Source: Xiphias gladius
Taxonomy: Eukaryota; Chordata; Actinopteri; Istiophoriformes; Xiphiidae
Assembly (NCBI RefSeq): GCF_016859285.1
Contig: NC_053403.1
Span: 470,948-534,947, forward strand
Direction of reading: 5' to 3'
Length of the DNA: 64,000 nucleotides
Shown in pieces: positions 1-64,000 of this stretch. The notes beneath the pieces are model-generated. The model saw only the letters and a list, made by a program, of their open reading frames with translations. It was not told where the DNA came from and ran no database searches. The position numbers and the translations under genes were made by a program. Within the stretch, counting starts at the first letter, position 1. The number at the start of each line of letters is the position of its first letter.

Positions 1-3000
1 TCCAAGCTCTATGATAACCATCTGGGCAAGAACAAAATGTTTGAGAAGCCGAGGGCAGCAAAGGGGAAAGCAGAGGCTCATTTTGCCCTGGTTCACTATG
101 CTGGTACGGTGGACTACAACATCGGCGGCTGGCTGGTCAAAAACAAAGACCCCCTGAATGAAACTGTGGTCGGTCTTTACCAGAAATCCTCTCTGAAGCT
201 CCTCAGTCTGCTGTTTTCTAGTTACTCAGGAGCTGACGGTGGTGACAAGGGAGCTGGCAAAGGAGCCAAGAAGAAAGGCTCGTCTTTCCAGACGGTGTCT
301 GCACTTCACAGGGAAAACCTCAACAAGCTGATGAACAACCTGAAGACCACACATCCCCACTTTGTTCGCTGTCTGATTCCTAATGAGAAGAAAACTCCAG
401 GAGTCATGGACAACTGCCTTGTGATGCACCAGCTACGCTGTAACGGTGTCCTGGAAGGCATAAGGATCTGCAGGAAGGGTTTCCCAAATAGGGTGCTCTA
501 TGGTGACTTCAAACAGCGGTACAGGATCCTCAATGCCTCTGCCATCCCTGAGGGTCAGTTCATGGACTGTAAGAAAAGTGCTGAAAAGTTGCTGGGATCA
601 CTGGACATCGACCACACTCAGTACAAGTTTGGCCACACAAAGGTTTTCTTTAAAGCTGGTCTGCTCGGAACACTGGAGGAGATGCGAGATGAGCAACTTT
701 CTCGAATCATCACCAGGATCCAGGCTAATGCCCGGGCACTCCTCATGAGGGCACAGTTTGCAAAGTTAGTGGAACGTAGAGATGCTCTGATGGTTATCCA
801 GTGGAACCTTCGCTCTTTCCTGGGTGTAAAGAACTGGCCCTGGATGAAGCTCTTCTTCAAGATCAAACCCCTGCTGAAGAGTGCTGAGTCTGAGAAAGAG
901 ATGGCCAACATGAAGGATGAGTTCAACAAGTTGAAAGAAGCTCTGGAGAAATCAGAAGCAAGACGAAAGGAACTAGAGGAGAAAATAGTGACTCTTCTCC
1001 AAGAGAAGAATGATCTGACTCTGCAGATTCAGTCTGAACAGGATACTCTGACAGACGCTGAAGAACGCTGCGAACAGCTTATAAAGAGCAAGATTCAACT
1101 GGAGGCCAAGCTGAAAGAGATGACAGAAAGACTTGAAGATGAAGAAGAGCTGAATGCAGATCTCACTGCTAAGAAACGCAAGCTTGAGGATGAATGCTCC
1201 GAGTTGAAGAAAGATATAGATGACCTGGAGCTGACCTTGGCCAAGGTGGAGAAAGAGAAACACGCTACAGAGAATAAGGTGAAAAACCTAACGGAGGAGA
1301 TGGCTTCCCAGGATGAGAACATCATGAAGCTGACCAAAGAGAAGAAGGCACTGCAGGAGGCTCACCAGCAGACACTGGATGACCTTCAGAGTGAAGAGGA
1401 CAAAGCCAACAGCCTATCCAAAGCTAAAGCTAAGCTGGAGCAACAGGTGGACGATCTGGAGGGTTCGCTGGAGCAAGAGAAGAAAGTCAGGATGGACCTC
1501 GAGCGCTCAAAGAGGAAGCTTGAAGGAGACCTGAAGCTGACCCAGGAGAGTTTGATGGACTTGGAGAATGACAAACAACAGCTGGAGGAAAAGCTCAAGA
1601 AAAAAGACTTTGAGATTGCCCAGTTCAATTCAAGACTAGAGGACGAGCAGGTGTCTTCAGTTCAGCTCCAGAAGAAGCTGAAAGAAAACCAGGCGAGAAT
1701 TGAGGAGCTGGAAGAGGAATTGGATGCTGAGCGTGCAGCCCGGGCAAAAGTTGAAAAGCAGCGCTCCGATCTTTCCCGTGAGCTGGAGGACATCAGTGAA
1801 CGTCTAGAGGAAGCAGGTGGAGCAACATCCGCTCAGGTGGAGCTGAATAAGAAGAGAGACACAGAGTTTCAGAAGCTGCGTCGGGAGCTGGAGGAATCCA
1901 CCCTCCACCATGAGGCAACCGCTGCCGCCCTGAGGAAGAAACATGCTGACAGTGTTGCTGAACTGGGCGAACAGATTGATAACCTGCAGCGTGTGAAGCA
2001 GAAGCTGGAGAAAGAGAAGAGTGAGCTGAAGTTGGAGCTGGATGACTTGTCTTCTAACATGGAGAGTGTGGTGAAGGCCAAATCAAACATTGAGAAGATG
2101 TGCCGTTCAATGGAAGACAACATGAATGAGTACAAGAGTAAATATGAGGAGGCTCAACGAACCATCAATGACTTGACTACCCAGAGGGCCAAGCTGCTCA
2201 CTGAGAATGGTGAGTTTGGACGTCAGCTGGAGGAGAAAGAGTGTCTGATATCACAGCTGACCAGAGGAAAGAATTCGTACAACCAGCAAGTAGAAGATCT
2301 ACGCAGACAGCTGGAAGAGGAAGTCAAGGCGAAGAATGCCCTCGCCCACGCTGTACAGTCTGCTCGTCATGACTGTGATCTGCTCCGAGAACAGTTTGAA
2401 GAAGAGCAGGAAGCCAAGGCTGAGCTGCAGAGAGCTCTGTCCAAATCCAACACAGAGGTTTCGGCATGGAGGACAAAATATGAAACTGATGGGATCCAGA
2501 GAACAGAGGAGCTGGAGGAAGCAAAGAAGAAGTTGGTTCAGAGACTGCAGGAAGCCGAGGAGGCCACTGAAGCTGGGAATGCAAAGTGTTCATCGCTTGA
2601 GAAGACCAAGCACCGTCTCCAAAATGAGATAGAAGACCTGATGCTGGACCTTGAGAGATCCAATGCAGCATCTGCAGCACTGGACAAGAAGCAAAGAGCC
2701 TTTGACAAAGTCTTGGCAGAGTGGAAGCAGAAGTTTGAGGAGTCACAGTGTGAGCTGGAGGCCTCCCAGAAGGAGGCTCGGTCTCTGAGCACTGAACTCT
2801 TCAAACTCAGAAACGCCTATGAAGAGTGTCTGGATCAACTTGAGACGATGAAGAGAGAGAACAAAAACCTCCAAGAGGAGATCTCTGACCTCACTGACCA
2901 GCTGGGGGAGGGCGGAAGGAGTGCCCATGAACTGGAGAAGATCCGGAAGCAACTTGAACAAGAAAAGGCCGAGCTCCAGTCGGCACTGGAGGAGGCAGAA

Positions 3001-4164
3001 GGTTCCCTGGAACACGAAGAGAGCAAGATCCTGCGAGCCCAACTCGAGTTCAACCAAGTGAAGGCCGACATGGAGCGGAAAGTGGCTGAGAAAGACGAGG
3101 AAATGGAGCAGGCCAAGAGAAACTACCAACGCGTGCTTGAGTCACTTCAGTCCTCTCTGGAATCTGAAACCAGGAGCCGCAATGAGGCCCTGAGAGTCAA
3201 GAAGAAGATGGAAGGTGACCTGAATGAGATGGAAATTCAGCTCAGCCAAGCTAACAGGCAGGCAGCCGACACCCAGAAACAGCTCAAGAGCCTCCAGGCA
3301 TTCCTGAAGGACACTCAGCTGCAGTTGGACGATGCACAGCACGGCAACGACGACCTGAGAGAGAACATCGCTCTCCTGGAACGACGAAACAACCTGATCC
3401 AGGCTGAGCTGGAGGAAGTGAGGGCTGCCCTCGAGCAGACGGAAAGAAGTCGGAAACTTTCCGAACAGGAGCTGACTGACGCAACAGAGCGAATGCAACT
3501 TCTGCACTCCCAGAACACCAGCCTGATCAACCAGAAGAAGAAGCATGAAGCAGACCTCCTCCACCTGCAGAATGAGATGGAGGAGGCCATACAGGAGAAC
3601 CGCAACGCTGAGGAGAAGGCGAAGAAGGCCATCACAGATGCAGCCATGATGGCTGAAGAGCTGAAGAAGGAGCAGGACACCAGTGCCCATCTAGAGCGCA
3701 TGAAGAAAAACATGGAGCAGACCATCAAAGACCTGCAGCACCGTCTAGATGAGGCTGAGCAGATCGCCATGAAGGGCGGCAAGAAACAGGTCCAGAAACT
3801 TGAGGGTCGCATCAAAGAGCTTGAGAACGAGCTTGAGGCGGAGCAGAAGAGGGGAACAGAGTCTATCAAAGGGGTTCGCAAGTATGAACGTCGCATCAAG
3901 GAACTCACCTACCAGACCGAGGAAGACCGTAAGAACATGGCCCGACTCCAGGACCTAGTGGACAAACTGCAGCTGAAGGTCAAGTCCTACAAACATGCAG
4001 CTGAGGAGGCAGAGGAGGCGGCAAACACCAACATGGCCAAACTCCGAAAACTGCAGCATGAGCTGGAGGAGGCTGAGGAGAGAGCCGACATTGCTGAGTC
4101 ACAGGTGAACAAGCTGAGGGCCAAGACCAGGGACGGATCCTCCAAGAAGGGCCTGGATGAGTGA
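1..4164 (+). CDS. Sarcomeric myosin heavy chain, slow/cardiac type, C-terminal 1,387 codons without introns (5' end outside window)
   Basis: The frame is open from base 1 to the TGA at 4162-4164, so the gene begins before the window; the first internal ATG at 37 is not the start. Myosin II heavy chain is the actin-activated ATPase and filament protein of muscle. In order I see the end of the motor domain (Lys/Gly-rich loop 2 near residues 77-93, then the conserved [20 protein letters not shown] segment), the converter, two IQ-type light-chain helices near residues 237-275, the KNWPWMK/KIKPLLK junction, and an unbroken heptad coiled-coil rod to a C-terminus ending KKGLDE. Residues such as [14 protein letters not shown] and [18 protein letters not shown] resemble MYH6/MYH7 and slow isoforms more than fast skeletal ones. 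About 550 N-terminal residues are missing. Family genes normally carry many introns in this part; here there are none, and there is no frameshift or stop. That suggests a retrogene-like or intron-purged copy under selection. The exact paralogue is not assigned. Confidence 0.93.
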
Positions 4165-4492
4165 AGAAATCCCAGAGTCAACATCACAGGTGTGTTCGTT
4201 AGGACCAAATAATCACTCTGTGAGACGTGTACAGATTTAACGAGCAGCAAAGATTTGCAAATTTTGTCAGTGTATCAAAAACCTTGTTTTGCCTACAAAC
4301 AATGTTTTTTTTGTGTTTGTAACTTGACGACAGTTAAGCCTTGAAGTTACAGTGAGTCTGTAGTTTTTTATTTTTACATAATGTCCCCTGTCTCTCCTCA
4401 TTAATCTCTGTGAATCTGTGTTGATTGACAGGTGTTCCTGTGTCTGGCTGACTGGCAGGATGCAGCTGAAAGTGAAAGCTATGGTTGTTTAT

Positions 4493-4560
4493 CATCATCA
4501 TTATTATTATTATCATTATTATTATTATCATTATTATTATCATTATTATTATTATTATTA
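4493..4560. repeat. (ATT/ATC)n trinucleotide repeat
   Basis: Read directly: alternating runs of attattatt and atcatt over about 68 bases in the myosin 3' flank. Confidence 0.9.
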
Positions 4561-5799
4561 GTGTAGTGTTAATTACTAATAACTGGTCATTTTAAATCGA
4601 ACAAGACAAGCGCTCAGTTAAGATACACTCTCTGAATTTGTTGAAACGCACAACGTCACGGACATGTAACTAAAACCAGGGAGTGTGTGTCTGAAGGTTC
4701 CCTGTGGAGTTTTGACCATTGGTGCTGCTGTTAGGAATATTTCAAAAAACAGGTCTCTGTACTGTTTGTATCTCGTGTGCACATGTACGAGGATGGCGGT
4801 TAGGAGGAGACCAGAGGAGAAAATGTCAGCCGTCTTTAAACCCTCCTCCATGTTTGTAGTCAGTTTCACCAGTTAATCAACTGAAGCGTCGATACTGTGT
4901 GTTCACCTGCAGGTTAATGAAAACGGTGGTCAAACTGTTGACCTGATCCACGTTTGAGTGTTTTGGTGTCGACCGAGTTTCTTTCTCTCGTGTCTTAACT
5001 TGCCAGCGTCTGTTTCTCTGAATGATAAATAAAATGATAAACGTTTGAAAATCCCAGAGGTGGTGTGACAACACTTCCTCAGTCAGAATCCTCAAACACT
5101 CTTTGAACCCCCAGGATGAAAAAATATTCCGTCTGCTGCAAAAGAAAAAAGATTTTAAATACGTGAAAAACATGTTAAACATGTGACTGTTTCCTCCAAA
5201 CAAAGACGGGAGTTGGACATAACATCCGAGGACTCTGGAAATCCAGCAGAAAGTGATGTCAAACCACCTCCAGGGTTAATTATTTTTCAGAAGAACCGAT
5301 CCCGAGTTCTGTGACTCTCTTGAATAAGCAGAATTTTCTGTGGCATAAGGTTTAAGAGTTGAAGGTCCAAGGCTGTTAGCAAACAGCACACTGATTCTGA
5401 AACAGAGTCGGTGTCCAGGTAGTTCACAAATAATGTGTTTTTGAATTTAATGCCACAACTCCGCGGGGTCTCTGCCCTCAAAGACTCCAACTCATCCAGG
5501 AACCAACAGCTTTTATCGTTCATCACGGGGAGCATCATGTTTCCCTGCAGCACAGATCTCGTTCTGTAAACAGTTAGTCTGAGTGTCATTTCCTGTTCAA
5601 GATAACTTTGAGGTTAAATGTACACAAACATAATTTGGACTCACTTCTAATTCTCTTGAAGGTTTCAGTCATTCCACCAGATTCCAGCCTGGAAGGAAGA
5701 TCGGTGCCAGAATATTATAAAATATGAAACTGTGACCTTTTGGCGCTTCATGCAGAGCTGAAGATGAGTTTATTACAAACTGTCATTAATCTGCAGAGA

Positions 5800-5805
5800 A
5801 ATAAA
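5800..5805 (+). terminator. Candidate poly(A) signal of the myosin heavy chain transcript
   Basis: AATAAA followed within about 30 bases by a GT-rich stretch (gttctgtctgttgag). An alternative AATAAA sits at 5028-5033. A 3' UTR of 0.9-1.6 kb would be long for a muscle myosin, so neither is certain. Confidence 0.3.
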
Positions 5806-7130
5806 GTCACTGCTGAGCACTGAGAGCTGTTCTGTCTGTTGAGTCCTCTTTATCTGATGAGAACCCTGATTGGTCAGTTCATGTATTCTCTGGGGATTAT
5901 CAGCGCTCTACAAGTTGAGACACGACAAAAACGGGTTTCCAGACAGAGTCAATCAGTTAGGGATTCCCCAGAAATAATTTAGTTGCATGTTGACACAAAA
6001 ACCACATGTGAGGCGGCACCTATGCTACGCGGCACTTTGGAGGTGGAGGTCAGGTCCGGTCCCCTTTAGAATCCCCTGAAGTCATCACTAGTGTGGCGGA
6101 GGACCGTGCTGGTCCTGAACCGTATCGGTTGGAGCCTCAGTAAAGCCCGAAACCGAGGCTCTCGGAGCCGAGCGCGTAGTTAGAATAACACTCTCTGAAA
6201 AATGCTGATTGCAAATGTAGGTAGCAGCGTGTTGGTATCGAGGGACCTGCTGCCGTCTGCAGCCACTCCCGAGCCACATGAGGGTCTGAGGGGACAGACT
6301 GCGGTCCGGTGGTGCCGCTGCAGCCGTCACAAGCGCAAGTCTAAACCGCTTCACCAAAACTGGGACATACTAAGTAGAGGGTTAGAGAAACATAGCGTAG
6401 ACTCCTGGGAATGATGAGTCTGGATCAGTGTATATTTGAAAATGCCGTTTCACAGACTCCCACTCAAGGACGGGTGCTGGGGGAGGTGGGCCGCCCCCCT
6501 CTGATTAAAGGGCGTTACCTTTCTTTTTTTAATATAAATGTCATGATGCGAAGGAGTCCCAACGCTGGACTCTATGTCAGCATCGGCCTCGCCGTGTTCA
6601 GGATGATTTAAAACAGTAGGTGTCGTGTTGAGCCATTTTCCTTTTCAATGAAAAGCCCATTTTTATAACTTTAGAAGGAAACGTCAGCAGGGAAGAGCTT
6701 CATCACAGCTCAGTCACATCATTTCGTTTACAGCTCGACACCCAGGCACCTGCAGCACTAACAGTTACTTTGACAGTGTTGCTCCCACGTCAGTGTTAAA
6801 TGCGTTGATTTGATCGACTCCGCCCTCTGCTGCTGCACCTGAGCAGGTGAAACAGTATCTATGATGCATTTACACGTGTTCACTTCAAACACAGACCAAA
6901 GCTGGAAACGCAACAATGAGCTCAGAGCATCAAATATTCTCTGGTGTTTCTAAACAACACCCTTTTATTTTGAACACGTAATTCTGGCGCTTCCGGTCCG
7001 TGTCGACCCAGTGGAACTTGACGCAGATCGGTCTGAGTATGAGTCTGTGGAGGACTCCAGATGCGGATCCAGATGAGGATGATGGAGGGACCGGGAAGCC
7101 GACGGATCTCCGCCTCCCGGCTCTGAGTGA

Positions 7131-7994
<864 letters not shown>

Positions 7995-8500
7995 AAGTTC
8001 CGTTACTGAGGGAAAGTGCCGGGATATCAGAGGCTGTTTGCAAAATGAAACGTCACTTTATTGATTACTGTAGAAAATAACGAACCCGGTGGGTCATTAC
8101 ACCGACTCTGCCATATCTTCAGTGGATTTCTGTCTTATTGATCTTTTCTGTTTGATCCCAGGAGCTTATTTATGAATGAGAACTGATTATTTTCTTAGGT
8201 TTTTAACTTTTAACTATTCTCTCTCCGTGTGTATGTGATGTTGTGTGTCCAGTTAATCTGCTCATGTAAGGATTTGAACATTTCTGTGACACTACTTCTC
8301 ACCATGGACACATTTTGCCTCTACTCTGTTACTTTAGTCTCATTATGTCTCGTTGATTCTGTGGCTTGTCTCCAGCAGAGACTGACGTTTGCTCTCCGGT
8401 CTCTCTAGTGGCTACTGATGTTTAACCGAAGCAGAAACAGAAAAACAACCCGTTCCTCATCAACGTGAAGTTTTCCGACTGTTAAATGGACAATTTTAGT

Positions 8501-8506
8501 AATAAA
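8501..8506 (+). terminator. Poly(A) signal of inafm2
   Basis: AATAAA about 0.5 kb after the inafm2 stop, followed by a T/GT-rich stretch (ctttttcagattccgtcgtg). It is the first AATAAA after the CDS in this orientation. Confidence 0.6.
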
Positions 8507-8529
8507 TCTACTTTTTCAGATTCCGTCGT

Positions 8530-10395
8530 GCTCTCATTTGGAAAAAACTGAAACCTCGATGGTGATCGGTGATCAATCAGGTCACCTGGCGCTGTAGCTG
8601 GCCCTTCATAAAGGTTCTTACCCCTTTAATCCCGTTAAACCACACAGATTAAAAGCCTTGAATATAACAGAATCCATCCATTAATGCAAAACGCTTGTTG
8701 AACTCACACTTCTTAACATTTCTCACAGTCTGTCTCTATTTGATGACTCATCTGCAGTCGTCTCTGTTGGGTTCCAGCAAACGGAGGAAACAGTCCCACG
8801 TCAGACACGTCTTAAATGACCTGCCGCGAGATTAAAGCCCAGCAGAGTCCGTCTCCTCGGGACTCGACTGTCCTTTACCCTGCTGAGAGACGCCTCTCGG
8901 TCTCCGATTCTCATCAGTCAGTGTCAGGTCCGGTTTCCGCCTGAGAGGACTCTGAACTGGATGGAAACAGGAAGCAAGAGAAGGCAGTTCAGTCTCATTA
9001 CTGCATTAGCTGTTTTTAGACTAGTGACTGTAAATCCTGTCTACTTCACATCCTGACCAGCATTTTCCAAAACCTCACAGACTCCACTACTTTTCCGAGG
9101 GAAGTAGAATAATAATAATAATAGAAATAATAAACTTTATTTAACAATGATAACTAGTATTTTACAGAGGGAAGCAAAGATTAAACTGCAATAAAACTGG
9201 ATAAGTTGCCCAAAATAAAAATAAATATAAACAAATGTAAGAAAACACAAACAATGACATCAGACTAAAACTATGATAAAATGCAATAAAAGGCCTTTTT
9301 TGAAGGGCAGGTCAGAGCTCAAAGTCCTGGCGAATAAACTGTAGGTAGAAGTAGGATTAGCGTCAGCGCTCACCACCGCCGAGTCCGGCGAGGTCCGTCT
9401 GTCGGCGGAGACGTGACTCACAAGGCTGCGCGTCAGCAAACGTGCCTACTTGTACGAATGTGACATGTTTTTACTTTTCTGGAAAAGTCCCTGTGACCAC
9501 AGACCCTCAGGGCCCCCCGAAGGGACCCCTAGTTTCCTGAGTGGCAATTGCTTTGTGGTAATTTGAGCCCGAGTTGTTGTTACTTGAGGACCACGTAGGA
9601 CTGGGACAAAGAAAAGAGCAAAACAAGGTCGCCGTTTTAGTTAACAACAAAAAAATGGCATTGTCTCGACAGTTCAACAATTGTTGTTTTAGTTAAACCT
9701 TGAAAACCAGATACGAAATCTGACGAACAAAGTCTGTCAGTAAAAGTGTACCTCATCTGTAGAGTCTAGCTGACTGACTACAGTCCTTACGCTCCCTCTC
9801 CTGCTTCTCCACTCTGGCTGTCAGCTGCTCTTCTTCTGTTGATTCAAAAGACCCTCTCCGCCCGACCAGACCACAGACCGCCAAACACGACCAGAGACCA
9901 ACTGGACATCAATTCAACCCGAGGACGACTGGACCGACAGCAGGGGGGGAGACCATGTGGACTGAAAGCCTGAAACGCTCAGACCATTTATGACCCTGGG
10001 ACTGAGGACAAACACCAGAGAATACTGGACCAAGCCAGGACTAAAACACCGGCGGATGGGACCAAAAATAAGAAAAGGTCATTAACAAATGGCAAAAAAC
10101 CAGTAACTTTGTTTTACACAGCTGTTCCAGGCCCGAGGCTTTGGCTTTAGGTTTTATTCTAGTTTACGTATATTTATGTGCAAATGTGAAATAATTATTA
10201 AAATAAACACAAGCAGAAGGGACAGAAGGACCCACAGATGAAAGACGAAAGAACTTCATAAAAACAAATTGACCTGACGTGTTGTAGAACCCGTCAGCTC
10301 TGCAGGTTTTTCAGAGGACGGCTCCAACATCTTGGTACGAAAACCTCAAGGTTTCTGACTACAATGTGGATTCCCACCTCCACGGCCTCCTCCAC
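8530..10395. other. Intergenic DNA between inafm2 and the C1q remnant
   Basis: No coding signal recognised. An AT-rich stretch at 9108-9300 (aataataataat, then aaactttattta and many A runs) looks like the tail of a decayed dispersed element. Confidence 0.5.
9108..9300. repeat. AT-rich decayed dispersed-repeat tail
   Basis: An (AAT)n run followed by aataaactttattta and an A-rich stretch, a layout often seen at 3' ends of teleost retroposons. Family not assigned. Confidence 0.35.
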
Positions 10396-11007
10396 CTACA
10401 CGGGGAAGACGGGGAAGCTGCTGAAAGTGCTGACTCTGCTCTGGTCAGAGATGCTGGTGCTTGACCAGAGGACGGGCCACAGCCGGCCCCCCTCCTCCAG
10501 GACCGGCGTCATGCCGTTGGAGTCGGCACCATCGTGACCCACAGTGTTGTAGATGGCGAACAACGTTCTCCCCGTTCCTCAGCACTGCCGCGTTCAGGGA
10601 CCCCAAGATTCCAACGCTGCCGGTGAACTGGATGTAGTAGAGTCCCTTTGTGAGCGCTGCGAAGACGCCTGCAGACGATGAACAGGTGTCTGGTTTGAAA
10701 CACTGTCACGCCAGGAAGAGAAACTCGTCCTGGTTTCAGAGACAGTCTTCCTGGTTCTGTTAAACCTGACTTGTACCTGCGTCTGGATGGCATGCGTTGC
10801 CCATGTTTGTCGTCACCCTCTTGAACACCGGCGGGGTGTCGGTGTTAAAGGGCCCCGATGGGTCCGGACATTTTCATGTGGATTCAGTATTACAATGAGC
10901 TGCTGCAGCAGACCTCCCCCCTCTTCATTTCCTTCTGTTGCTGACTCCGCCTGAAGCCCAACCAGACCCCAGACCCCCAACACCGCCAGAGTCCAGCCGG
11001 ACACCAT
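10396..11007 (-). pseudogene. C1q-domain secreted protein gene, broken by frameshifts
   Basis: C1q-domain proteins are secreted, trimerising recognition or signalling proteins, much expanded in fish. On the minus strand an ATG at 11007 opens a typical signal peptide (MVSGWTLAVLGVWGLVGLQA). In another frame the same exon reads GPFNTDTPPVFKRV and ends NACHPDA at 10777 before a GT donor. After a 108-bp intron (10669-10776) the next exon reads GVFAALTKGLYYIQFTGSV, the classic start of the C1q jelly-roll. The intron phase joins Ala-Gly-Val-Phe exactly as in the family. One extra base near 10558 shifts the frame; the shifted frame continues as AIYNTVGHDGADSNGMT and ends STFSSFPVFPV at TAG 10396-10398. 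At least two frame disruptions are therefore present: signal peptide versus domain, and mid-domain. A sequencing error could explain one of them, so a living gene is not fully excluded. Confidence 0.72.
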
Positions 11008-11202
11008 CTAAGCCCGAGGACAACCAGACTGTGCGATGCAGTCTCCGTTTGAACAACGTGAAGTTTGTCGGACTTTGATCCTGACAAAAGGACTGAAAAG
11101 TCACGTGTTGATCGTGTTGATCCCGTGATTTACTGTTAATTCTTCCGACACGAACTGGTTCCTCTGCAGAACAGGTTGGCTGACGTTACAGGAGTTTCCT
11201 GT

Positions 11203-11935
11203 GCGGCAGCGGTGGAGGAAGTTCTCTGGTCCTTCAAATTGTAAAAATACTGTGTTACAAGTAAAAGTCCTGCATCGAACATGTTACTACAGTAAAGGTA
11301 TGTGAGTATAATCAGGGAAAGGTACCCACGGTCTTAAACAGAAAAATGACCCGCGTGTGTAGATTTTTATCACTGATGCGTTCATGTTTACGCAGCATCT
11401 TCTTTTAGACCAACCTGCAACACCTGATTTTTTTCATTACTCATTAATCTACTGATTATTTTCTTCATTAATTCATTGTTTGATTTGAAAAATTCAGAAA
11501 ATAGAGACAAATGCTGTCACATCCCATCAGACGCCAAAGTGACACCTTCAATGTTTGTTTCTTCCAAACCTCAAAAATAAATTAAGAAATATTAAAATAA
11601 TTAAAAGAAAAGCGGCAAATCCTCACGCTTGGGTTAGGGCTGTCTCCTGAGACGTTACAAACATGAAAGATGACTTAAATTGTAATCAAAATAGTTGCCA
11701 ATCAATCAATTCATTGATTATCGCTATAGTTTCTGCTCCAGCATTTACCGTTGGGTAGTTTTATCTTTACCAAAGGATCATATTTTATAAGTTCTTCATG
11801 TCTTGTGTGTAAATAACTGGTCGCCATGTGCGTCAGATAAACGTGGCAAGAAAGGAAAATACTCAGGTGAAGCAGAAGTGCCTCCAATTTGTACTGAAAT
11901 TCAGTACTTGAGTTAATGTACTTTCCACCTCTGCT
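11203..11935. mobile_element. MITE-like dispersed repeat ('tactcaagta' family), about 0.73 kb
   Basis: The left end has gcagcggtggaggaagt followed by acaagtaaaagtcctgcat. The right end has cagtacttgagttaatgt followed by actttccacctctg. These are inverted versions of one terminal pattern (GGTGGAAAGT...ACTTTCCACC type). Related stretches occur at 23181-23345 and 56720-56805, so the element is multicopy. It resembles a nonautonomous DNA transposon common in percomorph fish as I remember it; the superfamily is not proven. Confidence 0.55.
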
Positions 11936-14900
11936 CTGAGGAAACCAGCAGACGAAGGGATTTTGCGTCCTGACAGTCACCTCTGGAAAACAAAAACAGC
12001 TCTATTATTAATCTGTAATCCTTCAACAGTTAATCTGAACCGTGGAGTTTTAATCTGCGATCAACAGTTTATCTGAAAAATCGTCCGACTGTTCCCTCAT
12101 TCACATCAGCAAATAGAAGGAGGTTCGGACGGAGCAGCTGTGATTTCTGACTCAGTGTCTCCACAGATTTTCTTGGCTTGGCCCTTCTCCGTCTACCACA
12201 GCTTTGGGTCCACGTCGGATCTCTGATTGAGAAGAGCTGATTTAACTCTCCCGCTTCAGGTTCCAGCGATGGAGGCTGAATCTGACCAGTCAGAGGTCAA
12301 CCGGAGAATCTAAAGGCGCGTGTCTCGGTCCATCGGATTAACGAGGTTTCCCGCTGACTGCAGCTTGGCTCGTTTTAATCCTGTCAGAAGAGAAGTGGAT
12401 CATCCATCATCTCCTGAACTACACTCTGTTTTATTGATTCTATTTTTAAGTCGACAGTCCACGTGAAGGTGTGTCCGCAGCGACGGATCCGGAGTCCTCC
12501 TGTTCCTCCGGTGGAGCCTTCCGGATCCTTTACTGTCTGTTACATGTGAGACACAAGTCTCACTCCGCCAGATGCCCCCGCTCTTCCCACTGGAACAACG
12601 GGGTCTTACCATAACTTCTCTGGGGTTTCTGCAGTGCCTCCTTTTCAGGGGCCGAGCAACGGCGTTTGTGGAGCTTCTGGTTCTGCAAGTTCTCATTGTA
12701 ACGGTTGAGTTTTTTTTTTAACGTGGCCGGTCAAAGCTCAGCGAAGGCCCCACTGTTCCGGTCCTGACAGTATCAATGACATTCACACGTGTAATCGAAC
12801 TGTCTGATACGTGGAAGAAAACGATTGATTCCCTCGTGGTTTGGCCCTCGTGCTTCCCGACATCACCAACGTGTGCTGATGGATAGTGACGTGTACCTGA
12901 TGCATTTGAGTATTTCCCCATTATGTTTGTCCAGACTTGTTCATTACACTGAACTGAGAGCTGGATTCCACACAACACTTCTGATCAGTTTATGAAGCCG
13001 GTTACTCAGACCAAACCACCCCGCAGTAAAAAATCGCCGCTCAGACTGTATTAAACCAGAAGAACTCCAGTTCTTGTTCTATCATATATCTACATAAATC
13101 ACCAGAGCCTTTCTGCTCTGTGCAAGGTCTCGTAGTCACGATACCGGATGTGGGGTTGTAGTAGTGTTGCGGATGCGGGACCTCTATCAGTATCGTAGTA
13201 GAGTCACACTGTGGTATCACTACTGTCCCTGAACCTCAGGATTTAAAGACCACTGCCGTAGAGAACCCAAACCTCACCTGAACTAGACCGGTGACTGAGC
13301 TGCTCCGTACTAACAGACCTGTCAGTCAGAGTGGGGGCCACCGCAGCAGCGTCCAATCGTGTGGTCTGGATGTTGGACGGGGCAGGACTTCATCCCGCGT
13401 TGCACGTGGATCACAGGTGAGTCAGTTTAATGATCGTCAGCCTCAGAAGCAGTGTGAACAGTCTGACGTACAGCGCCCCGATGTGGACGAACGGTGAACT
13501 GCAAACTGGATCATCATGAAAGAGTCAGACATTTTAGAACAATTGTACACTTTCATGATGATGATGATATCAACTTTATATGAAACACTTTAGCAGCTTT
13601 CGGAAATGACTCATTCAACATCGCACACGGTAAATGATTTTTGTTCTTACAGTATTAACAAGGTGTGGCAGGAAAAATAAAACCGCATGGACACATTTGA
13701 CTGTAAATCTGATTACAGTCACTTTTGGTGAAACATGTTGGTTTTTCTTCTTTTTCTACAATCAGACACAGGATGTGTCTGTTTCTTCTCTCCCCAGACT
13801 CAGTTCACCGCCGATTCCTTTTTTAAATGAGGAAACTGTTCAATTAAAAACTCACTCTGGGCTCGTTATGTGGGAGTTGGAGCTGCAGGTCTTTGGGCTG
13901 GAGCGATACTGGGCTTGGTTAGCTACTGGCCGACTTCAAGGACACAGAGAAATTGCTTCGATAAGTCTTGTATATTTGGAATAAACACTCATGTTCAACT
14001 TTTTACACCAACAGTGGAAATTTACAGGAAAAATAAAGACAAACAGTAGCACTAGCCTTGGTCATCGTAGGCACTTTGGCCAAATACTGTAACTACCTGA
14101 AGAGTTGCTGAGTGCGCTGTAAAACTACCGCAGTTCGTTCAGCTGCTCACTGGTTACCTGTCGCCAGAGTTAGTTATTTTAACGATAAGGTTTTAACAGT
14201 GTAGGATAAAGACTTGACATCTCAGTTAACTTCAATCAAATGAGATTAGAACAAAAACTATCAATGGCAGACGGAAGATACACAAACAAGTTGAGCCAAT
14301 GTTTCAAACATCTGGCGCTCAGATCCATAACTCAGACTTTCAAAATAAAAGTAGTGTATTACCAGCATACTCCTGTCAATGTTACATTTTCATTCAATTG
14401 TGAGCAGCATCTTCACGGTTTTGCTGGTGGAGGTGGTTTTACCATTTCATTGACTGCTGCGTGGATAAATGTGTATCGATAAAGTAACCAGTGACCACAG
14501 CTGTCACACCAACACGGTGGAGGAAAAAGTACACAGACTAAAATCGAATAACTTGAATTTAACCATAAACTCCTTTTTATTCAGTTTGTTGTATGATTTT
14601 GAAAAATCTGAAGTTAGTCTTTGTCAGATGCTGTAACTGTTGCAGGGTCTAATCCGTCACATTTAACAACTTTTTAGTCTCTCCACAGGGCCCCTGAGGT
14701 CCCAAAATATGATGACACTCTTCATTTTGATTGCACAAGCTATTATCTTCTTCAAATATGTTAAGATGTTGGACTTTAGGGGTCTGTAGACTAGAAAGTA
14801 GAAAGTGAATTGAAAGCTGCCTGAAAGGAAGGAAAACGTAATCTAGACATTTACTGGACTGTAAAAGAACATAAACTATGGAGAAAACAGAGTCAGAGCA

Positions 14901-15289
14901 GAAAGGTAAAAAGCCAGAGCCGTTTCTTCACAAAGAGAAATTCACTTGGTTTATTAAAAGCTTAAGAAAGGCTTGTGTTTATTCCAAAGAGATCAGAGCG
15001 TCATTTTCCAAAACTCCACAAACTGAACATCAGCGAGAAAAAGCTTGAGAGCAACGAACCACCTGGACACACAGACACGAGGCTGAATATCGCTCTACAA
15101 CAACTGGACACGCACGGACAAACGGCCGATGGATGGTTTTCATTTTAAAAAAGAACATTCTGACATTTCTGTCCACCAGCTGCAGCAACTGCTACTTCCA
15201 CAGTCTCCGGGGTTTTGTCTGCAGCTCTAGGTCCTGGTGCAGAAGATCTTTCAACAAACTGATCCTGTAGGAATGGGTGATTCAGGTTA
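11936..15289. other. Noncoding DNA, nothing recognised
   Basis: Short open frames occur on both strands but none shows a domain, compositional pattern or splice structure I can support. Confidence 0.5.
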
Positions 15290-16340
15290 ATGAAACTATC
15301 TACTACATCTAAGCTTCTTTTTGAACTGGTTCCAGTCAGTACTGAACGGGACGAGGGGCCTCTAAACTGGTCTGGGCTCCACTGAATGTTTTTTTAACCT
15401 TCGGAAGTAGCATAGTGGTTTATTTTGATTCTGAACTGCTTTAAGTTTGTTCTAGGTAGCATTGAACACAGTTCAAATCCAGATGTGTTGAAGACTTGTA
15501 GTTAAGAGGCTAAACTGGCCTCATGAGCAGTTTGACTCAACCTGAACTAAATCCTCAGCAGCATCCTGGTCAAAACACCGATTGTCCAAACACCTGTCCA
15601 AGCAAGGCAACATTTACTGCCACAGCGTTTCACCGGATGAAAGGCTCCATCTGCTTTGAGGCGTTTTATGTTCTAAATCTCAATGTTAACTGAAGTATTA
15701 AAACCTTTATGCCACTTTCTAAATGCTGTTGGCCTGTCAACCTCAATCGAAATTCAACTCAACGGAAAACAAGTTTTCAAATAAACACACTAAACGCTGC
15801 AGGGTCCAAACTGGTCTGGCCTGGTTCTTTTCTGGTTTAGGCAGGTTTTTAAAAAGGGCCGCATTGGTTCCGTAATATCTTGGTTAGTCTGATACTGGTT
15901 TAGACTGGTTGCACACTGGTGAAGTTGGCTTCTATACTTAGTTCAGTTTGAAAATAGTTTATACCACATCTGACCTGCTTTAGGTTTATTCTGAACTGGT
16001 TTCAGCTGGTTCTTTTTGCATGGGGTCACTATAACTGGTTTTGTTCAGAACTAGTTTCAGCTGAATCTGAATTCAGGTCAGTTTGAAACTGGTTTAGGCT
16101 TGTTAGAGATTGTTTTTAATCGTTTTCTGGAAGCGGCCTGAGTTGGGTTGGAAATGGTTTAGGCTGCATGTCAAATGTTTAAGTCTGGCTGTAACCTTCA
16201 GGATAGCTGTGTCAGTTTGGAACCGGTTCAGGCCGATTCTAAAATGGTTTTGATTTGTTGAGTACTGATTTAGGATTCTTTCTAACTGGTATATGGCATT
16301 TTTTTAATGGTCGGATTTTTTTTAATAAACCGTTGGAACT
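15290..16340. repeat. Degenerate CTGGTT-rich tandem region
   Basis: Over about 1 kb the motif aactggttt/ctggtttag recurs irregularly dozens of times, with frequent neighbours ttctgaactg and tttgaaactgg. Units have drifted in spacing and sequence, so this reads as an old minisatellite. Boundaries are approximate. Confidence 0.6.
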
Positions 16341-17523
16341 GGCTTGAACTTGTTCGAATCACATGTGGTGTGGTGTCGTGGAGAGTAACAGCTTTAACAA
16401 CAGGAGCACGACTGCAGTGAAAACAACTTTACATGACTCATAAGGCATTAGAGTAAGTCGAAGTGTAACATCTCGTTTTTCAGACTGAACATTAAACAAA
16501 CAACTCAGTCCGGCAGGTTGGCGCCAACAAGCAAACCACCCCTAGTGTTTTGTCGTTGAGTTTTTTCATAATCTGCCATTTACAGATTCACCTTGAAGCT
16601 GGGGGTCGTCACCTGTCCTTGTCCATCCCCCATCATGCATCACTGTGAAGAAAACAGTAAGGAACAAGACTTGAGATACGTGCACTGCTGCTAGTGTGCA
16701 CCACTGTTACAGTAAAGGCACCAATCACAGAGCATGTTGGACGGCGAGTGAATGTAAAGGGAAGAAAAGTACAAATCAGTGCGCTATCGAACTCACAAAA
16801 CAAAAAGTCAGAAAGCAGAATTCAGTCTTTTGTCCACGAACGTGCTCATTAACTACAACGTGAAAAACTCAACGTGTTTCATCTTCAGAGACTTTAGTAT
16901 TCTGGAACATGAGTTGACATGAAAGCTAGCAAACATTGACCCCAAGCTTGAGGCGCCGCAGACCTCTGAAATGCTGAGATACTCTTCCACAGGCAGTTCA
17001 CTCCAAAAACAAACTCAACTGGGCGTCTGTACACAGGCCCAGCTTTTGGCTTCAATCGCCACATTTCATGCGTCTTCGCGCTGCCTCTGGTTACAGTATT
17101 TGTTATATACTGTTAGATGATCAGGAGCCACGGTGAATGTTCGGCAGGTTGGCCGCAACACTCCGAGGACACGCCAGTTTCGCTTTCTTTTGGAGTTAAC
17201 TGCCGGTCTTACTGCAAGTTCACACTGCGAGCAACACAGTCGCGAACGAGTCGGGCGGGAGGCATGATGGGAGTTTTCGACAGGCCTGAAGAGCTGTGGG
17301 CCGGACTCGAGCCGGAAACAACAAGCGTCAGATCCGATTTTCCTCCACCTGCCAACGTGACTTTGGTACATTCTAGCGCTAAAATGATTTGTCGATTCAC
17401 AGATGAGTTCCTTGACAAAACATTAATCATTACCAGTTTGGTGACTGGTTCCAGTTCCTTTAATGTGAGGATCTGCTCGTTTTCTTGTTTCATTTCTTTG
17501 GGTTTTTTTTTTTTTAAACAGCT
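16341..17523. other. Noncoding DNA, nothing recognised
   Basis: Open frames of 100-150 codons near 17066-17578 overlap on both strands and run into the MITE that follows. No domain is visible. Confidence 0.5.
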
Positions 17524-17526
17524 TAA

Positions 17527-18009
17527 GGCCCCGATCAGACAGATCAGACTTTTTGCAGGTTTCAAAATGCGAGTTTAAAAAAAAAAAAAAGCGAGATGTG
17601 CGCTTTTTTTTTTTTTTTTAATTGTTGCTCGCAACCCCCAATCACTTGTCCTTAGCCTAACCGTGATTTTGTTGTGAAGTAAAGTCACAGAGCAGCATGT
17701 GTTATTTAAATATATAGGCTCCAGGTGGAGAGCACTTGCTCTGGCTCTGACGGAGGGTGAGACGCTGTTCCCAGTAAATACGCTGGACTCAGGGAAACAG
17801 AGAAAACACCAGCTGGTCCAGGAGCTTCGCCGGATTGTGGTCGGTTCAAGGATTATTTTAGGATCGTCGGGCCACACAACCCTGAGTTGAAGTTTTTCAA
17901 CTTGAGGGCCCGGGACGCACAAGCAGCACGTAAGACGCTTACAGTCTGCAGAGAACAACCGGAAAAGACCCCCCTCACTGCAAAAACTGCATCCTGTCTG
18001 ATAAGGGCC
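17527..18009. mobile_element. PIF/Harbinger-type MITE with TAA target-site duplication, 483 bp
   Basis: The left terminus ggccccgatcagacag and the right terminus ctgtctgataagggcc are imperfect inverted repeats. The similarity extends inward to a shared tttttgcag (left) and ctgcaaaaac (right). The element is flanked by TAA at 17524-17526 and TAA at 18010-18012, matching the 3-bp TWA target-site duplications of PIF/Harbinger elements. The interior has no transposase frame. It contains opposed poly(A) (17577-17590) and poly(T) (17605-17620) tracts separated by 14 bases. The terminal repeats and duplication are seen; the superfamily call is inference. Confidence 0.72.
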
Positions 18010-18012
18010 TAA

Positions 18013-18642
18013 AGAATCATTTTAGACTCTGGGACCTAAAGCTCTGTCCCTGTTTGATGTTCCAAATGACCTGAAATGCTAATATTATGTATGTAGCACC
18101 TAAATTAAAAAAAAAAAAAAGCTTCTTTATAAATATTCTAAATATTAATATTCAACTCGATGCTACTCAGCTGGCTAGCTATGACGGCGTCTCCGCCAGT
18201 GGCTGAGGCTGAACTGCGCAGCATCAGCTTTGGCAACAACCAGCCGGGTTTCTTAACCTGATCGTTTCCCACCTTACATGATTGTTTCACCTGCAGATAA
18301 TGATACTGACTTTTATCTGGCGAACGACCAGAAGGAAACGTCTCAGAAAATCCCGATTCAAAGCTGTGAAAATACGATGCGCGTCTCTCTGATCCGTATT
18401 GACTTAATGTCATCTCATCAAAGTAAAAAGCTGCAGACTGATACACAGAGTCATAGCATTGCAACCAATCACCAGCTCCGCTGCTCGCAGTATGAACGCC
18501 TGTTTAGGTTATGCATATACTTAAAAAGTGCAGATTAAAAAGTTGTCTTTTTGGGGTTCAAGTGCATACATTTGTTCTCACATTTATGGCTTTTTTTTAA
18601 GTAACAAACTAGTATAAATGCGGAGGATGGTTTGAGTCGTTC
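18013..18642. other. 3' flank of zbtb1
   Basis: This should hold the zbtb1 3' UTR (gene on minus strand). I see no clear minus-strand AATAAA (TTTATT on +) before the Harbinger MITE. An A14 tract lies at 18107-18120. Confidence 0.4.
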
Positions 18643-20709
18643 CTATAGTCTCTTGGTGTGCTTGGAGTTATAGTGGCTCCTCATGTCTTTACGGAGGCGG
18701 AACTTCTCCCCACAGACGCCGCAGATGTACAGGTGGACGTCCATGTGTTTCTCCAGCTGCTCTCCACCAGGGAAGATCTGGAAACACACCTGGCAGATGG
18801 TTTCCCCAGCAGACAGGTGGGAGATCATGTGTCGGACGTGGTCGTGTTTGAGGAAGGTTCCCTGGTCGCAGACCGGGCACACGTAGCGCGCCATGCCTTT
18901 GTGCATGTCAGTGTGCAGCCTGAGCTGGCGCTCCCGCAGGAACTGCTTCCCGCAGGTCTGGCAGGTGAACTGCTTCTCCTTGGTGTGGACGGTGTAGTGC
19001 TCCCGCAGGTGGCACCGCTGGTAGAAGCCTTTGCCGCAGATGCTGCAGAAGTGTTTGCGACGGTGATCTGGTTCTGCTCCTTCCTCCAGCAGCACTGGGC
19101 GGAACAGCTCCTGGTCGTGGCAGGACAAGGCGTGCTCCAGCGCCAAGCTCTCGTTCTGGAACAGCAGACCGCAGTGAGGGCAGGCTAGGTCGGTGGCCTC
19201 CAGTAGGCCCTCCTCCATCCCCTGAGGCTCCTCAAGCAGGGACGCCTCGTCCTCCCCGTGTGAGTCTGACTCACCGCCGTGGGATTCTCCACAGCGCTCC
19301 GCGTGCTCCTGGAGCTGCCGACCTTTGATCAGCACCTGGCCACACCGTCCACAGGCACATATGTGGCCCATGTGGTTGGACAGGTAGTGGGCTGACTTGT
19401 CCTCCTCCGTTAAAAGAGCACCACACAGTTCACAGGGGGCACAGTCGGCGTCCTGCTTCTCGTCTTTGACTTTACGAAGCTTCGCAGGAATCCCTGAATC
19501 ATCGCTGCTGGACATGTGGACTTCAAAAGGCTCGCTGCTGTTCTCCAAACCTGAGACGCCGGGCTCTGGTTCTCGGTCCAATCCCGTTTTCTCCCTCAGC
19601 AAGTCTTTACGTGTGACGTCATTGAACCGTGTGCTACAGTCTTTGGCGGTGTGCTCACCGACTCGGACCACCTCAATCTCGGGGAACATGCTTTCTTCCG
19701 GTTCCGTCTTGATGGAGATGCTCCTAGTGGACCCGGGCTCGCCGTCTGTCCCGGCTGCCACCGACCTGATGGAGAGGTCAGAGTTGGCCTTGGCCTCGGG
19801 CCAGTCGTCCTCGCCTTTACAGAGGACCCTGTGTTCCTCTGTGCTCTCAGATGCGGAGCTTTCAGCCTTACTCGAGTCATTGTCGCCTTCAACGTTACCT
19901 CTCGGTGGATGATAGGCCTTCCGGTTAGTGCAGGTCAGGATGTGCTCGATTAAAAGCTTTTCGCAACTGAACACAAAGCCGCAGTCGTCGCAGGTGTAGG
20001 TGCGGCCGAACCGAGGGCGGTCTTTGAGAGCTGAACTTCTGCCGCTGGACCTCTTTCTCAAGTCACACGGCTGCTCGACCGCCCCGTCCACGGCCGGTGG
20101 TGCTGCTGTCAGAGGCGTGTTCACCACCTCCTCCGCCACCACCGGCCTTGTGACGGTTGCCGGAACAGCTGGACGTGCGGCGCTGCTGTTGACAGGTTTC
20201 GGTATACGCTCCGCTTCCGGCGCGGCAGGCCTCTGCTGCTCGTACATGCGGACTCCAAACATCATTTTCCCGCCAGCGGGGCCGGTGGAGGAACTGGAGG
20301 AGGAACTGGAGGAGGAGGAGGCTGAGGAGGACGGGGTGAGGTTGGAGCTCCTGATGTCCCTGAGATCCTCCAGCGAGTCAGGGATGTAGTACATCTGCAG
20401 GTACGCCATTGAGGCCTTGAGCTCGTCGAATTCGTAGGTCCCCACGACGATGCGCCCGAGGTACATGAGCTGCAGGATGAGGTCGAAACACTCGGCGCTG
20501 ATCTTCATGTTGCTGAGGTCCAGACGGCCCGCCCCCTGCTGGTCCCGGATGAACATCATCCTGAAGTAGGAACTGCAGGCCGCCAGGACGGCCTTGTGCG
20601 CCCTGAAGTAGATGTCACCGATGGCGATGAGGCAGTCGCACAGGAAGCCCCACTCACGCTGGTTGTTGAGCTGCTGGAGGACGTGATCGCTGTGGCTCGG
20701 CCTCGCCAT
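18643..20709 (-). CDS. zbtb1: ZBTB1, BTB/POZ and C2H2 zinc-finger transcription factor, 688 aa
   Basis: ZBTB1 is a nuclear repressor known for roles in lymphocyte development and in the DNA-damage response. The whole CDS is one exon, as in other vertebrates. The start is taken as the ATG at 20709 (MARPSHS), because four bases upstream lies a splice acceptor (tctgCAG) and because the vertebrate protein starts this way; the in-frame ATG at 20748 lies in the intron. Residues 1-120 are the BTB domain (QREWGFLCDCLIAIGDIYF, HKAVLAACSSYF). A serine tract follows near 126-145, then C2H2 fingers near 236, 423, 452 and 509 and a closing run of five from about 551 to the end (HFCSICGKGFYQRCHLREH, then FTCQTCGKQF, YVCPVCDQG, TICQVCFQIF, YICGVCGEKF). 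An IKTEPEE sumoylation-type site is present. It is slightly shorter than human ZBTB1 (713 aa). It lies head-to-head with zbtb25, as in mammals. Confidence 0.96.
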   Translation of the reverse strand: MARPSHSDHVLQQLNNQREWGFLCDCLIAIGDIYFRAHKAVLAACSSYFRMMFIRDQQGAGRLDLSNMKISAECFDLILQLMYLGRIVVGTYEFDELKASMAYLQMYYIPDSLEDLRDIRSSNLTPSSSASSSSSSSSSSSTGPAGGKMMFGVRMYEQQRPAAPEAERIPKPVNSSAARPAVPATVTRPVVAEEVVNTPLTAAPPAVDGAVEQPCDLRKRSSGRSSALKDRPRFGRTYTCDDCGFVFSCEKLLIEHILTCTNRKAYHPPRGNVEGDNDSSKAESSASESTEEHRVLCKGEDDWPEAKANSDLSIRSVAAGTDGEPGSTRSISIKTEPEESMFPEIEVVRVGEHTAKDCSTRFNDVTRKDLLREKTGLDREPEPGVSGLENSSEPFEVHMSSSDDSGIPAKLRKVKDEKQDADCAPCELCGALLTEEDKSAHYLSNHMGHICACGRCGQVLIKGRQLQEHAERCGESHGGESDSHGEDEASLLEEPQGMEEGLLEATDLACPHCGLLFQNESLALEHALSCHDQELFRPVLLEEGAEPDHRRKHFCSICGKGFYQRCHLREHYTVHTKEKQFTCQTCGKQFLRERQLRLHTDMHKGMARYVCPVCDQGTFLKHDHVRHMISHLSAGETICQVCFQIFPGGEQLEKHMDVHLYICGVCGEKFRLRKDMRSHYNSKHTKRL

Positions 20710-21185
20710 CGCCCTGCAGACAACAGAGGAAACCATGAACAGAGACATTAAACGGCTGAATTCTATCTGCTGCGTGGTTTCTCTGTGGTCGAGTTGTTTT
20801 ACGTTGAGTATTTCATAACGGTTGGCTGCTTGTGCTCAGTGAGGCAGAACCAGCTCTCAGTCCTGTTATGACTCATCAAGATCACACTTGAATAATTAAG
20901 ACATCTGACTACAGTCATTTAGATCCTGTTTCATCAAACTTTATCATCAGAAATTACCTCAGATTGCAGGGGATTTCTCAACAATCAGTCCACCTCTCGC
21001 CTCTTTAGATACCGTGGGCTTTTCAGACTGGATTATTAGTTGGGGCAGAAAAGTAAACCTAACTTTTCCGAGTCTTTTTAAATTTAAAGGAAGGAAGAGG
21101 CGAATGACTGAATGTGTTTGCTGTGTGACCTCCTGTAGAGCATTAAAACCATTCAGCTGCTGAGATTGGATGATGTGTGAGCTGA

Positions 21186-21186
<1 letters not shown>

Positions 21187-21274
<88 letters not shown>
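21187..21274. repeat. (CA)n microsatellite, 44 units
   Basis: An uninterrupted cacaca run of 88 bases in the zbtb1 intron. It creates long artefactual open frames on both strands. Confidence 0.98.
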
Positions 21275-21277
<3 letters not shown>

Positions 21278-23180
21278 ATAAAATCCTGTTTCCACCATCA
21301 GCCCCATCATTCATACACTGTCAGGGTTCCCGCTCTTTGCTGGAGATCCTTCTCGAGGACTCTTCCAGGACTCTTCTGGTGATGATCTAGCTGGTATGAA
21401 AGACGTGCAGTCTCGGGCTATAGCTTATCTTTTCTCTCTGTTTAATTGTACAGCAACTTTGACATGGCCTTGCCCTCTTGCACAACCTTTTGACCGCTGC
21501 CCATGGAAATGCCCATGTTACCAACATCTAACGAAGACTCGTTATCTCCTGATAATGCCCTTAGCCTGTCCCTGAACTGGACTGGAGGTCTTCTCTCCAC
21601 TCATTCTTGAACTGGTGCTGTCTTCCTGACATTCTGTCACTCAGTCCTGTAAATAGGCAACAAGTGTTATAGAAACATTTCAGTATATGTTTCTATAAGA
21701 TTTTTTAAGGTCAGCACTTTGCTACTATTTCCTCTTACTGTTGTTTTTTTTAAACTTCTTGCTTTGTTTTAATGCTGTATTTTAATATTGTTATTATATT
21801 TTAATTTCTGATAGTGTTCAGTATTTTATTTTGTTTCTTTGGAAAACCCCTTTGTGCTCTCTGATTGGCAAGTGCTGTGTAGATAAAATGTTTCATTATA
21901 GTTATTATCGATTTATAAACTGAATCCCTTTTACCTAACTAATTATATTAACCATTGCTGCCTGAACACCAATAACACCGACAGCAGCCTACTACTGCCT
22001 ACTGACAACTCTAGACTGAGCTTCACGTACCCAACTGTACCAGTCAAAGTTGCAGAGTATTAGCTGCCGCTGACTCTTATCAGTTTCTCCCCACACTTTA
22101 AGCCCTTTACTAGTAATATTAAGTGGAGTCTTTAACGAGGCTAACCACACCCTCTGTGAGCTACCCGCACATTAAATATTCTGTGTCAAGTTCCATTTTA
22201 GCTTAACAATGCAGCACTGCGTTTGAAGAGACGATGCTAGCAGATTAAAAAGGTACCATTAGCCAGTATTTAGCCAGTGTTTGGCTTCCATCCATTGCTT
22301 TGACCCCGGCTTCCCGTTCATCATCATCATCCATTTCTTTCACATTTTTCAAGCTAGAGCTGAATCACAAAACTTAAAAACAAACAGAACAAGCTAGCAG
22401 GCACGTCAGCTTTAGCAACTGAGCCAAACATAATAACCCATTTAACTTTATTCAACCGTTTCAAACAAGCTAGGAAGAAAGCGATGTTAATCTATTAAAG
22501 ATAGTAAAAACTACCGCAGTTACCAGCCAGCGGTGACTAATATTTACATTTCAAGGACAATGTCATTCAGATTATTCAGAGTTTCGGATACTTAAGTTGT
22601 AATGTGATCCAACCTGTGTGTGCTACCGTGTCTACCGTGACTCGGGGGTGTTTTTCAGCGTTTCCTCAACAAAACCCAGAGCAGCCTATTCACAATACTC
22701 TCGTCCATGTACTGCCATTTGAATGTTAATATGGACATAGCTTAGCCCTTTCAGGTGGCAGCGTCATCCATTTGGGGAGCTCTGGTAGTGAGCATTGGGG
22801 TTCATTCTCAGCTAAAGGAAAATAAGAAAACGTTGAAACTAATTTTCAACACAAGATTTTCTAGGACATTATTACTTTCTCTCTCTCATTCTCCATGACT
22901 GGAAAATTGGTCAACTGTTTTCAAGGATTTCCAGGACACGTGGGAACCCTGATTGTTTTGTTGGAGCGCCAGGACCCTGCTGACCCTGACACCGACAAGT
23001 TATTTAGAGTTTCCAGGTCACCTGACCTGCATGTGTTTGGACCGTGGGATGAATCCCGGACACACCTGAGCCCCTTAACGTTAATCTGACGGTAATTCAA
23101 AATGTTGGTTCCACGTCTGAATAAACGCCCGAGTCATCAACCCGACTGTCAGACCTTAGACGTTTCTGTGTCACTGAACT

Positions 23181-23345
23181 GCAGTGGAGGAAACTAACCA
23201 AGTACATTTACTCAAGTACTGTAGTTGTACTTTACTTGAGTATTTTTATCTCATGCTACTTTCTGCTTTTGCTACTCTACATTTCAGAGGGAAATATTGT
23301 ACTTTAACAGCACTATATTTATCTGATAACTTTAGTTACTTTACA
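23181..23345. mobile_element. Fragment of the 'tactcaagta' MITE family
   Basis: Contains agtacatttactcaagtac, then tactttacttgagtattt, then ctctacatttcagaggga. The same terminal pattern as the 11203-11935 element. Only one end is clear. Confidence 0.55.
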
Positions 23346-25199
23346 AATTAAGCTTTTTGTGAACAAAACGTGAAAATGATCCCTTGTTATAAAATTAAAC
23401 TACCCGGGAGCAAATACAAGTACAACTGAAACGCTGACTTGATTAATCAACTGCCATAAAATGAACTGGCAATGCTGTTTCCTCGCAGCCCTACAGGACG
23501 CTACCTGGTAATACACTCTTTGTTTCAGTAGAAATCATAGTTATTATCAGAGATGATCAAATGGTTTTCTGACAGTCCAGCAGGTGATTTGTCTACGAGA
23601 CACCCCTGAATGTTCAACTGTAGTTGACTATTAAATCTCCTGTCACTGTAGTCCTGAAGCACCTGATTCAGCTCAGAGGGAATTATCATCAACTATCATA
23701 ATCAGAAACTAGGAATTATAATGGAGTTAATTAAAATTACAATGGAAGACAAACACGTGAAGGTTTGGAGTGTGTGATGGGGATAAAAATCTTTGATTGC
23801 TGTGTCTGTCATTTAAATTTAAATTAATTGCCCTACAGCATTAAGTGTGTTTCTGTCCACCTACTTTTTGGCGCTTTTTCCATTTATTCATTAAAAAAAA
23901 AAGTTTTACACTTGTCTGACTTTGAAAAGCTGGTGTATCGATAAAAGAAAAATGTGACACAGTATAGCGGAAACAGTTGGTAGCGATGGCAGGAGGAAAT
24001 ACACACGTATTCACATTCTCTCTTACAGACTTTATGGAAATACTGTCAAAATTTGCGCTACATTGAAAACCTACCTAATGATGCACCAGTACAACCAGAT
24101 CTTACCGGGAAAGTTTCTATGGTACAAAAACAGCTCAGCAATATCTGTGACAGTTACAAGTTCCTATGATCTCACCGAGGATACCGTCACAGTCCAGAGG
24201 AAACATGTATACTAGCCTTGATTATTATTAACAGAAGTCAGTCCCGGTTTTTACACTGAATTCTGTGGCCGGATCGTCAACTTCAGTCCATACGAGACGT
24301 CTTTTGTCGGTCTGTTCCCCCTGTGGATGTTTGGGTTTAACTCGTCAGAGTCAAAGGTCAAAGAGAACTGAGGAATAGAGCTGATACTAATGATTATTTT
24401 CATTATCGACTAATCTGACCGTTGTTTTCTTGATGAATCATTTGGCCTATAAAATGTCAGAAAATACTAAAAAGAAAACCAGTTTCCTGTGGCCCGAGAT
24501 TACGCGTGTTTCGCTTGACCAACATTAGCATCACATAATACAGTGATTCCCACACTTTTGCACTCATTTGCTCTACATCTAAAGCAGTTCCTACCTGTGA
24601 CTGCCACAAGTCAATAAGTTAGAAATGTTCACCTCTAAAGTTTTTATATCGTCTCAGTGATAGACAGACAGGTTGAACTGAGAAGCTGGAACTTGAGAAT
24701 ATTCGGCAGTTTTGTTTTAAAAAATACATAAACCCCTAATCAACTGCGAAAGTAGTACTCGACTGACTGATTAATCGACTAGTCGTTTCAGGTCTACAAC
24801 CACTGAAAAAGAATCAAGACTTCAACGCGAAACTGGTCTAGAATTTACCGTCAGGTCACAGAAAACGGTCTAACACCGGGACACTGCTGTAAACTTTAAG
24901 TTTAATGGATAAAAACTTCACATTAACAGAAAGTTCATCTGTTTCAGTTTGATGTTTACAGTGTTTGGCGGAGCCGTGGCTCCACACAAGACTCCGTTTT
25001 AAAAAAAAAGGTGTAAAATAAGAGCTGTTCCAGTCACGGTGGGTCGGTTTACCGTCAGAGCACCGTCCGCCCCCGCAGGGCCGCTGCGGACATGCGGTGG
25101 GACATTCGCCGGCTTACAATCACCTAGAAACCCCCCGTTAGAGGCCCGACAGGGGCCCGAGAGAAGCGCTGACTGTGACCACTGAAGAGGAGAGACTGG

Positions 25200-25903
25200 T
25201 TTGGGGCAGAGCGGAGGGAAAGGCCGCACTGACGAGCTAAAATGGAGATTACAGCTCCGCGGCGGTTAGCTGCGCCAAGTCGCTGCTGTTAGCATCGATC
25301 GCACCGGAAGTTACAGCGGGCAGACCTCCAAAATAAAACGGGTGAAACGCCACAAGTAATGAAAAGTATGACATTAGGGTAGTGAAAAGTTCAAACGGGC
25401 AAATGAGTTTAATTTCGTTTTTTTTTTTTTTTTTAAATGCGACAGTAATTAAGATTCATTCAGCTGAAACTTCTCAAAACGCGCTGCAACGTTGATTTCG
25501 CTACTACGTTTTTTTATTTTGAAAAACCAAACCAGATGTAGAATATGTAAATGTTGACTACGTGACGGTATCCAGCGACATATCCCGCAAACAGCTCCGC
25601 CACCCCCGCACTGCCGCCCGCATTCAGCTAGCACCAACAGCAGCAGGCCGCGGGGTTTTGTGTTTTTTTTGGGCGGCTCTGAGGGCCGGTCAGAAAGCCG
25701 TCGACCTACCGTGGGTACCGGAGACCGGCGGAGGAGCTGCTGCAGTCGGCGGCGGGTGTGTGGATGTTCCCGGGGCCCCGGAGGCTCCTGTCCGGAGGTT
25801 TGTTGTGTCCAGGCGGGGAGAGGAGACGAAGGAGAAGCCTCTTCTTCTTCTCCTCCTGCAGGATGAAAGAACTTCCGCACAGACTGCCGCTCCGTCAAGC
25901 CGC
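25200..25903 (-). promoter_or_regulatory. Candidate zbtb1 promoter and noncoding first exon
   Basis: A locally CG-rich island in AT-rich surroundings. ETS-type sites are visible: accggaagt at 25303-25311 on the + strand, and GCGGAAGT on the minus strand at 25871-25878. On the minus strand CCCACG|GTAGGT gives a donor at 25704-25709 that could end a noncoding exon at 25710 and splice to the zbtb1 coding exon at 20713. ETS-driven, TATA-less CpG-island promoters are usual for this kind of gene. Exon extent is inferred. Confidence 0.4.
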
Positions 25904-26956
25904 ACACAGTCAGGAAACCCGTAGAAGAAGAAAGAGAGGACTACCGGTGAAAATACTAGCCTTCAAAATAAAGTTAATTTGGCCTGGTTTCTTTGGTTCT
26001 CTCTCTTGATTTTATACTTTTTATTTTGTGGGTTGCTTGAAAAGAGATGTAGAAAATATAGTTTGTTTGCTTGCTAATTAAAAGATAAACTAGATAAAGA
26101 GAGAAAACAGAAGATTAACAGAGAGCACAGGCTGATTTCCCTTCACTGGCCTCTCAGAAAAAGCTGAAAAGTGCCCATTTAAGTAGCTTTTGTCTGCGTG
26201 TGTGTGTGTTTGTAAGAAGTTTTTGATACTAATTTGGATATTTAGAATTTTCAAGTCCTTTTTATCCAAACAACATTTGACATGTTTAACACAGGTATAC
26301 TGAATGTAGATGCGTGCACTTCACTGAAACTTTAAAAAAAAACAACCCAGTAAACTGAGGATTGTTATAGATTTAGCACACTGTGATTCTTATTCAGTTT
26401 CATCTGATTCCTCACAGTTGCATTTTATGAGTTAATTTACCCATAAAATATTTTCCTGTAGTTGTGTTTGTCCTGCTAATTAAGTCTGGAAATTTGGGGT
26501 CTTTTTAAATTCAGCATGTGATTTGCTTCGAAATCACAAAACAACATAAACAAAGAGATTCCTTCAAAAATAAAACATTTAATGATAAACAAATGTTCTG
26601 CGTTTTTTGATTGATGGTTGTGGGTTTAATTAAAAAACAAGTCGAAGAAGGAAAAAAGGTCTGAAACCATCCAGCATTTACATCCAGTATAAAATGGAAC
26701 TACAACTGGAAAGGAAATATTTGAAAAGGTTCATTTTACGACATGACTGGATACAAATATAACTATTATTTTGAAAATGTGAACAGGAAATGTCACGGAT
26801 GCATCAGAGAGGAGGATTTAGGTGCGGAGGTCTCACTCTTAGCTGTTTTTCTGGAACCAAAAGCGAGCCCGATACCCAGGGATGTGAAAACATTGCGACA
26901 TCTCACTCTGTTTCATGACATACAATCCTTCTACAAGCTGTTTTTTTCAGTAGAGT

Positions 26957-27025
26957 GACAGATAGATAGATAGATGATAGATAGAGAGATGGATGGATGG
27001 ATAAATATAGATAGATGGATACTTT
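26957..27025. repeat. GATA/GATG tetranucleotide repeat followed by retroposon-like tail
   Basis: gatagatagatag and gatggatggata runs, followed by gatactttaataatcatga, a layout common at the ends of fish retroposons. Confidence 0.65.
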
Positions 27026-27462
27026 AATAATCATGAAAAATATATCAATACAAACCAAACAGTCAATGCGATAAAAAGACAATAATAACTAACAACAAGC
27101 AAACAAAAAGACTAATTAATAATCAGATAATATGATGTGATGGACTAAAACTGTACGTGTGAGTGGAGCTCGTTTACATGGAGTCATTGTTATAAGATTA
27201 TTGCACAAAATCAACACATCTCGTTCAGTCGAGGGACTCGTTCTAGTCTGACTTCAGATAACAAATTACCGAGTGTGGACGTGAATCTGGAGCCAGTTTT
27301 CTTTGTCACTTTCGGGGGACATCATATAGACTTAGATTCATTTCCTGCAGACTGTCCCCAACCTTAACCACTGACCAGAAAATCAGCTTTTGTCCCCAAA
27401 TGGACAAGCTGTCCTCAGTTAACTGGTCTTTCGGCTGAAATTTGTCCCCAAAAGTAGCCTGT

Positions 27463-27463
<1 letters not shown>

Positions 27464-27520
<57 letters not shown>
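27464..27520. repeat. (CA)n microsatellite
   Basis: 57 bases of an uninterrupted acac run. Confidence 0.97.
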
Positions 27521-27523
<3 letters not shown>

Positions 27524-27964
27524 TTATCTTGTGGCAGAAGATGAGAACTGACTAAAACGTTACCTTCTGATGATATTTTCAAATGTTTTGCAGTGTAACA
27601 TTGGGACTTTTACTTCAGATACTTTAAGTACACGCCAGAGTTTTCTTCCTCGGTGGTATTTCTACTTCTTCTTCTGCTGATTCAGGTTTTATGACATGTT
27701 ATAACCTGATACTTTCTCTTTTGATAAGGGAACAAAATAAATGTGAATAAGATCAAAGATGAATGAATAAAAATACATTTGGTGGTTTTGTTACTATGCT
27801 TCACATTTTATCAGATTAAATCGTTTTTCATAAAACGATAAGAATAAAAATCAAACGTGAAACAGGTTCCAGCTCCGTGACTTTCATCATTTCTCTATTT
27901 GTACGTTTTGACTCGTGCTAATAAATGCGTTATTGATTATTGATTACATGTCGGTTGATAACAC

Positions 27965-28087
27965 CGACGGATCACGTGACCAACCCCTTTGACCCTTCCT
28001 CTCGCGAGACGTGACGCGGGTTTTTGCGAGATCACCTCTGCAGCAACAAATCGGCTCCGGTTCTGAAACAATCTGCTCATTTCTGCG
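27965..28087 (+). promoter_or_regulatory. zbtb25 promoter and noncoding first exon
   Basis: The segment has a TCACGTGA E-box palindrome at 27972-27979 and the TCTCGCGAGA palindrome at 28000-28009, a known element of TATA-less housekeeping promoters. It ends in a strong donor (GCG|GTAAGT, GT at 28088). Splicing this donor to the acceptor at 30471-30473 places a noncoding exon directly upstream of the zbtb25 ATG. The sites are read directly; the transcription start itself is inferred to lie between about 28010 and 28060. Confidence 0.6.
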
Positions 28088-30473
28088 GTAAGTCTGATTA
28101 ACGGCGGCGGGCACGGCGCGCGTGCACGGCGCACATCGACAGAGGGGGTGGGGGGCGTGCGCACGCGCCTGTGTGCGTGTAGATGAATGAGGACGTGCGT
28201 GTTGCCGAATGTGGAGGAGACAGAGGATGGAGGAGGCTGCAGCGCGATGCGCGCGACACGACGTGCACGCGCCGAGCCGCGGTGTTGTTTTTGGGTTCCA
28301 GTTTCCGGTGTGTTTGGACCGGAGTCGGCCCCCCCCCCGAGACACACACACACACACACACACAACCACACACTCCACCATCAACCACCATCACCACCCC
28401 CCTCCTGTAAGTGTGTGTGTGTGTGTGTGTGTGTGTGTCTCAGGTGCTGCTTCACGTACAGGTGACCTTCACTGAGGCCAGAGGTCAGTCTGTGGCCTCC
28501 TGCTCACCTGTCCAGGTGTTCGGGGGGTCACCTCATTACACCTGAGCTCAGGTTGGAGGTGGGCGGAGCTTCGACTGAGACGATGTGACGCCACTAATCT
28601 GTTTCGGACGTGGGCGGGGTCACCTGCTGAGGGGTTGAACCCACTGTACCTGCCACCAGGTACTGCGACAGGACTGTAGCGCTGACGTCGCTGATCAATC
28701 AGATGACTGACGGGAACCGGTGAAGATTCTCTGGTTCCAACTCGGCACGTTTCACGATCGTGACAAACATGATCCATCAGATCCGATCCATCGAGGTAAA
28801 CCTGGAGCGAACCTGGGGCTTCTGGGCCCGGATCCGGACCAGCTGTTAAATCGGGCACCAGCAGGTGTCGACTCTCAGGTTGATGGAATCGGTCAGCGAG
28901 CGAATCGGCATCGACGCAGAGCTCGTCACGTTTCATGTTGTATTAACGTCAGGTGAGTCCAGACTGACTCACCTGTTGTCTGGAAGGAGACTGGTTTGAA
29001 TAGCTTGTGATTTATTGAAACAACGTGAGACCAGTTAACTTCCAGAAACCAGAACTTTTCGAAACATTTTCTTTGGTTTTACAACATGATTTTCTCATGA
29101 AAATAAAGTTCAAGAAAACTGTTGCTTTCATTAAACTACATGACAGAGAGATTTCTTTAAATTTACAGTGTTACAGAAATATTAAATATGTGTTTGAATA
29201 ACTGAAACTATAGCAACAGATCAAATAAATGAAGTGAAATATAATATCTCTGTTCATATAATATATATAAATTAATATTATGTCAGTATATAAAGTTGGC
29301 AGCGGGCACATTGACACGATATTGATTAAATGTTACTTCTACAAAACACATGAATTAACAGTCCAAACACTTGATTTGCACAGAGCCTCATTCAGAATCG
29401 GTTCTTTGGCTGTGACTGATCAGGGAAACGCAACATTAACATCGTTCATTTCCCAACATGCAGTTCTTCAAAACCTTCTCCGCACCGGGAAAAATGAGGA
29501 AGTGTTTATCTAATGTTTTTTGTTTTTTTTAACTTAAAAGTTGTCAGGTTTAGATTCGGTCTAAAAGTCCCACCCTCTCAGTAACTCAGACCAGTACTGA
29601 GGCCGCGTCCTCTGTGTTGCTGATACCAGACCACCCTGATGTCAAGTTACTGCAGCAGACGGAGATCCGGCCAGACTCACGGGCTCTGTCTCAAACCTCC
29701 CCCTACTTCCTGTCCCCACGCACTTCTACTCTCTTTGCGTGTTGGGGTGGAGGGTCCGCCGCATTTCGTGCCATCCCAAACCAATCGACGGGGGGTCGAA
29801 GTGGGTTATGAAACCCTCCAACAGCGAGTCTACGTCGATGCTGACTTTTCTGACCACGTGCAACGTGTTGTGTTCGCCACGGAGCGCGCGCCGTACAGAT
29901 GTTATCTCTGTGCGAACTGACACATTTAATTATACGGACGTGACCGACTTAGAGGTCGCACTGTATTTACGATCAAATACATGCTCTCTTCTAGAGAACG
30001 GTAGACGTCTTCAAGTGATTGTTAAGTGTTGTACATTTACAGGGACTGTTGCGCAAACCAGGCAGTTCATAAATATCAGAGTTAAAAACGAGAAGATGTT
30101 TACAAAACAAAAGAAATGCCAGCCAAGAAGCTGGGGAGTAAGTTTTATTCATTTATTTATCACGGCAACTGTTTCCGCTTCTGAAAGATGCTGATACTAA
30201 ACCATGGTTACGAAAAGTTATGACAGTTCCTGTTTCTGCCGGAGACAGGGAAGTTGGTCCCGAAGCTCACCGCCGTATTTCTACACTGCACCTTAATGAC
30301 GGGTGCTGAGGTCAGCCGTGACCGTGACCAGTCACTTTGTGATCTGGGGAGGGTCTGGTTCGAGAAAGGCCCACTGTTGTGGGGACTTCTCAAACCCCTG
30401 TCTGTCATCAGTTTGACATGTTCTCTAGCGTCCGTCGCGCTGACGTGTTGCTGTTTCTGTCTTCCGGGGTCAG
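28088..30473 (+). other. zbtb25 first intron (5' UTR intron, inferred)
   Basis: GT at 28088 to CAG at 30471-30473. It contains opposed CA and GT microsatellites (28341-28364 and 28411-28438). Short frames in 29600-30200 show no domain. Confidence 0.5.
28341..28438. repeat. Paired (AC)n and (GT)n microsatellites in inverted orientation
   Basis: An acac run at 28341-28364 and a gtgt run at 28411-28438 are complementary and separated by about 46 bases rich in C and A, so the strand can fold into one long hairpin. Confidence 0.9.
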
Positions 30474-30477
30474 GGTC

Positions 30478-30650
30478 ATGGAGGTGTCATCCCACAGCCT
30501 CTTCCTGCTGCAGCAGCTCAACGTTCAGAGAGAGTTCGGTTTCCTGTGCGACTGCACCGTCGCCATCGGAAACGTCTACTTCAAAGCTCACCGAGCCGTG
30601 CTGGCCGCCTTCTCCAACTACTTCAAGATGATCTTCATCCACCAGTCCAG
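30478..30650 (+). CDS. zbtb25: zbtb25 coding exon 1
   Basis: Starts at the ATG and ends at CCAG|GTCAGT. 57 codons plus two bases (phase 2). Encodes the first half of the BTB fold. Confidence 0.9.
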
Positions 30651-31982
30651 GTCAGTCCAGGGCTTTTCTAAATGTTAACCTGTAGGTTTAAGGTGACGCC
30701 CTGACTCCTGGAATTCATCAGCTCGAACGCAGAACGCCCTGTCCTCATGTGTCAATCTGTGTCTGTCCCCAGTGAGTGTATAAAGATCCAGCCCACAGAC
30801 ATCCAGCCAGACGTCTTCAGCTACCTGCTGCACATCATGTACACCGGCATGTGTCCCAAACAGCCGGTGGACCAGAGCCGGCTGCAGGACGGCATCAAGT
30901 TTCTTCATGCCCACCAGCTGTGCCGGAAACCGGACGAGGGCGCCGCCGACGCGGCCACCGATGTGGTCCGCATGTCCAACCTGTACGGCATCCAGATCTC
31001 CTCCCAGCTGGCCAACAAGGACGCACCCGGAGTCCCCAAGTCCACCACGGTGTCCTGCGGGGCCCCTGAGGATGGACGCTCCTCTGGCCGCGGAGGACGG
31101 TCCCACTCACAGCTGTCCCTCACTGTCGGTATAGAAGGGGTCCCGTCGGATTGCCAGGCGTCGGCGCTACGCAACGTCTGCTCCGTGGCATCTGGAGATG
31201 ACTCAGACATCTCGACTCGCATCAAGCAGGAGCAGGTGGAGGAGGAGGAGGGGGAGGATGGCGAGGGGGAGGAGGGTCCAGGGGCAGGATCTCCTTCTCC
31301 AGCTCAGGGCAGCAGTCCCAGTCAGAGTCTCCTGTTCAAAGACCGGTCCCTGGTCCTGCTGTGCCCCCGCTGTGGAGAGCGCTGCTCGTCCCCCGAAGGC
31401 TTGCGGGAGCACCTGTTCAGCCATGCCCTCGACCCTGCCCGCCTGATGGAGGGGCTGTCTCACGGCAGAGAGCTGGATACCGGTGTGGAGGAGGGGCCGC
31501 CGGGGGGCCAGGAGCAGCTGGATGCAGGATGTCTGGAGGAGGCCCTAAGGCAGAGCCAGGCGCTGGCCAACCAGCTGGCTGCTGAGCTGAGGAGGAGTCG
31601 GGGTGCAGGAGGGGGAGGAGCGGGGAGCAGCCCCATTCCCGCCGCCCTACACTCCCGTAAACGTAAGATCGCCTGCGCCGTCTGCAGCCTGCGCTTCTCC
31701 CACAAGAGCCAGCTGCAGGAGCACATGTACACCCACACTGGCAAACCGTCCCGCTACCACCGCTACAACCGCCTCTGCAGCCAGCTCTTCCAGGCCTCCA
31801 GCCACTTCTGCGAGGGCGCCGCGGAGCCCGGGGGAGGGGGCGGGGCCGGGGGCGGCGCTTCAGCTGGTGTTGCCACGCTCTCTGAGGAGGCCAACAGGGA
31901 CACTCAGGACAACGGCAGCTCCTGCTACTCCCTGGACTCTGAGATCTCCCAGGAGAGCGTGGACGGCGTGCCCGTGGAATGA
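30478..31982 (+). CDS. zbtb25: ZBTB25, BTB/POZ and C2H2 zinc-finger protein, two coding exons, 460 aa
   Basis: ZBTB25 (KUP) is a nuclear BTB-zinc-finger repressor; in mammals it restrains NFAT-driven transcription in T cells. Coding exon 1 is 30478-30650 and exon 2 is 30773-31982, joined through TCC-AG|T to read [17 protein letters not shown], just as in the human protein; the total is 1,383 nt. The ATG at 30478 lies five bases after an acceptor (ggggtCAG) and gives [15 protein letters not shown], the family start. The BTB domain spans about residues 1-115 ([35 protein letters not shown]). C2H2 fingers lie near 251-275 ([19 protein letters not shown]) and 356-380 ([17 protein letters not shown]). 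Between them are acidic and Gly/Ser-rich linkers and an IKQEQ sumoylation-type site. A glycine run near residue 410 is encoded by very G-rich DNA. It is divergent from zbtb1. Confidence 0.94.
30773..31982 (+). CDS. zbtb25: zbtb25 coding exon 2
   Basis: Acceptor tctgtccccAG| before TGAGTGTATAAAG; runs to TGA at 31980. Encodes the rest of the BTB domain, the linkers and both fingers. Confidence 0.92.
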
Positions 31983-32803
31983 TTCCATCAGGTGATGTCA
32001 TGGAGAGATGTTTCCCCACAAGGTGGCGTGACTGAGCACACAGGTGGTTCTGTTGTCAGGTTGTGAAAAGACGAACCTGGAGGTGTTCTCTCTGAACTCC
32101 GAGGTTTGTGTCGTGGTTCTGTTTCTGTTTCTGCTGCTGTCTGCTGGTTCTCTACCTGTGCAGGTGTGTGTGTGTGTGTGTGTGTAGGTGTGTGAACTTC
32201 TTAAATCAGTCATGTGATCATAGTGTGGTGCTGTGGTCATTAGCTGCAAGAATCAGACTGTTGGTTTTATGATTTTGAGTCACTTTTTAAGAAAAGACAA
32301 AATTCTCTGGCTCCAGCTTCTCCAGTGCGAATGTCCGCTGGTTTCTCTGGTGTCGCAATGACTGAACCTGTCTGGGTTTTTTCATGATTTTCTGACATTT
32401 TGCTGACAAGACGACTAGTTGATTAATCTAGAAAACGCTGAGCAGGGGAATCGATAGTTGAAGCCCTAAACTTGAGGTCACATTAACGTCACATCCTCTT
32501 TTCATTTCATTTAATTTTTGTGAAAATTAACCAGCAGAGATTGTAAACTTGATCTTCCACACTCACCAGCTGACAGTGTCCATCTGAATTATCTGACTCT
32601 CGGTACGACAGAGAAGAAAAGGATGTATTAAAATGTGTGACTGTTCCTTTAATGTAAAGATAACATCAGTGTGACGTAGGCGTCAAACTGTGGTCGAATC
32701 TTTAGACTCTGAGACTCTGTAGAGACTCAGACCTGCTGAAATCAAAGGAAACATGAAGGTTTAGTGTTAAAAGAAGCAGCAGGGCCAGTTTTGATGACTT
32801 TTG
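31983..32803 (+). other. zbtb25 3' flank, probable 3' UTR
   Basis: A GT microsatellite lies at 32164-32185. ATTAAA at 32627-32632, followed by tgtgtgactgttcc, is a possible poly(A) signal. Confidence 0.45.
32627..32632 (+). terminator. Candidate zbtb25 poly(A) signal (ATTAAA)
   Basis: ATTAAA with a GT-rich stretch just downstream. A competing stronger AATAAA lies at 35200-35205, which would put the 1.2-kb minisatellite inside the 3' UTR. Confidence 0.35.
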
Positions 32804-34031
32804 ATGGTTTGATTGTTTGACATTTCGATTGTTTGATGGTTTGACTTTTGATGGTTTGATTGTTTCACGGTTTGACGGTTTGAGCTTTGTGACGTTTTGA
32901 TTGTTTGATGGTTTGAATTTTGAGGGTTTGAGGGTTTGATGGTTTGATGGTTTGATAGTTTGACGGTTTGACGGTTTGACGGTTTGAGGGTTTGAGGGGT
33001 GGATGGTTTGATGGTTTGACAGTTTGATGATTTGACGGTTTCAGGGGTGGACGGTTTGATAGTTTGATGGTTTGATGGTTTGACGGTTTGAAGGGTGGAT
33101 GGTTTGATGGTTTGACAGTTTGATGGTTTCACGGTTTGATGGTTTGACAGTTTGATGGTTTGATGGTTTGACGTTTTGAGGGTTTAGCGGTTTCACAGTT
33201 TGACTTTTGACGGTTTGACCTTTCTGACGTTTGGATTGTTTAACGGTTTGACTCTTTATGGTTTGATTGTTTCACAGTTTGACGGTTTAACCCTTGTGAG
33301 GTTTTGATAGTTTGATGGTTTGACTTTTGAGGTTTTGATGGTTTGATTGTTTGACAGTTTGACGGTTTGCCTGTTGGACAGTTTGAGGGGTTGACGGTTT
33401 GACGGTTTGATGGTTTGACGGTTTGATGGTTTGATGGTTTGACGGTTTGAGGGGTGGACGGTTTGACGGTTTGACAGTTTGATGGTTTGAGGGGTGGACA
33501 GTTTGATGGTTTGACAGTTTGATGGTTTGACGGTTTGAGGGGTGGACGGTTTGACGGTTTGATGGTTTGACAGTTTGATGGTTTGACAGTTTGATGGTTT
33601 GATGGTTTGAGGGGTGGACAGTTTGATGGTTTGACGGTTTGATGGTTTGACAGTTTGATGGTTGGATGTTTTGATGGTTTGACGGTTTGAGGGGTGGACG
33701 GTTTGACGGTTTGATGGTTTGACAGTTTGATGGTTTGACGGTTTGAGGGGTGGATGGTTTGATTGTTTGACAGTTTGATGGTTGGATGTTTTGATGGTTT
33801 GACGGTTTGATGGTTTGACAGTTTGATGGTTGGATGTTTTGATGGTTTGACGGTTTGAGGGGTGGTTGACAGTTTGATGGTTTGACGGTTTGAGGGGTGG
33901 ATGGTTTGACAGTTTGATGGTTTGACGGTTTTATAGTTTGACTTTTGATGGTTTGACGGTTTCATGGTTTGACGGTTTTATAGTTCGACTTTTGATGGTT
34001 TGACGGTTTGATGGTTTGACAGTTTGATAGG
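32804..34031. repeat. 1.2-kb minisatellite of 8-bp units (GGTTTGAY)n
   Basis: Units gatggttt, gacggttt and gacagttt alternate for about 1,230 bases, with a recurrent variant gaggggtgga that gives a higher-order pattern. Because 8 bp repeats in 24 bp, the minus strand stays open for up to 241 codons of a meaningless KPSNHQTV-type repeat. Confidence 0.97.
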
Positions 34032-37000
34032 GTTGTTTATCTCACAGCTGAATCTCCTCTTTAAGACAATCTGAGTGATCAATGAATCAGGCTACTCATT
34101 GATGAAGTTCACCAGCATTTTTTAGACCAATGTTTTTAGTCAAATTGTTCCAGAGCATAAACCTCCGACCACAACCTGCGGCAGTGCCTGTCAGAGGAGG
34201 AGTCAGCTTTGTTTACTGCTGTCGGTCATTCTGAAGAAGGTTCCAATCAGTTCACTGGCTTTGACAAGGCTTTTTCTACTTAACTGCAACAGTGGCTTCA
34301 GATCAAATGCACAAGAGCGAACAGTTTGTGAGAGAGTGTGAATGAAGAGCAGCACATAACTCCGCAAAGCAGTTAACTAGGACGCTGCAGACTGCATCAC
34401 AGTCTTTCTCTTTCTAGTTCAGTGACCGTCCTCTCTGATATTTCCTGAGCTTCTTCAGATTCAAGGAAGAGTTACAGAAGTCTGCAGTGGAAACAAGGCC
34501 TCACTCTGCAAGGCTGAACTTTGCTTTTGGTGTGAAAAACCTGTCATTTACTACAGAGTCAGTTTTCTTTTGAAGCACAGTTCCCTCAAAGGATCAAACC
34601 ACTGTTTTTTTATATTTAAGTCCTGTTTACTTCACATTCCTCCATCGGTTTGTAGATCGATAACCAACCCCAGTCACAGATTAAGAGATTAAGATTTAGC
34701 ACCAAATTGATAAATGTTATTAAGAAAAAACTCCTTTAATGCTCAAGATGCAGCTCAAAGTGCTTTAAAATATACTTTATTTTAAAGAGCAGAATCTGTT
34801 TGAACAATCTCCCTGTTGATGCATTCAAAGACACTCTGACACCTGAGAGTTGACTGGAGAGGAAATCAGTCTAAAACCTGAAGCCTTGTTCTGTTGAACC
34901 ATCTGAGAGACTGTGGTTGAAGGACAAAACATTGGATTCAGTCCAGAGGGAAAAAAACTGTTTTGTGGTCCTTTAAATTCTGGACAAGGTTCTGTGCTGT
35001 TACTTTCTGTCGCCACATCGAGAATGATTTTACAGTTGAGATGTTATTGATTATTGATTGGTGAATGTCTGATTGCTCAGTCGTGACGTCGTCTTCTTTC
35101 TGTGTTTCACTGTAAAAAAATCACAACAGGAAGTTTTGTGTTGATATGTTTTGTACATAGACGTCTGTTTTTTCATGGATGGAACAGTAAAGTTTTGTAA
35201 ATAAATGTCTTTTTCCACCAATCAGATCGCAGCTCTGCACTTTGACTGGAACTGTTTGGAGAATGTCTGGGGTATTTAAGGTTCTGCAAAAAAAAATGCT
35301 TTGGGTTATTGCTCTTTTTTTTGTGATTTACTTTTCGTTAGTTTTTTGGTTTATACAGAAAACATATAAACAAAAGTAAAACACAGGAGAGCGCTGGTCA
35401 GACACACGAACAGAACAGAACAAAAAACAAACAAACCAAACTAAAATTCAAAAAAATGGGACGAGGCGAGAATCAGTCTTTAGAGCAAACAGCAAGAATT
35501 TTGGATTCATTAGCAAGAATGTGTTCTCTGATATTAGGCTGCAATGAACCCTCTTTCACTGTTCATCAGTGTTTTTATCAAATGTTCAGAAAATGATTCT
35601 TTAGTCTGTTTCATGTGCATCACTAGCTGTCAGAACCAAAACTTTATGATAAACTAACAACGGCATTTTGAAGCAGTGGACAGAAAATGTTGATGAATGA
35701 AGACAAAGACATGACAGAGTGTTGGCAGCTTTAACCCTTCAAATCACACCAGTTCATTCATTTACAAACCGGATCGTAGTAAAAAAAAATAAATGTATAA
35801 ATAAATGAAATATAAAAAGCTATATCGAAACGTCACCCACTCTGTTGTCTGGTTATGAAGCTCTCTAACAACAACTAACGTGTTGAGTGTGTTTCCTTCC
35901 TCGTAAAACCTTTCCACAAAGACCTTCACTGTTTGTGTAGGTGCTGGCTTTCTTCTTCTTCGTGACTTTTTCAGGGGGATTGCTGTGGTTCTTGACACGT
36001 TACCTCCAGCTGTGGATCAGTGGAGTAGTGTGAAACCACTGGCAGTGACTTTGAGTCACGTCACCTGCACCAGAACATTGTCATAGTTCAACCAGAACAG
36101 GAACTCACCCGTGAAAACACCGACCGGTGCCACAGGTGGTCAAAACTGCTTTAAGTCCTCACTGGGATCCTTGAGGTGACATTGAAGAAATCACGTTAGA
36201 AACTTGTGGTTGAATTATTTTCCGAGCATCTCACACTCTTCCTCTGAGGCTCCCGAAGCCAGTAAGTGGACCTTTGAGTTGAGATGATTCAGTCTTTTCA
36301 CGCCGTGAGCTCTTGACAGCGATGAGGAGGCTCAACTCGTTTTCCTTCGCTCCGACCTCTGGTCTCTGCCGCAGTAACAGATCCTGACCTGCAGGGGTCA
36401 GCAGTTAGCTGAGCACAGCGTGGAGGAGAGGCATGCTGGGAAACTGAGTATCCACGCCGACAACGGTCCTTCGGCAGAATATGAATATTAATCTATTTCG
36501 TTCAAAATAAAATCTGTTTAAATCACACACACATAAACATACAGAACAAACTCTCCATGTTCTTTCCACATAATTTCAGAACCACATATTTACAAGAAAA
36601 ACGCCATAATGTTATGATGAATATTTATTCTCATAATGTGATTTTTTATGTATTAAATCTTGAATTAATACTCATAACATGGGCGTTACATTATGTCAAT
36701 TTGAAATCTCAGATTTTGTTTGAAAGAATAAATATAGCATAAAGTTTAACTTTAAAAAAATCCCCCTTTGAACTAAAGTAATGTTCTGACTTTGTCTTTT
36801 CCTCATTATCACAACTTCATTATCAGGACATTACAACATTAGAATGGTACAAATACTTACCTTTGATATGTCTTTTTTTTTCCCTCAACAAACACAAAGT
36901 GATAATATAGCTGAATAAAAGCGTCATTTTATAAGAGAAAGAATAAAATTACAACTTTACTCCATTAATATTATGTCATTTTTCTCATGATACTACAAAT

Positions 37001-37469
37001 TAAAATGCAACTTCACATTTAAAATATTATTTGGCCTCGAAGTTGTAAATTTACCAAAAACAAAGAAAAAGAAAAAAATGAGCTGAGGTTGGTTTGGAGC
37101 TGCTGAGCTGCAGGTGGAGGTTTCTTCAGATTCAGGGGTTTTATGTGAATGTGACGGAGTCACATGTCCGACGGGCGCCCGAAATAAACTGAGCACCAGC
37201 ACAGAGGTCTGAGCTGATCAGGCTGAAGAGTCCAACTGTGTCTGGTTATTCTCTGTGTGAAGGATAAAACAGCTTCAGCCGTTGAAGTGGGAAGATTTTT
37301 AATACAGAGCTTGTTGGTTTAAATCCTAAAATGTGATTTTTTTTCTCTTTATCTCTTAAATCACACAAACACAAACTTCTCCATCAGACTCGACCTCAAA
37401 AACTTCATCTTCGAACGTCTCGACCGGCGACTTTCACTGCTCAGTCGTCTTGTGCAGCAGCGTTGAGCC
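34032..37469. other. Noncoding DNA downstream of the minisatellite
   Basis: AT-rich, no gene recognised. A good AATAAA is at 35200-35205. Short minus-strand frames such as 35762-35998 are low-complexity. Confidence 0.5.
35200..35205 (+). terminator. Candidate distal poly(A) signal of zbtb25
   Basis: AATAAA in the context gttttgtaaataaatgtct with T-rich downstream sequence, a classical 3'-end layout 3.2 kb after the zbtb25 stop. Assignment to zbtb25 is inferred from orientation only. Confidence 0.35.
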
Positions 37470-37960
37470 AGTTACTGAAAACTGTAATCAGGGATTCCAT
37501 ACTTTTTGAAAAAGTAATTACATTACTTTAATAATTACTCAGCAGCAAGCGTAATGTGATCCATTACTCGTTACTTTACTCCTGTCACTCAGCTAAGTCA
37601 AAGCAGCCTTTGAACAACTTTAAATCCTCCACACACACACGTCACATCTGTTGTATTTAACATGCGGAAGCGGAAAAGCAGGAAAAGAGGTGACTCCTGA
37701 ATGAGGCCGACACCTGCCTCATCAGCCAAGAACACACACGACACAACCTTGGAAAAGCCTCGGCAGTGAACCCAGAGTCCCAGCTGATTCAACCCTGTGG
37801 GGTTGAATCACCTCCAACAGCTCCAACAGCTCCAACAGCTCCAACTCCCAGGCCGACCCCCACGTGTCACAGTAAGGGAGCGTTACTGGGATCACTCATT
37901 TCAAATTGTAACCCACAGCACTACTCGCTACTGAAGAAGGTAATCACATTACATACCCTG
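37470..37960. mobile_element. Dispersed-repeat ends ('gtaattacattac' type) with internal 9-bp repeat
   Basis: The left part reads aaaaagtaattacattac and cgttactttactcctgtcac. The right part reads gtaacccacagcactactcg and ggtaatcacattacatac. This resembles a common teleost MITE. A ctccaacag unit repeats three to four times at 37812-37846. Boundaries are approximate. Confidence 0.4.
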
Positions 37961-39090
37961 GTGTAGTGATAAAGGTCTGAACCAAGAGAGGGAAGGTGAG
38001 ATTAAAGGAGAAATATTCACCTCTGGGCTGAACCGTGCGACGTGTTTAGACGCTCAACCCACAGAGCAAACTGCTGTGGACGACGTGGAGAGACAATGGA
38101 GATGTTCACATGTCCGACTGTGATGAACTCTGATCAGCTGATGTGATTATTCTCTGTGTGAGAGCTGCTGTAGCTCAGAGAGTCCTGATATCTCAGCAGC
38201 TTAACAAGCATCTTTGGAAAGACGGAGGTTGTGGGATCAAAACTTCTCTCGATCCGTCAGTGTAAAAATAAATGTATGACACAGGAAACATGAGGATGAT
38301 CACGTTGTTCACGTCTCCACAAGCAACGAGTGGGACTGAAAAGACGTGCTCTCTGATCCTGCCAGTAACAATCATGTGTGATCTTTCTGCTGATTTGAGC
38401 CAGATTTCGCCAGTCCCCCATACCGGGCTGTGATAAAGTGGCACCAGGAGAAAGACGACCAGGCTGAAGGAGGAAGATTCACCGTCACCAACCTGCAGAG
38501 AAAAGCCCGAAGAGAAATTCTGACCGTTTGAACTTTGAAACACGTTCGAACCGACAAGATAAAGTCGTTTCATTGAGATGAGCTGCTTAATGCACAGGTT
38601 TTATGACACAGAGATCTCAGCACCGTTTGTGTTCATGTGTTTCCCGTCTCCAGGGGAAACAGTTTCAACCTCCAGGATTCACTACATTTCCCAGAATGCC
38701 TTTCCACAACTGTCAGAGAACTGCAAAGAAAGTCAAATTGTACGAGAAAACATAAATTAAGTTCTGCTGACAGTTGGGATGTTGCTCGGCAGCCCTCACC
38801 TGTCGGAGGACGTGATTGGTGGATCTGCTGTTGCTTAGGGACAGATCAATGTATTTTTATCCTCCATCGCTATAGAAACAAAAGCTGCTGAGGATCTTTC
38901 TCACACCTTTAAAAATAGACGACGACATGTGATGACATCAGAGAGCACAGAGTCTGCTGCAGGAGCTCAATAACTGATCAACATGTCAGAGACAGTTACC
39001 TGTGGAGAGGTAGTTCCCTCAGTTGTTCTCCAGTCCATCAGTGTGTTTAAATATGAAAGGAACAAACCCACAAAAATTTTAAAAGATTCT
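37961..39090. other. Intergenic DNA upstream of akap5
   Basis: No gene or clear element recognised; a 126-codon minus-strand frame at 38193-38573 has no domain. Confidence 0.45.
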
Positions 39091-39460
39091 TTGTAGTCAT
39101 GTTTGTCTCTTTGTGACCGTGTTGTGTCTCTCTATGGTCATGTTGTGTCTCTTTGTGGTCGTTTTCTGTCTCTTTGTGGTCATGTTTGTCTCTTTGTGAC
39201 CGTGTTGTGTCTCTCTATGGTCATGTTGTGTCTCTTTGTGGTCGTTTTCTGTCTCTCTATGGTCATGTTGTGTCTCTTTGTGGTCGTTTTCTGTCTCTTT
39301 GTGGTCATGTTTTGTCTCTTTGTGGTCATGTTTTGTCTCTTTGTGGTCGTTTTCTGTCTCTTTGTGGTCATGTTTTGTCTCTTTGTGGTCGTTTTCTGTC
39401 TCTTTGTGGTCATGTTTTGTCTCTTTGTGGTTGTTTTGTTTTCTGTCTCTTTGTGGCCGT
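39091..39460. repeat. Minisatellite of about 21-bp units, open on both strands
   Basis: Units of the form tctctttgtggtcatgttttg (21 bp, with 20- to 24-bp variants) recur about 17 times. The period of seven codons keeps frames open on both strands (CLFVVMF forward, TKRQNMT reverse). These are not proteins. Confidence 0.95.
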
Positions 39461-39810
39461 TTGATTGACTTTCCAAAAAGAAACGTTAACACTGACTTCT
39501 GTTCTGTGACGGTTTAGTAACCCTTCCTCACTAAAACTGTAGTACTCGTCCACCTGTCCAAACCTGTTTGCCGTCTGTTTCTCTCATGTTTTATAACCAT
39601 GAAGTATTTCCTGTAGTTTGAGTTTTCCCTCTAATGATCCAGTGTCTAAAGATAGAACGCGTCATACGTTGCTCAGCCTGTACAGCCGTGTAGAAACTCA
39701 TTATGGGAAATAAAACAAAATCCTGTTTCTGTTCTTCTCCCCCGGGGGACATCACCACCTCCCCCGCCCTCCCACCGCCATATTGAAGGAGCAATTTCTG
39801 TAAAACCAAA

Positions 39811-39923
39811 CGCCAATCAGCGTGGTTGCTATGGAAACTGGGGCGGTACAGCAGCTCGGTGTTTCCTCTCCTCTCTCACAGAAACAGACCCGAGCAGCGA
39901 ACAGCAACAGGATCCACATTCAG
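39811..39923 (+). promoter_or_regulatory. akap5 promoter (CCAAT, RFX X-box, GC box) and noncoding exon 1
   Basis: In order: CCAAT at 39813-39817, a consensus RFX X-box GTTGCTATGGAAAC at 39825-39838, and a GC box GGGGCGG at 39840-39846. A short segment then ends in a strong donor, ATTCAG|GTGAGG (GT at 39924). The acceptor at 41490-41492 joins it to the akap5 coding exon. The motif order and spacing are those of a compact RFX/NF-Y promoter. The transcription start is inferred to be at about 39870. Confidence 0.6.
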
Positions 39924-41492
39924 GTGAGGTTTGATTTTTTGTTCAGCTCTGAACGAACCGCTGCTTGTGCTGCGTGTTTGGGAAGGAGTTAGTGGCTGTT
40001 TGACTGAAGGAAGCTGGATCACTTCACTGTTGCAGATCACATTCTCATTGTTTTTATAAAAACAATGAAGGGAAGAGTTATTATTTTTGATTGTTATTGA
40101 ATTCCTACTGTAGTATCAACTTTATTTCTTCCCCATAAGCTGAGTGGGCCGCGGCAGCCATGTCCAGGACCGGTGTCTCCTCGCCGAGTGACCGAACTCT
40201 GATCAGGTTTGTTAAACGAGCTGTGACCTGATGACGATCTCCCTACAGCAGCACAGAGATCTCGGTCTACAGATCAGCCGATGTCTTCCTCTGATGAAGA
40301 TAATAATATACAAAATGATACTTTATCAATCTGGCCGATGAAGAAAATTCCTCTTAAAATACTTTTTATTTCAAAGTCTGGGTAAAACCTGAAGGTTTAC
40401 ACAGGGATCGTGATAGAAAACGCAGTCGCTGTGTTTTTTCTTTCATGTTGAAAGAAATAAGAGCGATGACTGTTTATCGGGTGCAGCCAGTAAATGGCGG
40501 TGGAGGTGTGGATCACTGTGGATCTCCAGACCCGATGCAGAGTGCGTCCAGGCCTCAATGAAGATCAAATGAACTTTTTCATTTGCGTCAACAACCATGT
40601 TTACCGTTGCATCGGATCTTTTTTTCCGGGTTTTTTTTTTGTGCTCAGTGTTCAGGTTTTTTGGTGACGGGAAGTCATCTCTGAACATTGTCCTGATCAG
40701 TAAGTCGGGACTCAGCCCCGACTTAACGTAGAAAAGCGTCAGACGTTTGAATATCATTGCTGACGTTTCTTCATCAGCCAGTCACTGACATCGTAGTGAC
40801 TTAAAATACATTTTTAGAGTTTTTTGATTGCTGCAGAACACGGTTCATTTTACTACCGGACTCTTTTCTCTTTTCTCTTGTTTTTGCTTTTATGTTTGTG
40901 TGAATACATCTATTAACCCTTTTTTTTGACCACGCCTGAAATGCTGTAATTTTACTTCCCTTCTACTCTTTTAGTATCCTGTGTCTTCTTATTGAGGTTT
41001 TTACAACCTGTCGCTTTGTGTTACTGCAACATTTTGGTGGAAATACCCTCTTGTAAAATGCAGTTTTTGTGTTTATGTATTTTTAGGGTCCAGTTAATGG
41101 TCACAGATGGTAAAATAACTTTCTTTGTACACATTTCAACTAATATTGACATTAATAAATGAGACTTTAAGTAATTTTTTAACAAATGTGTTTAGAAATG
41201 ATCAAATATTGTCATCCGACTGGTTGGTCGTGTTTTAAAACCTAAAAAGCTGTTTTTAAAATTAAAAAATCAGAACAAACAAAATGATTATTATTAACAG
41301 GATGTCGTACCCACATATTTCAGCCTCACTTTGGACTCAGAGAGCAGAAAATGTTTCAGTCCTGATCAGAAACATCAGATGTTCATATTTCAGACTCGTG
41401 CATCAGCAGTTTAATATCTGCTGCTGAGGTTTACTGCTCCGTCTGTCATAAATCAACAGTGTCTAAACTGCTGCGTGGTTTCTGGTCTGCAG
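39924..41492 (+). other. akap5 5' UTR intron (inferred)
   Basis: GT at 39924, CAG acceptor (tggtctgCAG) at 41490-41492. No coding signal inside. Confidence 0.5.
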
Positions 41493-41609
41493 GTTCCCAG
41501 CCGTTTAATCTCAGCAGCAGATGGTTCAGCAGCGCCTGATTGTGGACAGAAGAGCTTAAACGCCATCGGGAAGTATAAAAACCATTTAGCCTCACCGTGG
41601 AGACAGACC

Positions 41610-42923
41610 ATGGCGACAGCGGACGGAGAGGACATCAAGCGAGGAGAGAAAGTCGGTTTGAAGAGAAAACTGACCGGTCCTCCGAGGCTGCTGTTGGGAA
41701 AAACCAGGACCAGGAGCATTGGGGAGGACAGAGCTGAGGCTTGGACTAAAAGAGACAGAGACAAAACCTCCCAGAAAAACTCAGCTGCTGCTGCAGAGAA
41801 TGAAACGGCCGAGCTGACTGAAAGTCCCAACATGGAGGAGGAAGTTTTATCTGACGTAAACGTAGAGGGCTGCAGGGGGCGCTGTGAGGACACAGGTGAG
41901 GACGACGACATCAGAAACAGGAAGGTAAGCAGACGCAGGTGGTGGAGGAGGTTCTCCTCAGCGCCCCTTTGTATCAGGAGGCAAAACAGCAACGTGGAAG
42001 AAAGTTCAGAGAAGCAGCCACATCATCAGGAGGCAGACGCTGGAGAAGAAAACAGCAAGAGTGTCTCTAAAGCGAGGAAGAGGTTTAACCTGAGGTTCAG
42101 GACTTCCTCCAATGTCCACACTCACGAGCAGAGGAAAGACGCAGACGAACCTTCACTGACCTTCCAGAAAAAACTGAGAAAATTCTTCACCAAAGGAGGG
42201 AGGAGCAGATCATCAGGTCTGGCTGCGGAAAACATGGAGGACATGATGAGGATCGAGGAGGCCACCCGGTTGCCTGACGAACTCATGAGCGATGGCACCG
42301 ATCGGAGTCCGGAGGCTGTGACGGTCACGGCTGAGATGGACGTCGAGCTGACTGAAGATCGAGTCACGGCAGAGAGTCCAGAAGAATCACCAGTGGAAGT
42401 CACCAAGAAGGATCTGACTGCAGACGGATCGGAGACGATCCAAATAGACAGCGAGGTTGTTCAAGTCGCCGAAGACACAGATGAGGTTCCTGTTGAAGAT
42501 TTGATCGAGATCGAGTCTCCAGAGAGAGACGAGGTTTTCTCCCCCGAAGTGCTCCTGGACCTCGATGATCATCTTTCAGTCTGGACCGTTTCATCTGAGG
42601 AGAAGATGGATCAAACCACCTCCCAGTCTCTTCATCCAACAACTAACGGACCCTCTATCCGGATCGAGCTGGTTCCTCCAGATGACGTCACTCTGGAGGA
42701 TGCAGAGGAGGAGGAGTGCTGGGTGGGTAGCTCCTCCTCAGAGAACCAGAGCCACCTCCTCCTCCTTCTCGGCTGCGACCACGGCGAGCGGCAGCTGCTT
42801 CAGACAGCTCGCTCTCTGGTCCGAGCCGCCATGAACGCTGCCGTGGATCAGCTGACCAGAGAACAGCAGAGCGGATCAGACTGTGTTCACAGAGAACCGC
42901 AGGGCTGCAGAGATCACGCCTGA
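41610..42923 (+). CDS. akap5: AKAP5 (AKAP79/150), A-kinase anchoring protein, single coding exon, 437 aa
   Basis: AKAP5 tethers PKA, calcineurin and PKC at the plasma membrane and postsynapse. The start is the ATG at 41610 in a strong context (agaccATGG); the longer frame upstream, reaching 41475, crosses the splice acceptor at 41492. Three polybasic segments fit the A/B/C membrane-targeting regions: residues 10-36 (KRGEKVGLKRKL), 104-124 (SRRRWWRRF, with Cys121 as a possible palmitoylation site) and 154-200 (KARKRFNLRFR, KKLRKFFTKGG). A long acidic middle follows. PSIRIEL at 348-354 sits where mammals have the calcineurin PxIxIT motif but lacks its final Thr. Residues 394-419 (RQLLQTARSLVRAAMNAAVD) form the amphipathic RII-binding helix and match the mammalian C-terminus in pattern. 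Overall divergence is high, as usual for this gene. Its position beside zbtb25 and an MTHFD1-type gene agrees with human 14q23. Confidence 0.88.
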   Translation: MATADGEDIKRGEKVGLKRKLTGPPRLLLGKTRTRSIGEDRAEAWTKRDRDKTSQKNSAAAAENETAELTESPNMEEEVLSDVNVEGCRGRCEDTGEDDDIRNRKVSRRRWWRRFSSAPLCIRRQNSNVEESSEKQPHHQEADAGEENSKSVSKARKRFNLRFRTSSNVHTHEQRKDADEPSLTFQKKLRKFFTKGGRSRSSGLAAENMEDMMRIEEATRLPDELMSDGTDRSPEAVTVTAEMDVELTEDRVTAESPEESPVEVTKKDLTADGSETIQIDSEVVQVAEDTDEVPVEDLIEIESPERDEVFSPEVLLDLDDHLSVWTVSSEEKMDQTTSQSLHPTTNGPSIRIELVPPDDVTLEDAEEEECWVGSSSSENQSHLLLLLGCDHGERQLLQTARSLVRAAMNAAVDQLTREQQSGSDCVHREPQGCRDHA

Positions 42924-43169
42924 CATCTGGTCTCAGAGAAGAAGAACGCTGCTCTGAGGTTTACTAAACTCTAACCTGAGCTGCTGAGGGCTCCACACGA
43001 AATGACGATTAAATCAGAAAGTTTGAAACAACTGATCAGAACAGATCTTTAAAGCTGTGCTGTTTAAACTTCTCCCTGAGCTGTGCCTTTCAGGCAGCAA
43101 GAGCTCCGCCCAGCTAACACGTGCCATATAGATGATGCTTAAAGCAGCTAAAATTAATATTTTTAAATG

Positions 43170-43175
43170 AATAAA
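43170..43175 (+). terminator. Candidate akap5 poly(A) signal
   Basis: AATAAA 250 bases after the stop. ATTAAA at 43008-43013 and AATAAA at 43901-43906 (followed by acgtgttcct) are alternatives. Confidence 0.4.
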
Positions 43176-43309
43176 CTCACAAACAGTTGACTGTTGGCTG
43201 CAGAGCCTTTCCACACTGCTGCACATAGTCTGACGGACCCACCGTGAGTAGTAACAGTTGCTAAACTATGATTGGACGGTCACTGTCCAGGGGAGGGATT
43301 TAGTGAATT

Positions 43310-43650
43310 GTCAGATGTCACCGTCTCTTCAGCTCTCCAGAGCTTTTTAGCAACTTTTAGCTCTTGGTTTTGGTTTTGCTGCACATTTCCTGTCTGGTTC
43401 AGTCTCTGCCGTTTTCAAAATAAGAGCTGTAAAAGCCATTGTCCACCACCTGCTCAGCATCAAACAGCAGACAGACACAGTCAGAGACCAACTGGTGAAC
43501 ATAGTGGAGCATTTAGCAGCAGAAGAGCCAGATATTTCCCTCAGGAGCTGGTGGAGACCAAAACCAGAGCTAAGAGAGAGGGTGTACCTGACCTAGGTTC
43601 ATCAGGTGACCCAGACACAGGATATAGATGATGTTTTTACAGACTGTTCT
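43310..43650 (+). mobile_element. Dispersed teleost repeat fragment
   Basis: Phrases such as tttttagcaacttttagctc, tggtgaacatagtggagcat, gagccagatatttccctcag and gctggtggagaccaaaacca belong to a repeat I recognise as common in percomorph genomic DNA. It creates a spurious 119-codon frame. Class unknown. Confidence 0.5.
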
Positions 43651-43661
43651 GCTGCCCCCTT

Positions 43662-43730
43662 GGGTCAACCAACCAACCAACCAAACAAACAAACAAGCAA
43701 ACAAACAAACAAAAACAAGCAAACAATAAA
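43662..43730. repeat. AACC/AAAC simple repeat
   Basis: aaccaaccaacc grading into aaacaaacaaac over about 65 bases. Confidence 0.9.
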
Positions 43731-46432
43731 TGCAGGTTTAACGTTTACTATATTCATTCTAAAAGGGAAGTCTGCCTGACAGTCACAGCTCAGGGCAAAA
43801 TGTCTCATGAAAAACAGTGAAATTTCCCTAACTCATTTTATCTGATCGCGATTTGACCTTTGGAGAATGTTTCAGTATAAACTGCAGCGACGTGTTTTCA
43901 AATAAAAATGACGTGTTCCTCATCTGTAACTCAACATTGGTTTAAGCTGAGCAGGTTTCTGTCATCACCTCTACTTTTCATTAACTCCTCAAACTCAAAT
44001 CAAGTCAGTTTTTGAGTGTTGAATTGACTGAATGTTTGGTCACTACTGTTTTTCTTCTTCACGAAGACAAACGTGCCAAAGAAACAGGAGGGAATAAATA
44101 TTTTAATGCGGGTGTTGAAAGGTGAATCTGCCAACGTCCACCGTCTTCAGGAACATCCAGTAAAAAGAAGAGGAAGATTTTCGTCCCAGAGCATCAAAAG
44201 AAGAAACTCAAACATGTCACTGACAGACAAAACTGTAATGTTATTCATTTTCTCATAAACATCTGAGTGAACACTAAAGAAATGAAATCAATAAATTCAA
44301 TCAGAACATTCAGACTCCTCAGGCTGCATCTCTGTGTGAAGTTATTTCAGGAATCAATCGAAGTGATTGTCACACCGACTCACGAATTCACCTAATTAAT
44401 GACTGAGGGGCTCTGATTACATCACACAGCTGTCAATCACTGGATGACTGACAGCTGGACATCATCTGTGTTTGATTATCATCAGAGCAGAAGACAAATT
44501 GAAGACAAATCAGATCGACAGAAGTCTTCGAAGTTAAACTGAGATAAAAACGATCATCATTTATAGCAAATCAGGAACATTGTGGATCATCAGCGCTGTC
44601 TCTGGCAGAGACAGAAAGTTTAGGATTTACTGATTTTTCTAAATACAACAGTGACCTGTGTGTTTTTGGGATTTTACGTGAATAATTGTCTCTGTGCCGG
44701 TGAAATATTACGGTTACATTATTTTTATATATAAAAATAATATTGAGCATAAAAATAAACAGTCTGTTCCGTTATTTATCAAGTTCAGTTCAGATTCCCA
44801 CCGGAAACTTAGGAAAAAGTTCAGCTGCGGAGTAAAGTTACAGACATTTGAACTCATCGGAGGCCGTTTACCACTTGATTTTATTTACTTTTATAATTAA
44901 ATGAGTTGATGAATTTTTATATTTAAGTTACCGTGTGACTTGTCGGTCATGAGCTGTCACGTTCTTCAGAAACTAAATACGCTCAGTTTGAATCATTAAA
45001 TGTTCAATCAGCCTCCTCAGCTGCTCGGTCGCGTGTGTCTGTAAAAAACAGTAAGGAGCCCTTTAGTAAATCCTCATACAGACGTACTTTTGTGCGGAAC
45101 TCTGATCACTCTGAACTTGTTTTGAAAAAGGAATCGGCCATGAAGGAGTTTCATGCCCGTTCTGTGTATTTTAAAGCTCCATCAGATGTCGCAGACTCAG
45201 GCGACTCTGAAGACAGATTCATCTGATGCATATTTGTAGTTTTAAATCACTTTAGATCCGAATTCAGACAAAATGAGGAGACAAATGAAAAATAAATAAA
45301 ACCTAAATGTTTAAACATTGTAGATGAGATCAAGCTTCATTTAATTGGCGTTACAGCAGCACAGAGACAAGGCGAGGAAGCCGGAAACAGATACACAGCG
45401 ATTTAAAAGAGGTGAAATACAATCAGACGTGAAAGAAACTCGAGGATCGTTCACATCATCAAACTTGACACCATTCACATGATTTGTACAGGATTCAATT
45501 CATTTTCTATCAATAATCAATTCACTGATCAGATATTTGATCCCTTCACGTCGACATCAGTCCTCAGCAGGAAACAGCTGGTAGGTCTCCATGACGACGA
45601 CCCCTGACCCCTCAGCAAACAGAGCTGCTGTGGAGGTTAAAGGTCGAGGGCGGAACAGAATTACACTGTAAAAGTGGTCAGAGTGAAAACGAACGTTAAA
45701 ACAGAATCTCTGAAAACCAGGCTCTGCACCGACGGGCTGAATGAAACCTGCTGTTTATCTTTGTCCACGGTAAAGATGTCGGGTGTGAACGTCCACTTGA
45801 CTTTCATGACTTACACAACTGATTCAATGAAGGAACATAAGAGGGTAGAAATATCAAATGACCCCGGTGAACGTAAGAGACAGAGAACATTGATTTAAGA
45901 ACTGAATTATTCAAAAGACAGAAGAGGACACAAATAAAAACAGAGGGAGAGTCACACCTGTTCGCACTCGTTCACACCTGTTCGCACCTGTCTGCCTGCG
46001 GGTAGACAAACAAACACACCGTGAGAGTTCAGCAGCAGGGGGCGACACTGTGCCGCATTAACTCATCGTCACGCACAGAGAGAACGAGCTGAGCCCTTAT
46101 TAACTGATGTACAGATTTAAAACAGTGGCGCTGTGAACATCAGATTGAAACCAGCCACTGTGAGGAAAAACAAAACATCTGCAGTTTGGCGTCGTAGGTT
46201 TAAAGGAAAAAGCTCGAGATGTTATGAGGATTCAGTTCTAATTTTACACGTACAAATGTGTCGCATGTGGAGAATGAAGTTGCAGGATTGTGAGAAAAAC
46301 AGCAGCTCACGTGTTACAGTGAAGGATGTGGAGGATCTGAAGTTACCGGTTTCAGCAATAAGCATCTTATTATCATCAGGTTTCTATCTTCTTGTTTTAC
46401 CTGTAGCGTCGGTTCAGTTCAGCTGAAGTGTT
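43731..46432. other. Interval between akap5 and the MTHFD1-type gene
   Basis: I looked here for the exons of a formyl-THF synthetase domain, which would follow on the minus strand, and saw none of its glycine-rich or GEGKST-type signatures. It presumably contains the 3' UTR of the minus-strand gene. TTTAAT at 45340-45345 (ATTAAA on the minus strand) is a possible poly(A) signal. Confidence 0.5.
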
Positions 46433-46486
46433 TCACCACCTGGACTGATTCTTCAGGAGGAAACGCTGAGCGCTCTGCACCGTGTT
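46433..46486 (-). CDS. MTHFD1-type gene, terminal exon 10
   Basis: Acceptor gttttcCAG; encodes [17 protein letters not shown] then TGA. In full-length MTHFD1 this helix (STVESAKRF-like) leads to the linker and synthetase domain; here it terminates. Confidence 0.85.
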   Translation of the reverse strand, partial: NTVQSAQRFLLKNQSRW

Positions 46487-49400
46487 CTGGAAAACACGCA
46501 ACCATGAAAAAGAGCGGGGACACAAGCTCCCCGTGTCCCCCGTCCCTCAGGGTTATTAACCTGCAGCAGAACACAGTTCTGCACAGAAGCGGGTTCGGCT
46601 TCCTGAGGCCCGCACAGAAACCACAACAATAAAACGGATTTGGAATCAAATAAGATCAGTAAAACAAGAAAAGGCCACACAATCCAAATAAAAGATTAGA
46701 AAATAAGTAACGAAAGAAAACAACAGAAACTTACAATTAAAAAACAAAAATTTCCTCGTCTAAACAAATAAAATAAATTGTCTGTTTGGGAACAGAATTT
46801 CTGCCATCGACTGATTGAACTGACCTTCGAGGGAACAGAGACCAGGTAAGTCCAGCGGGGTCCAGCTAGCTGGCTTGGAAAAAGCCAGCTAGCGAGACAA
46901 GACTTTGGTGTCTGAGGTCATTATCTAATCTATTTTAGTTTTTTTATTTGATTGTCCTGAAGGGACAAATTAGTGTCAGTGATTAACTGTGAAAGCTGTG
47001 ATGTTGGAAGGAAGGAAGACCAGTGTCTGAAACTTCTCCCTGATTCACTCATTCACCGTCTCCACCGAATCAACGACAGTGAGCGGAAAGACGAGGTTTC
47101 AGACTCTTATAAATGATCAAACACCAAATGAGACACACAAGAGATTAGCTTGTTAGCAAAGGGACAAAAGTAAAATCCATAACTGTTCTCAGGAGACGAT
47201 GTCGTCCCTGATTAAAACTTAATGAGTCTCAGCTTTAATTAAAGCCCGAAGACACAGAACACAGAGGCTGAACTGAGGAAACACTGAATGTTCCTTTCCA
47301 GCATTAACATACTGACACAGCCAATTAAGGACTTTACACATTGTGAATAATGCAGCACAGTTAATAATCTATCTCACATTTAAAGATTTGATTTGTACTA
47401 GTGAGGATTTTGTGTTTCTTTTGAATTTCTTCTCTTAAATACTTTAAACTTTAAAAAGTTCATCTAAATAAAATAAGATAAATTACCTCCATGAGCATGG
47501 CCACCGTCATTGGCCCCACCCCCCCTGGAACAGGTGTGATGAATCCCGCTCTCTGTTTGGCTGAGGCGTAGTGAACGTCTCCGACCACCCGTTTACCGCT
47601 GGCCTTCGTCTCATCTGTCAGAGGGGTCAAAGGTCACACACGGGTGTAGAAACGTAAACGCTCTGGTGGTCAGCCTTCAGATCCGGCACTGGATATTCCC
47701 GCACACACACTCAGATGTTAACGTTTTAAAACTACTGCTCAGTTCACGACAAAGAGCGTCCACAGTTTGCAGGGACCTCAGTGGGTCCGGGGGGTCAGGT
47801 CTTTATTGTCCTCGGTAGTTTCCCTTTTTAAAACCGGGTTATGGTTTAATGGTCACGATGCTCAGCGCTAACGGCTCCTGAGGCGACAGGAGAGTCTGTT
47901 GACGTTTTCCGACGTGAGCAGTTCTGCTCGGGTTCAGTATCATCAGCCGCAGGAAGTGGTTTCCTGATCCGCGAAGACGAACGTCTGTTTCGGGATTTAG
48001 CCGAGACTGAAGCTGACGTCCAGTTTCACGTTTTATTGTTGTTATCTGACCATCTGAGCTTTAGCGTTTTGACTGAAATGTTCATTTCTGATGAACTTTT
48101 CACTCTTCCGTTGATTAAAAGAACAACTTGAGTCGTGCTTTAAATATCTACCAACGAAAACAAAAATATTCATCGTATCATGTCGGAAAGAGAAAGGTTT
48201 CAATGAGATGAGCTGATCTCGCGATACAGCGACATAAAGACACGTGTTGTGATCATGAGAAACGTTTCTGGTGAAAACGGAATAATTTGGTATCTCGTGA
48301 AAACACGACACGATAACGTCTCGTTATAATGTGAAGAGGAGCTCGTTCATTGTCTCGCTGAAGAAAAGCTCTTTATCTAAAACCGGATGTTTTCTACAGG
48401 AAGTTCTGTTCACGTCTGACTGATGTTTCATCACTTTACCCGTAATAACACAATAAATAACCCAAATAATGAACTGTTCTGCCCAAATGTTATAATAACA
48501 TCGCTGTTACTTCTACTGTGACGAGTCCTGATGAAAACGAGCATAAAAAAGGGTTTAATGTGGAAAATGTCTCATTAAAATCAGACTCCATCCATTTGTT
48601 CATTAACTGATGTAAAGACGGTGGCATCACTGCACTATGATGTAGCACCAGTGTATTATTCAGTGTGTATTATTCAGTGTGTACCAGTGTGTATCAGTGT
48701 GTATTATTCAGTGTGTATTATTCAGTGTGTATCAGTGTGTATCAGTGTGTATTATTCAGTGTGTATCAGTGTGTATCAGTGTGTATTATTCAGTGTGTAT
48801 TATTCAGTGTGTATAAGTGTGTATCATTGTGTATTATTCAGTGTGTATTATTCAGTGTGTATTATTCAGTGTGTACCTGGTACGTGGTTGATTCCACAGT
48901 CGATGACCACAGCTCCGTCCTTCACCCACTGTCCACTCACCATCTCTGCTCGACCTGCCCCCACCACCAGGATGTCAGCCCTGCTCACCTGTAGACACAC
49001 AGGAAACGCATCATCACACAGGAAACGCATCATCACAAACAGGAGACACATCATCATCACACAGGAAACGCATCACGCATCATCACACAGGAAACGCATC
49101 ATCACAAACAGGAGACACATCATCATCACACAGGAAACGCATCATCATCACACAGGAGACGCATCATCACACAGTTTTCTGTCTTCAGGTGTCTTCAAGT
49201 CCCATCAGTAGTTTTTATTGTCTCCGATGATCCAAAACACTCGGACCAGACGAGGAGAACAACGTCGAGGTCTGGGGTTTATCAGATGCTGAGGGCGCGG
49301 TTGGTTCTCGTGGTCTACGTGCTGGATGTGGGAGAAATGAGCAGGCGTAAAGACCTGAACCACTTTGAGAAGGACCAGAATGTTATGTTCAGAGGACCAG

Positions 49401-52400
49401 GTTGGAGCATCTCTGAAACAACAAGGCTGGTGGGGGGCTGCTGGTCAGAGGTGGTGAGTCTGAGGAGGGACAGACCGTGAACCGGAGACAGGGTGATGGG
49501 TGAGATGGGCCGGGACAAAAGTCTGGTCCACATCGGCTTCATTTCGAAACATCTGGGACTCAAGGATCTGCTGCTGACGTCCTGGTGCCAGATACCACAG
49601 GGACCATCAGAGGTCCGGTAGAGTCCATGTCTGGACCAGCGGTGTGTTAGACAGGTTCAGTGTGTTTTCACTTCTACGTTTTTAACTCTGTGGGTTTTTG
49701 TTGTCCCTTCAGGTCCGGCTTTTTTTGACTCTGTGTTCCCTCCGTGGTTTTCTCTTACCAGAGACAAAGACCAGATAATGTTGAGTCAGTCCTGTCTCTG
49801 CTCCGCTTCCACTGGAACCTGACCTGACCCAGTCGGCTCCGGAGAACTCGGGGTCCCTCTTTGTTCCACTTTGATTCCTGGACTCCAGAGAACGCAAAGG
49901 CCCGATGGGCAGTTTGGAATCTGCTTTGCTTCCTCACAGGCAGCTGCTGCTTTCACTTCATCTCTATGAAACTGTGTGAAAACGCTCTGATAACTGAAGC
50001 TCCGACATCTCAGGCTTTAAAAGCTCTCGAGGTAAAGCATGATAAAAATCATCGTCACCATCATCATCATCAGTACCCAGGTGGGTGTGGTCACCTGTTC
50101 AGGTAGGTCCGGGGTCTTTGAGTGGCAGGTGGTCACAGTAGCGTGGTTCCACAGCAGCAGGTCGTGCATCGGAGCTCCGACGATTTTACTGCGACCGATC
50201 ACGACCGCGTGTTTTCCCGCCACAGACACACCTGCACAGGTACAGGGAGGTTGGTATCTCTCAGCGCCACCGTACATGTTCTAGCTCACTTATTATGAAA
50301 ACAGGTGTTTGACTATTTTGTGTGTATGTCCATTGGTTTTTTGACACACATTATAATACACTGATAGTGCAACGTGAAGGGATTCTGTCAGTCCTGTTAT
50401 TAATCTTATTTTTCTATTTGTCAGGGGCCGACCGTGTTTTTGTTTTTTGGTCTCATCTATTCAAACCGCCCCATTAAAAGCCGCTGAATAAGCTGTGATC
50501 AGCTAATTATTAACTATAATTTGATTATCACAAGCAACTCTGTCAGGTCCTCCATCCTCCATCTTGGAGCCTGGTCTCACAGAGGGACTCTGTGTCAGAA
50601 TCTGGTTTTAAGACCTGAATTATAAGTAAAAGTAAGGTCGCGTTATTCCATCACAGGAGAACTAAGGATGCCACCAACTATTATTTTCATGATGAATAAA
50701 TCAGACAGTTATTTCCTTCCTGCTATATGAATAAAACTGAATTGAACTGAATTGAATGAATAAGTGACTGATGTCGAGTGAATAAAAAGTCAGAAAATAG
50801 TGAAAACGGTCCAGCGTTGTTCCCTGAAGGCCAGGTTCACACTGTGGTCAATTTGTTTTGTCTGACCAACAGTCAAAAACACAAAGACGTTGAGATTATG
50901 TCAGAGAAAACTGGGAAAAAACAAATATTCTCATTTCAGAGGCTGGAACCAGAGAATTTTTGGTATTTTGCTTAAAAAAATGACTTAAACGATTAATCTG
51001 TTGTTGCTGCTAATTAATTATCTGTCACTGACTGATTGATTGATCAGCTTATCATTTCAGCTCTCGAGCACCGGTTGGTTTCTGGGTGTCAGGTCGAAGT
51101 AAAACGCTGACATGTACAGTGGGGGTCATTTCTGGCCCCGGGGCCCCTCGAACGGGGAATCCCACCCTGGATTTGTGGACATTTACCAAACAATACGTGT
51201 ACGAAGTTTGTGTGTGAAGAAAGGTTTCTTTGTGTCAGTCATGATGAAAGGGTTAAATGACCTGAGAGTGTGTTATTTTTTACAGTGTGTGACCTGTCTG
51301 TCTGATGAGCTCCATGCAGCCGTTGGGGGTGCAGGGGATGAAACAGTCGCCCAGGTCACCTCGAGACAGCTTCCCTGCATTAATACAGCTCAGACTGCAC
51401 ACACACACACACACACACAGTAAATATGTGGCATGTATGAAGAAGTACTGGGGTGAACAGGACAAATTTCAAACAGCTGTGTGATGTATATCAGTATGTA
51501 AAAGCACATTGTGATTACATTGAGATTATTCAGTGTCTCACAGTCAAATCTTATCGGGAAACAAGTTCGTAGATCTGTTTAAATTCAGTTTAATCACAGA
51601 CACGAGACCTCAGGACAAAAAAATCTGTAAGAAGACAAAGAGAAAGAAATAAAAGTGTAGAGTTCCTGTTCCTGACTCACCCATCCACATCCTTGTCTGG
51701 GGACACGGCGTTGGTGATGAGTTCAGTGTTGATGGGATTAACAGAGTCCAGAGGGAGCTGGACGATCAGACCGTGGACAGACAGGTTCTCGTTGACAGAC
51801 ATGATGCTATGCAGGACCTGGAGGACGACAGGAAACAGGAGACAGTCAGCGCTGGACCTTTCGTCCGCTGCAGGTTGGCTAGAGATCAAACTGAGCTCGT
51901 CACCGACCTCCTCCTGCGTCGCCGTGTTCGGCAGCTTCACGTGTTTGGCATCGATTCCAATCTGCAGACGAGAAACTGAAAATGTTATTAAAGCTGCACT
52001 AGTCAGTGTTTTTATATTCACACCAGCCCCTTTTCCCCTCATGGCTCATGTCCTGTTGAAAGGGCGGGGGTGAGGGTGAGGGCGGGGGCGGGGGCGGGGG
52101 TGGGGGCGGGGGAGGCTAACCTGAGGAATGTTTGCCAAACCAACCATGAGGTCGTCGTCTGAAGACGTTTCTCTTTTAAACCAAAACACTTTCTGACAAC
52201 TCTGACATCTTTGTATGTAAATGTGGACTGGGCTCAAATCCGTCCAGTGCTTGATGAGATATTTCGGTCTGGACTGGACTGACGGATACTGGTCCACTCA
52301 GAGACCACATATTTCAAGGATCAGTCTGGTCTTTCTACATTTTTCTTACTGTGAACAAATCTTCTGTTCAGACTCGAACCAGCGGTCCGTCTCTCAACAC

Positions 52401-55400
52401 TTTCTGACTTATGGGCGCTAGCGCGGGTCGTCCGCCGGCTTCTGGGTCGGCGGTTCGACGCCGGCTCCTCCTGTCCACATGTTGAAGTGTCCTCGCTCCA
52501 GATGTGCAGGCCAGCGCCTTGCACGGCAGGTCCATCGCCACTGGTGTGCGAGTGTGTGTGTGAATGGGCGCTTTGTAAACTGCTAAGGTAAAAAGGCGTC
52601 TATGGGAGTGCAGTCCGTTTACCATTCCCTCCTCCGTCTGTGGCTCTCAGCTCCGAGCCCATTGGTTCCTACTGTAGACGTGAGTCCTTAAAAAGACCTC
52701 ACAAATATACCGATTCATTTAAAAATAAAAAAGACTCAGTCATTTTCCTAAAGCAGCTGCTCACTGTAGTTTTAATCAAACAAACAGGAGGGAACAGGGA
52801 CTTTGTTGGGGACTATTTTCAGCGGCGGATTAATCCACGTTTGGTGCTGTAGCGAGTGTTTGTGGCAGCAGGACGGTGTGTGTGTGTGTGTTGATGTTGA
52901 TGGAGGAACGTGTGTGTTTGGTTCTTGAAACAGTGGAGCTCTGAGGCTCAGAGGAACCAGATACGTCAGAGACGTCAGTGTTGGTTTGAGAAAACATCGG
53001 TTTTCTTAAACCTGATCAAATGTATGAAATGTCGTTTTTGTCACCTCAGCTGCAGCCTTCAGTTTGGTGCTGATGTACAGGTTGGAGTCGTCTCTGTCTC
53101 CCACCTGAAACACAGTTGAAAACCTTTATTTCATCGGGAGATTGAACACACTTCAGTCCTGCGACAGTCGACCGTTACTGCTCAATCATCTGCTTTGTCT
53201 CTCAGCGGCGACTCCAAACGGCCACTGAGGCTGCTTCCCTGTGACATCGTCCGTAAAAACGGGAACAACAATCGTAGAGTTTACGAAAAGCACGGACGTA
53301 CGATGGATCCCGCTCTAACGAGGCAGCTCGTTAAGGCTCCCGAGTGTGGGCGGAGTCTCCTTAAGCCTGCAGACCTCAGTGAGCGTTGTCAGATGAGAGT
53401 CAGTTCACCGGTGACTGAACCCATAACGGTAACACACCACACCAGTTCTCCAGAAGCTACCTTGACTTCTGTCTTTGTTTTCTCCTCTGATTGATTTTGG
53501 TGAACCTAAAAGTTGTATCGTGACCGGTAACCTCAGGAATGATGTTAATGAATAAAACGGCGTAACTCACAACTGATAGGAACAATTAAAATCTGTAAAT
53601 GAAAATGAAAAAACAATTAAAACGATAAAAGAAACAGTTTTATGATTCAGTACGGAGACGTGTCATGGACCTGACAAAGGTCCATGACAGGAGGGAATCC
53701 GCCTTTTCTTGACATTATTAACATTTCATATCATATATTAACATTATTTCCACCAGGTGAGTTTTACATATCAACAAGTTAAAAGCTTCCCAGTTCACCC
53801 GGAGGAAGTTTTTATATAATTAAATCCCAGTGTTGAACTGGGACCAGGTCTATGATGCCCCAGTTTCTGGGTCACGACCTTTAACTCTTCAACGTTTTTG
53901 CTTTTGCAAACATTCGGGTTGTTTGCGACTCTAAACAGCTTTCAGAGAAAATTTGAGAAAAACAAACTTTTATCACATTTGACATTTTGACGCCAGGACA
54001 CTGTTGAAGACAAACAGTTTGAGGACCAGCAGGACACATTTAAGAGTAACACATGTTGGACAGTTGTCAAGATAAACGTGCTCAACTAACTTCATTCATG
54101 CGTCCTTACGTGCGTGAATGAGCGTAACAGCTAAACTTGATTGAACCCGTGACTCTTCGGGTTCAGGTCTGACTGGTTCAGGTTTTGGTTTGGAGGGTTG
54201 AAGGTTTGTTATCAAGGTTCATTAGAAGAGCAGCAGCTGGAGTAAACACAGCAGGTTCAGACTGGTTTAGATATGCAGAACACGCTGCATGGTTTTAACT
54301 GAGCTGTTCTGGTCCTCTGATCAGGCCTCATTACGACCAGGTCCCAGACGGTCCTAAAACCTCGGACCGGTGAGCTGAGAGGAGATTTAGTCTCAGTTTG
54401 TGTCTCTCGTGTTTCATCCTTCCATTCAGCTCACAGAGCAAAGTCCCACCCGCAGAACGGACTGAAGTCTTTTCATGGAGCAGTGAATCACTGTGATACG
54501 ACCAGCAGGTGTCGCCAGAGTCACAAATGTCCCCGCTCCGCACACAGTGGCTCCGAGTCTGGACGGTCTGGGACGTTTGTCCCATTCAAATTAGAAACAA
54601 AAAACGATCGATTTTTTTGGATGCATGATACTCGGAGTTAAGAAGAAGTCCAGGTTTTGTGACAGAAATGTCAAGTCAAGGTTTTGTGTTCACCAAGTGT
54701 TCGTTAATGAGCTTGTAAGACCACAGGACTCACCTGTAAGATCACTGGACTCACCTGTAAGACCACAGGACTCACCTGTAAGATCACTGGACTCACCTGT
54801 AAGACCACAGGACTCACCTGTAAGACCACAGGACTGACCTGTAAGACTCCAGACTCACCTGTAAGACTCCAGGACTCACCTGTAAGACCACAGGACTCAC
54901 CTGTAAGACTCCAGACTCACCTGTAAGACCACAGGACTCACCTGTAAGACCACAGGACTCACCTGTAAGACCACAGGACTCACCTGTAAGACCACAGGAC
55001 TCACCTGTAAGACCACAGGACTCACCTGTAAGACCACAGGACTCACCTGTAAGACTCCAGACTCACCTGTAAGACCACAGGACTCACCTGTAAGACCACA
55101 GGACTCACCTGTAAGACCACAGGACTGACCTGTAAGACTCCAGACTCACCTGTAAGACCACAGGACTCACTTGTAAGACCACAGGACTCACCTGTAAGAC
55201 TCCAGACTCACCTGTAAGATCACTGGACTCACCTGTAAAACCACCAGACTGGGTCTGAACCCCGAGAACTGACTCCTCATCTTCTCCACCTCATTCTTCA
55301 GCCTCTCCCTCACTAACCTGCACACACACAGACCTAGGATCAGTCTTCGAAGGTCAAAGGTCAAAAATTCAAAAGGTGTCATAATGTTTGGGCTGACTGG

Positions 55401-55572
55401 AGAAACTGGGAGAAACTTGACAGGAGTGGGAAAAGTAAGAAATGCTGGGTGATACTGGGATGTTGACTCACTTGGAAGTCTTGTTGCCGGAGATGACGGT
55501 TGCCATGGAGCGCATGCTTCCTTGGCAACCAGAGGCCCCGAGACGGAGCGAGTGGGTGACCGAGGATAACAT
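46433..55572 (-). CDS. MTHFD1-type methylenetetrahydrofolate dehydrogenase/cyclohydrolase lacking the synthetase domain, ten coding exons, 322 aa
   Basis: The product should interconvert methylene-, methenyl- and 10-formyl-THF in one-carbon metabolism. Ten exons (55472-55572, 55233-55317, 53045-53104, 51908-51961, 51681-51817, 51294-51394, 50095-50231, 48877-48988, 47487-47614, 46433-46486) join with matching phases into 969 nt. Catalytic residues are kept: YISTK (Lys76), VQLPLD (Gln120), DVDG (Asp145), PCTP (166-169), GRSKIVGAP (192-200) and PGGVGPMT (292-299). Sequence is MTHFD1-like rather than MTHFD2-like, for example HVKLPNTAT and [13 protein letters not shown]. The MTHFD2 insertion is absent, suggesting NADP use. 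Unlike MTHFD1 (about 935 aa), the frame ends at TGA 46433 shortly after the domain; no synthetase exons follow. The first 22 residues, before the Met that aligns with human Met1, contain Arg and no acidic residue and may be a mitochondrial presequence. It may be the fish mthfd1a locus or an mthfd2-like paralogue; I leave the symbol blank. Confidence 0.9.
47487..47614 (-). CDS. MTHFD1-type gene, coding exon 9
   Basis: Encodes [20 protein letters not shown] and then [20 protein letters not shown]: the invariant C-terminal signature of the dehydrogenase domain. Donor GAG|GTAATT. Confidence 0.95.
47624..47636 (+). promoter_or_regulatory. DR1 nuclear-receptor-type element in intron 8
   Basis: GGGTCAAAGGTCA, a direct repeat spaced by one base, ten bases from exon 9. 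On the transcribed strand it also serves as the pyrimidine tract of the acceptor, so the match may be coincidental. Confidence 0.35.
48649..48876. repeat. Tandem array cagtgtgtat/tattattcagtgtg starting at the exon 8 donor
   Basis: Ten-base (cagtgtgtat) and fifteen-base (cagtgtgtattatt) units alternate for about 225 bases and run right up to the 5' splice site at 48876. Confidence 0.95.
48877..48988 (-). CDS. MTHFD1-type gene, coding exon 8
   Basis: Encodes [19 protein letters not shown] and [18 protein letters not shown]. Donor CCAG|GTACAC opens directly into one tandem array, and the acceptor side is flanked within about ten bases by another. Confidence 0.94.
48995..49174. repeat. Tandem array of 18-24-bp units (acacaggaaacgcatcatc) beside the exon 8 acceptor
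   Basis: Seven to eight imperfect units, beginning a few bases from the 3' splice site of exon 8. Confidence 0.93.
50095..50231 (-). CDS. MTHFD1-type gene, coding exon 7
   Basis: Encodes [20 protein letters not shown] and [19 protein letters not shown]: the NADP-binding Rossmann loop. Donor CAG|GTGACC. Confidence 0.95.
51294..51394 (-). CDS. MTHFD1-type gene, coding exon 6
   Basis: Encodes [20 protein letters not shown] and [13 protein letters not shown]. The acceptor lies just inside a GT/AC microsatellite (51397-51419), which supplies the pyrimidine-purine tract; donor ACAG|GTCACA. Confidence 0.92.
51681..51817 (-). CDS. MTHFD1-type gene, coding exon 5
   Basis: Starts [16 protein letters not shown] and includes IVQLPLD and PDKDVDG. 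Acceptor ctcCAG, donor TGG|GTGAGT, phase 2. The preceding intron is only 90 bp. Confidence 0.92.
51908..51961 (-). CDS. MTHFD1-type gene, coding exon 4
   Basis: 18 codons, [18 protein letters not shown]. Acceptor ctgCAG; the donor GAG|GTCGGT is weak beyond GT but is the only one that keeps the homologous frame. Confidence 0.82.
52062..52115. repeat. G-rich tract, potential G-quadruplex
   Basis: Eight or more runs of three to five G separated by single bases on the + strand, in the intron between exons 3 and 4. The + strand is the template for the minus-strand gene. Confidence 0.85.
52410..52629 (+). mobile_element. tRNA-derived SINE, near full length
   Basis: A tRNA-like head (gctagcgcgggtcg, then box-B-like ggttcgacg at 52452-52460) is followed by a conserved body (cctcctgtccacatgttgaa, gtgtgaatgggcgctttg) and a tail gcagtccgtttaccatt. 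I recognise this as a SINE widespread in teleosts. It sits in the intron between exons 3 and 4 of the MTHFD1-type gene, antisense to it. Confidence 0.72.
53045..53104 (-). CDS. MTHFD1-type gene, coding exon 3
   Basis: 20 codons, [20 protein letters not shown], containing the catalytic Tyr-x-x-x-Lys (Lys76). Acceptor tttCAG, donor GAG|GTGACA. Confidence 0.92.
54714..55247. repeat. 20/21-bp minisatellite built from the exon 2 splice-donor junction
   Basis: About 25 units of ctcacctgtaagaccacagga type (21 bp; a 20-bp variant has gactcc). Read on the gene's strand, each unit contains TCTTACAG|GTGAGT, a near-perfect donor preceded by an acceptor-like TTACAG. The exon 2 donor at 55227-55233 is the first unit. 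Twenty-one bases equal seven codons (VSPVVLQ), so most units preserve the exon 2 frame. Confidence 0.96.
55233..55317 (-). CDS. MTHFD1-type gene, coding exon 2
   Basis: Acceptor gtgtgCAG|GTTAGT, donor TTACAG|GTGAGT. Encodes [13 protein letters not shown]...LVVLQ, matching the N-terminal helix of the folate domain. Its donor is the first member of the tandem array 54714-55247. Confidence 0.88.
55351..55363 (+). promoter_or_regulatory. Perfect DR1 element in intron 1
   Basis: AGGTCAAAGGTCA: two AGGTCA half-sites spaced by one base, the RXR-heterodimer/HNF4/PPAR-type element, in the 154-bp intron between coding exons 1 and 2. Confidence 0.4.
55472..55572 (-). CDS. MTHFD1-type gene, coding exon 1
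   Basis: ATG at 55572; 33 codons plus 2 bases, donor CCAA|GTGAGT. Residues 1-22 are the putative targeting extension; Met23 (MATVISG) aligns with the usual cytosolic start. A CT-tract plus CAG ends two bases before the ATG, so a 5' UTR intron is likely. Confidence 0.8.
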
Positions 55573-55575
55573 GAC

Positions 55576-55603
55576 TGAGAGAGAGAGAGAGAGAGAGAGA
55601 GAG
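55576..55603. repeat. (GA)n repeat forming a pyrimidine tract
   Basis: A gagaga run; on the minus strand it is a CT tract ending CAG just before the initiation codon, probably the 3' splice site of a 5' UTR intron. Confidence 0.8.
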
Positions 55604-56719
55604 CATCAGTTAACAGCAGGGCTGAACTGGTTTGTATTATATTTGAATTATCTCCTAATTAACCAACTGACAGACGTGTGGTTTTGAACACATGGTGACA
55701 GCGGGATCAGTCTGACGCTGAGCTGGTCACCTGAATGCACCCGATGCACAAACAGGGAGAGGAAAACCATACTGTGTTCAGCGATCGATCGATGGATTCA
55801 TTGATCAAATACGACTCTGAAGCCGACGCTTCATGTATTTAACTAATCCGTTCGTTATCTGTCCATTGCTCGGCTCCGCTTCTGTTGTTAGCGATTGACA
55901 CGAGAGAGAACGGCGAAACACGCTGGACATCCCCTGCATAATCAACCCGTCTCCTAGAATTTACAGTTACTGTGAATACAACTAAACTGCAACAGCAAAT
56001 ATGTTTTCAAGGAACATAATCCAGACCGGATCATGTTTCCCGTTGACATGATGAGGAAATGTTGGGGATTTACGTATCTGACAAGACGCAAAATGTTAAT
56101 ACTGAACTCTTCAGTAAAGTGTTAAGTGGCAGGCGGTGAGTCCAGCATCATGAGGCTGGTTAGTGGTTCTGTTTAGACTCTCACAGCTCCTGGGGCAGGT
56201 CCAGGAAAGATCCTGGACATTTTTTTCCTGCCTAAACCCCCGACAGGATTCAGGGTGTGAACCTGCTCTTTGCTGTCAAAGTCTGAAAAACCTCCACCCA
56301 GACCTCTGACCTACAGAACCCAGGCAGAGAGGACGTCACCGCGACACAATTTGTAAAACACAGAGACCGATTTTCTAGGGGACAAGGCCTCAGACGACAG
56401 ACTGCGACACCATGATCCCCGATGCGCTGCTCTTACGGCCTCCACTCCACCAGATGTTGAACCCGCTGCGGGGATCTGATCCCGCTCAGGCTCCGGAGCA
56501 TCAGTGAGATCCAGCCCTGATGTTGGCTCACAGTCGGCGCTGGATGGGGCAGAGGTCAAATGCTTCCAGACCAAACTAGGAAAAGCATTTCTTTCAAGGA
56601 TTTTTTTAAGTGTGTGCATCTTAACCTGTGAGGTAACCGGTAACTCCAGCTGTTCAATAAATGTACTAGTGTACTTTCCTATAAAGTACAATATCTCCTT
56701 CTGAAATGTAGTGAGGTAT

Positions 56720-56805
56720 AAGTTGACACGGACTGGAATTACTCAAGTAGAGCAGAAGTACGTGTTAAGTGCAGTACTTGAGTAAATGTTTTAACGTTTC
56801 ACCGC
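56720..56805. mobile_element. Fragment of the 'tactcaagta' MITE family
   Basis: Contains ggaattactcaagtagagca, then gcagtacttgagtaaatgtt and a tttcaccgc end, like the 3' end of the 11203-11935 element. Confidence 0.5.
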
Positions 56806-57682
56806 AACCAACGACCAGACACTTTAACCGACACGAATGCAGCAGCTTTGAAGCTTCAGGTTCACTCTGGTTCCTTTGTGCATTCACCTTTCTCTCTGTT
56901 TAGCAGCTTTTTAAACCGTCCTCACTCCACATGCATTGTACTTTTTTTTTCAGCACACACTCAGCTGAAAGTCTGACGTGTCGTTCAGTCAGTTTAACAG
57001 AGTATGAAGCTGCCAGGACACAAACTACAGGAAAAACACCACAGGTGCCTGTAAAACTGCACAAATCCTTGGTGATCATCAGGATATTCTTAAAGAACAG
57101 TTCAAGGTTACAAAAAATATCGTTACAGCAGATAAATAAAGAGCAGAAATAAGGCTGTTATACAGCCTGTCTACCTGTAAAGTGATTTGATCCCACCTGT
57201 GTGTCTGGAGATCACTGAACATATCAGTGATGCTGGGTTTTAAATGCTCTCTCAGGCTAATTTGTTGAGGTCTCCAGACATAAACGAGAAACTGTGTGAA
57301 AGCTCCACTTATAAATAAAGTTCTTGGGTGTGAAGGAAACCTGACTTCTCACCCAGTGACACAGTCTGGCCATTAAACATGTTAATGATTAAAAACTAAA
57401 CACACAGTTTGTGTGTTCGTGCCGTCCACTCACACCGCAGTCTGCTGTAAACACTCAGAAAAGTCAAAACTAAACCCTCTGACTCCAGAACTGCAGCTGC
57501 ACACAAACAGAAGCGTCTCTGCAGCGTCGCTCCTCCGCCACGTTAACGGGCAGCAGCCGGAGAGTTTCCCATGATTCATGTGTGCAGCTGCAGACACATG
57601 TGGAGACGTGTTCAATAATCAGAAAGATTTAATGTGGCTGTAAACAGGCGGACAGACAGAGAGACAGGGAGCAGCACCTTAC

Positions 57683-57730
57683 CTGAGAGATGGACAGAAA
57701 ACTTCTGACACTCAGCTGCTCCAGTGTGTC
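57683..57730 (-). promoter_or_regulatory. Candidate noncoding first exon of the MTHFD1-type gene
   Basis: On the minus strand a strong donor CTCAG|GTAAGG (exon end 57683) could splice to the CT-tract/CAG acceptor at 55575-55577. Upstream lie GT microsatellites, a DR1 site and a CCAAT box. The exon's 5' end is not determined. Confidence 0.4.
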
Positions 57731-57734
57731 TGTA

Positions 57735-57770
<36 letters not shown>

Positions 57771-57839
57771 ACCTTATCTGTGCCTGTGTGTGTGTGTGTG
57801 TGTGTGGGTGTGTGTGTGTGTGTGTGTTCGTGTGTGTGT
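57735..57839. repeat. (GT)n microsatellites
   Basis: Two long gtgt blocks (about 57735-57769 and 57785-57839). Confidence 0.97.
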
Positions 57840-57914
57840 CTGGATCTTTCCGAGGCAGTTCTGCTCTGAACTGAATCGATCCAGCAGAGGGAACCAGACT
57901 GATGCTGGGAAGGG

Positions 57915-57978
57915 AGGTCAAAGGTCAAACTGGAGTAAACTGGAGGAGGGGGGATGGCCAAAGTTCCTCTCAGCCAAT
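57915..57978. promoter_or_regulatory. Upstream region of the MTHFD1-type gene: DR1 and CCAAT box
   Basis: A perfect DR1 (AGGTCAAAGGTCA) at 57915-57927 and an NF-Y-type CCAAT at 57974-57978 (ATTGG on the gene's strand), 230-300 bases upstream of the candidate first-exon donor. Known DR1 ligands include PPAR/RXR and HNF4; use here is inference. Confidence 0.4.
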
Positions 57979-58149
57979 CAGATTCCAGACTGTTGGGGAG
58001 GCCGCGGAGAAGAGGAAGGAGAAGAAGGAGGAGGAGGAGGGAGTTTGCACACACTGAGCTCCTCAATATCAGGACTTTGTTTTGCTCTGTGGCCTGTCAG
58101 GCAGGGAAACTCTGATGGAAGACCCTGTGCTGTTGCATTGTGGGAAATG

Positions 58150-60094
58150 TAGGATCCAATGTTTTCGGACTGAAAACGCCTCTTTAGAACTGTCCATCCA
58201 GTCTTAGTTCTTCCCCTTTGGGTCTCATAATGAAAAGGGGATGGGCCGCCGTTGTGGTTTGCTGTACAGATTGTTCAGCCCCTGCAGTAAACGTATGATT
58301 CGTGATAGTGGACCGTTTAGATCAAATCTGACTAGACTGGACTTGGTAGGACATGGTCCTGTGGAGACCCGGTGGAAGAACAGCAACGAGTCAGCTCTTC
58401 CTGACACTCTACTGTAGTTCAGACTCAGCTACAGCCTGGACCTGGACTAAAGATAACAGGTGTTTAAGAATGAGGTTAGTTATGGTAAGACCAGCGGCAT
58501 CGACCCCTCTGTTGTTCCTGCATGCAGTCTGCAGGGCCCCCCCATCAAGTCCTCTCTGACAAGCTCCTCGATCCCCATCATAACCACAGCTCTGAAATCC
58601 CTGACGAGCCGAAAGGGACCTAAACCAGGGTCTTAGCTCCAATCTGATTATCACTGTTAACATTCGGTCGTTATTATTCTGATATGCACCAGCCTTGTTG
58701 CTTCATCTCAGGTCCTCCACAAACTAGGAACAAAACCTGGACGGACTGGACGGACTTGCTTTTCTGTCATAACGTGCGTATTATCGAAATAAACTTTGAA
58801 AATAACTGGGCGCCACAGGTGAGCCAGGTTAACAGCAGACTGAGCCGGGCAGAGCATCCAGCCTGAGAGTCTCCTGTTTCGCCAACGACCCCGTTTTATT
58901 TTGGTAACTGGCGGCGGCGCACAGCGCTGGAAGAATTACCATGTGTTGAGTGAGGGACGATGGCCGACCTTCCCTGATTCCCTGTAATGGAGGACGGAGG
59001 AGCTGTTTGACCAGTCATCTGGCTCGGTTCATATATTTATGTTCGGGTGTATTTGGTTTTCTTGTGGATAAATGTAAATTGTCCAGGTTGGACATTTGTT
59101 GAGAGGAAAGTTAAGTGGACTGAAGACAGACTTTGGGTCGTGCACTGAGCCCGTCCACAGCTCACGGCGGTGACAGAAGCCACGTCGTGTTCTCAAAGTT
59201 CCTGCCATCTTCTCCGGAGAAATGCTCGATGTGCTTTGATGCCGTCAGGACTTGTTTCGCTTTTCAAAGCTTCTATGATAAACGGCCTTCGACCTTCAAA
59301 CTGTCTCACTGATAAACGATCGAGTTGTTAGCAGATGGTTTGGATCAAATAGGAACAAAGACTATGTTTGTGATCGATTAATCGCTGGAATCGTTTTTCA
59401 TGTAAAATGCTGTGACGTCATTTGATGGTTTCAGCTTCTAAAAATTGGAGATTTGTTGCTTTTCTCTATCACATCAGATGGAAAATGAAACTTCTGTTTG
59501 TTGCTCGGACAAACATTTGATGAAGACACTCGATGAAGAGCTGACGGTTGATAGTGAAAATAGCAGTTATAGTGTATAGAGTTTGTTCACGAATGATTTC
59601 AAACAAAACTTACTGTTGGAGGTGATCGTTTTTTAATGTTTGTATTATTTTTACTTGATTGTTATGTTAGTTAATACACTAGAGTATCACTAGATTATTT
59701 GTATTTTATCACCTGACGTGTCTTAAATTGATTCCGGTGCTTTATGGCAAATAACGCGCCAGCGTGTTGTTGTAATAATCGCGGTCTGTTTGCGTGTCTT
59801 GCGGCGTTGCGGTGAAGAGGACGGACACTGAAGGCTCCCGAAGAGGCGGACGACACGGGGATCGGAGCAGAGCCACGCTGCTGGGCCACAGTTTGCAACA
59901 AAGACAAACTGAATCTGAACGTGTCGAGTTCAGATCCCATCCCTGACTCTCTGGACAATAGTTCAACGTAGCCCCTTTGAACGGAGATGGTCTTTGAAGT
60001 AAGATTCATGATATTTATCATATATTAACACTTCATCGGACAGACGTGACGGCTCCCTGTGAACCCAAGTTAGACCCCGGTGTTGAGGACAGGA
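58150..60094. other. Noncoding DNA, nothing recognised
   Basis: Purine-rich DNA just before (57990-58045) and several short frames without domains. No splice-supported homology seen. Confidence 0.5.
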
Positions 60095-60240
60095 AACTGG
60101 GTATCAGGGGTTATCTTTTCCACAGAGACAGAGAGGGACAGAGACAAACCTGGCGGTGGTGCGGCTTTCTATATTCAGGATCAGTTTCCAGGTGAATTAC
60201 CGCCTGACTTACTGCCCCGTGAGAGAGAGATTAAGTGGTG
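60095..60240 (+). mobile_element. LINE endonuclease fragment, N-terminal part (decayed)
   Basis: Translations in two frames give GYLFHRDRE and, after a frameshift, AFYIQDQFPGELPPDLLPRE, the usual start of an apurinic-type endonuclease domain of CR1/Jockey-like non-LTR retrotransposons. The second stretch is closely similar to part of the 62043-62515 fragment. Confidence 0.55.
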
Positions 60241-61152
60241 AGTCACAAACTGTGTTCAGATGGCTCCATAAAAACAGGATGATTTGAAACCATTGAAATA
60301 ATGAAAGACAACAGTTATTATCTGACAGCTGAAACGCTGCCGCTCCACACAAGACTGCAAGCTGCTTCAAATGAACCCAATCAAATTACTGGGGTCAGAC
60401 AGCATCTGTCCTGGTCACTGCTTGTCGACAGTATTATCCATAAGACGGGAACAGGCGTTGCTACCAGCGACATGGGTCCTGCTGTTGTTTCCCAAGGAGC
60501 CACGAAGCTGCTCAGTCGCATGGTCTGAAAATTAAAATTTGAACTTTCACCCGCTCTCCTGTGCGATCATTGCCCTTGAGTCGGTGTGCAGCAGAAATTC
60601 AGAAATAAAACTGAGAGCCAAACGTGATCCGTAAAACCGCAACATCAACTCTAAAACTGACTGGTGACCAGTGACGCGAAGCTAAAAACAGGACTGATGA
60701 GATCTGGTCTTCTACCCGCTGTTAAAAACCTGCGTTTTGTACCAGATGAAGGCATGAGATGGTTTTTTGGCTTTGAACCCTGAACACCGTAGGTTACAAC
60801 TCTCACCAGGGGTGGGTGAGCTTCAGGGTGGGGGGCTGGTGGTCTGCAGCTCTGAGTGACTGAAGCTTCTCCGTTATCAAGGTCATTTTCACATTTGATT
60901 CACATATTTCAATGTAGTTTGTGCTGAAGTGGTGATGTGTTAAACAGACAGGCGTCTCAGCCACGGACAGGGTGGACAGAATAACGGGAACAGCCACATC
61001 CTCCAGAATGATCATAGAGTTGAACCATTATAACAACATTAGAACCTTCATGAAGGAGGATCTAGGGCAGGACTGTTGGACTAGGTGGAGGACCTGATAA
61101 ACAGCGCCCTCTACTGTGTCTGGACAGTGTCCCTGCTCCAGGTAAAAAAATA

Positions 61153-61312
61153 TTCCCAATCAACCCCCCCTTCTCTTTCTGTTCCACCCGTTTCTCCTTC
61201 CTCCTCCACCTCCCCTTCCTCCTTCTCCGTCTTCTTCTCTTTAGACTTTCATCCCTGTTGGTCCTGACTCAGCGGAGCCCCCCCCCCTCCTGCTCCACCT
61301 CCTCCCCCCTCC
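61153..61312. repeat. Polypyrimidine tract
   Basis: About 160 bases almost purely C and T (cccccccttctctttctgtt onward), a potential triplex-forming tract. Confidence 0.8.
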
Positions 61313-62042
61313 GACTCAGCAGTGGTACCTCATTCTAAAACAGAAAGAAGATCGATGATTCGTTCGCACTGGCACAGACATTACAAAGGGCTTCACAGTT
61401 CAGGGTCAAGCGAAACGGGGAAACAACGGATCAAATGTAGAAAACAGTCACTATGACGATGATCATGTCGATTGACATTTTTACAGCTGCGTGTTCTGTA
61501 AAAATAAAAATCAATCCGTGAAACCAACAAAACAACCGAAACGAACAATCATGTCACCCGCACACACACACGAGATGAGACTGTGTGTACGCTGGTCTTC
61601 ACATTCTTCTTCTTCTTCTGGGACGTGGCGTATGCGTCTACATATCATTTCTCCGTCCGGCCCTGGGACGTCAGACTAAAGGCGGCTGTGGGTCTGCTGT
61701 CACCGTCTCCCTGTAGAAACTCAGCTCAGCCTTTTATTTCTTAGCTGGTAGGAAGATGAAACTACTGTTATGAATGAGAAAGAAAGCAGACGATTTTTAA
61801 GAACGCTGAGCACAAGTTCAGACACTGAGGTCCGATTCCATGAGTCTTCTGGATGAAGAGAAGATGCTTTACGGTGAAATGTGAGCAGGTGTAACTCACC
61901 TGCGTGATGGTGCTGATAATCAGCAGCCGACGTGGGGTTTATCATCAGCAGCATCAGATGAAGGAATTTGACTCCCTGTTCGCCTGAACACACCCGATCA
62001 CAGGTAACACGTGCTCTTCGAGACGGCCTGGTTTAGACTCTG

Positions 62043-62515
62043 GTGTTTATTGTCGGATTCATAGCTTTCTATATTCAGAATCGGATTCCACGTGAATCAG
62101 GGCCCGACGTACTGTCCCGGGAGATAGAGATGATTAGGCTTCAGAGTCACCTGCCTGATGGTAAACCGGTTTTAGTGGGTCGTTGTTACAGACCACCAGG
62201 ACCAAAACAAAATTATTCAGAGAAAATCTATGAAATAATGAAAAAGGTGTCCCAGGAAGAACAGGACGTTTTCCTACCGGGGGGCTTTAAAATGAATTGG
62301 CTGAAAAATTATTCTCCGAAGAAGAAAACGGCCTCCGTCTCCTCTGAGTGTGGAATGACCCAGGTCGCGACGCTTCCTACGAGGGAGACGATTAACTCGT
62401 CTGGCCGAAAGACGTCGACATGCATCGATCACATCTATTAAAACATTCCAATTCTTTGCTGTAATTTGACCTCAACAGTGAAAGGCTGTAGCGATCAAAA
62501 TCTACTTGGCGTCAC
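62043..62515 (+). mobile_element. LINE endonuclease-domain fragment, CR1/Jockey-like, inactivated
   Basis: An open frame of 132 codons reads, in domain order, AFYIQNRIP, VGRCYRPPGP, LPGGFKMNW, then CGMTQVATLPTRETINSSG and TCIDHIY. These are the successive motifs of the apurinic-type endonuclease of non-LTR retrotransposons. A stop follows. The next motif is still visible as GCSDQNLLGV in a neighbouring stretch near 62485-62515. The usual catalytic Asp/Asn of the GDFN-type motif (here GGFK) and the His of the SDH motif (here SDQ) are replaced, so the copy is dead. No reverse transcriptase follows. Confidence 0.72.
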
Positions 62516-64000
62516 TGTGTCCCACAGGGACGTCTGGTCATAAACTGTCCACCTCCATGAGGACGACAGTTCCTCCAGGGGCCTGAGGGTCGGAGAGTCA
62601 GGCGGGAGGAGAGTCGACTCCGGTCTGAGACTGGGAGAGAACAGTGAACCAGCACATCGTCCCAGACAGTTACCAACTGTTCTGGAATCAGCCTCACCTG
62701 CCCCCCTTTGCTCACCTGGAGCGGGTCTTTCATAGACGCCGTCGAGGAGTGAAAACGGGTCTCGGTGTCGGTGTTATTTTACTTTTTTAGATGCAGCATT
62801 AGATTTAGAACGTAAATGAACGAGCGTGTTCGTGTGTAAAACGGGCCGTAAATCCACAGAGGTTTGGTGGTGGCTGGGTTTGAGTGAGAAAACGCCGGTG
62901 GTGGTGGCTGGACGCTTTTGCTACCGGGTCAGTGAGAAGTGATCCCCGGTTCGGTCCACAGTGACGCTGCTGTTCTGAACACGGGAACTCAGTCAGAGAA
63001 ACGTGAGTCGGCGGCTGCGAAACACTGTAAAACCGAAAGAAACGTGAAACGTGAGTAAAACCAACCAACGGGTGCGACTCACCTGTGTGATGCTGCTGCT
63101 TTGTCATCAGACAGAAGAATGCAGCCAAACAACAACCTGTTTAACTTCCTGTTCACCTGAACACACCCGATCGCAGGTACCACATCCACTGAAAGCCACG
63201 TATGTCAGAGACTGAGACGGCCTGGTTTAGACTCCGTGATCAGGTGTTTATCAACTGATCCCTTGGTCACGTTAATCGACGGTCCAGCCCCTGGTCTGGA
63301 GACCGGGCTGCGAGTCTCCGAGGTTTCCTCTGAGGACGACTGATACAGTCAATAGTGTAAAAACGTTGAGAAACTCCTAAAAAAAAAAGGTAAAATGAGA
63401 TCTGGACGTGTGATTTTCAGTGTAAAAATAAAACCTTCAGATATTAAATGAAATTCCAACTGCTTCAGAGAAAAAATCAGAAAATTAAAATGTATAGAAA
63501 TATGTAAGATTCACAGATGCTGCTACAAACTAAAACACCATGTAGCAAGAAGAAGAAAAGAAGGAGCCACAGCCTCTTTGTTAAGTGACTGTTCCTATGT
63601 CTGGTTGGAAAGCTGATCAAGGCACCGCGAAGAGACCAAAAAGACCAAAAAGACCAGAAAGAGGTCTCCTGGAATCTGGAGGCGGGGGGCCTTTTACATG
63701 TCTGTGTCCGGAGGCAGTGCACCCCGTCCCTGTTCAATCAATCGATCGATCGATAAAACTCATACCGTTCTGTGCTGATGACCAGGCTCTGACCGGACCA
63801 CGAGGACGGGACCTGCGATCGGTGGACGACCTGCTGAGACACTGGAGTCAGTTCAGCGTTTCCCACACTCTCGCCCACTTTGCCTCGTTAATAATCAGTT
63901 CTTCACGTGTGCATCAGTGATAAAAGCTAATGTTTAATAAGTTGATCAACCAGCTCCCAGAACAGTTTCAGCTCAGAAACCTGGGGCTAACGTAACCTGT
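62516..64000. other. Right end of window, no gene recognised
   Basis: Contains a segment (63078-63250) related to 61898-62050 and otherwise unassigned DNA. Short frames lack domains. Confidence 0.5.

Follow-up and report, generated by a model that had tools for sequence, protein, structure and literature searches.

A minisatellite of splice donors at the exon 2 junction of a predicted MTHFD1-type gene in a fish

We analysed a stretch of 64,000 nucleotides (the window) and found a gene on the minus strand, at 46433-55572 as modelled, that appears to encode a folate enzyme and carries a tandem array of splice donors at the end of its second coding exon. The window holds several other open reading frames. 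On the minus strand, 18643-20835 is an uninterrupted ORF of 730 aa with a BTB domain and C2H2 zinc fingers. On the plus strand, ORFs in 30343-31982 encode C2H2 fingers and the beginning of a BTB domain, and are probably a second ZBTB gene. These BTB zinc-finger neighbours resemble the human order, MTHFD1-AKAP5-ZBTB25-ZBTB1. Going only by gene order, the ORF at 18643-20835 is presumably ZBTB1-like, and a 502-aa ORF at 41415-42923 (plus strand), which has no Pfam or NCBIfam match, is presumed to be possibly AKAP5-like. An ORF at 7131-7994 (plus strand) contains an InaF motif (PF15018, 56.9 bits). None of five ORFs from the window matched NCBIfam. A 1.2-kb array of about 154 octamers of the TTTGATGG type occupies 32800-34028.

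We located the dehydrogenase/cyclohydrolase exons of the gene with a human MTHFD1 probe. The model has nine coding exons plus a tenth which, when exon 2 is joined to exon 3 at its first donor, give an open reading frame of 322 aa. The parts of the model that matter here are:

55472..55572, minus strand: coding exon 1, from the ATG, with a leader-like N-terminus (gene model)
55233..55317, minus strand: coding exon 2, 85 nt, ending PSLVVLQ| at donor 1, CAG|GTGAGT (ungapped MTHFD1 DC match across the junction)
53045..53104, minus strand: coding exon 3 (gene model; intron 2 is 2128 nt)
48877..48988, minus strand: coding exon 8, with a minisatellite on each side (gene model and TRF)
46433..46486, minus strand: last coding exon as modelled (gene model; protein ends after the DC domain)

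Judged from its predicted product, the host gene is an MTHFD1-type (mthfd1a-like) dehydrogenase/cyclohydrolase (DC) enzyme gene of folate metabolism. The paralogue type and the BTB zinc-finger ORFs nearby suggest that it is a teleost gene. The product contains both domains of such an enzyme, PF00763 (106 bits) and PF02882 (210.9 bits). Exons 2 to 9 encode 271 aa, of which 270 can be aligned, with no gap, to residues 16-285 of the solved DC domain in PDB 6ecq/1a4i (E 2.6e-128), presumably human MTHFD1. The N-terminus looks like a mitochondrial leader in its composition. We found no credible exon for the C-terminal synthetase domain of a trifunctional C1-THF synthase within the window (tblastn to E 10). 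The sole match to the synthetase half of the probe was at chance level: 18 aa (E 9.7) at 19759-19812, within a zinc-finger ORF and on the other strand. Exon 10 ends in CAG|GTGGTG, which might be taken for a donor. Because synthetase exons are lacking downstream within the window, we favour the stop in exon 10, with the protein ending after the DC domain. Two microsatellites lie close to exons of the gene: a (GT)n run at 51398-51419, within the pyrimidine tract that precedes exon 6, and a (CT)n run at 55577-55603, just before the ATG (repeats named on the gene's strand).

The array at the end of exon 2 was detected by TRF as a 21-bp tandem repeat on the minus strand at 54714-55244 (25.5 copies, score 873). 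It contains 25 GT donors spaced 20-21 bp apart, the first of which is the donor of coding exon 2, and so bears out the sequence-only reading, in which about 25 splice donors had been noticed in tandem at this junction. The elements that we refer to are:

54714..55250, minus strand: splice-donor minisatellite with 25 GT donors (TRF and the unit and donor tables)
55230-55250, minus strand: exonic copy 0 of the array, in the AGTC register, followed by 25 further units of 20 or 21 bp to 54713/54714
55212..55232, minus strand: unit 1, which ends in donor 2 (isoform table)
55192..55211, minus strand: first 20-bp unit, which shifts the frame to a TGA at codon 77 (unit and isoform tables)

Twenty-two of the 25 donors are CAGGTGAGT, that is, exactly CAG|GTGAGT; donor 4 is CAAGTGAGT, and donors 6 and 20 are CAGGTCAGT. 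A 26th copy, at 54713, is degenerate (CAA|GC, no GT). The step between units is 21 bp in 20 of 25 cases and 20 bp in the other five. In the 560-bp segment that holds the array, the 22 occurrences of CAGGTGAGT compare with a mean of 0.068 and a maximum of 2 in 1000 shuffles; the rest of the window has three on each strand. There are six types of unit, mixed along the array in the order CBDABEAABAAAAAABAFBEACACD.

The first donor is the authentic one. Joining at donor 1 (last exonic base 55233) gives the 322-aa protein, whose 270-aa core aligns ungapped to the DC domain of MTHFD1, and the sequence across the junction, PSLVVLQ|VG, corresponds to PRLAILQ|VG in the solved protein. Unit one had already been taken as the real donor before any alignment, and we agree. 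The solved protein carries PRLAILQ|V at this position, so the sequence of the exon 2 end is older than the array. Among the nine donors of the gene that we examined, donor 1 also has the strongest predicted U1 pairing, at -11.7 kcal/mol compared to -5.2 to -9.9 kcal/mol for the other eight (pseudouridines were left out of the calculation). By the same measure, 21 of the 24 extra donors equal donor 1. Here the sequence-only reading was right: full-consensus donors form a minisatellite at a genuine exon-intron junction.

The extra donors differ from donor 1 in what they would encode. They had been described as mostly in frame, so that most would add multiples of VSPVVLQ to the protein. This is not so. 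Because five of the 25 steps are 20 bp, only eight of the 24 extra donors (2 and 10-16) are in frame with donor 1, and seven of these eight sit behind a TGA introduced by the first 20-bp unit. The first of the 20-bp units, between donors 2 and 3, moves the frame onto this TGA, which then stands in the exon extension ahead of every donor from the fourth on. Donor 2 adds VSPVILQ and is the only extra donor that can give an intact longer protein. With donor 3 the frame shifts and translation would end in exon 3, 683 nt before the last junction. With donors 4-25 it would end at codon 77, still inside the extended exon and 746-1183 nt before the last junction. A stop more than 50-55 nt upstream of the last junction generally marks a transcript for nonsense-mediated decay (NMD). 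With stops at least 683 nt upstream, the products of donors 3-25 would be NMD targets.

How might the array have arisen? We suggest that a 21-bp stretch across the end of coding exon 2, made up of the last 18 exonic and the first three intronic bases, became duplicated and then expanded into 25 further units. Replication slippage is the probable cause of the duplication. We compared the exon-end 21-mer to the six unit types in register and found 13-16 matches of 21; against the rest of intron 2 the mean was 5.2 and the maximum 14. This match is supportive of an origin from the exon end, not decisive. Because the maximum in the intron overlaps the range for the units, the register, the position and the shared TTACAG|GT count as much as the match score. 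The sequence AGTC recurs 21 bp apart across the donor, and this would suit slippage. As proof of the birth event we reject it: a 4-nt match of this kind was found at 49.9% of 5000 random points. Neighbouring units gave no clear sign of recent homogenisation (six adjacent identical pairs, shuffle mean 6.5), and the longest run of the main unit type, six, was not significant as clustering (P 0.07). Two marks expected of slippage and expansion, microhomology beyond chance and clearly homogenised neighbours, were not found. We also rejected selection to keep the donors: two of nine donor columns and five of 12 other columns are variable (Fisher P 0.64), as under drift. Neither column conservation nor unit clustering gave a sign of selection on the array.

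The exon 2 array is one of three long arrays in the gene. The other two are minisatellites, unrelated to each other, on either side of exon 8: one within 1 nt of it on the donor side and one within 7 nt on the side of the pyrimidine tract:

48651..48875, minus strand: second minisatellite, beginning with GTACACACTGAATA at the second base of intron 8 and continuing in units of the ATACACACTGAATA type (TRF)
48996..49174, minus strand: third minisatellite, stopping 7 nt short of exon 8 on its upstream side; units with a pyrimidine tract of the TTTCCTGTGTG type, no CAG (TRF)

All three arrays longer than 100 bp in the gene adjoin splice junctions. With random placement in the nine introns, the probability that both small arrays fall within 7 nt of an exon is ~3e-4, and that all three adjoin junctions ~6e-6. 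Simulation and formula agree on these values, which come from a post hoc test devised after the arrays had been seen. The test took arrays of more than 100 bp inside the gene and omitted shorter repeats, such as several microsatellites and the repeat at 52062-52112 (intron 3, ~100 nt from exon 4). Long arrays outside the gene (32800-34028, 39088-39456 and a GT run at 57724-57839) were left out because no splice sites are known there. The exon 8 arrays do not copy splice dinucleotides, except for one further GTACACAC in the donor-side array; thus, of the three, the array at exon 2 alone is strictly a mirage, a repeat that copies an exon-intron boundary.

Based on these results, we think it likely that the exon 2 array is a mirage-type minisatellite that is nearly neutral for the protein, with donor 1 used in most transcripts. 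Donor 1 would define the 85-nt exon 2, and the remainder of the array would leave with intron 2. Donor 2 may give a minor isoform with seven extra amino acids, either tolerated or slightly harmful, and donors 3-25 would be used rarely, their products destroyed by NMD. If donor 1 is mostly used and slips beyond donor 2 are destroyed, then the array should be nearly neutral and its length should vary between individuals. It is the protein that points to donor 1, and two considerations count against its use. In test systems, the choice between competing donors of equal strength can fall on the one closer to the acceptor. In addition, by analogy, the two downstream repeat units that serve as donors in human IFI6 (PMC4526556) would speak against the use of donor 1 only.

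Other readings give the extra donors a role. Some transcripts could slip to donors 3-25, acquire a premature stop and be destroyed, so that the length of the array tunes expression of the enzyme through splicing-coupled NMD. The U1 pairing of 21 extra donors is as good as that of the best donor of the gene (-11.7), and the stops that follow from donors 3-25 all lie at least 683 nt before the last junction; the donor columns, however, bear no sign of constraint, and we consider it unlikely. It is also possible that introns of several units are cut out inside the array, each time regenerating CAG|GTGAGT and leaving the mRNA unchanged. The units have the parts for such recursive splicing: a donor, a branch-point-like CTTAC (25 in the array), and an acceptor-like CAG (or CAA) right before the next GT. 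The pyrimidine fraction before the unit CAG (0.47-0.60) falls within that of the nine authentic acceptors of the gene (0.47-0.87), but at the weak end of the range, and since the same donor is restored, splicing from unit to unit would not be revealed in the final mRNA; we regard this as highly improbable. A broader proposal joins the two: changes in donor copy number would alter either run-on of exon 2 to a premature stop or silent re-splicing, and so set enzyme output, and the exon 8 arrays would reflect a tendency of junctions in this lineage to seed minisatellites. We find it doubtful. A protein of variable length, with in-frame use of many donors adding multiples of VSPVVLQ, is the least credible of the readings. 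Donor 2 does add VSPVILQ in frame, and an allele with 21-bp units only would stay open in that frame, but the added residues would lie within a stretch that the solved enzyme has in common with the product, and with them the PF00763 score drops to 95.4 bits, from 106. For this allele, a ladder of in-frame protein isoforms is excluded because donors 3-25 give premature stops.

The array might instead act as DNA. It contains 22 copies of CAGGTG in 54714-55250, at steps of 20-21 bp or twice that, and such a homotypic run of E-boxes about two helical turns apart might be bound by ZEB/Snail-type or bHLH factors. Since the donor sequence includes CAGGTG, the run is a by-product of how the array arose, and the window as a whole has 114 CAGGTG/CACCTG words, those of the array included. 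We give this reading hardly any credence. An assembly error in the number or order of units is quite improbable. There is a precedent in the mirage of the amphioxus globin gene BflGb6, which seemed aberrantly assembled in the genome draft (PMC3087553), but here six interspersed unit types lie between unique flanks, and an error would alter the copy number of the array, not its existence. The array could also be a decoy field for U1 snRNP, as proposed in the sequence-only reading. We rejected protection by U1 from premature polyadenylation: intron 2 has a single AATAAA/ATTAAA, at offset 2102 of 2128, so there is little for U1 to protect within this intron. A search of 46400-56400 for structured RNA gave no Rfam match at the gathering score.

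The locus is a natural experiment on how the spliceosome chooses one 5' splice site among equals, with 25 near-identical donors at one exon. The premature stops make donor slips visible as NMD targets, and should individuals prove to differ in copy number, a comparison would tell whether more donors mean more mis-splicing. If array length does tune expression, then the output of a folate enzyme is under the control of a minisatellite.

Splice-donor minisatellites are already known as a kind, and the exon 2 array looks like a fresh example. Turri et al. 1995 reportedly dealt with one in human IFI6 (6-16/G1P3). The IFI6 unit of 12 bp compares to 21 bp here, and the two genes are unrelated. In both, exon 2 can be joined to exon 3 from several donors provided by a minisatellite, and many consensus donors stand at the authentic one (for IFI6, PMC4526556). 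Unlike IFI6, the exon 2 array leads to premature stops from the third donor onward. It had been said that few loci are of this sort. This may be fair as to number; the kind itself has been described in IFI6 and in amphioxus. Among the literature matches listed, none was a fish case of a splice-donor or mirage minisatellite, which does not prove absence. One of the papers listed, PMC2688266, concerns tandem repeats of the fish Nothobranchius furzeri. For earthworm metallothionein intron minisatellites, no copied splice junction was found in the accessible text of PMC12783039. An exact search with a 33-mer gave no hits in viral contigs or in prokaryote genome contigs, a scope in which a miss is weakly informative.

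Internal tandem repeats at exon-intron boundaries have also been described in human paralogs (PMC2812944). As in the exon 2 array, expansion of a repeat at the boundary alters potential splice sites in a duplicated gene. The human repeats have transcript support for novel introns, whereas the exon 2 array is known from genomic sequence alone.

There is also a close likeness to the amphioxus mirages, tandem repeats across exon-intron boundaries in Adh3 and the globin genes BflGb6 and BflGb9 (PMC3087553) and in troponin C and PGBD5 (PMC3902484). These arrays reportedly leave regular splicing undisturbed, and it has been suggested that new introns can arise by way of mirages (PMC3087553). The exon 2 array likewise spans an exon-intron boundary, each unit holding exonic and intronic bases (GTGAGT or GTCAGT), and its units carry splice signals. 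In both, many (not all) units have AG/GT signals and the authentic junction stands beside cryptic copies. The units are of different size: 150-160 bp in the amphioxus globin genes and 10-72 bp in Adh3, compared to 20-21 bp in the 25 units here. The exon 2 array further differs from those mirages in its lineage, a fish, and in that 22 of its 25 donors keep the full consensus. It extends the amphioxus phenomenon to what looks like a teleost gene.
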